DNA from: Kineosporia corallincola
GTDB taxonomy: Bacteria; Actinomycetota; Actinomycetes; Actinomycetales; Kineosporiaceae
Direction of reading: 5' to 3'
Length of the DNA stretch: 46,124 nucleotides
NCBI RefSeq assembly: GCF_018499875.1
Contig: NZ_JAHBAY010000027.1
Coordinates: 1 to 46,124, forward strand
The notes beneath the pieces were generated by a model, which saw nothing but the letters and a program-made list of their open reading frames with translations, was not told where the DNA came from and did no database searches. The position numbers and the translations under genes were made by a program. The stretch's first letter is position 1; every line of letters begins with the position of its first letter. Of this stretch, positions 1 through 46,124 are shown in pieces.

Positions 1-1681
1 CAGCCGCACCTTCGTTCAGGTCATCGTCCGGACGCCGCTGTTCGTCGTCGGCTTCCGGATGCAGCCAGTCAGGTCCCGGACGAGTAGACGCCATCGGACC
101 ACGGGCGACTTCTCTCGCGGTCTCTCGTCGTCCTTGATTCTTTGAAGTCTGCTCTCTGAACAACTTTTCGTCACCCGGTGAGGACGAAGCATCGCTCTCA
201 GCCGTCGGATTTGGCGCGCGATGACGCGGCCCCGCCACAGCCGGGGCATCGCCGTTCGACAATGCCTCGGCGTACCCCCGGATGGTCCGCCGTGCATTCT
301 CGACCACCGCGTCCGGCCGAACGTCCTCCGGATCCTCGTCGAAAACGTCTTGATCGGTGAACATCTGGTTCACGTCGAGATCATCGCCCTGCGCGCCCGG
401 GCCGTCCGACCCCGAACCGCCCGCAGCAACGCGATCACGGTGACCGCCCTCAGGACGCCGCCGTCGGGTCACCCGCAGCCCGAGCAGACCCACGAGGGCC
501 GCGATCAAGCCGTAAACACCCCAATTCGCTTGCCCACCGGCCGGATCGACCCCGGCTTCCGGCGACATGGCCGACGAACCTGATCTTCCGCGGGCGGCAG
601 AGCTCTCGCCTGCCGACGCCCCGGGCGCCCCGGCAGACTCCCCAGGCGAGTTCGTCGACGGGCTGGGTGATGGTGCCGGCCCAACAGAATCCGCCGATGG
701 GACCTCACCTCGCTCCACGGAGCCGGACGACTTCCCCGCGGCGTCAGGCCGATCCCCCTCCGACGTCATGGGGGTGTTCCGGGCACGCCCGCTCGCATGC
801 CGCGCTACGCCCCGGTCCTTCGACCCGTCCGGAAGCGATATCACGTCGCCGGTTTCGATGTGATCGACGTCGGTGATGACCTTGCGGTTGGCCTGCCGGA
901 TCTCGTCGTAGGCCTCGGCGTCACCCAGAAAACGATCGGCCACCGCCCCGAGCTGATCACCGCGGGCGATCCGGTAGAACGGCGTGCTCCCCTGCCCCTG
1001 CGTCGCAGCCGGTTCCGCGATCTGGCCACCCGGTACGAGCACCGTCCAGCCCGGCCTGAGCAGATCGGGAGACCTCATGACGGTGCCGTCCTCCTGACGA
1101 CGGCCCACGTTGAGATCCCAGATCTCGTGCCAGCGCGCCCCGTCCCCGAGATGCCGCTCGGCCAGCCCCCACAACGTCGCCGACGCTCCGCCCTCTCCGA
1201 CCCTGATCTTCGCGACAGAATCTGCCTTTTCGGCCTGACCTTGCCCCGTCCGGTCAGCCGGAACGGCGGCAAGCGAGACGACGGGACCCTGCGTCGCCGC
1301 CAGCGCTGTGGTCGGCACCGACAACGGCGCGAGCAGAAGGCCTGTTATCAAGGATCGCCGACGCAGCGAAAGTCCCGGGATCGCGAAGCCTGTGACCAGA
1401 GCCTGCCGGCCACGCCGCGTCCGCAGGACCGCGCGCACCGCCCCGGCACCGTCGAGCATCAACCCGGCCCACCACACCCACCCGATCAGGACCACCAGCC
1501 GGACGCCGACGGCACCACCCCAGCAGCCGTCGCCGATCAGTTCCCCCACCTCGACGGCGACACCCCAGGGCATCCCCATCATCCGGATCAGCACGACGGG
1601 ACACCCGAGCACCACCCCACACAGCAGAGCCAGCGCCACGACGGCACGCACGAGACCACCGATGCGACTCGCCGCGGCCAT
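1..1681 (-). CDS. LysM-domain membrane protein, C-terminus beyond left edge
   Basis: An open frame starts at ATG 1681 and runs off the left edge without a stop, so at least 560 residues. The N-terminus has two hydrophobic segments (about residues 10-35 and 55-75), then a third that may be signal-like near residue 120. A LysM-like region follows (roughly residues 160-270), with the phrases WGLAERHLGDG, WHEIWDLN and FYRIARGDQLG and repeated LLRPGWTVLVP-type endings. A Pro/Ser/Gly-rich linker leads to another membrane helix (near WGVYGLIAALVGLLGLRV) and an acidic cytoplasmic segment. This layout matches actinobacterial LysM-BTAD membrane proteins linked to Tad pili, and the gene at 9032-11398 has the same plan without LysM. 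I infer a BTAD domain beyond the edge. LysM domains usually bind peptidoglycan; the role here is unknown. Confidence 0.8.
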   Translation of the reverse strand, partial: MAAASRIGGLVRAVVALALLCGVVLGCPVVLIRMMGMPWGVAVEVGELIGDGCWGGAVGVRLVVLIGWVWWAGLMLDGAGAVRAVLRTRRGRQALVTGFAIPGLSLRRRSLITGLLLAPLSVPTTALAATQGPVVSLAAVPADRTGQGQAEKADSVAKIRVGEGGASATLWGLAERHLGDGARWHEIWDLNVGRRQEDGTVMRSPDLLRPGWTVLVPGGQIAEPAATQGQGSTPFYRIARGDQLGAVADRFLGDAEAYDEIRQANRKVITDVDHIETGDVISLPDGSKDRGVARHASGRARNTPMTSEGDRPDAAGKSSGSVERGEVPSADSVGPAPSPSPSTNSPGESAGAPGASAGESSAARGRSGSSAMSPEAGVDPAGGQANWGVYGLIAALVGLLGLRVTRRRRPEGGHRDRVAAGGSGSDGPGAQGDDLDVNQMFTDQDVFDEDPEDVRPDAVVENARRTIRGYAEALSNGDAPAVAGPRHRAPNPTAESDASSSPGDEKLFREQTSKNQGRRETAREVARGPMASTRPGPDWLHPEADDEQRRPDDDLNEGAA

Positions 1682-1833
1682 CACGCCACCGCCCCGTCGA
1701 ACAGGACGACGAGCGACGTTGTGTCAGGAGCTGCACTCCACTCGAACATGACCCGGTCCCCTGCGCTCGCTGCTGGTTGACGTCCGTCAGCCCACTGCGG
1801 GCACCGTCCACAACGCGTTCCACGGTGAGACAT
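1681..1833 (-). CDS. Small hypothetical protein coupled to the LysM gene
   Basis: A 50-codon frame starts at ATG 1833 and stops at 1681-1683. The stop shares bases with the LysM start codon (TGATG), the usual sign of translational coupling. The peptide has an early CGRC motif, which could be half of a metal-binding site, and ends in a hydrophobic run (TSLVVLFDG). Codon use looks convincing in the second half and poor in the first, so it may be the surviving 3' end of a longer gene. No family recognised and the ribosome binding site is weak. Confidence 0.35.
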   Translation of the reverse strand: MSHRGTRCGRCPQWADGRQPAASAGDRVMFEWSAAPDTTSLVVLFDGAVA

Positions 1834-2049
1834 CTGGTGCCTGTCATGACGCTGGCGACGCGAGGGGCGGCAGCCGTGACCTCGAGGTCCGGATCCGCGA
1901 ACTGGAAACGTCGCGGACGGTTGCCGCCCGGTATCCCGGGCACATCAAAATCCCTGGTCCGACGGCAATGGCCGGATGTCGCGATCCCTGCAGATCGCTG
2001 CCGCGAAAGGCTGAGCCGCAGCGCAGGCTTGAGAATCTTCTCGGCCTCC

Positions 2050-2229
2050 TTGACCGGCACGGCTACCAACCCCAGCCAGCGAGTCGACCACCTGGTCGTG
2101 ACGAACAACGGCAGACTGATCGACCGGACAGGCAATGCCCTCGCGCCCGGATCCAGTCCGAAGGACAACTGGTCAGCCCACATTCCGCTTGACAAGTGGC
2201 AGACCTGGAGGGCCTGGAATGCCCCTTAA
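2050..2229 (+). pseudogene. Orphan C-terminal tail of a polymorphic toxin (candidate)
   Basis: The frame ending at TAA 2227-2229 encodes about 59 residues containing VDHLVV, NGRLIDRTGNAL and SAHIPLDKW, and finishing WRAWNAP. A compact ending of the type HIPL..W..W..WN.P is something I associate with C-terminal toxin modules of secreted RHS or pretoxin proteins; this is recall, not a search. The stop overlaps the next gene's start (ATG 2219), as toxin-immunity pairs often do. No N-terminal secretion or repeat part is visible upstream; sequence from 1834 to 2049 gives no convincing gene on either strand. The upstream limit is approximate (a TTG at 2050). Confidence 0.4.
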
Positions 2230-2554
2230 GAAGACAGACCTCTCTACACCCTGGATTCGCGACGAGCTCATGATCCATCTGACCCGGCTCTCCGATGCCA
2301 GCTGGCTAGCCACAGCCACAGCAGATAACAACGAGGAGCTCTACGAAACGCTGAACTTTCTTGACGACTTCGCCATCCTCGACAATCCAGATCTGCAAGT
2401 GGGCTACTTCTTGATCAATCACAACGAGGCACAGACACTCATGCAGCTCGATGTGGCGCTAAATCAAGCCTTAGGCCACAAGGACAGGCACTTGTGGGAG
2501 CCAGTCTCGCTGGCGGCCCGCTCGGCTGCCTCGCTGATGGCCGCGAGCCCCTAG
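2219..2554 (+). CDS. SCO4402-like protein, candidate immunity protein
   Basis: The gene encodes 111 aa from ATG 2219, inside the last codons of the toxin-like tail. It opens with PWIRDEL, continues with LYETLNFLDD and NPDLQVGY, then a Leu-rich helix (QLDVALNQAL) and an Ala-rich C-terminal helix. This order matches the small soluble actinobacterial family named after SCO4402, whose function is not established. Its overlap with a toxin-like C-terminus suggests an immunity role, but that is inference from position. It reads opposite to the large RHS gene, so it is not a simple downstream cassette of it. Confidence 0.6.
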   Translation: MPLKKTDLSTPWIRDELMIHLTRLSDASWLATATADNNEELYETLNFLDDFAILDNPDLQVGYFLINHNEAQTLMQLDVALNQALGHKDRHLWEPVSLAARSAASLMAASP

Positions 2555-2667
2555 GTCCCGCTCAGCAGTCGTCGAGATCAACAGGCAGCAGGTCACCCTC
2601 GAACCCAAACTCACCCAAACCATCCACGACTTCGTCCGGCGACTCCAAGGTGGTCACTAAAAAGCGA

Positions 2668-3362
2668 GACGCCCGTTCTACGCCGCGATCGGCGTTGACC
2701 TGCGCGGACACCGCGACGTCCTCGGCGTGTGGGCCGGCACCCCCGGCGCCGGGGAATCCTCGAAGTTCTGGATCTCGATCCTGACCGAGCTCAAGAACCG
2801 AGGCGTCGCCGACATCTTCTACCTGGTCTGCGACGGACTGAAAGGCATGCCCGAGAGCGTCGGTGCGGTCTACCCGGAAACCATCGTCCAGACCTGCCTC
2901 GTGCATCTCATCAGGAATACCTTCAAGTACTCCTCCAAGCGCTACTGGCCCGAAATCGCCCGCGACCTGAAACCAGTCTACACAGCCGCGAACGCCTCCG
3001 CCGCGCAGGACGCATTCGATTCCTTCGACGAGAAACGGGGCACCCGATATCCAGCCATCTCCTCTCTCTGGCGATCGGCGTGGGACAACTTCGTCCCGTT
3101 CCTGGACCTGGACATCGAGATCCGCCACCTTCTCAGTTCCACGAACGCGATCGAATCCCTGAACGCACGATTCCGGAAATCAATCGACGCGCGAGGACAC
3201 TTCCCGACCGAACAGGCGGCCCTGAAAGTTCTCTACCTGACCGTACGGTCCCTCGACCCGAAAGGCACCGGACAACTACGCTGGATGATGCGCTGGAAGC
3301 CAGTCCTCAACGTTATCGGCGTGTCATTCCGAGACCGCATGCCCGACGCTGATAATCTTTAA
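2668..3362 (+). pseudogene. IS256-family transposase, 5'-truncated
   Basis: From about 2668 the frame reads RPFYAAIGVDLRGHRDVLG, then EGSS-type spacing to FYLVCDGLKGMPESV, a CLVHLIRNT segment, and the conserved end SSTNAIESLNARFRK. It stops at 3360-3362. These match the second half of IS256/Mutator transposases. The second catalytic Asp (in CDGLKG) and the catalytic Glu (in NAIESLN) are present, but the N-terminal half with the first Asp is missing. A stop codon (TAA near 2662) lies in frame just before the homology. About 230 residues remain of the usual 400 or so, so it should be inactive. Confidence 0.88.
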
Positions 3363-3370
3363 TTATTCGC

Positions 3371-3406
3371 ACCACCAGTTACACAACTGGGCGGCACAGA
3401 ACCGGG
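3371..3406 (+). repeat. Probable right-end region of the IS256-type element
   Basis: Directly after the transposase stop lies an inverted repeat (CCAGTT 3375-3380, spacer ACAC, AACTGG 3385-3390) followed by GGCACAGAACC. IS256-family ends often carry a GGTTCTGTG-like sequence, which is what this reads on the other strand, so I place the element's right tip at about 3402. No matching left tip is visible, consistent with truncation. Confidence 0.4.
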
Positions 3407-3420
3407 GCCGATTCAGTTGC

Positions 3421-3475
3421 GGTTGCGGTGACCATGGCGCGCACGTTGTCCAGGCTATTCATGAATAGCTAGCAC
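3421..3475 (-). repeat. Duplicated fragment of the RHS core coding sequence
   Basis: About 55 bases repeat the same-orientation stretch 4278-4332 inside the RHS gene with only a handful of differences. The copied part encodes the FMDNLDNVRAMVTAT region of the RHS core. Here the frame has a stop (TAG) and reads FMNSLDNVRAMVTAT. It abuts the IS256 right end. It is the visible remnant of a second RHS 3' end, lost by recombination or IS activity. Confidence 0.8.
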
Positions 3476-3514
3476 TTTTAGCCCGCACCGTCTAAAGCAG
3501 CCCTATCGATTTCA

Positions 3515-3530
3515 CGCCAGAGCTCTGGCG
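3515..3530. repeat. Perfect 16-bp palindrome
   Basis: CGCCAGAGCTCTGGCG is a perfect palindrome in the non-coding gap between the RHS scrap and the 56-aa gene. Function unknown; it may be a protein-binding site or part of an old element end. Confidence 0.6.
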
Positions 3531-3556
3531 AGCCTAACCCAAGAATGATCGATGCT

Positions 3557-3595
3557 AAGAGGGGGAGATGCTCGTAGATAAGCATCCCCCCTCTT
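3557..3595 (-). terminator. Hairpin, probable terminator of the RHS transcript
   Basis: A long stem pairs AAGAGGGGGAGATGCT (3557-3572) with AGCATCCCCCCTCTT (3581-3595) around an 8-base loop, with one unpaired base. It lies just downstream of the 56-aa gene that follows the RHS gene. No clear U-run follows in either direction, so the terminator role is inferred from stem strength and place. Confidence 0.55.
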
Positions 3596-3617
3596 GCTAG
3601 ACTATATTAGCGAGTGA

Positions 3618-3788
3618 CTACTTATTACGCATCCCCCTCATTCGAATACGCATGACCGCCGAAACTATTAGGAGCGTCGCGGCCGCGATGCCCATAATTC
3701 GCAGCAGGGAACTCTCGGCGCTGAGGGCAGATACCAGGAACGCTAACCCAGCTGCAGCGAGTAAGCCCAGTGCAATTTTTTCCCTCAT
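3618..3788 (-). CDS. 56-aa two-helix membrane protein downstream of the RHS gene
   Basis: ATG 3788 follows GGAGAAG, a good ribosome binding site, and the stop is at 3618-3620. The protein opens MREKIALGLLAAAG, has two hydrophobic helices (about residues 5-20 and 31-47) separated by a short polar turn (SAESS), and ends in a basic tail (MRIRMRGMRNK). It starts 33 bases after the RHS gene stops, on the same strand, so it is very likely cotranscribed. The position is that of an immunity gene in polymorphic-toxin loci. Because the RHS tail is itself hydrophobic, a membrane-embedded immunity protein is plausible. No family recognised. Confidence 0.6.
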   Translation of the reverse strand: MREKIALGLLAAAGLAFLVSALSAESSLLRIMGIAAATLLIVSAVMRIRMRGMRNK

Positions 3789-3821
3789 TCTTCTCCTTTG
3801 CAGTCGGTATTAGAAGATTTA

Positions 3822-6800
3822 TTAGCTGTAGTAGTTCCACCCCGCAGATTCACACGAACCAAGAGTTAGGAAGGCACCCATTCCAACGCCGCCCCAAAAG
3901 ATTGAACCGGCAAGCAGTCCCGCGGGCGGTGCCGCCACCAAAAGACTGGCCCCGGCAAGACCTAGGGCAACCATGCCTGCGATACAGCCAACCTTTGGGC
4001 TTTGAAGAGCGTCTCCCAACCAAGAAGTTCCTGCGGGATCTCTATGAGAGCTTGGGCATCCACCGGCGTACAAATAGGGGTGAGCCTCCTGCTTTGTGGG
4101 ATCAGGCTGAGTGAAACGACCACTGGTTGTGTCATAGAATCGGGCACCCGTTTTTACAAGGCCCGTTACCGCGTCGGTGTAGCCGCCGCCGTACCGATAC
4201 GGCTGACTCAGCGATCCACTGCTGGCGGTGATGACCCCGTACGCAGAGTACGTATATGCAACTTCGGGCGCCCCTCCGGTTGCGGTGACCATTGCGCGCA
4301 CGTTGTCCAGGTTATCCATGAATGGGTAGTACTCGCTCGTTGAGGTGTCAGTTGGGCCGACGCGGATGGCCAGGAGCTTGCCGTCGGGGTCGCGGACGGT
4401 CCAGGTAGTGGTGCCGCCGGTCTTGGACCACGCGGGTGCGGGTGACAGGGGTGAGGCCATGAAGGTGGTGGTGCCGGAGGTGAGGCGGTTGCCGTTGCCG
4501 GTGCCGGCGTAGGTCTGGCCGGTGGTGGTGCCTCCGGTGGGGGTGAAGCTGGTGGCCTGGTCGCGGTCGCCGTAGGTGGTGGTGCGGCCGGTGGCGGACT
4601 TGGCGGTGGTCTCGTTGCCGTTGGCGTCGTAGGTGAATCCGGTGCCGGTCAGCGTGGCTCCGGTGGGGGTGGTGCCGGTGGCGCCGGTGAGCTGGTTGGC
4701 GGTGTTGTAGGTGTAGGTCGCGGCCGGGTTGGTGGTGGAGCAGGTGGCGTCGGCGGCGGTGTAGTACTTGGTGCGGTTGCCGGCGGCGCTGTAGCAGAAC
4801 GCCTCGTAGGTGGTGGCGCTCTCGCCGCCGATGGGGGTGGTCGAGGCGATGCTCAGGCGGTCCTGGCCGTCATGGGTGTAGGTGGTCTTCTTGCTGGTGA
4901 CGGCGTCGGTGACCGAGTTGACCAGGCCGGTGTCCTTGCTGGCCTCGGTGTAGGAGTAGGTGAGGTTCAGCTGAGTCGTGGCGCCGGTCTTGGCCACGAT
5001 CTGCTTGATCCGGCCGGAGTCGTCCAGCGTGTTGGCCTGCACGCTGGTGCCGCCGGGATACTTCGTGCCGGTGCGGCGTCCGTCGTCGTCGACCTGCAAC
5101 AGGATGCAACCGGTGTCCTCGTCACCCGGTGCGGCATAGGTCAGGCCGGCGCAGTTGCCGCCGGGCATCTGCACCCAGGTGAGCTGGTCGGCGTCGTTGT
5201 AGCCGTAGGTGACGATGCCGCCACCGTCGTTGTAGACCTTGAGGTTGGAGGCCTTGTCGTAGGACAGGGACGCGACACCCTCGGGGGCGGACACGGCGGT
5301 CAGGCGGCCCAGGTCGTCACGGCCGTAGTCGGTGAGCCGGGTGACGGCTCCGGTGGCGCTCTGTTCTTTGACCGAGCGCAGCCAGCCATTGTTGTTGCCG
5401 GTGTTGTCGCCTCCGTAGTGGGAGGACTCGGTGGACCCGTCGGCGTGCTGGACGTAGATCAGGCGGTCCAGGGCGTCGTAGCCGTAGTAGGTTTCCTGGC
5501 CCTTGCCGTCGGTGAGGGTCTGGAGCCGGGAAAGGCCGTCGTAGGTGTAGGTCTGGTTGGCCAGGCTGCCACCCGAGGGCGGGATCGTGGTGACCAGTTC
5601 ACCCTTGTCGTTGTACCGGTAGGCCGTGCGGTGGCCACCGGTGGCTGCCCGGCTGCTGCCTTTGACGTACTCGGCGTCACGGGTCTCGCACAGTGCGCCG
5701 GCCTTGGTCGCGGTCGGGGTGCTGCCGGGCCCGCAGTGCACGACGTCGCCGTAGGCGGGGTCGGTATCACCCTCGTAGAGGCTGACGGTCGTGGAGCCGT
5801 CGGCCTTCTTCTCGCTGGCCCGGTTACCACCGGTGTTGTACGTGTAGGTCGTGGCGTTGCCGCGGCTGTCGGTCTGCTTGGTCGGGTTGTATAGGCTGGC
5901 GCCCGTGCCGTAGGAGTTGATCGTCATCCCGGCCCCGGTCGGGATCTTCGTGGACGTCATCCGGTAGGTGTCACCGGCGCTCTCGTAGTCGCTGGTCGCC
6001 GTCTGCGTACCACCGCCGGTCGCGCCCGTGGTGGAGGCGACGTCGTCGTTCGGGGAGTAAGTCTTGGACACGCTCTTGCCCAGGGCGTTCTTGGCCTTGG
6101 AGACCAGACCTCGCCCGTTGGCGGTGTATTCGGTGGTGTGCCCGTTGGGATCGGTGACCGTGTTCGTGGCCGTCGGCTTGCCTTCAGAGTCGCGGGTGTA
6201 GTCGCCGTAGGAGAACGTCCAGACCGAATCCCCGCCGGCGGCGCTGTTCTTGCGGGTCAGCTTCGTGATCCGCCCCTGCGCGTCGTACTGCATCTCGGTA
6301 CGCAGGTCCTCGGTCGTCACGACCGCCGTCACCCGGTGCGCCGAGTCGTACTCGTACCTCACCGTGCCGCCGGCGGCGTCCGTGACGGACTCCAGCTGGT
6401 TGCCGGTGATGCTGTAAACGATCTGACGGTCGGAGGAATCGGTGATGAAGTCGTTGAAGTACCCCGAGTAGTTCGTCACCTCAATCTCCCGCCCACGGGT
6501 GTCGGTGACCGACCTCAGGATCAGCGTGCCGTCGATCTGGGAGCGCGCGGAGGCGTCGTAGGTGAAGGTGATCTTGTTGCCGTTCCTGTCCGTCACCGAC
6601 TCCAGTGCGTAGATCTGGTCGGTGTCGGTGCCGATGTTCTTGAACAGTTCCTTGGTCTGGCTCGTGCGGTCGGTCAGGCTGTAGTGGCTGGAGTCAGGGA
6701 CGGCCAGGTCCTTGTCCAGGCCCTTGGGCCGGATCCACGTGTTCGAGACGTTCTTGTTGCGCAGGTAGGTCCACTGCCCGCCGGAACCGTCTCGGTAGAA

Positions 6801-8738
6801 CATCGTCTGCGCCGCGCCGGTGGTGCCACCGTCGTACGGCCACAGCCGGGTGCCGGTCAGCGACGACGTCCACCCGTACCCGTCCACGCCGAGACCGTCG
6901 GTGTCCAGCGACTGCGAGGTGTGGGCCACGTTCAGGTCGATCCCGGAGCCGGCGATCGACAGCTCCTTCGTCGTCACCGAGGCGTTCCCGGTGGCCGGGT
7001 TCACGCTGACGCTGGTGCGGTCGGACAGCTCCTCGGTCACCACCGCCGTGTTGCCCTTACGTACGCCGGTGCGCGGCTCCCACTCCACGAACAACGACGG
7101 CGGCCGGGACGACTGCGGCGAGCCGAACCGCAAGAAGTCACCACCGGCGGCCGAGGCCTGCTTCTGCAGGATGAAACCGTTGTGCTCCGATCCGCCTTCG
7201 GTCCATTCCTGCACCAGACGTGAGACATCCAGGTCCTGGTACGTGCCGTCGGGCTTCAGTTCCTTGCGCTCGTACACGTCCGAGCGGTCGCCACCGGCGG
7301 TGCCCCACGTGGTCGACCCGTCGCGTGTGGTCCAGTTCGCCGACGTCGTGAACGAACTGGTCAGCGCGCGCACATCGACCGTACTGGCGGGAAAGGCGGA
7401 GTCGTCGACAACGGACAGGCTCAGACGCGCCGTCGCGATCTGCGCGTCCGCCGGGACGACGTCCAGCAGGGTGTCAAACCGAAGCAGAGCACGCCGTTCC
7501 GCGCCGCCGTTGCTGTTCCAGGACGTCAGGATCTCCGATCCCGAGCACAACGCCGGGTCGGTGGCGGCGGCGTTGGACTGCAACGTGCAGGCAGCCATCG
7601 GTGCCCCGACCCCGATGGTCGGATCGATCGCGACCGGCCACGCACGACCCTCGGCCGCCAGCCACTGCCGGTCCGGCGTCAGGGTCATCGTCCACGCATC
7701 GCCGTCCTGGCCGCCGGCGTTCTTCTGCACCAGCGTCGTGATCGCGGCCGACGGCTCACCGTGCGCGTCGTTCATCACCGGCGGCGGGATCTCGAACGTC
7801 GTCTGTCCCTGGGCGTTCACCACATCAACGGCCCCGGACTCCAGCACCTTCAGCGTCATGCCCGCGCCGGTCTTCACCGTGAAGCTCAGCGATCCGCCCG
7901 GCAGCGCATCCAGATCCGCCAGCGAGGCCACACTCGCGGTCTCCTTGACCGCATCACCGATCGCCTCGTACGAGAAGTCCACACCCGGAAGAGCCTCGGA
8001 GTAGGTGGCCTCAGCCTCCTTGACCGTGGCGGTGGTATCCGACACCTCCGGAGCATCCGCGGTGGCACTGGAGCGCTGCTGGGCGGAACCGGAGCCCAGG
8101 TCGTCCACCGGGGTCGCGTCCGGCGCCAGCTGCACCGAAACGAAGGCACCGGCATCCGCGCCGTCGGCGATCTTCACCGGCTCCACCAGCGATTTCGGCA
8201 GATTCAGCGTGTAGGCGTTCGCCCCGTTCCTCCACCCACCACCGCTCTTGTCGGCCTGGAGCACGTTGTCGATCGGCTGCCAGGCGCCCTCGGCGTCCTG
8301 AAAATTGATCGGGGACGCCGAAAGCTGCGTCACCCGTGTGCCGCTGACCGGATCCGTGAATGTCCGCGACATCCGCGTCCGTTCCTTCACCAGCTCCGTC
8401 TTACCGGTGTCCGGCTCAGCCGCGGCCAGTGCTCTGGCCGTCAGCTTCGCCTCCTCGGCCGAGCTCATCGGCTCGTACGACGTCGGCGGCCGCTCAGGCC
8501 TCACCGCATCATCGCCAGAACCGGCACCCTGCGCGCTGGTCCCTGCCCACGCCGCACCAGCCGGCAACAGACCGACCGCGACCACGGCAGCCAGCAACGC
8601 CGTACCCACGCGCCGCGCGCCTGGCCGTCCAGGAGAAGCCCTCCACAGCAAGGGCAGCCGACGCAAGAAACCCCAAAATAGAGTAGCCGTTGCCAAAATG
8701 GCACGACGAAGTAAGGCAACCACGGGTAAGAACCCCAA
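3822..8738 (-). CDS. Secreted RHS/YD-repeat protein (candidate polymorphic toxin)
   Basis: The protein has 1638 aa. A long basic N-region precedes a signal-peptide core (residues 45-62) and an AWA cleavage site near 65. Residues 110-370 form an N-terminal domain common in actinobacterial RHS proteins. Residues 380-560 resemble a DNRLRE/CBM96-like beta domain (RALLRFDT, DVSRLVQEW, NGFILQK). YD repeats fill about 630-1480, for example YTYDGLSRL, YGYDALDRL and FTYDANGNE. The RHS core follows (LDNVRAMVTATG, YTYSAYGV, GARFYDTTSGRFTQPDP, PYLYAGG, RDPAG). After it comes only a 68-aa variable tail with two hydrophobic stretches. RHS shells encapsulate a C-terminal toxin that is released into rivals. 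The start is a TTG at 8738; GTG 8723 or 8609 are alternatives, as no good ribosome binding site decides it. Confidence 0.92.
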   Translation of the reverse strand: MGFLPVVALLRRAILATATLFWGFLRRLPLLWRASPGRPGARRVGTALLAAVVAVGLLPAGAAWAGTSAQGAGSGDDAVRPERPPTSYEPMSSAEEAKLTARALAAAEPDTGKTELVKERTRMSRTFTDPVSGTRVTQLSASPINFQDAEGAWQPIDNVLQADKSGGGWRNGANAYTLNLPKSLVEPVKIADGADAGAFVSVQLAPDATPVDDLGSGSAQQRSSATADAPEVSDTTATVKEAEATYSEALPGVDFSYEAIGDAVKETASVASLADLDALPGGSLSFTVKTGAGMTLKVLESGAVDVVNAQGQTTFEIPPPVMNDAHGEPSAAITTLVQKNAGGQDGDAWTMTLTPDRQWLAAEGRAWPVAIDPTIGVGAPMAACTLQSNAAATDPALCSGSEILTSWNSNGGAERRALLRFDTLLDVVPADAQIATARLSLSVVDDSAFPASTVDVRALTSSFTTSANWTTRDGSTTWGTAGGDRSDVYERKELKPDGTYQDLDVSRLVQEWTEGGSEHNGFILQKQASAAGGDFLRFGSPQSSRPPSLFVEWEPRTGVRKGNTAVVTEELSDRTSVSVNPATGNASVTTKELSIAGSGIDLNVAHTSQSLDTDGLGVDGYGWTSSLTGTRLWPYDGGTTGAAQTMFYRDGSGGQWTYLRNKNVSNTWIRPKGLDKDLAVPDSSHYSLTDRTSQTKELFKNIGTDTDQIYALESVTDRNGNKITFTYDASARSQIDGTLILRSVTDTRGREIEVTNYSGYFNDFITDSSDRQIVYSITGNQLESVTDAAGGTVRYEYDSAHRVTAVVTTEDLRTEMQYDAQGRITKLTRKNSAAGGDSVWTFSYGDYTRDSEGKPTATNTVTDPNGHTTEYTANGRGLVSKAKNALGKSVSKTYSPNDDVASTTGATGGGTQTATSDYESAGDTYRMTSTKIPTGAGMTINSYGTGASLYNPTKQTDSRGNATTYTYNTGGNRASEKKADGSTTVSLYEGDTDPAYGDVVHCGPGSTPTATKAGALCETRDAEYVKGSSRAATGGHRTAYRYNDKGELVTTIPPSGGSLANQTYTYDGLSRLQTLTDGKGQETYYGYDALDRLIYVQHADGSTESSHYGGDNTGNNNGWLRSVKEQSATGAVTRLTDYGRDDLGRLTAVSAPEGVASLSYDKASNLKVYNDGGGIVTYGYNDADQLTWVQMPGGNCAGLTYAAPGDEDTGCILLQVDDDGRRTGTKYPGGTSVQANTLDDSGRIKQIVAKTGATTQLNLTYSYTEASKDTGLVNSVTDAVTSKKTTYTHDGQDRLSIASTTPIGGESATTYEAFCYSAAGNRTKYYTAADATCSTTNPAATYTYNTANQLTGATGTTPTGATLTGTGFTYDANGNETTAKSATGRTTTYGDRDQATSFTPTGGTTTGQTYAGTGNGNRLTSGTTTFMASPLSPAPAWSKTGGTTTWTVRDPDGKLLAIRVGPTDTSTSEYYPFMDNLDNVRAMVTATGGAPEVAYTYSAYGVITASSGSLSQPYRYGGGYTDAVTGLVKTGARFYDTTSGRFTQPDPTKQEAHPYLYAGGCPSSHRDPAGTSWLGDALQSPKVGCIAGMVALGLAGASLLVAAPPAGLLAGSIFWGGVGMGAFLTLGSCESAGWNYYS

Positions 8739-9031
8739 CCATCATGCCGCTCAGTGAGCAGCGATCAGCAAGTGGTGATCACCCTGGCGCAGGAACAAGA
8801 TCGTTAGGCATCAATGGGACATTTACATCATATGATGCATATCACCTAGCTACAGGCCAGCCATCCATGATCAGATCACCGTGTCTGGCCTGAAGACGGG
8901 AATTCACGTCAGCATCCCTCAGAGGCCCAGCCTCTTTCGTCTTGCAGGCAGTTCCGCTCACCTGCATTGGGAGGCGGAAAATTTCGGTGGCGGACTGTCG
9001 CAGCCGGCCACCACTCGCACACAGATCCGTG
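8739..9031. promoter_or_regulatory. Intergenic region upstream of the RHS gene
   Basis: This 293-bp gap holds the promoter region of the RHS gene and the 3' flank of the BTAD operon. It is AT-richer than its surroundings and contains a 12-bp perfect palindrome (CATCATATGATG, 8826-8837) about 90 bp from the RHS start, a candidate regulator site. A short hairpin (AGAGGC/GCCTCT, 8921-8935) sits near the operon end. I cannot assign a clear -35/-10 pair. No gene seen. Confidence 0.4.
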
Positions 9032-11398
9032 TCAGGAAGCCATCTCTCGCCGCTGCCGCGCCCGCCGGTGCAGCTGGTCCGCCGTCCACGGCGGCAGGTC
9101 CTCCTCGACCTGCGCGTCGTGCTCACGCAACAGCTTCTGGACCCAGCGCCGGGCCGCAGTGGTGTCCTGCAACGCGTCCGCGGCGGAGACGAGATCGAGG
9201 TAGGTGGTGTCGTCACGTCCGCCCGCCTTCAGCGCGACCAGTGAAACGTCGCGGGCTGCAGCGGGATTGCCCGTGGCCAGGCAGTAGTCGGCGTAGGTGT
9301 GCGCGATGTCCGTGATCAGCGCGGTGAGGTCGAGCAGGAGGTTGGTCTCGCTCAGCCAGTCGTAACCGTTCTGGCGCCGCTCGGCCAGCACCGGCCCGGT
9401 GACCAGATCCAGGGCGGCCCGCACGTCCTCCATCCCCTGTTCCCCGTGGCCCAGGCCTCGTTCATAGAGGCGCCGGGCCAGGTCGGCGTCGGACAGGACG
9501 TCGTGGACGCGGTAGCGGCGGTTGCCCTCGTTGGGGTTGATGGCCGGCACGTAGGGATCGCCGGAGACAGGGTCGACGCCCAGCCACTGCCGGACGGTTC
9601 CGACGGTCTGGCGGGGCATGGCGGAGGTCGCCTTGCGCAGCGCGTCGTGCGGCCACAGGCATTCGGCGAAACGCTCGACGGACAGGCCTTTCGGGTGGGC
9701 CCACAGCAGGACGACGACCTCGGTGAACCAGGCACGCCGGGAGTCGATGGTTCCGGCGGCCCGCACCTGGACCGGGCCGAGCACCGTGAGCCGGGGCCGG
9801 GAACAGACGGTTGCCTTCCAGGCCGCCAGGTCCTCTGCGAGAGCGGGATCGGCCTCGGTCATCTCCGGTCGTGGCGGCGGCGCGGTGATCTCGGGTTCAC
9901 AGGCCAGGTCGAGCACGGTATGGACGTCGGCGGCGGCCATGGCGGCAGCGGTCAGGGGGACGGCGGTGAAGTTCGTGTGCAGGCGGGCGCGGCTGTCCAG
10001 AGCCAGATGCCTTCGGCCGGGCCGGGTTTCGGCGTCCTCGTCCAGGAGCGTCACGCTCACCCCGTCCCCGGCCCGCGTTCGGTCGTCTCGATGGGAACGT
10101 CGTGCGTCGATCAGGTCGATCACGCTACGGCCGGATGCTCCGTGCGGAGGGCCCTTCATCTGCGCGGCTCGCAGGAGGTTCGGGTCTGTCGAATGAACCC
10201 GGATCACCGGTGATGCCTCCGTGCCGGGCGCGGGGGCCGGGGTGGTCATCGCGGTCAGGGTGAGTGCCTGGGCGAAGTCGTCGAGAGCTCTTTCCGGGCC
10301 GGAGATCACCAGGTCGGGTGCCTGGATGAGGTTGAGCAGCCAGGCGTCACCGGTCACGGTGTCTGCGGTCGGTGCAGAGCGGGTCGGTGCAGGGCGTGCC
10401 GGCTCAGGGGTGGTTCCGATCCACACCCAGATCCGCTCCTGGGCGATGGACCTGTCCAGAGGTTGCTCGAGAACGGCCAGTTCGTCGTCCGTGAATTTCA
10501 GGAACCAGTGCCCGGAGAGCGGATCGGTCTGCCACGGTGAGGGTGCCGGTTCCGATTCCGGGTGGGCCAGGACGAGGTCGATGCGGGTGTCGTCGATGCG
10601 GGCTGCGACGATCTGGGCGAAGTTCAGGCCGGCCGTGGCCCGCTGGGTGTCCAGAACGGTGAGTGCTACGTCGAGCCGCCGGCGGAGCTCGTCGGCCAGT
10701 TGTCCGGCGGCACGCAGTTCTCTTTCGGATGAGGCGGTTTCGGTGGTGATGCGGGCGAGGGTGTGCCCGGGGCGCCGGGCGGCCAGGCGGCGCCTTCGGC
10801 GCCGGTACATCTCGGCGGTCACGGCACCGGCGCCCAGCGTGGCTCCGGTGCCGACGCCGACGGTGAACACGATGGTGCGTGACTGGCCGGCAGATCCTCC
10901 CGGTGGGTTCTCGTGTAGATCGGCGCGGATCAGAGCTGCGCCACGGACGGATACCTGACCGTTCCGGAAGTTTTCGCCGGCCCCTGATACGGCGTGAGCA
11001 GGTGGTTCGGATGGCTCGGCGGGCGGCGGTGCGGCCGGCTGGGCGAGGGCGGTGGCCACAGCGGGGGTGGTGAGCAGGACGGCGGCGATGAGGCGGTGGA
11101 CGATTTCGTGCTGGCCGGGCAGGGCCGGCAGGAGCGACGTGGTCCGGTGACCCAGCTTGGCTGTCTGGGCGTGGGTTTCGAGGACGATGATGAGCGTCAT
11201 GTAGGCCCAGCCGCCCCAGGCGATGGTGGCCAGCAGGTGCAGCAGAACCTCGTCGGAGTAATCGCCGACCTGGAGGGCCTGCCAGTCCGGCAGCGGGTTG
11301 CCGACGGCCCCGACGAGTAGGAGCGGGCAGCCCAGGACCAGCGCCACCAGGATCATGGCGGCGGTCAGGGCCCGCAGGTAGGGGCGAAGACGGATCAT
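9032..11398 (-). CDS. BTAD-domain membrane protein, last gene of the Tad operon
   Basis: The gene encodes 788 aa from ATG 11398, overlapping the tadG-like stop by 4 bases (ATGA). Helices lie at about residues 11-32, 50-73 and 103-125, followed by a Pro/Ala-rich linker, another helix near 180-200, and an Arg-rich cytoplasmic anchor (MYRRRRRR). The C-terminal 270 residues form a winged-helix-like region (RLTVLGPVQV, VVVLLWAHPKGLSVERFAECLWP) and a bacterial transcriptional activation domain (BTAD) with helical repeats (AALDLVTGPVLAERR, ADYCLATGNPAAARDVSLVALK). Family members are typically encoded beside Tad genes. A membrane-bound regulator or scaffold is possible but unproved. Unlike the paralogue at the left edge, no LysM domain is visible. 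Confidence 0.85.
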   Translation of the reverse strand: MIRLRPYLRALTAAMILVALVLGCPLLLVGAVGNPLPDWQALQVGDYSDEVLLHLLATIAWGGWAYMTLIIVLETHAQTAKLGHRTTSLLPALPGQHEIVHRLIAAVLLTTPAVATALAQPAAPPPAEPSEPPAHAVSGAGENFRNGQVSVRGAALIRADLHENPPGGSAGQSRTIVFTVGVGTGATLGAGAVTAEMYRRRRRRLAARRPGHTLARITTETASSERELRAAGQLADELRRRLDVALTVLDTQRATAGLNFAQIVAARIDDTRIDLVLAHPESEPAPSPWQTDPLSGHWFLKFTDDELAVLEQPLDRSIAQERIWVWIGTTPEPARPAPTRSAPTADTVTGDAWLLNLIQAPDLVISGPERALDDFAQALTLTAMTTPAPAPGTEASPVIRVHSTDPNLLRAAQMKGPPHGASGRSVIDLIDARRSHRDDRTRAGDGVSVTLLDEDAETRPGRRHLALDSRARLHTNFTAVPLTAAAMAAADVHTVLDLACEPEITAPPPRPEMTEADPALAEDLAAWKATVCSRPRLTVLGPVQVRAAGTIDSRRAWFTEVVVLLWAHPKGLSVERFAECLWPHDALRKATSAMPRQTVGTVRQWLGVDPVSGDPYVPAINPNEGNRRYRVHDVLSDADLARRLYERGLGHGEQGMEDVRAALDLVTGPVLAERRQNGYDWLSETNLLLDLTALITDIAHTYADYCLATGNPAAARDVSLVALKAGGRDDTTYLDLVSAADALQDTTAARRWVQKLLREHDAQVEEDLPPWTADQLHRRARQRREMAS

Positions 11399-11868
11399 GG
11401 TGTCCCCTCGGCATCGATGGTGACGGGCTGGGCGGGGCCGGCGTCGGTGGCCGCGGTGAGGGTGGTGGCTCCGGCGGTGGCGTCGTGGGAGAGGTCCCGG
11501 ATGCCCACGATGCCCAGCCCCAGGGCCGGGCAGGGGATGCGGGCGGTGACGCTCACGCTGGTGGCGTCCGGGGCGACGGTGACGGTTCCGGTGGCGCCGG
11601 CTTCGTCGAGCCATGCCTGACCGGCCCGGCGGGCGGCGACCGGGTCGATGCGCAGAGCCGTGGGATCGCCGGTGCGCAGCGAGGCCTGGGTGATCTGGTC
11701 GGCGGCGGCGCGGGCGGCCTGCGAGGCGACCTCCAAAGAACGGCCGTGGGCGTTCAGGGAGCGGCTGACATCGACGAAACATCCCGTCAGCACGAGGAAG
11801 AAGACGGTCAGGCCGATGAAGACGATGCCGGCCTGCCCCTCGTCGCGGGCCCGGGGTCTGGGTGTCAT
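11395..11868 (-). CDS. TadG-like pilus assembly protein
   Basis: The gene encodes 157 aa from ATG 11868, overlapping the preceding stop (ATGA). A short positive N-terminus (RARDEGQ) precedes a hydrophobic helix (residues 12-32, GIVFIGLTVFFLVLTGCF) and a helical stretch rich in Ala. The C-terminal half is beta-rich and Val/Thr/Ala-rich (VTVAPDATSVSVTAR). This is the plan of TadE/TadG-type pseudopilins, which are anchored in the membrane and needed for Tad pilus assembly. It is shorter than Gram-negative TadG, as is usual in actinobacteria. Confidence 0.75.
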   Translation of the reverse strand: MTPRPRARDEGQAGIVFIGLTVFFLVLTGCFVDVSRSLNAHGRSLEVASQAARAAADQITQASLRTGDPTALRIDPVAARRAGQAWLDEAGATGTVTVAPDATSVSVTARIPCPALGLGIVGIRDLSHDATAGATTLTAATDAGPAQPVTIDAEGTP

Positions 11869-12302
11869 GGCTGGCCTCGGTAGGAGCGGCGGGCGTCCAG
11901 GGGCGCGCCGGCGGTGGCGCTCAGGTCGCGGTGCGGGCCGAAACCGGCTGCCCGGGCGATGCCCAGGTCCACGCGGCAGGTCACGGTGACCGTGACACGG
12001 CCAGCGGCATGGAAGTCGCCGGTGTCGACGCTGACACCGGGATGTCCTGCACTGCACGTGGTTCCGGTGTCTTTCAGGGTGCTGGTGGCGAACCGGGTGG
12101 CGGCCTGGCGGGCCGCGGCGGGGCTGGTCTCGAGACTGGCGGCGCGGGCGGCCGCTGCGGCGGCGGCACTGACCCGGCCGTCGGCCAGGACGAGCCGCCC
12201 GGCGCCGATACCCATCACGAGGAAGACCGGGACCAGGGAGAACAGGACGACCATCTCGACGCTGCTCACCCCGTCGTCCCCGCGCGTGCACCACGGGATC
12301 AC
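11865..12302 (-). CDS. TadE-like pseudopilin (second copy)
   Basis: The gene encodes 145 aa. The N-terminus (RGDDGVSSVEMVVLF) has the prepilin-like G..S.E motif of TadE proteins, followed by a hydrophobic helix to about residue 34. An Ala-rich amphipathic segment and a Thr/Val-rich C-terminal half follow, with two Cys that may pair. It overlaps its neighbours by 4 bases on each side. TadE proteins are processed by the prepilin peptidase and assist pilus biogenesis; no such peptidase is encoded in this window. Confidence 0.78.
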   Translation of the reverse strand: MIPWCTRGDDGVSSVEMVVLFSLVPVFLVMGIGAGRLVLADGRVSAAAAAAARAASLETSPAAARQAATRFATSTLKDTGTTCSAGHPGVSVDTGDFHAAGRVTVTVTCRVDLGIARAAGFGPHRDLSATAGAPLDARRSYRGQP

Positions 12303-12688
12303 GGAGCCACCCCCAGACGCTCGACCGGGCCCTGCGCCTGCACGGTGAACTCCCCGGAAGGCACGACGGACAGGGGGATCCGGTGGGCCCGGGCGCGGAT
12401 CGTCACGGTGACGGTCGTGGTGGTGCGGGTGACGGTGACCGCCGGTGTCTGGACCAGGTCACCGGCGACCTCGTCGAGGTAGGCCAGCGCCTGGGCGCTG
12501 CCGTCGGCGTCGGCGCCGGTGTAGGCACTGGCGTGATGAGCGCCGTAACGAGCTGCCGACTGGGCGGTTTCGCGGGCCCAGAACCAGGAGAAGACCTGGA
12601 GGCAGCTGGCGGTGACGATCAGCAGGAACGGCACCCAGAACACCAGCTCCACCGTGCTGGCTCCCTGGTCACGCCGGGCTTGTGTCAC
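12299..12688 (-). CDS. TadE-like pseudopilin (first copy)
   Basis: The gene encodes 129 aa. It opens RRDQGASTVELVFWVP, a clear TadE-type cleavage and helix motif with the conserved Glu five residues into the hydrophobic run. A helix covers residues 12-34, and a Thr/Val-rich C-terminal domain follows. Start and stop overlap tadC and the second tadE-like gene by 4 bases, so it is cotranslated within the Tad operon. Confidence 0.8.
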   Translation of the reverse strand: MTQARRDQGASTVELVFWVPFLLIVTASCLQVFSWFWARETAQSAARYGAHHASAYTGADADGSAQALAYLDEVAGDLVQTPAVTVTRTTTTVTVTIRARAHRIPLSVVPSGEFTVQAQGPVERLGVAP

Positions 12689-13578
12689 AGGTTCATCACC
12701 GCGACAGCTCCGGGGTAGAGCATCATCAGGACCACACCGGCAGCGATGACGAGTACGGCCAGGCGCATGGACTCGTCGCGCTCCCCGGCCTGGCCCAGGC
12801 TCTCGGCCAGGGCCCGGCGGCGCAGGGTGGCCGCGCGCTCGATCAGGGTGTCGCGCACCTCGGCGCCCTCGTGACTGACCAGCTGCGACAGGCGTCCCAG
12901 GTCGGCCAGATCGGGGACGCCGATGCGCTCACCCAGCACGGTGAGCGCCTGCCAGTGGCTCTGGTGCGCGCGACCGGCCCGGTAGAGGGCCTCCCGGATG
13001 AGGTGCATGGCCAGCGAGGTGCCGGACTCGGCGGCGGTGACCAGGGCCTCCTGAGGTGCTGCGGCGCCGCCCATCTCCAGGGCGACCAGGTCGCACCACA
13101 CCGGCAGCACCGCCACGATCTCCCGGCGGCGTCGTGCGGCCCGGGCCCGCACGACGGCGTCGGGGAGCAGGAAAGCGCCCACCCCCGCGGCGGTGGCGAG
13201 CAGCAGCAGGACCGGACCCGGCACGCTCACCTGCCCCAGGCGTCCGACCGCGATCCCGCCGACCAGAAGCACGCCACCGGCCAGGCTCAGCGCCAGGACC
13301 TTGGCTGCCATCACCGCGTCGGCATCGTGCCCGGCCAGCAGCAGGTCCGGCGGCGGCACACGCAGCCGCAGGCCCCGCTGCCGCGCCCACCCTCCGACCT
13401 CCAGGGCCGCCCGCCTCCCGGCCTCACTCCTGCGGCCCCCTGGACGGGCGTGGTGAGCCCGGTCTGCCTCCAGACGCCGCAACCGGTCCACGGCCGGGGT
13501 ACGGCGGGCCGGCCACAGCACGACGCTCAGCAGCAGCACCGCCACGGCGGCCAGTCCTCCCAGCAGGGCGGGTGTCAT
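12685..13578 (-). CDS. tadC: TadC-like inner-membrane platform protein
   Basis: The gene encodes 297 aa with a membrane helix at 4-25, two more around 105-155 (ALSLAGGVLLVGG, VLLLLATAAGVGAFLLP), a cytoplasmic type II secretion F-domain, and a C-terminal helix (VLVIAAGVVLMMLYPG). Conserved features include the LP.....L....AGG-like phrase around VLPVWCDLVALEMGG. T2SSF proteins form the membrane platform on which the TadA ATPase acts. Its position after tadB fits the standard tadA-tadB-tadC order. Confidence 0.85.
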   Translation of the reverse strand: MTPALLGGLAAVAVLLLSVVLWPARRTPAVDRLRRLEADRAHHARPGGRRSEAGRRAALEVGGWARQRGLRLRVPPPDLLLAGHDADAVMAAKVLALSLAGGVLLVGGIAVGRLGQVSVPGPVLLLLATAAGVGAFLLPDAVVRARAARRRREIVAVLPVWCDLVALEMGGAAAPQEALVTAAESGTSLAMHLIREALYRAGRAHQSHWQALTVLGERIGVPDLADLGRLSQLVSHEGAEVRDTLIERAATLRRRALAESLGQAGERDESMRLAVLVIAAGVVLMMLYPGAVAVMNL

Positions 13579-14579
13579 CGCTGCTCCTTCCGTGTCGGCC
13601 GGGTGGGCACAGCAGCCGCGGTTGCGGAGGATGCGGGGTCCGAGGTGCTCGTCGTCCCCCGTTGAAAGCCAGGGGCGTGAGCTGTGGAGCCGGCGAGGAT
13701 CTGCACCACGCGTTGCTCTCCGGGTGTGAGTTCGGTGAGGAAGCGGGGCACGGCGGTGGTGGTGCCGAGCCGGGCGAGCCAGGTGAACCCGGCACCGATG
13801 ACCGCGACGACGGCAGCCAGAACCAGCTGACCGGTGAAACTGTCGTAGGGGGCCATGTAGGCGGCGCCGAAGGTGGCCAGATAGGCGAAGATCAGGACGG
13901 TGACACCGACGATGATCTGCACACTGCGGTGAATACCCGCACGGTTGGCCAGGATCTGCCGGCGCTGGCCCACTTCCTGGGCGCAGGTGTCCACGATCCC
14001 CGACAGCACCTCGGGCAGCCGGTCACCGCGACGCCGGGCCGCCAGCACCAGCGCCGCCACCACGACGTCCGCCCCCGGCGCCTGGGCCAGTGGCTGGAGA
14101 GCCGCGTCCAGAGGCTCACGCACCAGCATCCGGCTGCGCACCTCCTCCAGGGCAGGTTGCAGCACCGGGGAAGCACCCTCGACGCTGACGCTGATGGCCT
14201 GCTCCAGACTCGCGCCGCCGGCGACGGTGTCGCGCAGGCCCTGCGACCACGACACCACCGCCTCCAGGACCTCGATCTGCCGGCGCTCGGCGCGCCGCCC
14301 ACCGGCCACCGCCGGCCACGCCGTCACCAGCGCCGCGCACGCCGCACCGGCCACCGGCCAGCCGCTGACCCACCAGGCCGTCACCGCCGGCACCGCAGCA
14401 CTCAGCCCACGCACGCCGTTCGCGCGCAACCGCCACCACCGCGGCGCTTCGCCGTGGTGACGCGGAAGACCCCGCAGCTCGGTGAACAGCATGTTCGCCG
14501 CAGCCACCACCGACACAGCCAGCAGCCCGCTGAGCACCAGAACACCGGTCGGGCCAGGCACATTCACGGCGACCTCCAT
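13575..14579 (-). CDS. tadB: TadB-like inner-membrane platform protein
   Basis: The gene encodes 334 aa. Hydrophobic segments lie at about 4-26 and 55-92, followed by a cytoplasmic T2SSF domain (VSWSQGLRDTVAGGASLEQAI, RRRGDRLPEVLSGIV) and two C-terminal helices (about 225-275). The phrase GGASLEQAI is typical of the family. A 40-residue polar C-terminal tail follows, as often in actinobacterial TadB. It overlaps tadC by 4 bases and sits 16 bases inside the 3' end of tadA. Confidence 0.87.
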   Translation of the reverse strand: MEVAVNVPGPTGVLVLSGLLAVSVVAAANMLFTELRGLPRHHGEAPRWWRLRANGVRGLSAAVPAVTAWWVSGWPVAGAACAALVTAWPAVAGGRRAERRQIEVLEAVVSWSQGLRDTVAGGASLEQAISVSVEGASPVLQPALEEVRSRMLVREPLDAALQPLAQAPGADVVVAALVLAARRRGDRLPEVLSGIVDTCAQEVGQRRQILANRAGIHRSVQIIVGVTVLIFAYLATFGAAYMAPYDSFTGQLVLAAVVAVIGAGFTWLARLGTTTAVPRFLTELTPGEQRVVQILAGSTAHAPGFQRGTTSTSDPASSATAAAVPTRPTRKEQR

Positions 14580-16750
14580 GCCTGCTCACCCGTCTCCTCG
14601 GCCCGGGCCGGATCCTCGGACGGCCACACGCTCAGCAGCGCCGAGGGCACAGCGGTGGCTTCGTCCCCGTCCCCGGGCCCGCTGGTCGGCGCCCAGTTCA
14701 GGCTGCTGCCCTCACCCGGCCGGCTGAACCGGGCCGGCCGGCTCGGCTGATCCGACGGTCCCCTCGCTTGCCCGGGATGCTCGTGGACGGCGCTCGCCGG
14801 CTGGGACTCTCCTGTCGGCCCCTCCCCCGCAACCGTTGTCCCCGAGGGTCTTCCGGCCCGCGACACGGGCTGATCCGGCAGACGGATCGAGTCGCTGACC
14901 GGACCCTCATCGCCCGGGCGGACCGAGCCCCCGGCTCGATCACCGCGCCAGGTCGACGAACCGCTCTCACCGCCCAGATCGTCGACATACCCGAACCTCG
15001 CCAGCAGGTTCGCCTGCCGCAACGGAACCCGCGTCCGCCGCGCCCGCGAAACTCCCTCACCGGCAGCGAAAATCGTTGCGGTGGAGACATGGTCACCCAC
15101 ACTGCCCGACAACTCGATGATTTCCGAGACGACCCGGCGCTCGCCGGCGATCCGGCGCACGTACACGATGTAGTCGATGGCATGACCGATGAGCCGGGCG
15201 ATACCGTGCGCCTCAACCGATTTCCCGAGAAAACTGAGCTCGGTGAACAGACGGACGACGGCGCCGTGGGCGTCCCGGGCATGGATCGTCGACATCGACC
15301 CGTCCGAGCCCTGTTCCATCGCCTGGAGCATGCCGAACGCTTCCTGCCCGGCCAGGACCTCACCGAAGATCAGCCGGTCCGGGTTCATCCGCTTGGTCCG
15401 GGTCACCAGCGCGGGCCCGTCCAGCCCGCCGAGTCCCTCCGCCGACGGCAGCACCGTCTGGAGCTCCACGACGTCCGGATGCAGCTCCCGGTCGCGCCCC
15501 AGACCCAGCTCCAGGGCATGTTCGATCGTGATGATCCGCTCCACGGCAGGGATCTCGTTGGCCATCGCCCGCAGCAGCGTCGTCTTGCCGGCGTCCGTCG
15601 GCCCGGCGATCAGGATGTTCGCCCGCGCCCGCACCGCCGCGGCCAGGAACGCCGCCGCCTGAGGATCCAGCGTCCCGGACTCCACCAGCGAGATCGTCTC
15701 CCGCCCCGGCCGGCGATAGGCTCGCGAAGGCCGGTCCAGGAACGCCACCGGCCCCAGCCGGTCCCGGCGGATCGAGACCTGCGGACGCCGCGACGCCGCC
15801 AGCAGCCCCGAGATCCGCACCCCACCGGGCAACCCCAGATCCACCTGCGGATGCACCGTGCTCCACGGCCTCGCGACCACACCCGCATGCGTGGCCAGAG
15901 CCCGGATGACGTCGATCAGCTCCTGGTCCGAATCCACCACCGGCGCAAGCCTGATCCGCCCCCGGGTCACCGAGCTCGCCCACACCTCCACCCCTTGCAG
16001 ATCGATGTTCTCCAGATCCTCGTCGTCCAAGAGCACCTGCAACGGCCCCGCCCCGTAAATGGCGTCCTCGACCGCCTTCACCAACCGGCCGTCATCGGCA
16101 CCGGCCGGCACCGGCAGCCCGCTCGCCCGGTGCTGCGCGGCCACCGCGCTGACCGCATCCCGGATCAGCGGCAGGGCAAGCTGCCGCTCCTGCTGCGGCG
16201 CCAGCTCCCCCAGCCCGTCCAGCGACCGTGCGCTGCGGCGCCTCGTCAATTCCTCGGCCACCTGCTGCTGCAACTGGCGCACCACCGCGAACCGGACCCG
16301 CCCACCGGCCGACGACTCCCACACCGAGCCCGCCCCGGTTCCACCGGTGCCCCGCCCTGTTCCGGGCCGGCCACCGGCATCCAACGGTGGACGACGAAGC
16401 GGCCGCTCCGGCGGATCACCCACCACCGGCGGCGCCACGTCGCGCCGGCCGCCACCGGCCACGGAACCACGACCGGAAACCGATGACGCCGGGGCCGTGC
16501 CGGGCACGGGGGACGGCGGGACCGCCCAGTCCCGGTCACCGCCTCTCCACAGGCTCACACCTGACTCCGGAGCCACGGCCCGTCCGCCGGCCTGCTTCCT
16601 CTCACCGGCGCCCGGCCCGGAATCCTGCCCAGTCGGCACCCAGGTCGTCTCATCGCCTCGCGCATCACGGGTGACCGGCGGATGCGGCGGCTCGGTATGA
16701 CTGCCGCCAGAACCGCTGGGCCCCAACGGAGAACGATGCCGCGGCGTCAC
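14564..16750 (-). CDS. tadA: TadA/CpaF family secretion ATPase with long disordered ends
   Basis: The protein has 728 aa. The ATPase core (about 170-580) carries an N-terminal domain with YGAGPLQVLLDDEDLENI, the Walker A motif GPTDAGKTTLL (about residue 383), an Asp-box equivalent (ERIITIEHALELGL), a Walker B region (NPDRLIFGEVLAGQEAF) and a His box (GSMSTIHA, near 487). This hexameric VirB11-type ATPase would power Tad pilus extension. Some 150 residues before and 150 after the core are Gly/Pro/Ser-rich and probably disordered; most TadA proteins have about 450-500 residues. It overlaps the tadZ-like gene by 4 bases. Confidence 0.93.
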   Translation of the reverse strand: MTPRHRSPLGPSGSGGSHTEPPHPPVTRDARGDETTWVPTGQDSGPGAGERKQAGGRAVAPESGVSLWRGGDRDWAVPPSPVPGTAPASSVSGRGSVAGGGRRDVAPPVVGDPPERPLRRPPLDAGGRPGTGRGTGGTGAGSVWESSAGGRVRFAVVRQLQQQVAEELTRRRSARSLDGLGELAPQQERQLALPLIRDAVSAVAAQHRASGLPVPAGADDGRLVKAVEDAIYGAGPLQVLLDDEDLENIDLQGVEVWASSVTRGRIRLAPVVDSDQELIDVIRALATHAGVVARPWSTVHPQVDLGLPGGVRISGLLAASRRPQVSIRRDRLGPVAFLDRPSRAYRRPGRETISLVESGTLDPQAAAFLAAAVRARANILIAGPTDAGKTTLLRAMANEIPAVERIITIEHALELGLGRDRELHPDVVELQTVLPSAEGLGGLDGPALVTRTKRMNPDRLIFGEVLAGQEAFGMLQAMEQGSDGSMSTIHARDAHGAVVRLFTELSFLGKSVEAHGIARLIGHAIDYIVYVRRIAGERRVVSEIIELSGSVGDHVSTATIFAAGEGVSRARRTRVPLRQANLLARFGYVDDLGGESGSSTWRGDRAGGSVRPGDEGPVSDSIRLPDQPVSRAGRPSGTTVAGEGPTGESQPASAVHEHPGQARGPSDQPSRPARFSRPGEGSSLNWAPTSGPGDGDEATAVPSALLSVWPSEDPARAEETGEQAWRSP

Positions 16751-17670
16751 GAACCACCCCCACGCAGACGGGAGGCACGATGCCGCAATCCCTCGACCAG
16801 CCCCGACATGTCCGGTGATGCTGTCCGGTGACCGGAATCAGCCGCACCACCCCGCCAGGACCAGGAAGAACTCTGTCGGTTCACGGCCGTCTCCACCGGC
16901 AGGCTGCTGTCCGGCCACACCCGCTGAATCCGCCCGACCAGATCACTCAGCGCCCCCATGAACGGCGATCCCATCAGCCGCTCCCGCGCTCCCTGACGCA
17001 TCCAGCCCGCCCCGGACAACGCCTGGGCCGCCTCGGCGTCTTCCACCACACCACCCAGCACCACCGCCGGATCCATGCGCTCGCGGATCGCGCGCACGAC
17101 GTCCGACTCCACACCACCGACCCGGACCGTGCGCACCAGAACCCCCAGCTGCGGCCCACTTCCGCCGACAGCCAGCAGATTGTGCAGCAACGGCCCGCGG
17201 TCCCGCACGGCGTGAAGGCCCGCCACGTCGCCGTGCGTCAGGACCAGCAGCACGTCCACGGCGCGCGCCAGCGGCAATGCCCCGTGCCCCGGCTGCATGC
17301 GCCCCAGATCGGCGATCACCGGAACCGGCCACGCCCGCAACACCTCGACCGCGCGCGGCCACATCTCCCACATCCGCGCCCACGACACCGCATCCAGCGG
17401 CCCCGGCACGACATCGAACCCCAGCCCCGTACGCTGCACGAAACCCTTCACCCCCTCGACGCTCTGGACGGTTTCGCCTTCTGAAAGATCAAGAACGGAC
17501 GGCGACTCGGCCAGGAACCCGCCACCGGCAGCAGCGAACCGCAACGCGGCCTCCGCGCCGGAAGGGTCCCCCTCCACCAGCACCGCCCCACCCGGCCAGC
17601 CCAGTGCCAGCCCTGCCGCCAGAACACTCACCCCCGGAGCGCCTTTGAGCGAGCACACCCCAACGATCAC
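16747..17670 (-). CDS. tadZ: TadZ/CpaE-like ParA-superfamily ATPase with degenerate P-loop
   Basis: The gene encodes 307 aa. It starts MIVGVCSLKGAPGVSVLAAGLAL, a MinD/ParA-type opening. The first (signature) Lys is present but the GKT Lys is replaced (GAPGVS). A second region (VEGDPSGAEAA) resembles the ParA switch I Asp, and PVIADLGRM the Walker B Asp. TadZ proteins position the pilus machine at the pole. Many actinobacterial versions have altered P-loops, so ATP binding may be weak or absent. The C-terminal 50 residues are polar. Confidence 0.75.
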   Translation of the reverse strand: MIVGVCSLKGAPGVSVLAAGLALGWPGGAVLVEGDPSGAEAALRFAAAGGGFLAESPSVLDLSEGETVQSVEGVKGFVQRTGLGFDVVPGPLDAVSWARMWEMWPRAVEVLRAWPVPVIADLGRMQPGHGALPLARAVDVLLVLTHGDVAGLHAVRDRGPLLHNLLAVGGSGPQLGVLVRTVRVGGVESDVVRAIRERMDPAVVLGGVVEDAEAAQALSGAGWMRQGARERLMGSPFMGALSDLVGRIQRVWPDSSLPVETAVNRQSSSWSWRGGAADSGHRTASPDMSGLVEGLRHRASRLRGGGS

Positions 17671-18311
17671 GAACCGGCACCGACCTGAACCAGACCCACC
17701 TGGCCCCAGCTGCTGGCCAGCACCACGTCACCCGACGACTGAGCCGGCACCCGCACCGTCACCACCAGATCCCCCGACCCCGTACTGTCCTGCGTCACCG
17801 CGACGATCAGCGCCGATTCGGCCAGCGTCACCGGGCCGGACAAGCTGTCAGTGTCCGACCCCTTGCCCGGGACCTGAAGGACCCGCACCCTGTCCCCCGG
17901 TTCCAACCCGTCCGGCGCCAGGCCAGCAGCCACCGCCACACCGACATTGGCCTGCCCGGCATCGGTTTCCGTCTTCGGCGCCAATCCGGACGGCTGCAAC
18001 AACGCACCTGCCTCCAGCGTCGAGGCCGCCCGTCGGCCCACCACGTTCTCCAGCTCCTCGGCCGGGATCGCCGTGACACCACCCGCCACCGCAACCGTCG
18101 TCAGGTCCGCACGAGTGATCACCACCGACTCCGGAACCCGTTTCGCCACAACGATGACCGGCGTCTTCACCCCGGCCCGCTGGATCGCCGCAGCCACCGC
18201 CGCGGCAACGATCAGACACAACACCAGCGTGGCCACGACCCGCACCGGACTCCACGCCCGGACCGAGACGTCACCGCGCCCCCCATAACCCCACGACAGC
18301 AGCCCACTCAC
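17667..18311 (-). CDS. CpaB/RcpC-like SAF-domain protein
   Basis: The gene encodes 214 aa. One membrane helix (about 22-46, VVATLVLCLIVAAAVAAA) precedes an SAF domain (about 52-112: VIVVAKRVPESVVITRADLTTV, then PAEELENVVGRRAASTLEAGALL). A beta-rich C-terminal part continues to the end (GDRVRVLQVPG, DLVVTVRVPA). CpaB/RcpC proteins are periplasmic or cell-wall-facing parts of Tad systems. The 4-base overlaps on both sides place it in the operon. Confidence 0.8.
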   Translation of the reverse strand: MSGLLSWGYGGRGDVSVRAWSPVRVVATLVLCLIVAAAVAAAIQRAGVKTPVIVVAKRVPESVVITRADLTTVAVAGGVTAIPAEELENVVGRRAASTLEAGALLQPSGLAPKTETDAGQANVGVAVAAGLAPDGLEPGDRVRVLQVPGKGSDTDSLSGPVTLAESALIVAVTQDSTGSGDLVVTVRVPAQSSGDVVLASSWGQVGLVQVGAGS

Positions 18312-19201
18312 GAGCGCACCACCGTCCCGGACTCACGCACCTCCACCGACTCCGCCCCCTCCCCCGTCAACTGACCCAGACCCCCACCAGCACCCGTCGA
18401 ACTGGTCCACGACACGTCATAAACCACCGAAACATCCAACACCACAGCCGAACCCGACGACCGGAACACCAGAGCACACACGTCATCACCCGGCTTCCGA
18501 CCACCATCAGCAGCCGTCCACGCCCGGCCAGGCACCGGACACCGCGCCTCACCCGCACTCCCCGAAACCACCAACTCGGCCGGCGCAGCCGTCACCCTCG
18601 CCCAGACGGCACCCTCCCTGGCCGTCGCCTCCAAAGGCTCCTGCTCCCCCAGCCAGAACCAGGTGTACTCATTCACCCACGCCACCCCCGCAGGCGAACG
18701 CGCCAACCCCGGAACCGGCGCCTTCATCGAAGCTTTCGCCTGCCGAGCCAGCAGAAGAGGATCCACGGCGACAGCCTCGTTCTCCTCGGTCTCCGGCGCC
18801 CAGTACGTGTCCACGATCGGCACGGCTCCCATGGGGAGCGGACACCATCTCAGGTAGATCGCGCCGTCGGTGTGTCCTTGCCAGACCGGATCATCCTTGG
18901 CCGGCTGTGGAACGACACGCGTTACCTCGCAGGGTTGTTCCACCTGTGGGCTCGCAGTCCCGCCCGTCGTCGTGGCTTGGCCGCTTCTGGAACACCGAAG
19001 CTCGGTGCCGTCAGCTCGTTCCTGAACAAGTACACCGGTGGAGCAGCTCCTCATTCGCCCGTTACAGGTGGCCTCGACCCCCGCGTCGCGCGAATCAGGA
19101 GGACTTCCGGGGACACATTCGGCGCTGGCCGGCGAGGCGCTCAGGAAAAAGCCGATCACAACCAGACAGAAGAAACCGACCCGAATTTTCAGGGCTGGCA
19201 T
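18308..19201 (-). CDS. Secreted protein of unknown function in the Tad operon
   Basis: I choose ATG 19201, preceded by GAAGGAAGAGG, giving 297 aa; a start 39 bases upstream is possible but has no better ribosome binding site. A signal peptide is clear (KIRVGFFCLVVIGFFLSASPASA). The mature part has several Cys and Trp residues (YLRWCPLPMG, VNEYTWFWLGEQ) and a beta-rich C-terminal half ending in VSWTSSTGAGGG. Its stop overlaps the cpaB-like start. It is probably an exported partner of the pilus; I do not recognise a family. Confidence 0.75.
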   Translation of the reverse strand: MPALKIRVGFFCLVVIGFFLSASPASAECVPGSPPDSRDAGVEATCNGRMRSCSTGVLVQERADGTELRCSRSGQATTTGGTASPQVEQPCEVTRVVPQPAKDDPVWQGHTDGAIYLRWCPLPMGAVPIVDTYWAPETEENEAVAVDPLLLARQAKASMKAPVPGLARSPAGVAWVNEYTWFWLGEQEPLEATAREGAVWARVTAAPAELVVSGSAGEARCPVPGRAWTAADGGRKPGDDVCALVFRSSGSAVVLDVSVVYDVSWTSSTGAGGGLGQLTGEGAESVEVRESGTVVRS

Positions 19202-19791
19202 GTGCCCTCTTCCTTCACATCGATTGATTTCACACCCCACCTTTTTCCGACCCGGATCATCTCAACCGTCGATTCGTATGGATCAGTAATATTGCTGTCC
19301 GAAGTCAACTCGAGCTTGTTTCCCGACTTCGCATCGTATGGCCGATAAGAAGGATCCGGGACGGCGCAGTCAATCAGAACAATTTGCGGATAAGGTTCCG
19401 CTTCAAGGTCAACACCCTTGACACGAACGTGCGACACAGGAGCTTTGCCTTTGTACTCAGCCCCCATGGCGGCCAGGGAATGAATGTAAGTGAGCGTTTG
19501 AATCCGAGCAGGGTCGTAGGACCACCGTTCGAAGTCCCCTTCGGGAGGCAGTGACTTTCCCTTCTTGACCGGCTCTTTCTCAGCCACAACCGTCGCCTCG
19601 AGGAAGGCCTCATAGGCAGCGATCGCTTCCGCTGCCCGGCCATCGGAAGCCGACGCCGTTGTGTTCACAGCAGCGGGCCGCTCATCACTCGGCGTAGCCT
19701 CGGCCGCCCCTGAGCCTTCCGTCGAGCATGCCGCCAGCAGCACCACTACGACCCCCAACGTGCCAAGCCAGTACCCGCGCAACCTCATCAC
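19189..19791 (-). CDS. Lipoprotein, first gene of the Tad operon
   Basis: The gene encodes about 200 aa. The start is GTG 19791 or, more likely, the adjacent ATG 19788. A hydrophobic signal (LGTLGVVVVLLAAC) ends in a lipobox, LAAC, with Cys near residue 22, so it is a lipid-anchored surface protein. The mature part starts with a low-complexity Ser/Ala/Thr linker and continues as a compact domain (AAEAIAAYEAFLEATVV, ending GKRWGVKSIDVKEEGTC) that resembles the small NTF2-like lipoproteins common in actinobacteria. Its last 13 bases overlap the next gene. Confidence 0.8.
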   Translation of the reverse strand: MMRLRGYWLGTLGVVVVLLAACSTEGSGAAEATPSDERPAAVNTTASASDGRAAEAIAAYEAFLEATVVAEKEPVKKGKSLPPEGDFERWSYDPARIQTLTYIHSLAAMGAEYKGKAPVSHVRVKGVDLEAEPYPQIVLIDCAVPDPSYRPYDAKSGNKLELTSDSNITDPYESTVEMIRVGKRWGVKSIDVKEEGTCQP

Positions 19792-19825
19792 CCTCGCAAA
19801 TGGTCATGAACCCATTGAAGTCACT

Positions 19826-19855
19826 CGTTTACTCTTGGTGACGCGCCCATGTCAA
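19826..19855 (-). promoter_or_regulatory. Candidate promoter of the Tad operon
   Basis: On the minus strand TTGACA (19850-19855) is a perfect -35 box, followed after 18 bases by TAAACG (19826-19831), a weak -10. It lies 35 bases before the lipoprotein start. Spacing is slightly long, so this is a prediction. The rest of the 270-bp gap to 20062 shows no gene. Confidence 0.35.
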
Positions 19856-20062
19856 CGAGACTCCGTCGGCACGCAGCAGAAGCCCCAAGCCAGGAGTGAC
19901 CGTTGTGACTTCCGGGATTTTCGATTGGGCATATCGACAATCTGTGCCGGAATTTCCGACAAGACATCACCGCATGTTGACCTTGGGTGAATCACGTCAC
20001 TGCTCGATCGCGCTGCTCAGTTCGTGCCCGATTGGGCGGCCGTGACGCGGTTAGCTGCCCTC

Positions 20063-20926
20063 TCAATGGATCGCGAACGGGGCGGGGGCACTCTGAAGCT
20101 GCTGAAAACCCAAGGCATACGCTCTCGACGAGTCAATCGAGACGTTCTCCAACCGGCGCAGTGGCTCTTTTCCCTCGATCATCCAGCGGCTCTGCACCCA
20201 GATCATTCGCTCACAGTGCGTGAAGGAGGAGAGGGGTGCCATGGGCCGGTGTCCGCCCGAGAGATCCACGACGATGCAGACAACATGCCAGTGCGGTCCG
20301 TCACTCCCTTTAATCAGAGCCATTCTGGGAACGATGCTCAGGGCATCGACATCCATCAACGGTCGAGCACCTGTCTTGGGCCAGCGATCCATCAGATCGA
20401 TCATTTGCCGCCCGCTCGAGGTCAGCATCGAGCTGTCGGTCCAGGTGCGCACAATGGCTGTGGCCGGCCCGACCTGGCCGGCGCGCCAAGCGGCGACGTC
20501 GATGGCCGCCAACTGGGCCACCGCTCCCTCCGCAGTCATCGGATAACCCGTCGCAACGTCCAGACGCCCAATCACCGTTGACGCCGGCAAGAGCATCGAC
20601 GCGCCCTCGGGACGGTTCGAGCGTGCGCTTGAACGTGGACTGCTCCCAACATCCGCATACTGACGGTAGGGCGCCCAGGCCATGGCATTCCGGCGCGCCG
20701 ACACGGCTTGTGCTGATGCGGCCTCGGAGTGACGGGGTACGGGCTCTGCTGATCGCGGCCTGGAGTCCTCGCCCAAGAGCAACTGCGCGGCGGCAAGTGC
20801 TGCACCGAGGAGCGCGGTGCCGGCGATTCCGGCTACGCCGATCATGAATGCCCAGAGGCGACGGCGCGGCATGTGCTCGCCGTCGACCGGTCGCGAGTGA
20901 ATTCTCAGCGGCGGACGATATAGCAC
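20063..20926 (-). CDS. Single-pass membrane protein, unknown function
   Basis: The frame gives 287 aa; an internal ATG at residue 19 (MPRRRLWAF) may be the real start. One helix lies at about 26-50, followed by a polar Ser/Arg-rich linker and an extracytoplasmic domain from about residue 100. That domain includes VATGYPMTAEGAVAQLAAIDV and ends with WHVVCIVVDLSG and CERMIWVQSRWMI. The GYP.T..GAVAQLAA phrase recurs, as I recall, in actinobacterial proteins near conjugation or secretion genes, but I can name no function. It stands alone, 137 bp beyond the Tad-operon promoter region. Confidence 0.7.
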   Translation of the reverse strand: MLYRPPLRIHSRPVDGEHMPRRRLWAFMIGVAGIAGTALLGAALAAAQLLLGEDSRPRSAEPVPRHSEAASAQAVSARRNAMAWAPYRQYADVGSSPRSSARSNRPEGASMLLPASTVIGRLDVATGYPMTAEGAVAQLAAIDVAAWRAGQVGPATAIVRTWTDSSMLTSSGRQMIDLMDRWPKTGARPLMDVDALSIVPRMALIKGSDGPHWHVVCIVVDLSGGHRPMAPLSSFTHCERMIWVQSRWMIEGKEPLRRLENVSIDSSRAYALGFQQLQSAPAPFAIH

Positions 20927-21046
20927 CTACGACTCACCTTCCAACGGATCCGGCGAGCCAGGTTGGCTCGCGGAGTTCCATTGGGAGTCAGTCACGTTCC
21001 ATGACTCGTTCTAGCGCACGCTGACCTGCGCATTCAGAAGAAAGGA

Positions 21047-21075
21047 CGAGGCCCCGGCCTACCGCCAGGGCCTCG
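21047..21075 (-). terminator. Terminator of the DUF397/HTH operon
   Basis: A perfect 8-bp stem, CGAGGCCC (21047-21054) with GGGCCTCG (21068-21075), is followed on the minus strand by a pyrimidine/T-rich run (TCCTTTCTTCT). It sits 13 bases beyond the DUF397 gene stop. Confidence 0.65.
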
Positions 21076-21087
21076 CGAAGCCTGATC

Positions 21088-21300
21088 TCATCCGAGAAGG
21101 GTGTCTAGTTCTCCTGCCTTGGCCGCGCTCAGCCAGTCGGCGAAGGCTGTCGGCGTCATCCCCAACGTGGGTCCCGCACCATGTTGTTTGGTGTCGCGTA
21201 CCTCCACAGCACGCGGGGTCCTACGCTGCTCAACGCAAGCGTTGTCCCCAGCCGATCGGCTGGCTTTGACCCAGCGCTGGGGGTCACGGTTGAAGGTCAT
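21088..21300 (-). CDS. DUF397 domain protein
   Basis: The gene encodes 70 aa. It has the family pattern W.K.S.S...N.CVE (WVKASRSAGDNACVEQ), a central VRDTK phrase and a final helix (TPTAFADWLSAAKAGELD). DUF397 proteins are small partners of DUF5753 helix-turn-helix regulators and act as antagonists or co-regulators in Streptomyces development (as in the BldB/WhiJ-type pairs). It overlaps the upstream regulator by 4 bases. Confidence 0.9.
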   Translation of the reverse strand: MTFNRDPQRWVKASRSAGDNACVEQRRTPRAVEVRDTKQHGAGPTLGMTPTAFADWLSAAKAGELDTLLG

Positions 21301-22118
21301 GCAAACTCCCTGATCGGTATAGCCCGAGCATGTATGCGGTCGAACGCGAGGCGAAACTTGGTCAGCTCCGGCTCTGTCTCCAAGTATCTTCCCTCTGCCA
21401 GATTTTCCGTGAAGACGACGGGTGCTTCACCCTCGCCAAGTTCTGCCTCGAAGACGTGGATGCTGAAAGCGCCCGACATCCACGGATGCACGCCAAGCTC
21501 CTCGCTCCACACCGAGATCTCGGCCTTACCGTCGGCTGCCAGGGAACGCAGATCCCTGATCTGCTCCTGCATCAACTCGGGCGGGCCGGGCTGGGCACGG
21601 AGGGCCGCCGCGTGCACGACGAATCGCAGATGAGGAAAATCGGAGCGACCAAATACCGATCGTTGCCGCGCTAGCCTAAAATCGAGAAGGCTCCGCTTTT
21701 GTTCTGGCGGCAATTCCGTTAGACCGATGATGTGTGCGGCGTAGGCAGGCGTCTGCAAGAGTCCGTGGAGCACCTCCGTGCAATAGGCGTCGATGCCGAC
21801 GGCACTCGTTTCCAAGTCGCCGAGCATACTGAGCGTGGACGGAACCAAATCCAAGTAGGGTTCAGTCCAACCTCGGACCTTGGCACCACGGGCCAACCGC
21901 TCCAGATCGTCGGTCTGCCGCCGATCAAGTGCGTAGAGAGTGGCCAAACTCCTGACATCCGCGACCTTGGCCTGTGATCGACAAGTTTCGATTCGATAGA
22001 TCTTGCTTTCGTCGCAATCCAATCCGACTGCTGCATCGCCCTGCGTCTTCTTGGCACGCTCGCGTGCCACCCGAAGGCGCCGCGCAAGTTGCCGCTGAGC
22101 CAACGTCACCGCCGTCAC
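21297..22118 (-). CDS. HTH transcription regulator with DUF5753 domain
   Basis: I choose GTG 22118, preceded by GAGGGGCGGG, giving 273 aa. An XRE-type HTH covers residues 8-65 (LARRLRVARERAKKTQGDAAVGLD, ESKIYRIE). The DUF5753 sensor domain follows (AVGIDAYCTEVLHGLLQTPAYAAHII, then RQRSVFGRSDFPHLRFVVHAAALR). This is the WhiJ-like class that works with DUF397 partners. The upstream frame is open for another 103 codons, but its residues look non-coding. Confidence 0.88.
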   Translation of the reverse strand: MTAVTLAQRQLARRLRVARERAKKTQGDAAVGLDCDESKIYRIETCRSQAKVADVRSLATLYALDRRQTDDLERLARGAKVRGWTEPYLDLVPSTLSMLGDLETSAVGIDAYCTEVLHGLLQTPAYAAHIIGLTELPPEQKRSLLDFRLARQRSVFGRSDFPHLRFVVHAAALRAQPGPPELMQEQIRDLRSLAADGKAEISVWSEELGVHPWMSGAFSIHVFEAELGEGEAPVVFTENLAEGRYLETEPELTKFRLAFDRIHARAIPIREFA

Positions 22119-22499
22119 GAAATCCCGCCCCTCTATAGGCCTCCTGCCAAAGCAGTGTGACCCAGCATTACCGAATCGACAAAATGCAGGGTCGCCAGAA
22201 CTTCCGGCCGGTTGCCATCCTGGATAGGCAAGCATGGATCGACGCCAGCTGGGAGAGGGCGAACACGAAGTTGATGAAGAGTCGCGTTGGTCTGACGGCA
22301 TGAGCCAGAAGAAACCTCGCTGCTCACCGCATTTGCTGGGTAGGAGCTCTCGCAGCGACTTGGCAGCCAGACGCAGGGCACACAGCGAACAGCGACACGC
22401 ACCTGGCCATATCCGGTTTGTTTGCAAGAGAAGAGATTTGATGAACGCCAGAGGCCAGACCTGGGGGTAGGAACAACCTCCAGCGCCACGGCATGAGAC
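22119..22499. other. Gene-free stretch upstream of the hairpin cluster
   Basis: This 381-bp region holds the promoter side of the DUF5753 regulator. Frames that stay open here on both strands have Arg/Ser/Cys-heavy composition with no recognisable motif. I see no gene. Confidence 0.4.
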
Positions 22500-22643
22500 T
22501 CCCGTCCTCCCCAGAATTCGGCATCGGGAGCGACGGGAACCGCGGCAGGCCAGGTCCTCCCTCCGCCTCCTGCCGCGGTAGCAGGGTGCACGCCCGGTTC
22601 CGCGTCAGGTGGATCTGACGATCCACCAGCCGGGCGTGCACCC
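22500..22643. repeat. Cluster of three tandem inverted repeats (structured element)
   Basis: Three hairpins lie end to end. Hairpin 1: TCCCGTCCTCCC (22500-22511) pairs with 22526-22538 with a single bulged C, 14-base loop. Hairpin 2: CCGCGGCAGG (22540-22549) pairs perfectly with CCTGCCGCGG (22569-22578), 19-base loop. Hairpin 3 has two tiers: outer perfect 14-bp arms GGGTGCACGCCCGG (22584-22597) and 22630-22643, and inside them GTGGATC (22609-22615), loop TGAC, GATCCAC (22620-22626), with unequal 11- and 3-base side spacers. The cluster ends 37 bases before the ribosome binding site of the next gene. It could be a structured RNA leader, a small RNA, or a DNA hairpin site for recombination or replication; the sequence does not decide. 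Confidence 0.75.
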
Positions 22644-22690
22644 GACACCATGAACAGCCAGCGACACCCGTCCTGCGATCGGAGAGACCC

Positions 22691-23272
22691 ATGAGCAACA
22701 CACCATCCCGCATCACCATGGAAGACCCCCAGAACTGGTCCGTACTGCTCTTCGCTCCCCAAAGCCTCGAAATCGGCTTGATGGACGAGGTTCTCACCGC
22801 GCTGAGCCAAGACGTGATCATCCAGCTACCGCAACAGGTCACCGCAACCGACGGACAGGTCACAGCACACTTCACCGAGCCCGCGACCGACGACCCGGAC
22901 ACCGAGCCGACGCTCGCCGATCTCCGCCGATCGTTCGTGGGTCACGAAGCCGGCATCGCCCTGGCCTACGCCACCGACGATAAGATCGAGCGCTCCGGAT
23001 TCCAGCACACCGCGGCGCTCGTGCGACGGCTCTTCGCCCAGCTCGGCGGAATCCAGCAGCATGCAGCGCCCCGATCCACCGAATTCGCCACGGCCGAGGC
23101 CATCTCGTCCAGCAGCCCGGAGATGCCTCTGGCCGGCCTGGTGCACTCCTCGGCAAATCCTGCTCGTACCGACCGCGAGTTCGCCATCTGGTACGGGCCC
23201 CTCGGAGGAGCGACGCTCACCCCTGACGATGCCTGGGACGCGGATGAGGAGATCGCCCGTCTCCTGCTCTGA
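22691..23272 (+). CDS. Hypothetical protein downstream of the hairpin cluster
   Basis: The gene encodes 193 aa from ATG 22691 with a GGAGAG ribosome binding site. It is soluble and acidic. An N-terminal helix-strand region (SVLLFAPQSLEIGLMDEVLTAL) is followed by an acidic linker (EPATDDPDTEP), a central helix (HTAALVRRLFAQLGG) and a C-terminal acidic tail (DDAWDADEEIARLL). Codon use is normal for a high-GC actinobacterium, so I take it as real. No family recognised. A hairpin cluster precedes it and a 10-bp inverted repeat follows it. Confidence 0.7.
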   Translation: MSNTPSRITMEDPQNWSVLLFAPQSLEIGLMDEVLTALSQDVIIQLPQQVTATDGQVTAHFTEPATDDPDTEPTLADLRRSFVGHEAGIALAYATDDKIERSGFQHTAALVRRLFAQLGGIQQHAAPRSTEFATAEAISSSSPEMPLAGLVHSSANPARTDREFAIWYGPLGGATLTPDDAWDADEEIARLLL

Positions 23273-23289
23273 GCAATATGCCGTACCAA

Positions 23290-23315
23290 CTCACGATTCA
23301 CGGAAGAATCGTGAG
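23290..23315 (+). terminator. Perfect 10-bp hairpin between two hypothetical genes
   Basis: CTCACGATTC (23290-23299) pairs fully with GAATCGTGAG (23306-23315) around a 6-base loop. It starts 18 bases after the stop of the 22691 gene. No U-run follows, so it may be a stem-only terminator, an RNA processing or stability element, or a DNA site like the other repeats in this strip. Confidence 0.55.
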
Positions 23316-23393
23316 AACACGAACCCCAGGGCGCTTCAGGTCATGGACGACGACACGACGCCCCCCGTTGACCGCTCCTTCCAGGAGACGCCC

Positions 23394-23723
23394 ATGCGCG
23401 AAATCATCCACCCCGATGGACATCTCTGGCAGAGGACCTCCGTTGCCGACGGTGATGCCGTTGACCACGAGCGCATCATCGCAACCGTCCGACTGGCCAG
23501 CAACGACGAGATCGTCGTCCGCGTGGCGCAACGCGAAGACGTCGACATCCTCGCTGATCCCGCCGTCCGGCACCTTCACCCGCCTCGGATCACCCTCGGC
23601 GGAACTTTCGAGCTGACCAGCAGCGAGTCCGCCGAGGTCATCGCAGCGCTTGGCGCAGCCAAGGATTTCTCCCTCAATCTCGAGAACCATCTCTGGAGCC
23701 CGCGGCTGGTCGGCGAGACGTAA
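23394..23723 (+). CDS. Hypothetical protein, 109 aa
   Basis: I choose ATG 23394 because CCAGGAGACG lies at the right distance; an in-frame ATG at 23343 would add 17 residues without a good ribosome binding site. The protein is a small soluble mixed alpha/beta domain (RIIATVRLASNDEIVVRVAQRED, ITLGGTFELTSSESAEVIAALGAA). It follows the 22691 gene in the same direction. No family recognised. Confidence 0.6.
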   Translation: MREIIHPDGHLWQRTSVADGDAVDHERIIATVRLASNDEIVVRVAQREDVDILADPAVRHLHPPRITLGGTFELTSSESAEVIAALGAAKDFSLNLENHLWSPRLVGET

Positions 23724-23784
23724 GACGGGATGCCTACCACTACGCGCAAGTCCGGCTCATCGACGGTCGGGGCCTGCGTCCGCC

Positions 23785-23826
23785 TCTGCGCAACTGGCCA
23801 CGTGACGACGTCGCCCGTTGCGCAGA
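23785..23826. repeat. Perfect 10-bp inverted repeat with 22-base loop
   Basis: TCTGCGCAAC (23785-23794) pairs with GTTGCGCAGA (23817-23826). It lies 62 bases after the 23394 gene. A second short one, ACTGGT (23864-23869) with ACCAGT (23872-23877), follows. Neither matches the integron attC core pattern I know. Confidence 0.55.
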
Positions 23827-23845
23827 AATCCCCCTGGAGGAACCG

Positions 23846-23902
23846 ATGGATCCTGAACCGTCCACTGGTACACCAGTAAGGTGCTCTGCGGCACCGAGCA
23901 GC
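23846..23902 (+). pseudogene. Possible truncated gene start at the helicase junction
   Basis: ATG 23846 follows CTGGAGGAACCG, an excellent ribosome binding site spaced like those of the two upstream genes. It opens MDPEPSTGTPVR and then runs straight into the antisense 3' end of the helicase gene. I read it as the first codons of a third gene of this small cluster, cut off by the event that brought in the helicase remnant. The start is supported by its site only. Confidence 0.3.
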
Positions 23903-25833
23903 TACGATCTGTCCAGCCAGCGCCGTTCCGCCTCCTTGAGGGCCTCACGAATCTGCGTCTCCACACGGCTGGTAGTGGTGGGCAACCGAAGCAGACCAAG
24001 GGCCCGGTCCTCGAAGATCTGATCCTTCAGCCGGTCCCGGCGAAGCTGCACTGGATCATTTGCGTGATAACGGAATCCGTCGACCTCAATTGCCAGCCAC
24101 GGCAGGTTACTGATGCGGTTGTAGACGACGAAGTCCAGTGAGGCTCCGTTACGGACGAACCGCTCCTGGTCCGGTGTCAGCCCGTTCAGGTTCGGAAGCA
24201 GGGTACGCAGCAGCATCTGCCGCGCCACGACCAGATGAGCGTACTCGGGTTCGGACAGCAGCTCGTGAAGCAATGTCCAGACGATATCCTCGGCGGGGTT
24301 GGCGATCTCGAACCGCCGCCGGGAGGCAAACCCGTCCAGCCTGCGGTCATAGTTCTGGTAGAGCAGATCGAACACCGAAAGCACGTCGCTGTCGACCACA
24401 TCCTGATCGGGGTTCTGGTAGCCGATGTATCCGATCAGATCGCGTAGGTGCCGGCTGGACGGCAAGAGGTCGTTGTTGGTCACCAGCACAAACTTTTCTG
24501 CCGCTCGCGACACCGCGACGTTCACCAGACGGGCATCATCGACGAACTCGAGACCCGACCTTCCAGAACGGGTCTCGTCCAGAACCGTGGTCAGGATCAT
24601 CACCGGCTTCTGTCGGCCCTGGTACTTGTGCACTGTAGCCACATCCGCAGCGACCGTCACGGTCTCCCGGGTGAGGTCGACCTGCTGGTTGTACGGAGCG
24701 GCGATACCGATCTGCGATTCCTCGAAACCTTTGCAGTAGTGCGGGATCACCTCGTCCTCGATGACGTCGACCTCACGACGGTTGGACCGGCCGCCCGTTT
24801 GATGCCGGCGCATGTGGTTCCCGGCGGCGGTACGCACCACCGTCATGGGCCGCTCATCGCCGGGCCGGGTGAACGGGATCAGAGCGCCCGCGTAGAACGC
24901 CTTGTTACAGTAGCCAATGATCGCCGGATCGCAGCGATAATGTTCCCGCAGCAGTGTTTTCGGAAGATTGTCCCCGTACCGGGCATGCAGCGACGACAGC
25001 ATGCTGTGGGCCATGTAGTCGAACGCCGGATGAGGTGCATCCCGGCCGCGTCCGGCCTCGGCGGATATCTGCCCGAGCTGGCGGCTGTCCCCGACCACCA
25101 CCAGCCTGCGGCATCGGGCCAGGACCGGCGCCGCAGCCAGCAGATCCACCTGGGACGCCTCGTCGATGATCACGTAGTCCAGCAGAGCGTCTGGCCCGAT
25201 CGCCCCCGGAAGCGCGTGGCAGGTGCTGGCGATCACCGGATAGTCCCGACTGAACTGGGTGAAGACGCTGCCGCCCCAAAGCCGCCCCGGATCGTACGTG
25301 ACTCTGCTCAGGTCTTGGTAGCGCTCCCGGAGCGCGGCTTCGAAATGCCGGCTGGACAGATCGCGATGTTCCTCGACCAGCCGTTCGAAGGAGCTGCTTC
25401 GCAGACGGTCCTCGATGGATTCTTCCTCGTGCTGCAACTCTTCTATACGCCGAACGTAGAAGGCGTGCTGCAACCGCAGGATCACATCGGTGTCACCGGG
25501 GTCCAGCCCACGCAGCGACCCGTATCGGAAGTACCGCTGCACCCGCCGAATGAGTCCACGGGCCGCGCCGCCGGCGGCAGGATGCGTCTCCACCAGGAAA
25601 TCGACGATCCGGCCAGAAGATTGCCTGAGCAGGGGCAGCTTCGTCAGTTCCGGAACCTGCTGCTGCTCGAGGAGGTCCTCGAAGTGCCGCACCTCGAGCC
25701 GATAGGCCTCCAGTTCACCGCGAACGACGGCCCGACGCAGTTCGTCGGCCTGAGCCTCCCGCAGTCTTCGGTCGACACGGGCCAGGTGCTCCGGGCGGGG
25801 TTCCGGCGACGGGCCGCCCAGCATCGCCTGCAC
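23902..25833 (-). pseudogene. SF1 helicase-nuclease, 5'-truncated (lacks Walker A)
   Basis: The remaining frame has 643 codons from a GTG at 25833; family-like residues (HDRRNAEV) continue a few codons upstream until an in-frame TGA at 25867-25869. It keeps helicase motif II (YVIIDEASQVDLL), motif III (VVVGDSRQLGQI), YRCDP, the Q-rich motif V area (VATVHKYQGRQK) and motif VI (LVNVAVSRAAEKF). A C-terminal nuclease domain follows (LDFVVYNR, LAIEVDG, RDRLKDQI), a PD-(D/E)xK type seen in DUF559/DUF2726 proteins. The Walker A domain and everything before it are missing; complete relatives are usually about 1000 aa or more. The product cannot hydrolyse ATP, though the nuclease part is intact. Confidence 0.8.
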
Positions 25834-25999
25834 CTCGGCGTTACGGCGGTCATGCCCGTCGACTCTTCAGCTTCACGCAGGAGCCCTGGCAATGATCCTG
25901 AGCCAGTACTCCCTCAGGCTGAATGAAGAATCCAGCTCTCCAGTTCTGGCGGTCTACGCCCGACCCCTTAACTTCCAACAAGTTAGGTGAGGGTGGCAC

Positions 26000-27049
26000 A
26001 TGGATTGCGGTTGCCGGGGGTGCCAAGATTCCAAAAAATGGCTGGCTGCAGTTGGAGCTTTGTATATTAATAGACGTGTCAGTCAATTGAATTTTTTCGC
26101 CCGACCCGTGGCAATAGCCAAGCTGGATGTCGTAGCCGCGTCTGCTTTTATCGTCGCATCAGGCTCTCTAATTTTCCTGTCAACGGTACACCTCCAATTC
26201 TTCGGGAAAGAGCCAAAGCCTACGGCAGGACAACTGATGACTGCGGCAGTAGCCATACTGCTTGCTGGCCTATCCTTCGCGCATAACATCGCAACTAAGC
26301 GGCGAGACGAGTTGGCACGGTCCCACGCCGATCTAAAGAATAGTTTCCGCCGTCTCACTTCTCGCGTTTCGATGAGCGCCTCAGTTTATGCCCGATCGAG
26401 CAATAACAGTGTAAAAGATTTAATCCGTGAACGCGGCGCAAGGGAGGCAGGGGACCCGTATGCCCGTAGCGGGTACGGGCTCGAGGCGTGGAGGAGAAAA
26501 AATTACGCAGAGTTGAAGCGATTGAACGAGGAGGCGACTTTGGCTCAGGCCTCGGATATTGACGCAAAGACGGCGTCAGCAATCGCGGAAGCGTTCGCGG
26601 ATTTCTACTGCGCTTTAGGCACCTTCCGCGCGACCTGCAAGCCATATAAATACCTAGAGTCAGCCGCGCTTCGCCTTGAGCGATATGCCAGGGTCTGGGA
26701 GGTGTACGTCCTCCGCGATCCATTTAATGATTCTAATGTGAACTATAAGTCCAGAGCAGCCTATTTTCATTTGAGCCGAGAATTTTTGGATCTTATTGGA
26801 AGGATCATTTACCGAAGCCCTCATTTCCCGTTGGATGAAAGGGTTTTGCGTTTAATGAAGGCTCGGCGTAGCCGAAAAAATTTGCGGTCTCTCCGTCGGC
26901 GCTACCGTGCCGACACTTATGTTTGGATCACGGTCGCAGCTCACGTATCTGCCAGCATCGTGATCGATCATATTGAGTCAAGTCGCACGCCTAATCGTTT
27001 CGATTGGCTAGAACGTCTCCGGAACGACCGCCCATCCGAACCTGTTTGA
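26000..27049 (+). CDS. SLATT-like two-TM protein
   Basis: The gene encodes 349 aa from ATG 26000 (AGGTGAGGG upstream; GTG 26108 is an alternative). Two helices lie close together at about 43-65 and 77-95, then a long cytoplasmic helical region rich in Arg, Lys and Glu (RRDELARSHADLKNSFRRLTSR, ALRLERYARVWEVYV). This is the plan of SLATT domains, which act as membrane effectors in nucleotide-signalled defence systems. No SMODS, SLOG or reverse-transcriptase partner is adjacent. Base composition is clearly more AT-rich than the flanking genes, a sign of transfer. The family call rests on architecture only. Confidence 0.5.
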   Translation: MDCGCRGCQDSKKWLAAVGALYINRRVSQLNFFARPVAIAKLDVVAASAFIVASGSLIFLSTVHLQFFGKEPKPTAGQLMTAAVAILLAGLSFAHNIATKRRDELARSHADLKNSFRRLTSRVSMSASVYARSSNNSVKDLIRERGAREAGDPYARSGYGLEAWRRKNYAELKRLNEEATLAQASDIDAKTASAIAEAFADFYCALGTFRATCKPYKYLESAALRLERYARVWEVYVLRDPFNDSNVNYKSRAAYFHLSREFLDLIGRIIYRSPHFPLDERVLRLMKARRSRKNLRSLRRRYRADTYVWITVAAHVSASIVIDHIESSRTPNRFDWLERLRNDRPSEPV

Positions 27050-27463
27050 ATTGCCCGGAGGGCGAGTTCTAGCAAGGGGACAGTCCCTCTCCTTCGGCTT
27101 GTCGGACGTCAGTAAAAGTCGCGGCAGATCAGCGGGTCCGTTACCGGCCGAAGCTCCGACCGGACGGCTACGGACGCGTTCTCTTCAACCGCCCTCGGCC
27201 AGGTTCACGACAAAGCCCTGAATTTCGAGGGCCCGGTCGGCCGTGCCGGCAAGCACTTCGCTGAGTGCCTCAAGTTGCTGTTTGACCTGCTCGATCCCGT
27301 CGAGCAGGTTCTGAGCGCCGATTGCTTCGGCAACGCCGGCGATTTCTTCGGTTACGGATCATGATCGATGCGAACCTTCGCGCAGCTTCAGCATCCGCGC
27401 CAGGCGCGGACCACAGTGGCCGCACCGCCCGTTGCCGGCAGCCCGAAATCCGCAGGATCACCA
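27050..27463. other. Gap with a remnant coding fragment
   Basis: The 414-bp gap after the SLATT-like gene has no complete gene. On the minus strand, 27185-27358 reads as a protein-like peptide (EEIAGVAEAIGAQNLLDGIEQ, then VKQQLEALSEVLAG, and FVVNLAEGG at the end) but has no start codon and a stop just before it. It looks like the tail of a small coiled-coil protein. A perfect 10-bp inverted repeat inside (27285-27309) follows from the LLDGIEQ codons and needs no other explanation. Confidence 0.4.
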
Positions 27464-28039
27464 TCACATCGGCGGCAGGGCCGCCATCTCGACCAGCTTC
27501 TCGGGCGAACTCGGCACCCGCAGGTGCCGGCCCTCGTCCCGCATCGCATTCAGCAGGTCGAAGCCCCGATCAGCAGAAATCTCGTCCATCTGGACGGCCA
27601 TCCCGATCAGGTGCCGGGTCTCGTACGCCTCCAGCTTTTGGCTCCGCGCGTAGTCAATGGAGTCGCGATCGTCCGACACCCACCAGGACCCGGAAAACTC
27701 TTCGGAGTGCTTCAGCAGGTAGCACGTCTGCGCCTCTCCGAGGTGCTGCCTCGCGTGCTTGCTCGTACCACCGAAGACTGCCCGGCGGATCCGTTCGATG
27801 CCTTGCAGATCCTGGCGGTCGGTGATCTCGATGGGCGACCCGAGCCAGCCGTCGAACGGCAGGCTCACGAGGTCGGGCCAATAGGCGCTCGACTTCTGGG
27901 CCTCGCGGGCGACGGCGTCGGTCCATCGCCCCTTGCCCGAAAGTACTTTCCGCAGCAATGAGAGCTGGTGGACCGCAGCAAAGTTACAAAGGACGGTGTT
28001 GTCCGGGAACACGAAGCTCGACACGGCCGACCAGTCCAC
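27464..28039 (-). CDS. PIN-like domain protein paired with the XRE-ImmA gene
   Basis: The frame starts at GTG 28039, 2 bases after the upstream stop; an in-frame GTG five codons in (VSSFVFPDN) is an alternative. The protein has 191 aa. It has the PIN fold's acidic residues in order: D13 (FPDNTVL), E102 (HLGEAQT), and D123/D124/D126 (VSDDRDS). PIN domains are metal-dependent RNases, and many are toxins. The tight link to an XRE-ImmA/IrrE gene resembles a toxin-antitoxin or regulator-effector pair. A catalytic role is inferred, not shown. Confidence 0.7.
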   Translation of the reverse strand: MDWSAVSSFVFPDNTVLCNFAAVHQLSLLRKVLSGKGRWTDAVAREAQKSSAYWPDLVSLPFDGWLGSPIEITDRQDLQGIERIRRAVFGGTSKHARQHLGEAQTCYLLKHSEEFSGSWWVSDDRDSIDYARSQKLEAYETRHLIGMAVQMDEISADRGFDLLNAMRDEGRHLRVPSSPEKLVEMAALPPM

Positions 28040-28041
28040 CT

Positions 28042-29115
28042 TTAGTGGGATTCGAGTGATTCCCGAAGGCTATCAACCTCGACTCCAAGGAGTGCCGCAT
28101 AGGGACGCAACGTGGCCTCGCCGCTCTCGTAGGCCCGGTAGGCATCGCGGCACAGCAATCCTGGCGGCCGGGGACGGCTGGACCTGGCCACCAGATCGGC
28201 ATACACGTCGCCCCGGCCGGCCATAGCGGCTGCTCGCGCGCTGCTCAGCTTTCTGAACCGGTCACAGACGCCGGCATCGATCAGCCGAAGATCTTTCAGC
28301 CGAAGCGCCAGGCTGCTAGGCGAAACCGCCAGCTCATCAGCCAGCCGCGCGAAGTCCGGCTCGTCGATCCCGGTGCCCCCGACGGCTTCCCGCAGCCGCG
28401 CTGACGGCATCAGGAGTGCAGCGGCGAACGCATTGGCCAGCCGCTCGCTCTCGTCCAGCCGGTACTTGGCGTTGTAGACATTCGCATCGATGTGAATCTG
28501 CTGATCGTCTCCGTTGAGGAGGTGACCCAGCTCGTGCGCGATCGTGAAACGCTGCCGGGCCGGCATCTGCGAGGTGCCGACCAGGATCAGCTTGGCCTCG
28601 TCGCTGGACACCGACAGACCGTCGAAGTCCTGCCCCAACGCACAGACCGTGACGTCCACACCGAAGGCGGCCTCCACCACCTCGGCAAGCTCTGGCTCGG
28701 AGACCGACCGTCCCACTTCCGTGATGCGCGCCCGTGCCGCGGCCGCCCGTTCTTCTGCGGAGCCCTGCCGAAGCCCACTAAGGTCGGGTTCGTGCCATGG
28801 CTGCCCGAACCCCAGGAAGGCCATGTCCGATCGCATCGTGCTGAGCCGCTGCGCCTCCTCCAGCGCCACGGCGGCGGTGCCCCCGGTGGAACGGGCAGCA
28901 ACGGCCAGCTCCGGCTCCGTGCCGGTGATCAGCCAATCGACCGTGACCCCACACAGCTCCGACACCTCCGCCAGGTCCAGCGAGCTGAACCTCCGGCTCC
29001 CGCTGAGCGACTTCGAAAGCTTCGTCGCGTCAAGGCCGATGCGCTCGGCGAAGACCCGATGCGTCAGGCCCGAGGCGGCGATGAGCTCACGCACCCGGTC
29101 AGCTGTGGTCGACAT
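28042..29115 (-). CDS. XRE-family regulator with ImmA/IrrE metallopeptidase domain
   Basis: I choose ATG 29115 (357 aa); the longer open frame upstream would run through the operator. An XRE HTH covers about 10-65 (ADRVRELIAASGLTHRVFAERIG, then LDATKLSKSLSG). The COG2856/ImmA-IrrE domain carries the zinc motif FTIAHELGHLLNGD (near residue 191) and downstream residues ANAFAAALLMP. ImmA proteases cleave repressors in mobile elements and IrrE triggers DNA-damage responses; here sensor and DNA-binding parts are fused. Divergent from drmD across 102 bp, it is a likely regulator of the DISARM operon. Confidence 0.88.
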   Translation of the reverse strand: MSTTADRVRELIAASGLTHRVFAERIGLDATKLSKSLSGSRRFSSLDLAEVSELCGVTVDWLITGTEPELAVAARSTGGTAAVALEEAQRLSTMRSDMAFLGFGQPWHEPDLSGLRQGSAEERAAAARARITEVGRSVSEPELAEVVEAAFGVDVTVCALGQDFDGLSVSSDEAKLILVGTSQMPARQRFTIAHELGHLLNGDDQQIHIDANVYNAKYRLDESERLANAFAAALLMPSARLREAVGGTGIDEPDFARLADELAVSPSSLALRLKDLRLIDAGVCDRFRKLSSARAAAMAGRGDVYADLVARSSRPRPPGLLCRDAYRAYESGEATLRPYAALLGVEVDSLRESLESH

Positions 29116-29135
29116 GCAACACACCCTATGGATCG

Positions 29136-29152
29136 GTTGCGATAATCGCAAC
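29136..29152. promoter_or_regulatory. 17-bp palindrome, candidate operator between xre-immA and drmD
   Basis: GTTGCGAT-A-ATCGCAAC is a perfect inverted repeat with a one-base centre, in the middle of the 102-bp divergent gap. Its position, 21 bases upstream of the regulator's start and 66 bases before drmD, fits an XRE operator controlling both directions. TTGCGA in the palindrome could serve as a -35 box for either direction. Confidence 0.65.
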
Positions 29153-29217
29153 GGAAGTGCAGCATAAGTGACCCGATGAGGTGCAGAACCACCCCGTCGA
29201 TGTTCTGAGGAGTGTGT

Positions 29218-32200
29218 GTGACAGCGCAATCGGTGGGCCCGGACCAGCGACGAGGCCTACCGCCGCTGCCGGAGCCGGGCCAGGTCGTCGAGGTCCGGGG
29301 CGGGAGCTGGGCCGTAGCCGATGTGCGCCAGCAAGGTCTGCCACGCAGTCCCGCTGACGAGACGGTCGCCGGCCTGAGCCATGTCGTGCGCCTGCAATCC
29401 CTGGACGAAGACCGCCTCGGCGAGGAGCTCTCCGTCGTCTGGGAGCTGGAACTCGGCCACACGGTCGCTCCGGACCAGGGGCTGCCCGAAACCATCGCCC
29501 CTGAGACGTTCGACGACCCGAACGTCCTCGCCGCCTTTGTCGACGCGGTGCGCTGGGGTGCCGTCACTTCCGCCGACACCAACTCGTACCAGGCCCCGTT
29601 CCGCAGTGGCGCCAATGTCGAGGCCTACCAGCTCGAGCCACTGAGCCGGGCACTCAGCGCGCCGCGCACGAACCTGCTGCTCGCCGACGACGTCGGCCTG
29701 GGCAAGACCATCGAAGCCGGCCTGGTCGTGCAGGAGTTGCTCCTGCGCCACCGCGCCCGCTCGGTCCTCATCCTGTGCCCACCCAGCCTCGCGGTGAAGT
29801 GGCAGGACGAGATGCGCGAGAAGTTCGGACTCGACTTCGTCATCGTGAACAGCGAACTGATGGCCCAGATCCGCCGCTCGCACGGCCTGAACGCCAATCC
29901 CTTCCTGCTGTTCCCCCGCACCATCATCAGCCTGGCCTGGCTGCCCACAGCCCGGGCACAGCGCCTGATGCGGACAGCGTTCGCCCAGACCCGCGAGGCC
30001 AACACCGCACGCCGCTACGCCTTCGACATCCTGGTCGTGGACGAGGCCCATCACGTCGCCCCGTCCAGCCCGAGCGCGGTCGGCGGGGGGCGCGGGTACG
30101 CCATCGACAGCCAGCGCACCATCGCCACACGCGCGCTCGCCGAGCACTGCGAGCACCGACTGTTCCTCAGCGCGACCCCGCACAACGGTCATCCGGAGTC
30201 GTTCACCGCGCTCCTGGAAATGATTGACAACCGACGCTTCACGCGAGGTGCGGTGCTCGACGAGAAGGCGCTGCGCGACGTCACCGTGCGGCGTCTCAAG
30301 AGTGAACTCACCGACAAGGACTTCAAGCAGCGCGAGTTGAAGACGCTCCCGTTCGATCCGGCCCCCGACGAACAGCGAGCCTTCGCCGAGCTGGACCGGA
30401 TCCTGACGGCCAGCGCCCAGCAGTCCGGTCGCAAGGGATCGAGCGCCGACATCGTGGCCCTGCTGCTGAAGAAGCGCTTCTTCTCCAGCCCCTGGTCGTT
30501 CGCGCGCACCCTGGAGCTGTACCAGCGCGCCGCTCCCGGAGGCGGCCTGCCCGACCTCGACGAGGACAACGACGAGATCTATCAGGAGACGCTCGGCTCG
30601 CTCCAGTCCGACGAGGAGGAGGGTGAGGCCGACCAGCCCGAGTTCAGTGTGCTGCGGCACAGCAAGAAGTCCGATCCCCTCGCCGCCGCCACCACCGCGC
30701 AGCTCGAGGCCCTGGTGTCGTGGGGCCGCGAGTACGAGCACCGACCGGACTCCCGGCTCAGTGCGCTGCTGACATGGCTGGACTCCCAGTGCCGCCCCGA
30801 TGGCAAGCTCTGGACGAACAACCGTGTGGTGATCTTCACCGAGTATGCGGCCACCCTGGAGTGGATCAAGAACGTCTTGGAGCAGAAGGGCTACCTGGGC
30901 CATCTCGACGTGATCCAGGGCTCGACCCCCCTCGACGAACGCGAAGACATCCGCGCGCGTTTCACCGAACCGCCCGAGCGCAACGATCTGCGAGTCCTGA
31001 TCGCCACCGACTCGGCCGGCGAAGGCATCGATCTCCAGCTCTACTGCCACCTGCTGGTCAACTTCGACATCCCGTTCAACCCTTCGCGGCTGGAGCAGCG
31101 CATCGGCCGCATCGACCGCTACAACCAGCCGCACCGTCCTGAGATCTACAACTTCAAACCGAGCACGACGTCCGAGACCTATTCCGCCGACCTGGAATTC
31201 ATGGACCGCATCGCCAAGAAGGTGGCCACCGTCGCCCAGGACCTCGGCTCGGTCAACCAGGTCATCGACGTTCAGCTGCGTCACCACTTCGGTTCGGCCG
31301 CCACCCGCAAGGCCAAGGCCAAGAACCAGCCGCTCGACGACGGCAACGCGATCATCGCCCGCAGCCTGGCCGGTGGCTCCACGCTCAACGCCAAGCTCAC
31401 CGAACTGTCCCGCAGCTACGACCAGCGCAAGGTCGACATGCACCTCACCCCGGCGAATGCCCGGCGCGTGATCGACACCGCGCTCACCCTGGCTGCCCAG
31501 CCCCCGCTGATCCCGGTCGGCAGTGAGCGCACCGACGCCCCGGTTTTCCAGATCCCCGCCCTCGGTGCCGGCTGGCAACCTGCCCTGGCCGGGCTCGACA
31601 CCCGCCGCACGCCGGGCGTCTGGCGTCACATCACCTTCGACGCCGACGCCGCCAAGGCCGACATCGACCTGGTCCACATCCATCTCGGTCACGCCCTGAT
31701 GCAGAAAGCGACCCGTCTGCTGCGTGGCAGCCTGTTCAGCTCCGACACCTCCGTGCACCGCGTAACCGCAGTGACCGTCCCGGATCTCACGGAATCCTGC
31801 GTGGCCGTCGTCTCCCGCCTGGTCCTGGTCGGCCGCGGGGGCCTTCGCCTGCACGAGGAGGTCTTCCTCACCGGCGTGCGCCTGCGTGGTGGACGGATCG
31901 CCGAGGACAAGGTGGAGGCGCTGCTCGACACGTCCCTGGACGGCGACGAGCTCGAACCGGTCACCGACCGGTTGCGCGCCAACCTCACCGAGCAGTGGAA
32001 CGCCGAGAACTCACGCATGCGAACGCAGTTGCTCGACGCGATGGAGGCCCGGGCCGCCACCAAGCAGAAGAACGTGCAGAAGCAGCTCGAGGCCCGCCAT
32101 CAGTCCGACGTGAAGCGCGCCCACGAAATCTTCGCGGCGTTCCGGGTCAATCTCGACGAATCGCAGAAGGATCTGCGCAAGAAGTTCGACGAGATGCTGC

Positions 32201-32397
32201 TCACCCCCGACGAGCAGGCCCAGATGCGCCGCAACCTCCGCGTCATGGACGACCGGCTGGAGTCCCTCGCCGACGAGGAGCAGCGCGAGATCGCCGCCCT
32301 GCACGACCGGTACGCCGACGTTCGTCCCCACGTCTCGGCCGCAGCCGTCGTCTTCGCCCTGACGGCCACGGACGCCGCACGTCTGGAGCAGCAGTGA
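29218..32397 (+). CDS. drmD: DrmD, SNF2-type helicase of class 1 DISARM
   Basis: I choose GTG 29218, five bases after AGGAG; earlier GTGs in the GTGTGTG run are too close to it. The protein has 1059 aa. Motif I is LLADDVGLGKTIEAGL (near 157), motif II ILVVDEAHHVAP (near 272), and motifs V-VI IATDSAGEGIDLQ and RLEQRIGRIDRYNQP (about 594-637). A long helical, charged C-terminal part (about 870-1040) follows. DrmD is the marker gene of class 1 DISARM, a multigene anti-phage system that restricts incoming DNA and marks host DNA by methylation. First gene of the five-gene operon; its stop overlaps the drmMI start (TGATG). Confidence 0.93.
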   Translation: MTAQSVGPDQRRGLPPLPEPGQVVEVRGGSWAVADVRQQGLPRSPADETVAGLSHVVRLQSLDEDRLGEELSVVWELELGHTVAPDQGLPETIAPETFDDPNVLAAFVDAVRWGAVTSADTNSYQAPFRSGANVEAYQLEPLSRALSAPRTNLLLADDVGLGKTIEAGLVVQELLLRHRARSVLILCPPSLAVKWQDEMREKFGLDFVIVNSELMAQIRRSHGLNANPFLLFPRTIISLAWLPTARAQRLMRTAFAQTREANTARRYAFDILVVDEAHHVAPSSPSAVGGGRGYAIDSQRTIATRALAEHCEHRLFLSATPHNGHPESFTALLEMIDNRRFTRGAVLDEKALRDVTVRRLKSELTDKDFKQRELKTLPFDPAPDEQRAFAELDRILTASAQQSGRKGSSADIVALLLKKRFFSSPWSFARTLELYQRAAPGGGLPDLDEDNDEIYQETLGSLQSDEEEGEADQPEFSVLRHSKKSDPLAAATTAQLEALVSWGREYEHRPDSRLSALLTWLDSQCRPDGKLWTNNRVVIFTEYAATLEWIKNVLEQKGYLGHLDVIQGSTPLDEREDIRARFTEPPERNDLRVLIATDSAGEGIDLQLYCHLLVNFDIPFNPSRLEQRIGRIDRYNQPHRPEIYNFKPSTTSETYSADLEFMDRIAKKVATVAQDLGSVNQVIDVQLRHHFGSAATRKAKAKNQPLDDGNAIIARSLAGGSTLNAKLTELSRSYDQRKVDMHLTPANARRVIDTALTLAAQPPLIPVGSERTDAPVFQIPALGAGWQPALAGLDTRRTPGVWRHITFDADAAKADIDLVHIHLGHALMQKATRLLRGSLFSSDTSVHRVTAVTVPDLTESCVAVVSRLVLVGRGGLRLHEEVFLTGVRLRGGRIAEDKVEALLDTSLDGDELEPVTDRLRANLTEQWNAENSRMRTQLLDAMEARAATKQKNVQKQLEARHQSDVKRAHEIFAAFRVNLDESQKDLRKKFDEMLLTPDEQAQMRRNLRVMDDRLESLADEEQREIAALHDRYADVRPHVSAAAVVFALTATDAARLEQQ

Positions 32398-35300
32398 TGA
32401 ACCGCCCCCGCACCTCCGCCCGCACCGGTAGCGACCTGCACCGGGCCTGGCTGCAACTGGTCGACACCGACGGGCCGTTCCTCTCCGTGCCGGCCCTGAA
32501 AAGGGTCTGGCCGCAGGGCATGCCGACACTCGACCCAGAGATCCGAGACCGGATCCGCGACGCTAAGCCGGCGTTCGAGAACGCCTGGGACAGGTGGAAC
32601 ACCCACCACGACGACGCGGGCGCGCTCGACACCTTCCGGGCTGAGCGGGACATCTGGGTCGACACCGTGATCCGCGATGTGCTCGGCTGGGGCGACCTCT
32701 ACACCACTCAGCTGTCAGGGACCGAGTTCACGGACGCCGCCGGCGGGGTCGGGTCTCAGAACAACAGTGTTCGGGTGGTTCCGTCGGGAGCGTTGGCCCG
32801 CAACGGCCAGATCGGTGCCCTCGTCCTCGTCATCGATCCGGTGGATTCACTGCGCGACTCACTCAGCGACGGCTGGGCCAACTCCCCCGTCGACCGGATG
32901 GAGATGCTGCTGAAGAAGGCAGACGTCCCCATCGGCCTGGTCACCGACGGCCGCTGGTGGGCTCTGGTCAGCGGCATCCGCGAAGCGGCGATCACCGCGT
33001 CCGGCATCGTCAACTCCGAGGACTGGATCTCCGAACCGGCCACCACCGCCGCGTTCGTCGAACTGCTCCAGCGTAAATACCTGGTGGGCAAGTCAGCTCA
33101 GCGTCTGGCGCTGGTGTTCAAGGATTCGGTCGCCGCGGCCGAGGAGATCACCGAGGCCCTCGGCGTGCAGGTGCGCCGGGCCGTGGAGCTTCTGGTGCAG
33201 TCCCTTTCGGAATCGGCTGTCACCACCCGGCACAGCGGCCAGCCCGACCCGCTGCCGGACGACCGGGCACAGGTGTACGAGGCCGCGGTCACGGTCATGA
33301 TGCGCGTGGTGTTCCTGCTCTTCGCCGAGGAACGGAACCTGCTGCCGCAGAGCGAGCTGTTCACCAACGGTTACGGTGTCAGCCGCGAACTCGACTCACT
33401 CGACCAGCGCGCCCGCGACGAGCACACCGAGTCACTCGACTCCACGCACCTGACCTGGCACCGCCTCCTCGCCACCTCGCTGGCTCTGTACGAGGGCGCC
33501 TCGTTCGAAGACATGCGCATGCCCGCATACGGCGGCTCGCTGTTCGATCCTTACCGTTTCCCGTTCCTGGCCCAGCGCAACGCCCACGGCAGCCTGGCCG
33601 TGGCGGTCAGCGACCGGGTGATGCTCGAGGTACTCCGCGCTGTGCAGATGGCCCAGCTGAAGGGGCAGCCCGCCCAGCGCATCTCGTTCCGCGAGATCGA
33701 CGTCGAGCAGATCGGCTACATCTACGAGGGTCTGCTCGGCTACTCGTGCGAGGCCGTCGACGAGGTGATCGTGGGCCTCATCGGCAGCCCGGGCGCCGAA
33801 CCCGAGATCCCCCTGTCCGAGCTGGAAGCTCTGGCCGAGAAACACGCCACCCCGGAGAAACTCGCCACTGCCCTGCTCGCCTCGCTCAAGGCCGGCCAGC
33901 CCGCTGCCAAGCCACCCACGAAGGCCGCCCTGGCCAAGGGTTTCAAGGCGGCCGAGACCGTCGAAGACACCGACCGCGCTCTTCGTTCCATCAGTGACGA
34001 CGAAAACCTGCGCGCCCGGCTCCAGCCGTTCATCGGCGTGATCCGCCGTGACCTGCGCAACCGCCCCACCGTGTTCCAGCCCGGCGGGCTCGTCGTGATC
34101 GAGACCCCGTCACGTTCGTCGGCCGGCGCCCACTACACCCCACGGCGCCTCGCCGAGGATGTCGTCGAATATGCTCTGGAACCGCTGGTCTACCGCCCGG
34201 GCCCACACCAGACCGACGACCGCTCGCAGTGGGTACTGATCCCCCACTACGAGATCACCAATCTCAAGATCGCCGATATTGCCTGCGGTTCAGGAGCCTT
34301 CCTGGTCGCCGCGGCTCGCCGGCTGGGTAGCTACCTGCAAGAGGCCTGGCTCGCCCGGGGCATCGTGCACGGCGAGGCCCGCGACCAGGAGATCCACGCC
34401 ATCCGCACCGTGGTCGCGCAGTGCCTGTACGGCGCCGACATCAACGCGATGGCCGTGGAGATGTGCAAGCTCTCGCTCTGGCTGGTCTCGCTCGACCCCA
34501 AGCTGCCGTTCTCGTTTGTGGACGACAAGGTGTTCCATGGCAATTCACTGCTCGGCCTGACCGACGTGCGGCAGCTGACGAAGATGCACATCGACCCCGA
34601 GGCAATCATCCAAGACACCCTGGGCATCGACACCCAGAGCGGCAGCGCCCACCTGCCGGTCGACATCAACCACGTGCTCGCCCAGGCGGTGCACCTGCGT
34701 GAAGCCCTGGCCTCCGAGATCAACAACACCGACCCGCACCGCTCGGCTGAGGCCAAGCGCGGCATGTGGCGCGACTACCAGAAACACACCGCCCAGCTGG
34801 CCGAAGCCGCAGACGGCGTGATCGCGGCGGGGCTCCGGCTCGGCGGCAAACCCGGCAAGCAGCTCGATCAGGCCTACGAGAACCTTCGTACGGCAGCAAC
34901 GCTCGCCTACCAGACCATCGGCACACCGAACCGGAGCATGCTGGAGGGCATTCTCGAAGCCGGCCTGACGCCCACCGTCACCACCGACTACGCCCGATGG
35001 AAGCCCCTGCACTGGATCCTGGCCGTGCCCGATGTGCTCCAGCCGAACCGGGGCGGGTTCGATGCGGTGGTGGGCAATCCGCCATTCCTCGGCGGTAAGA
35101 AGATTTCAGGCTACGCTGGCTCGAACCTTCGGGAATGGCTCGTCAACCAGCTGGCGGGCGATGCCAAGGGTAACGCCGACCTCGTGGCCTACTTCTTCCT
35201 CCGCGCGCAGCGCCTGCTCAACCCCCGCGGAACGATCGGCCTCATCGCCACCAACACGCTGGCTCAGGGCGACACCCGCGAGGTCGGCCTCGACCAGATG

Positions 35301-36470
35301 GTCCAGAACGGCTTCACCATCACCCGGGCCGTGCAGAGCAAGTCCTGGCCAGCCGCCAGCGCTAATCTCGAGTACGCGGCGGTCTGGGGCACCGTAGCCA
35401 CTGTCCCCGAAAGGGTTCTCCGCGTATGCGATGACATTTTGGTACGGAAAGTCTCGACTCTGCTGGAGCCGATGGGCCGGGTGGAAGGCCCTCCGAGGAG
35501 GCTCAATGAGAATCTTGGAATCGCCTTCATCGGCTGCTACGTACTCGGCAAGGGCTTCGTCCTGGATCCGTCGGAGGCCCGGGCCTGGATCGCCGACGAT
35601 CCCCGCAACGTCGAAGTCCTATTTCCCTACTTGAACGGCGAGGACTTGAATTCTCGTCATGATTCTTCCCCTTCTCGTTGGGTGGTTGACTTTGCTGACT
35701 CCTCCATGGAGAAGGCAGCGAGATACACGCAACCTTTTAAGCACCTCTCGAATAGCGTCAAAGGCGAAAGAGCCACCAAGGCCAAAGCTGTCAGAGATTG
35801 GCCTTGGTGGCAGTTCTGGAGGGCCCGTCCCAAGCTGCGTAAGGCGCTGTCAGATCTCGACGAGGTCCTCGTCATCGCACTCGTCAGCAAGACCGTCATG
35901 CCGATGCGAGTTCCGTCAGACCAGGTCTTCAGTCACATGCTCGGTGTCTTCGCCACCTCATCCCACACCGACCAAGCCGTCCTCTCCTCCAGCCTTCACC
36001 AGACCTGGGCCATCAAGTACGGCTCCGGCATGCGAGCCGACCCCCGCTACACCCCCTCCGACGTCTTCGAGACCTTCCCCCGCCCCACACCGACCCCGAC
36101 CTTGGACCAAATCGGCCGTACACTCGACACCGAGCGCCGCGAGATCATGCTCCGTCGCGACCTGGGCCTGACCAGGCTCTACAACCTGGTCAATGACCCC
36201 GATATCAGCAATTCCGATAAAGACGTGGCCCGGATGCGCGAGATCCACGTTGAGCTGGACGAGGCCGTGGTCGCGGCGTACGGCTGGGATGTTCCGCTGG
36301 ATCACGGTTTTCACACCTACCGGCAGATGACCCGCTGGAGTCCCAGCCCTGCCGCGCGCGTGGAGCTGATGGATCTGCTGCTGGAAGAGAATCACCGCCG
36401 GGCGGCATTGCAGGGTGAGGCTCCCCCGCCCGCCGAAACGACCGATGAGAACGACGGGGACGAGTCATGA
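32397..36470 (+). CDS. drmMI: DrmMI, adenine DNA methyltransferase of class 1 DISARM
   Basis: ATG 32397 overlaps the drmD stop by one base. The protein has 1357 aa. An N-terminal region with a nuclease-like or recognition fold contains LLFAEERNLLPQ (near 310). The methyltransferase core has motif I IADIACGSGAFLVAA (near 624) and motif IV VVGNPPFLGG (near 891), with NPPF typical of N6-adenine methylases of the Eco57I/PglX type. The C-terminal 350 residues look like target recognition plus a tail (DDPRNVEVLFPYLNGEDL). In DISARM the methylase protects host DNA. It overlaps drmA by 4 bases. Confidence 0.94.
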   Translation: MNRPRTSARTGSDLHRAWLQLVDTDGPFLSVPALKRVWPQGMPTLDPEIRDRIRDAKPAFENAWDRWNTHHDDAGALDTFRAERDIWVDTVIRDVLGWGDLYTTQLSGTEFTDAAGGVGSQNNSVRVVPSGALARNGQIGALVLVIDPVDSLRDSLSDGWANSPVDRMEMLLKKADVPIGLVTDGRWWALVSGIREAAITASGIVNSEDWISEPATTAAFVELLQRKYLVGKSAQRLALVFKDSVAAAEEITEALGVQVRRAVELLVQSLSESAVTTRHSGQPDPLPDDRAQVYEAAVTVMMRVVFLLFAEERNLLPQSELFTNGYGVSRELDSLDQRARDEHTESLDSTHLTWHRLLATSLALYEGASFEDMRMPAYGGSLFDPYRFPFLAQRNAHGSLAVAVSDRVMLEVLRAVQMAQLKGQPAQRISFREIDVEQIGYIYEGLLGYSCEAVDEVIVGLIGSPGAEPEIPLSELEALAEKHATPEKLATALLASLKAGQPAAKPPTKAALAKGFKAAETVEDTDRALRSISDDENLRARLQPFIGVIRRDLRNRPTVFQPGGLVVIETPSRSSAGAHYTPRRLAEDVVEYALEPLVYRPGPHQTDDRSQWVLIPHYEITNLKIADIACGSGAFLVAAARRLGSYLQEAWLARGIVHGEARDQEIHAIRTVVAQCLYGADINAMAVEMCKLSLWLVSLDPKLPFSFVDDKVFHGNSLLGLTDVRQLTKMHIDPEAIIQDTLGIDTQSGSAHLPVDINHVLAQAVHLREALASEINNTDPHRSAEAKRGMWRDYQKHTAQLAEAADGVIAAGLRLGGKPGKQLDQAYENLRTAATLAYQTIGTPNRSMLEGILEAGLTPTVTTDYARWKPLHWILAVPDVLQPNRGGFDAVVGNPPFLGGKKISGYAGSNLREWLVNQLAGDAKGNADLVAYFFLRAQRLLNPRGTIGLIATNTLAQGDTREVGLDQMVQNGFTITRAVQSKSWPAASANLEYAAVWGTVATVPERVLRVCDDILVRKVSTLLEPMGRVEGPPRRLNENLGIAFIGCYVLGKGFVLDPSEARAWIADDPRNVEVLFPYLNGEDLNSRHDSSPSRWVVDFADSSMEKAARYTQPFKHLSNSVKGERATKAKAVRDWPWWQFWRARPKLRKALSDLDEVLVIALVSKTVMPMRVPSDQVFSHMLGVFATSSHTDQAVLSSSLHQTWAIKYGSGMRADPRYTPSDVFETFPRPTPTPTLDQIGRTLDTERREIMLRRDLGLTRLYNLVNDPDISNSDKDVARMREIHVELDEAVVAAYGWDVPLDHGFHTYRQMTRWSPSPAARVELMDLLLEENHRRAALQGEAPPPAETTDENDGDES

Positions 36471-39400
36471 CCAGCCCGACCACGAAGCGGCCGGCCGAGA
36501 AGGTCTACGACCTCTCGTTCGAGCCGGACGGCCGGGCGTACACCGCCCGGCAGAACCTGGCCGACATCTTCGAGCGGGAGCTGCTGGGGCCGGCCAACGG
36601 GCTGGAAGAGGTGCTCGACGGGTCGCCCGACGCCGCCTACCTGGTGGGCCGGATCGCGCCGACCGCCATCGAGCCCGGCACGTCCGATCCCACGGCGTCC
36701 GACGACGAGCTGGCTGCCACCGACGTCGGTGACGCTGTGGATGCCGAGGCCAGTCGCGGCGTCATCATGACGGCGGTGGACGACAGTTCGGCCTCTGCCG
36801 ACGAGGACGAGGTGGACGACGTCCCGCAGCAGCGGGGGCTGATCATTCCGGCGTCCATGGGTCTGCGGTTCCAGGTACGCCAGGATCTGCCGTCGTTCAT
36901 GGTGATGGCGTCGTGGGGCATTTACAACCCGGTCTCGGGGGATCGGGACGACCCGGAGTCGCGCAAGAAGACCAAGTACAAGCGCACTCCGGTCGACATC
37001 CCCTGCGTCGTCACGGTGGCCGATCTCAAGGCCGGCGAGACGAAGGACTACCCGCTCAAAGACGACGTGCTCCTGCGGATCGACCGTTACGACGACACCG
37101 AGCGCAATCGTCTGCTGATCGAGGTGGCCCTGTGCAACAACCAGGTGACGCCGCGGAAGATCCCGGTGAGTGCCTGGCTCTACCAGACGAAGCTCTACGT
37201 CTCGGCGGGCGACGATCCCGAATTCCTGCCCGTGCTCGATGTTCTGGACGACGATCGCTACGAGCCGGACACCGAGATCCGGCGGCTGAACCTTCAGTAT
37301 CGTAACCGCCTGGAGTTCGCGATCGGGCGCACCTGTTCGGTGGACTGGAGCGTCGCCAAGGGTGCCCGCAAGGCGTCCAAGGTGTGGACGACGTGGCTGC
37401 CCACCAGCGAGACGCCGCAGACCCTGGCCCCTGACGTGCCAGGCACAACGCTCGATATGCTGAAGCTGGCCGATGCGTCGGCCGGCGACATCCAGGCCGG
37501 GCTGGCGCCGATCGCCGAGAAGTACTGGGATTGGCTGCAAGACCGCGACGAACAGGCCGCGCGGCTTCCCGACCACCTGCGTGAGGACGCCGACGAGCTG
37601 GTCAGGGAGGCCCGGAAGGTCTGGCAGCAGCTCCAGGACGGCCTGCATCATCTCGCCTCGGACGAAGAGGCGCTGCGCTGCTTCCGCTTCATGAACCAGG
37701 TGATGGCCGACCAGCGTATTCAGTCGCAGGTGGCGGCTCTTCGCACGAATCAGCCGGAGCTGGGCCTCGACGAGGCGCGCGCGCAGGTGCTCGCCCGGGG
37801 GCCGCGAGCGCACTCGTGGCGTATGTTCCAGCTGGCCTTCATCGTGATGCAGTTGCCGATGCTGACGGATCCGACGGCAGACCGGCGCTCGCACGACGAG
37901 CTGGCCAAGGCTCAGTTGCTGTTCTTCCCGACCGGTGGTGGTAAGACTGAGGCGTATCTGGGTCTGGCCGCTTACACGTTCGCGATCCGCCGGCGTCAGG
38001 GTGTGATTGCCTCTGCCGAGGGTGATCTCGACGGGATGTCGGGTATCGCAGTCGTCATGCGGTACACGTTGCGGCTGCTGACGGCTCAGCAGTTCCAGCG
38101 GGCGACGACGCTGATCTGCGCGGCTGAGAACGAGCGCCGGGATCATTCGGATGTGTGGGGTGAGGAGCCGTTCCGGATCGGGCTGTGGGTGGGGTCGGAC
38201 GTCAGTCCCAAGCGGTACCAGGATGCGGCCACCCAGCTGAGCCAGTTCAACGAGGGCCGCACGCGTCGGCTGACGGTGTTGCAGATCCAGCGCTGCCCCT
38301 GGTGCGGCACGAAGATCGGTGGCGGTCAGGTCAAGGCCGACGACGTCACCCGCCGGATCCGGGTGTTCTGCGGTGAGGAGTTCGGCGAGTGCCCGTTCGC
38401 CCTGGGTGGTGACGCGGTGGACGGGCTGCCGATTCTGACCGTGGACGAGGAGATCTACCGGCTCACGCCGTCTTTCCTGATCGCGACCGTGGACAAGTTC
38501 GCGCGGCTGGCGCGTGAGGGTGAGGCGGCCGCGCTGTTCGGCTACGTCTCGCGGAGGTGTGACCGGCACGGGTACGTCCATCCGGACTACGACGGCTGCG
38601 ACATCAAAGACGGCAACAAGCACCCGAAGTCCGGGAGCGTGCCGGCCGCGGCGGTGCACCCGGTGTCCCGGCTGCGCCCGCCGGACCTGATCATCCAGGA
38701 CGAGTTGCATCTGATCACGGGTTCTTTGGGGACGACGGTCGGCCTGTTCGAAGTGGCCTTCGACATGCTCTGCTCGTGGCAGACCCCCGAAGGTGACCCC
38801 GTGCGTCCCCTGGTGGTCGCCTCCACCGCCACCGCCCGCAACGCGGTGGATCAGGTGCGGGCCCTGTACGGGCGCGGTACCACCGTGTTCCCGCCGCAGG
38901 TGATCGATGTGGGGCACACATTCTTCTCGCAGGAACAGCCGATCACCGAGAAGATGCCGGGCCGCCGGTACGTCGGGGTGAGCACGACCGGGGTCCGCCT
39001 GACCACGGCGGAGATCCGGGTGACCGAGATCCTGATGGCGGCCGGGCAGTTGCTGCTGGACCGTTCGGTGCACGAGAGCGGTGTGGACGCCGACCCGTAT
39101 CTGACGCTCGTCGCGTACTTCAATGCGACCCGGGAGCTCGCGGGTATGGCCCGGTATCTCGGTGACGACGTGCAGACGCTGCTGGCCAAGGGACGTCCGT
39201 GGTCGGCTCTTCCGCGGCGCCGCGGAACGGATTTCGGGTCTCTGCACGTGGCCGAGCTGACGTCGCGGGTGTCGAGCGTCGACATCGGTACGACGCTCGA
39301 CGAGATGGCCGTACCGTTCTCGTCGGAGCAGGACTCCACGGTGGCTCGCCGTCTGGCTGCCAGTGGGGAGCGGGTGCCGCCGAGGCGGAAGACCAATCCG

Positions 39401-40174
39401 TTCGACGCTGTTCTGGCTACCTCGATGCTCCAGGTCGGGGTGGATGTCACCCGGCTCGGGCTGATGCTCATGGTCGGGCAGCCGAAGAACACGGCCGAGT
39501 ACATCCAGGCGTCGTCCCGGGTCGGCCGGGAGGCGGACCGGCCGGGTCTGGTGGTCAGTCTCGGGAACTGGGCCCGCCCGCGGGACCTGGCTCATTTCGA
39601 GCAGTTCCGTCACTACCACGAGACGTTCTACGCGCAGGTGGAAGCTCTGTCGGTCACGCCGTTCTCGCTGACCTCGATGGAACGAGGTCTCAGCGCTCTC
39701 CTGGTGAGCGCGGCCAGGGTGCGCGATGCGGCTGTTCCCCAGGGGCTTTCGCCGGAGCTGAAGGCCGGGCGGATCGACGACGAACGGCAGCGGGTCTGCG
39801 AGCTGATCGACGTTCTGGTGAGCCGGATCTGCAAGGCGTCGGGCGAGCCGGAGGCCCAGGTCGCCCGGCAGCAGTTGCTGAGCCGTCTGGACCAGTGGGA
39901 GAACCGCAAGACTGCCCTGGACGCCCGCAGCCAGGGGCTGGCCTACGAGAAGGTCGGCCGGAAGAACGATTACGGTGCTTTGCTGATCAGCGCGGAGAAC
40001 GCGGCGGGGCTCCCGTCGTCCAGGGACGTGCCGCCGTTCCGGGTGCCGAACTCGATGCGTGAGGTGCAGCCCGAGATCAACCTGCTGGTCAGCCCCAACC
40101 CGGACAAGCTCTTCATGGAGCCGACACCGGGCACACCGCGCTGGCAGCCGCCCACCGAGGAGAACGACGCGTGA
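36467..40174 (+). CDS. drmA: DrmA, helicase of DISARM
   Basis: The gene encodes 1235 aa from ATG 36467 (ATGA overlap with drmMI). Walker A is LLFFPTGGGKTEAYLGL (near 488), and the DExH box is DLIIQDELHLITGSLG (near 742). Motifs V/VI are LATSMLQVGVDVTRLGLML and YIQASSRVGR (about 984-1025). A Cys cluster sits between (RCPWCGTKIGGG, VFCGEEFGECPF, about 607-645), a likely zinc site. DrmA with DrmB forms the core DISARM complex that engages unmethylated, especially 5'-overhang, DNA. It overlaps drmB by 4 bases. Confidence 0.94.
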   Translation: MTSPTTKRPAEKVYDLSFEPDGRAYTARQNLADIFERELLGPANGLEEVLDGSPDAAYLVGRIAPTAIEPGTSDPTASDDELAATDVGDAVDAEASRGVIMTAVDDSSASADEDEVDDVPQQRGLIIPASMGLRFQVRQDLPSFMVMASWGIYNPVSGDRDDPESRKKTKYKRTPVDIPCVVTVADLKAGETKDYPLKDDVLLRIDRYDDTERNRLLIEVALCNNQVTPRKIPVSAWLYQTKLYVSAGDDPEFLPVLDVLDDDRYEPDTEIRRLNLQYRNRLEFAIGRTCSVDWSVAKGARKASKVWTTWLPTSETPQTLAPDVPGTTLDMLKLADASAGDIQAGLAPIAEKYWDWLQDRDEQAARLPDHLREDADELVREARKVWQQLQDGLHHLASDEEALRCFRFMNQVMADQRIQSQVAALRTNQPELGLDEARAQVLARGPRAHSWRMFQLAFIVMQLPMLTDPTADRRSHDELAKAQLLFFPTGGGKTEAYLGLAAYTFAIRRRQGVIASAEGDLDGMSGIAVVMRYTLRLLTAQQFQRATTLICAAENERRDHSDVWGEEPFRIGLWVGSDVSPKRYQDAATQLSQFNEGRTRRLTVLQIQRCPWCGTKIGGGQVKADDVTRRIRVFCGEEFGECPFALGGDAVDGLPILTVDEEIYRLTPSFLIATVDKFARLAREGEAAALFGYVSRRCDRHGYVHPDYDGCDIKDGNKHPKSGSVPAAAVHPVSRLRPPDLIIQDELHLITGSLGTTVGLFEVAFDMLCSWQTPEGDPVRPLVVASTATARNAVDQVRALYGRGTTVFPPQVIDVGHTFFSQEQPITEKMPGRRYVGVSTTGVRLTTAEIRVTEILMAAGQLLLDRSVHESGVDADPYLTLVAYFNATRELAGMARYLGDDVQTLLAKGRPWSALPRRRGTDFGSLHVAELTSRVSSVDIGTTLDEMAVPFSSEQDSTVARRLAASGERVPPRRKTNPFDAVLATSMLQVGVDVTRLGLMLMVGQPKNTAEYIQASSRVGREADRPGLVVSLGNWARPRDLAHFEQFRHYHETFYAQVEALSVTPFSLTSMERGLSALLVSAARVRDAAVPQGLSPELKAGRIDDERQRVCELIDVLVSRICKASGEPEAQVARQQLLSRLDQWENRKTALDARSQGLAYEKVGRKNDYGALLISAENAAGLPSSRDVPPFRVPNSMREVQPEINLLVSPNPDKLFMEPTPGTPRWQPPTEENDA

Positions 40175-42225
40175 CCGACAACCTGCTCGACCCGCTGGGC
40201 GATGCCGCTGCGCTGTCGGAGTCCGGGGCGAAGAAGAACTACGCCAAGGTGGGATCGGCCCGGCCGTCGTCCCTGCTGTACAACTACGGGCCGGGGGCGA
40301 TCATGGACCTGCCCCAGTTCACGGTGATGCCGGCCGGGCTGGACGACTGGGACCGGATCTGGGCCCGCCGTGACGGCATCCCGCGCATTCATGCGCCGCG
40401 CCTTCAGGCGGCTGTGCGGACGCTGATGGGGACGGACCGGACCGAACTGCGGCCGTTTCCCTGGCAGGCCAAGAAGACGTTCATGTCGTCCGAAGGTAAC
40501 GACCTGGGCGTCCCCTCCAGGGTTTTCCCGCAGTGGCTGCGCTGCACCGGATGTGACTTCCTGGCCCCGATCCCCCGGTTCTCGTACCGCAACACCCATC
40601 CGTACCGCACCGACGAGGCCTGCTTCGAGCATCACAACTGCCCGGGCCGCGCCGAGGAACGCGTGTCCAGGGACAAGACGCCGAACCGCAAGCGGCCCAC
40701 CCGCACGGCGGTGCCGGCCCGCTACCTGCTGGCCTGCGTGGACGGGCACCTGGACGAATTTCCTTACGACGCCTGGGTACACCATTGGCAGAAATGCTCC
40801 AAGGACTCTCACCCGCGCCTGAAGATGCTGGACCGCACGTCCGGCAAGGGTGCTTCGGCCACCATCCTCTGCGCCTCCTGCGGGCAGAAGCGCCCGATGA
40901 ACGAGGCTCAGGGTGAGGTCGGGCGCAGCAAGCTGCCCGGATGCCGGGGCCGGCACCCGCATCTGGATTCCTTCGATCCGGCTGGGTGCGGGAACGAGAC
41001 GCAGCTGATGCTGGTCGGTGCGTCGAACCTGTGGTTCGCGTCCACCCAGGCGATCATCGTGATGCCCGAGTCGCAGGCCCGTGACGAGGAGGTCGCCGAC
41101 CAGTTGCGGATCGATCTGCAAGACGGCCAGGAGCTCGACACCGACGCCGAGCTGCTGGAGTGGCTGACCGAGAACGGTGATCAGCCGAAGCTGTTGCGCG
41201 TCTCCCTCGGCAAGCGCCCGTCGACGGCCTTCTCCGACGCCGAGCTCGCCGCCGCCGTCAAGGTCCTCCTGGCGCCGCCTCCGCCGGAGTCCGAGCGCAA
41301 GCGCCGCAAGGAGAACTGGGACCCGATCGAGCTGCTCATCCCCGAGTGGCGTTACCTCCAGAAGGATCCGCTGGGTCGGCAGCACGACGGTTCGGACGCC
41401 GACAAGAGCGGGCTGGTCCTGTCCAGGCGTGAGCTGGATCCGCAGCTGCCGAAGCACTTCTCCCGGGTGCTGGCCGCCGAGAAGCTGCGTAAGGTGAACG
41501 CGCTGATCGGGTTCACCCGGATCGACGACATGGATCGTGTCGACGACCTGCCCAAGCGCCTGGTTCCGGTGACCCGCGCCGAGAAGCCCATGTGGACCGT
41601 CGCCACCGAGGACTTCGGGGAAGGCATCTTCCTTCAGCTCGACGAGTCCTGGGTGCGGGCCTGGGAGGCGCGGGTCAAGAAGTCCGACATCTGGGCCGCC
41701 CACGAAGCCGCGCACCGTCTCAATTTCGAGCGCAGGTTCTCCGAGACGGCCAAGAACGTCGACCATCTCGACCGGCTGCCCAAACCCCGGTACTGGCTGG
41801 TGCACACCCTGGCCCATGTGCTGATCCGCGAGATGGCCATGACGTCCGGGTACTCGGCCGCGAGCCTCAGCGAAAGGTTGTACGCCTGGGAAGAGGGAAG
41901 TGATCGTCCGGCCGCCGCCGGTCTGCTGATCTGCACGACGGCGGCCGACAGCGACGGCACGCTCGGCGGTCTCGTGCAGCTGAGCGAGCCGGCCAGGCTC
42001 CAGAAGATCGTCAAGGATGCTCTGCATCGGGCCGAACGATGCTCCTCCGACCCGGTCTGTGCGATGCGCACGCCGAAAGCCCCCGAGGACTTCCTGCACG
42101 GCGCGGCCTGCCACTGCTGCGCCATGGCCTCGGAGACGTCCTGCGAGCGCGCCAACCGATTTCTCGACCGGCGCTTCCTGATCGATCTCCCGGGCAACAA
42201 CCTCGGCTTCTTCAGTCGTGCCTGA
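40171..42225 (+). CDS. drmB: DrmB, DUF1998 protein of DISARM
   Basis: The gene encodes 684 aa from GTG 40171. An N-terminal region with LLYNYGPGAIMDLPQF is typical of DrmB. Cys motifs occur at about 123 (LRCTGCDF) and 233 (CASCGQKRP). The DUF1998 domain has LVHTLAHVLIREMAMTSGYSA (near 545) and the Cys-rich end HGAACHCCAMASETSCERANRFLDR (near 647; motif shown in part). DrmB partners DrmA in the core complex. It overlaps drmC by 8 bases. Confidence 0.93.
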   Translation: MTDNLLDPLGDAAALSESGAKKNYAKVGSARPSSLLYNYGPGAIMDLPQFTVMPAGLDDWDRIWARRDGIPRIHAPRLQAAVRTLMGTDRTELRPFPWQAKKTFMSSEGNDLGVPSRVFPQWLRCTGCDFLAPIPRFSYRNTHPYRTDEACFEHHNCPGRAEERVSRDKTPNRKRPTRTAVPARYLLACVDGHLDEFPYDAWVHHWQKCSKDSHPRLKMLDRTSGKGASATILCASCGQKRPMNEAQGEVGRSKLPGCRGRHPHLDSFDPAGCGNETQLMLVGASNLWFASTQAIIVMPESQARDEEVADQLRIDLQDGQELDTDAELLEWLTENGDQPKLLRVSLGKRPSTAFSDAELAAAVKVLLAPPPPESERKRRKENWDPIELLIPEWRYLQKDPLGRQHDGSDADKSGLVLSRRELDPQLPKHFSRVLAAEKLRKVNALIGFTRIDDMDRVDDLPKRLVPVTRAEKPMWTVATEDFGEGIFLQLDESWVRAWEARVKKSDIWAAHEAAHRLNFERRFSETAKNVDHLDRLPKPRYWLVHTLAHVLIREMAMTSGYSAASLSERLYAWEEGSDRPAAAGLLICTTAADSDGTLGGLVQLSEPARLQKIVKDALHRAERCSSDPVCAMRTPKAPEDFLHGAACHCCAMASETSCERANRFLDRRFLIDLPGNNLGFFSRA

Positions 42226-42943
42226 CCATGCTCTGCGAGACCTGGGTGCCTTTCTCACCGGCACCGAGGCCGCTGTCCTGGCTGCCCGTTTCGCCGACGG
42301 TGACACTCTGACCGCTGCTCTGGGCAGTATCGGGGCGTCCCGGCGGGACCAGGTGCGTCACCTGCTCAGGGAGGCCGGGCTGGGGCCCGCGACCCGGGAG
42401 CGTACGTGCGAGGTTCTCCGCGCCATTGAAGGTGCGCGTTCGGACGTCCGTGATCTGGCGACCGTCTGGACGATGCCCGGCCATCTGTCCCAGGCCGGGC
42501 CACTGACCACCTCGGCCGCTCATCTGGTCGACGGGGCGCGGACCTCGGTGATGTGTTCGACATACAACTTCCAGCGCACGTCGGCTCTCTGGCCGGCCCT
42601 TCAGGACGCGGCCCGGCGCCCAGGCCTGGCTGTCACGGTCTACCTGGACACAGCAGCCGGCCGGAAGGGTTCTCGCACGCCCTCTCCCGAGGAGGTTGCC
42701 GTTCATCTGCGGCCGGCCCGGGTGCTGCGCACCAAGCCGTTCGGTGGTTCGCTCGTGCGCAACCACGCCAAGTTTCTCGTGGTCGATCACCGGTTTCTGC
42801 TGATCAGCAGCGCCAACTTCTCCCGCAGTGCCGAGTACGAGAACGTCGAGCTGGGTGTCCGGGTGGACGACGTGGCCCTGGCCGAGTCGGTCGAACGCGA
42901 AATGCAGCGGGTGGAAGGCGTTCTGTACGAGCCGGCCGGTTGA
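42218..42943 (+). CDS. drmC: DrmC, phospholipase D-like protein of DISARM
   Basis: The gene encodes 241 aa from GTG 42218, inside the last codons of drmB. A single HKD-type motif is visible (NHAKFLVVD, near 183), followed by SSANFSRSAEYENVELGV, the usual PLD continuation. One motif per chain implies a dimeric active site, as in bacterial PLD nucleases. DrmC is the common but reportedly less essential fifth DISARM component. It ends the operon; a 108-bp gap follows, with only a weak inverted repeat (TTCAGG/CCTGAA, 42949-42971). Confidence 0.9.
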   Translation: MPDHALRDLGAFLTGTEAAVLAARFADGDTLTAALGSIGASRRDQVRHLLREAGLGPATRERTCEVLRAIEGARSDVRDLATVWTMPGHLSQAGPLTTSAAHLVDGARTSVMCSTYNFQRTSALWPALQDAARRPGLAVTVYLDTAAGRKGSRTPSPEEVAVHLRPARVLRTKPFGGSLVRNHAKFLVVDHRFLLISSANFSRSAEYENVELGVRVDDVALAESVEREMQRVEGVLYEPAG

Positions 42944-43051
42944 TCTGGTTCAGGGTGGTTTTAGGCCTGAATGCAGACATTGGGTAACATCATCTGACGC
43001 TCCGCGCTGGCCTGCCGACAGGTACGGCCTTCCGATCTGCCAGGAGGAACG

Positions 43052-45256
43052 GTGCCGCACCTCGCCCTGACGAAGTCCTGCTGGCAGAACTTCGAGCAGC
43101 TCGAGAAGCCGGTCCGCAATGGTGTGCACAAGGCGATGGACAAGTTCCGTGAGCTCACCGTTCCTCAACTGCACGCCGACAAGGGTCTTCACCTCGAGCA
43201 GGTGAAGAATGCCGCCGACCCGCGTATGCGCACCATCCGGATCACCGACTTCTGGCGCGGTGTCGTCCTCGCTCCCGATCCGGACACGAAAGACGGCCAG
43301 GCCGGCACCTTCCTCCTGGTCGACGTGGTGCCCCACGACGAGGCCTACGCCAAGGCCAAGAAGCTGCTGTTCAGCGTGAACTCCGCGACGCTCGGGCTCG
43401 AGGTCCGCGACGTCACCGTGATCGACCAGCTCACCAAAAGCATGGAGATCATCGAGACACCCCCAGCACCCGACCGGACTCCCCCGCCTGTTCTTCCGCG
43501 GCTGTTCGCCGGCGTCAGTGACAACGACATGCAACGGCTCGGTGTCGACGAGCAGGTGCTGCAGGCGGTCCGCCTGCTCACCGAGCATTCCCAGCTGAGC
43601 ACCTTCGGGCCGTTCTTTCCCGAGGACCAGTACGAAGTGCTCCAGCTGCTCTCCCTCGGCTTCAGCGTCGACGAGGTCTACCAGCAGGTGATCGTCACCC
43701 GCCGGCCGAGCGAACCGGTCAAGCCGGGCGAAAGCAGCCTGGAGAAGGCGATCGTCTCCACCCCGAACCGGGTCCGGGTGATCACCAGCTCCGACGAACT
43801 GCGCCAGGCCCTGGAGCAGCCACTCATCGCCTGGAAGACCTTCCTTCACGCGTCCCAGCGCAAGGTGGCCTATCACCCCCGGTTCAACGGCCCGGTGCAG
43901 GTTTCCGGAGGCCCCGGCACCGGGAAGACCGTCGTCGCACTGCACCGGGTGAAACACCTCCTCGACCGGTACCCCGGGCACCGGGTGCTGCTCACGACCT
44001 ATACCAATGCGCTGGCCGACAGCCTCCAGGAGAACCTGCGGCTGGTGCTGGACGACGATGCCGAGCGCCTGGAGCGTGTCCATGTGTCCACGGTGAACCG
44101 CATGGCCGTGGCCCAGATCCGCAAACTGAAGAATGCCTCCCCCTCCCTGCTGGGTGACGAGGACGACCGGAAGATCTGGCGCCGCATCCGCAAGGACCTC
44201 GATCTGCCCTGGAGCGACCAGTTCCTCGTGCAGGAGTACCGGAATGTGGTCCTGGCCCAGCAGATCCGCACCCTCGACGCGTACCAGACGGCCGACCGGC
44301 CGGGGCGCGGTGCCGGGCTACGGCGTCAGAGTGCACAGCGTGAGCAGATCTGGGGCGCGATCGAGCGCTATCACGCCGAGACCGAGGCCGTCGGCACGAT
44401 GACGCACACGGCAGCCTGCCAGGCCGCAGCCGACATCGCCTTCGGGCACCCCGGTATCGCCGTGCAGTACGACCACGTCGTGGTCGACGAGGCTCAGGAC
44501 CTCCACCCGGCGCAGTGGCGATTCCTGCGGGCGGTCGCTCCCGAGGGACCGGACGATCTGTTCATCACCGGTGATCCCCACCAGAGGATCTACGATTCAC
44601 AGACTTCCCTTTCAGCAGTCGGAATCAAGGTGACCGGCCGCAGCCGGCGACTGCGTATCAACTACCGCAGCACCGAGGAGATCCTGACCTGGTCGACCGG
44701 GATTCTCACCGGCGCCCCGATCAGCGACATGAGCGGCAACGGCCACGACTCGCTGACCGGATACCGGTCCCTGCTGCACGGCGCCCCGCCCGTCGTCACC
44801 GGCCACGGCACCGAAGCCGCTGAGATCGATGCTCTGGTGAAACAAGTGCTGACGTGGTGCGATGCCGGTATGGAAACGGCAGACATCGCTATCTGTAGTC
44901 GTTTTCGCATGCCTCTGCTCGACAAGGCGGCCAAGGCACTGGCCGACGCAGGCATCAAGAGTGTCAAGGTCGACAGCCGCCCAGGCCCCGGCGTCCCGGG
45001 TGTCCGGCTGGCCACCGCCCACGCGATGAAAGGCCTGGAGTTCCGGGCTGTCGCGGTGCTCGGCGTGACCGCGAAGTCGTTTCCGTTCGCGCCCGGCATC
45101 ACCGCGGCCGACGTTGACCAGGTGCAGCACGACAGCGACATCCTGCGCGACCGCTGTCTGCTGTTCGTCGCCTGCACCAGGGCACGCGAAGCACTGGCGG
45201 TTTCGTGGAGTGGACCTGAGAGCAGCTTCATCACGCCGCTTCTCAGGAAACAATGA
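43052..45256 (+). CDS. SF1 (UvrD-like) helicase with RelE-like N-terminal domain
   Basis: GTG 43052 follows CAGGAGGAACG, a strong ribosome binding site. The protein has 734 aa. Residues 1-110 resemble RelE/ParE-type proteins (NFEQLEKPVRNGVHKAMDKF, GLHLEQVKNAADPRMRTIRI, then FWRGVVL and LVDVVPHDEAYAKAK). Helicase motifs follow: Walker A SGGPGTGKTVVALH (near 284), VVVDEAQDLHPAQW (near 475), GDPHQRIY, INYRST (near 535), ATAHAMKGLEFRAV (near 650) and VACTRAREAL (near 710). Helicases fused to such a domain are widespread in actinobacteria, mostly uncharacterised. It follows DISARM in the same direction but with its own ribosome binding site. Confidence 0.85.
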   Translation: MPHLALTKSCWQNFEQLEKPVRNGVHKAMDKFRELTVPQLHADKGLHLEQVKNAADPRMRTIRITDFWRGVVLAPDPDTKDGQAGTFLLVDVVPHDEAYAKAKKLLFSVNSATLGLEVRDVTVIDQLTKSMEIIETPPAPDRTPPPVLPRLFAGVSDNDMQRLGVDEQVLQAVRLLTEHSQLSTFGPFFPEDQYEVLQLLSLGFSVDEVYQQVIVTRRPSEPVKPGESSLEKAIVSTPNRVRVITSSDELRQALEQPLIAWKTFLHASQRKVAYHPRFNGPVQVSGGPGTGKTVVALHRVKHLLDRYPGHRVLLTTYTNALADSLQENLRLVLDDDAERLERVHVSTVNRMAVAQIRKLKNASPSLLGDEDDRKIWRRIRKDLDLPWSDQFLVQEYRNVVLAQQIRTLDAYQTADRPGRGAGLRRQSAQREQIWGAIERYHAETEAVGTMTHTAACQAAADIAFGHPGIAVQYDHVVVDEAQDLHPAQWRFLRAVAPEGPDDLFITGDPHQRIYDSQTSLSAVGIKVTGRSRRLRINYRSTEEILTWSTGILTGAPISDMSGNGHDSLTGYRSLLHGAPPVVTGHGTEAAEIDALVKQVLTWCDAGMETADIAICSRFRMPLLDKAAKALADAGIKSVKVDSRPGPGVPGVRLATAHAMKGLEFRAVAVLGVTAKSFPFAPGITAADVDQVQHDSDILRDRCLLFVACTRAREALAVSWSGPESSFITPLLRKQ

Positions 45257-45966
45257 CAGTAAGAGCGGTTCCGCCGGTCCTCCACCGACAGATCAGTGGC
45301 TATCATCACGACCCGTACCCTCAGGCATCCTTCAGGCAGCGCCTGCCAGATCGTCCCACCAAGCACCATACTGGTGAGGTGGACCTGCGTGACGCTGGAA
45401 CGATGGCGCGAGATCTGTTGCAGAAGCATCATCTTGACGCTTGGACTTTCGGATTTGATCGAGCAAAGCGCCGGGCCGGGTGCTGCCATCATGGTCAGCA
45501 CGTGATCAGCTTGAGCGCCCCCTTGACTGCCTTGCATTCAGAGCATCAGGTGCGCAACACGGTCCTGCACGAGATCGCTCACGCGCTCGTGGGCCCGCAT
45601 CACGGTCACGACAGCGTCTGGAAGAGCCAGGCCATCGCCATTGGCGCCTCGCCGGAACGCTGCCTGCCAAATGACGCGCCGAAGCTTGCCGGCCGTTACA
45701 CGGGCACATGCTCTCGCGGACACGAGTTTTCGGCGCACAAAAGGCCGACCCGGCCGAAGATCTGCACCATCTGCCCACCGGCGCTCGGTGTAGAACGGCT
45801 ACTTACCTGGACACAGGGCGATGTATCGATCCGGATGCTGCCCAGCTACGTTACCCAGCTGGTGAAGCTCGCGGACGTCGGAGGCTCGGCAGCAGCCCGG
45901 GACCAATTGGAGATGGACTCCGCTCTCGGCGGAGGCCGTGATCAACCGCTGACTCGAGGCTCATGA
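45253..45966 (+). CDS. SprT-like zinc metalloprotease
   Basis: The frame starts at ATG 45253, overlapping the helicase stop (ATGA), giving 237 aa. Homologous-looking sequence begins only at VDLRDAGTMARDLL, so GTG 45379 or ATG 45403 is the more likely start. The core has WTFGFDRAKRRAGCCHHG, the zinc motif VLHEIAHALVGPHHGHD, and a CxxC pair (TGTCSRGHEF, ICTICPP), as in SprT/Spartan-type proteins. Spartan cleaves DNA-bound proteins; bacterial members are poorly studied. Coupling to a helicase suggests a DNA-repair or defence role. Confidence 0.8.
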   Translation: MTVRAVPPVLHRQISGYHHDPYPQASFRQRLPDRPTKHHTGEVDLRDAGTMARDLLQKHHLDAWTFGFDRAKRRAGCCHHGQHVISLSAPLTALHSEHQVRNTVLHEIAHALVGPHHGHDSVWKSQAIAIGASPERCLPNDAPKLAGRYTGTCSRGHEFSAHKRPTRPKICTICPPALGVERLLTWTQGDVSIRMLPSYVTQLVKLADVGGSAAARDQLEMDSALGGGRDQPLTRGS

Positions 45967-46104
45967 TGACGTCTCCTGCATGTGCTGTTGATGTCGCTGC
46001 CCAGCGTTCCACTCCGATGGATCCAGCGCGATGCTTTCAAGGCACTGGCGCGTCACCGGCCAGGAAGAAGACTGACCAGAAACCTCGAACGAGGCGACTT
46101 TCCT
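45961..46104 (-). other. Possible 3' end of a minus-strand gene
   Basis: A 48-codon stretch between stops reads protein-like (WPVTRQCLESIALDPSEWNA), ends at TGA 45961-45963 and overlaps the SprT-like stop tail to tail. No start codon precedes the protein-like part. It may be a remnant or the end of a frame-shifted gene; the rest of the 158-bp right end holds nothing else I can call. Confidence 0.2.
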
Positions 46105-46124
46105 CTACCGTCCGGGGGTAAGTC

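Follow-up and report, generated by a model that had tools for sequence, protein, structure and literature searches.

A class 1 DISARM operon in Kineosporia corallincola and the divergent toxin-antitoxin-like gene pair that probably controls its transcription

What controls the transcription of a DISARM operon? Within the literature that we consulted, little is said about how this bacterial defence against viruses is turned on. We analyzed a 46,124-nucleotide stretch of Kineosporia corallincola DNA (hereafter the window), and we propose that transcription of its class 1 DISARM system is probably under the control of a toxin-antitoxin-like gene pair lying divergently beside it. The observations behind this proposal are the gene content and order of the locus, its divergent layout, the co-occurrence of a palindrome, promoter-like spacing and the grouping of the regulators.

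Positions 29218-42943 almost certainly form a complete class 1 DISARM operon. The signature of class 1 is a drmD SNF2-like helicase together with a drmMI adenine methylase, in an operon of order D-MI-A-B-C; DrmD and DrmC assist in DISARM. Five forward-strand reading frames follow this order and comprise the core genes drmA and drmB, the pair drmD and drmMI, and drmC. The SNF2-like helicase gene drmD (29218-32397) matches NCBIfam NF038317 (DISARM_DrmD) with 1216 bits (cut-off 610); its GTG at 29218 has the better-placed AGGAG, and a GTG at 29212 is open too. Next come drmMI, encoding a type IIG-like adenine methyltransferase (ATG at 32397 to 36470, GTG at 32394 being also possible), drmA, encoding a short-form SF2 helicase (36467-40174; NF038325, DISARM_DrmAS, 1322 bits, cut-off 950), drmB (MZB/DUF1998, 40171-42225; NF038324, DrmB_fam, 657 bits, cut-off 240) and drmC, encoding a PLD-family protein with one HxK motif (42218-42943; NF038319, DISARM_DrmC_I, 163 bits, cut-off 133). 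NCBIfam names four of the five proteins above cut-off; its sole matches to DrmMI are BREX methylases, whose 37 bits fall far short of the cut-off of 500. The PADLOC comparison that the first-pass annotation had proposed gives 1595 bits for DrmMI, 1267 for DrmD and 351 for DrmC. Relatives long enough to show it (for example, L006, L010 and L021) have the same gene order.

That annotation had described a complete five-gene class 1 system in this order, with helicase (SNF2), adenine methylase, DrmA helicase, DUF1998 and PLD domains and overlaps of 1-8 bases. The Drm profiles bear out the system and all five domains, and the junctions measure 4 (or 1 with the ATG), 4, 4 and 8 bases. Its DUF1998 label is right for DrmB, the domain appearing in Pfam as the MrfA Zn-binding domain (MZB). 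'N6-adenine methylase' is correct as to the methylase but undersells DrmMI, whose architecture is that of type IIG enzymes and whose N-terminus has a restriction-endonuclease-like fold. The motifs reported as intact are indeed present in the translations of DrmD (DDVGLGKT, VDEAHH, QRIGRIDR), DrmMI (DIACGSGAF, NPPF), DrmA (FPTGGGKT, QDELH) and DrmC (HAKFLVVD...SSANFS), and we take them to have their usual meaning; judged from these motifs, the system may be active. Residues 36-1210 of DrmA match DrmA of the class 1 system of Serratia sp. SCBI (PDB 7s9v_A, E 2e-214) and DrmB matches 7s9v_B in two stretches (E 1.9e-110), so that both align over most of their length; V1200 of our DrmA faces Serratia V1296 by hand count on the alignment, a residue proposed as the methylation sensor (PMC9142583). 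The two operons have the gene set drmD/MI/A/B/C in common; that of Serratia is described as including a 5-cytosine methyltransferase as well (PMC9142583), and none is found among these five genes. Taken as a system, DISARM is here ordinary.

The DrmMI protein resembles the type IIG enzymes BpuSI, DrdV and MmeI in combining a nuclease-like fold with methyltransferase and target-recognition domains. Unlike in those enzymes, the core strands of its nuclease-like domain lack a (D/E)xK in 76 of 76 DrmMI rows, so that the type IIG nuclease motif D..(E/D)xK is absent there. A model of the N-terminus of moderate quality (pLDDT 75.5) ranks type IIG enzymes first upon VIA realignment; Foldseek with the same model returned nothing below E 1.4.

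Downstream of the operon, a UvrD-like helicase gene and a SprT-like gene (43052-45966) were considered as DISARM parts and left out, no steady link being apparent. Homologues (E <=1e-40) occur somewhere in 18 of the 49 DISARM genomes searched (50 of the 80 loci given), and 6 of 80 loci have one less than 10 kb from drmD; the sequences of these loci stop roughly 10 kb past drmD and so do not cover what lies beyond drmC.

The first-pass annotation stopped at drmD and overlooked what lies on its other side. Divergent from drmD, a reverse-strand gene (28042-29115) encodes a 357-residue chain in which an HTH part is fused to an M78 (IrrE-like) protease, our proposed repressor-sensor. The protease domain is clear (Pfam Peptidase_M78, 71 bits, cut-off 22), and Pfam HTH models match near or below cut-off only. 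PADLOC reports CapP (79 bits) and RmrA (64 bits), and PDB matches are IrrE, CapP and one HTH regulator. The HExxH motif is kept in 49 of the 50 rows of the family alignment, which points to a sensor.

Directly downstream, also on the reverse strand, is an unannotated gene (27464-28039, with a second GTG at 28024) whose product we propose to be a PIN-like toxin. This putative identity is based on fold and acidic residues, because profiles were of little help: Pfam PIN models match none of 24 family members, NCBIfam gives nothing for the three members searched, and PADLOC matches are weak. A PIN fold and acidic active-site residues, as in VapC-like proteins, can be recognized, with Foldseek E-values no better than 0.025.

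HTH-ImmA/M78 fusions beside PIN-like genes have been described as XRE-COG2856 + PIN modules (Makarova 2009, PMC2701414) and as RosmerTA (PMC10440598), to which the RmrA match ties our protein, and an antitoxin-like HTH-M78 protein with an adjacent toxin-like gene is what we find. In contrast to these modules, the palindromic promoter here seems to be shared with DISARM, the PIN family is unmatched by Pfam and NCBIfam PIN models, and the toxin is putative. CapH and CapP likewise place an HTH and an M78 protease by a defence operon, but are described as two proteins (PMC13373217); here repressor and protease are not separate genes but parts of a single chain, which has a PIN partner. Regulators of the BrxR/CapW type and RptR are also tied to defence operons; BrxR/CapW carry a WYL domain, unlike the HTH-M78 protein, and RptR has a conserved palindrome but binds a different operator, TAGCTA (PMC12255303). 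Other DISARM regulators are already known. DNA-damage regulators of adjacent defence operons have been described with DISARM among those named (PMC13373217), which favors our reading. Among the literature matches listed (titles and abstract openings, mostly open-access), we found no description of an HTH-M78/PIN pair with DISARM or of a DrmMI inversion. A further difference from the Serratia system is the divergent HTH-M78/PIN pair, with which the operon here shares its promoter region.

Between the HTH-M78 gene and drmD lies a palindrome (29136-29152) whose core, our candidate operator TTGCGATAATCGCAA (TTGCGA-TAA-TCGCAA, 29137-29151), has no other exact match in the 8.2-Mb assembly. Its two half-sites look like the -35 boxes of two promoters pointing away from each other, one half-site for each. 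The proposed drmD promoter (29137-29165, forward strand) would combine -35 TTGCGA (29137-29142), a 17-bp spacer and -10 CAGCAT (29160-29165); the proposed HTH-M78 promoter (29123-29151, reverse strand) would combine -35 TTGCGA (29151-29146), 17 bp and -10 TAGGGT (29128-29123). With the HTH-M78 start codon at 29115, that transcript is perhaps leaderless.

That a genome carries the palindrome is of little significance taken alone, since the pattern is found in 34 of 394 genomes and a backward control in 26 (hand count of rows). The reading of the palindrome as a chance site was considered and rejected. Of 32 sites surveyed in genomes other than the window's own, exclusive of the one in G069 and of the second ones in G369 and G089, seven have an HTH-M78 relative next to them, the match being confined to the HTH part in one case; such a neighbor is seen at 7 of 10 sites with an all-A/T center and at 0 of 22 others.

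Among 80 class 1 DISARM loci, 19 have an HTH-M78 orthologue (47-60% identity) in divergent orientation to drmD. Thirteen of them carry the exact palindrome upstream of drmD (15 when one mismatch is allowed), as do none of the 61 loci lacking the regulator (Fisher 9e-11, uncorrected for relatedness). No recognizable palindrome was found in four of the 19 (L008, L014, L032, L063), nor in L122 and L140. The PIN gene accompanies the regulator in 16 of the 19; L020 has the regulator and no PIN match. A further set of 29 HTH-M78 loci, at least two of which repeat loci of the 80-locus set, has the palindrome exactly in 19, with one mismatch in 8 and not at all in 2, and a PIN neighbor in 28. With 61 of 80 DrmD loci devoid of it, the regulator is not needed by DISARM. 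The idea that every class 1 DISARM operon has a common regulator upstream was also examined and rejected: the nearest upstream ORFs of 59 of the 61 regulator-less loci, chosen by a crude GC-position score and thus partly wrong, do not belong to a single family, their largest clusters having 5, 3 and 3 members.

The pair might instead be a self-contained toxin-antitoxin element that came to lie next to drmD on a single occasion and is carried along with it, the palindrome serving its own promoter and the drmD promoter being constitutive. We consider this unlikely, though it has facts on its side: the 61 loci manage without the pair, the palindrome is closer to the HTH-M78 start than to that of drmD, and 20 of the 22 copies of family f25 have varied neighbors and no adjoining DrmD, which is present beside the other two and beside the regulator in 4 of 8 class-sample genomes (our own included). 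Against it stands the drmD-side -10 (NANNNT, a motif picked after viewing the alignment), which 13 of the 18 DISARM-linked sites have at exactly 17 bp, vs 2 of 24 free cassettes (p 4e-5), and which the other five linked sites lack; the HTH-M78-side -10 at 17 bp occurs in 19 of 24 free cassettes but in only 5 of 18 linked ones, where it is irregular. In addition, DISARM-linked regulators cluster in the regulator tree (3 label changes vs a shuffled mean of 17), with the unlinked L119, L120 and L121 falling inside their group; as this one group spans several families, the arrangement has persisted. Toxin-antitoxin guards have been described for CRISPR-Cas, and the pair could similarly protect the DISARM operon, since losing the region would free a stable toxin. 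The adjacency of toxin-like and antitoxin-like genes and the clustering of linked regulators would fit, but a guard requires neither a shared -35 nor a drmD-side -10, and the conserved protease motif speaks for a sensor, making this idea somewhat less probable still. That the operon is decayed or silent is very improbable given five open, overlapping genes with their motifs, the long matches to the Serratia complex and the sensing valine in place. A BREX/Pgl-type system can be practically dismissed: the methylase has motifs in common with PglX, but PADLOC scores it at 1595 bits as DrmMI, 625 at best as REase_MTase_IIG and 38 as PglX, DrmD scores 1267 vs 230 for BrxHI, no BREX model is the best match of any operon protein, and NCBIfam PglX/BREX methylase models are far below cut-off, so that the first-pass annotation's own test for overturning DISARM fails.

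Returning to control by the divergent pair, we regard it as quite likely that the HTH-M78 protein represses DISARM. A dimer would bind TTGCGAwwwTCGCAA, block the -35 boxes of both promoters and keep the expression of the PIN gene and of DISARM down. On infection or damage, a signal such as single-stranded DNA may then activate the M78 protease, which would remove the repressor in the manner of ImmA and CapP; we give this protease-triggered switch an even chance. Once DISARM is induced, DrmMI would mark host DNA and DrmAB, assisted by DrmD and DrmC, would recognize unmethylated DNA with a 5' overhang, while the PIN RNase, freed simultaneously, would act as a fallback growth brake. Such recognition by DrmAB has been described (PMC9142583), as has the removal of their own repressors by the ImmA and CapP proteases (PMC10440598, PMC13373217). 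That the toxin acts within the same response as DISARM is a possibility that we rate slightly below even. More tentatively, DISARM and the PIN toxin may be two tiers under one HTH-M78 sensor-repressor on the palindrome, a single protease event switching on the former and releasing a growth-arresting RNase, with a wiring that arose once and was kept in several actinomycete families.

The locus supplies a 15-bp candidate operator, a likely repressor and a protease motif for probing how DISARM is switched, and the PIN-like family paired with HTH-M78 proteins is an unannotated addition to possible defence toxins. If our reading is correct, one sensor would join a direct defence, DISARM, to a toxin, and this would help to account for a costly system staying quiet until infection.

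The window, 46,124 bases long, makes up an entire contig of a genome of 8.2 Mb in 53 contigs. Five plus-strand genes at 29218-42943, overlapping by 1-8 bases, had been read in the first-pass annotation as a class 1 DISARM operon (drmD-drmMI-drmA-drmB-drmC), and profile and structure matches confirm this. DrmD, DrmA (short form), DrmB and DrmC score above the NCBIfam cut-offs; PADLOC names the methylase as DrmMI, at 1595 bits versus 625 with a type IIG model and 38 with PglX; and DrmA and DrmB align over most of their length with the solved Serratia complex 7s9v. Judged by its sequence, the operon is an ordinary class 1 DISARM, correctly called. It is the single match over the DrmD cut-off in its own assembly, and no second family member with DrmD was found among 12 other genomes of the same family at E <= 1e-150. 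DrmD, used in a single scan of species genomes, retrieved 84 relatives, and the best 80 of the 84 were kept (the named loci, L006-L085). Gene order is the same as in the window wherever locus length suffices, and some loci carry an insert between drmMI and drmA.

In 15 of the 59 loci with a full drmMI, a reverse-strand partial drmMI copy directly follows the gene (L007, L019, L031, L042, L045, L049, L050, L051, L056, L059, L065, L070, L071, L077 and L082). The copies run from residue ~940, 1035 or 1160 to 1340 with 45-67% identity, mostly at locus positions ~17200-18500. Inverted repeats were detected in 12 of these 15 loci (only 32 bases in L065) versus none of five insert-less loci checked, and eight scanned inserts encode a serine recombinase (seven) or an integrase (one). 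Another 18 contigs break off within drmMI, and in 12 the break falls somewhere from residue 937 to 1183. The inserts have the appearance of an invertible switch acting on the DrmMI recognition domain, which would make DISARM phase-variable in these loci; the window has no such partial-copy insert. The N-terminal part of its DrmMI (32397-33650) has a restriction-endonuclease-like fold as in type IIG enzymes, with no (D/E)xK in the core strands in any of 76 aligned rows.

Divergent from drmD lies a gene for an HTH domain fused to an M78 (IrrE-like) protease (28042-29115, minus strand), a proposed repressor-sensor, with a PIN-like gene, the proposed toxin, directly downstream (27464-28039, minus strand). 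The start codons at 29115 and 29218 are separated by 102 bases containing the palindrome GTTGCGATAATCGCAAC (29136-29152); TTGCGANNNTCGCAA occurs once in the whole assembly, where ~0.2 occurrences are expected from base composition. In 19 of the 80 named loci, drmD has an HTH-M78 orthologue no more than 700 bases away. A PIN match follows the orthologue in 16 of the 19; L020 has the regulator and no PIN match, and L008 and L063 end too early for one to be seen. Upstream of drmD, the exact site is present in 13 of these 19 loci (in two copies in L020), a one-mismatch site in two (L006 and L010) and no site in four (L008, L014, L032 and L063). Even allowing two mismatches, no site is present in any of the 61 regulator-less loci over the 600 bases preceding drmD, or over the part of that stretch which the locus covers. 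L074 has the only other exact site in the 80 loci, adjoining an HTH-M78 gene of 36% identity.

At E <= 1e-60, the regulator is found in 8 of 394 class genomes, the window's own included; DrmD adjoins it in four, and the eight regulators have an adjoining exact site (five), overlapping one-mismatch sites (two) or no site (one). A sample of 341 genomes from family f25 gave 22 with the regulator at E <= 1e-55. Combined, the samples provide 29 regulator loci besides the window, overlapping the named set (by their regulators, L136 equals L010, L140 equals L032 and L122 is nearly L014): 19 have the exact site, eight one mismatch and two no site, with a PIN match, sometimes partial, in 28 and DrmD in five. 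The palindrome pattern occurs in 34 of the 394 class genomes and, by hand count, a backward control in 26. Among 32 sites examined outside the window's own genome, 7 of 10 with an A/T-only centre adjoin an HTH-M78 relative (in G207 the match covers the HTH part only), against 0 of 22 with other centres.

In an alignment anchored on the palindrome, a -10-like NANNNT follows the left TTGCGA at exactly 17 bp in 13 of 18 DISARM-linked sites (duplicate L136 dropped), and in at most 3 of 18 at eight other spacings tried; the motif was chosen after inspecting the alignment, and Fisher values ignore relatedness. Stand-alone pairs show it on that side at 17 bp in 2 of 24. On the HTH-M78 side, a TAGGGT-like -10 stands at 17 bp in 19 of 24 stand-alone pairs and is less regular in DISARM-linked copies (17 bp in 5 of 18, 18 bp in five, 16 bp in four). 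Since the window carries both, CAGCAT on the drmD side and TAGGGT on the HTH-M78 side, the palindrome can, as far as sequence tells, supply both -35 boxes. A single bound dimer could then shut off both promoters.

In a quick-method tree of 50 HTH-M78 proteins (L008 and L063 left out as too short), the 23 DISARM-linked proteins and three unlinked ones form one group, with three label changes versus a shuffled mean of ~17; its branch support of 94 is below the starred level. Its members include proteins of Pseudonocardiaceae, Streptomycetaceae, Nocardiaceae, Streptosporangiaceae, Propionibacteriaceae and Intrasporangiaceae. In the DrmD tree (FastTree, midpoint root, n = 79; L081 and L084 left out as too short), the regulator is confined to one group of 53, being present in 19 of them, the window included, with eight changes. 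One acquisition of the regulator, then losses, would fit these trees without being proved by them.

HTH-M78/PIN pairs also occur in other settings. In L132 (1018-14666) a pair with the same palindrome, its regulator 39% identical, lies amid Wadjet JetA/JetC genes and an SbcD-like gene. In L074 (351-12772) the pair and the palindrome share the strand of distant drmA-drmB-like genes and come after them; a DrmD-like gene occupies 9980-12772. L124 has no PIN match; a type III methyltransferase lies ~5-6 kb from the regulator, and the protein between them gives only weak type III nuclease matches.

Elsewhere in the window, a UvrD-like helicase gene and an SprT-like metalloprotease gene, overlapping by four bases, directly follow DISARM (43052-45966); similar helicases are encoded no more than 10 kb from drmD in 6 of the 80 relatives. 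A 643-aa protein (23902-25833, minus strand) combines an SF1 helicase C-terminal part with a DUF2726 end and is similar to the C-terminal portion of defence proteins of the Mokosh/Hhe type. A 349-aa ORF (26000-27049, plus strand) in a low G+C stretch (0.518) has no match in Pfam, NCBIfam or PADLOC. The minus strand also encodes a 1638-aa RHS-repeat protein (3822-8738) and a type II/IV secretion ATPase (14564-16750).

Regulation of DISARM by DNA-damage sensors is not new as an idea, since one report (PMC13373217) places adjacent defence operons under the CapW/BrxR and CapH+CapP families, naming BREX, Pycsar, CBASS and DISARM. No published description of a fused HTH-M78 chain beside DISARM, its PIN partner or a common -35 palindrome appears among the literature matches listed. 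What the window adds is a testable control module beside DISARM, overlooked in the first-pass annotation.
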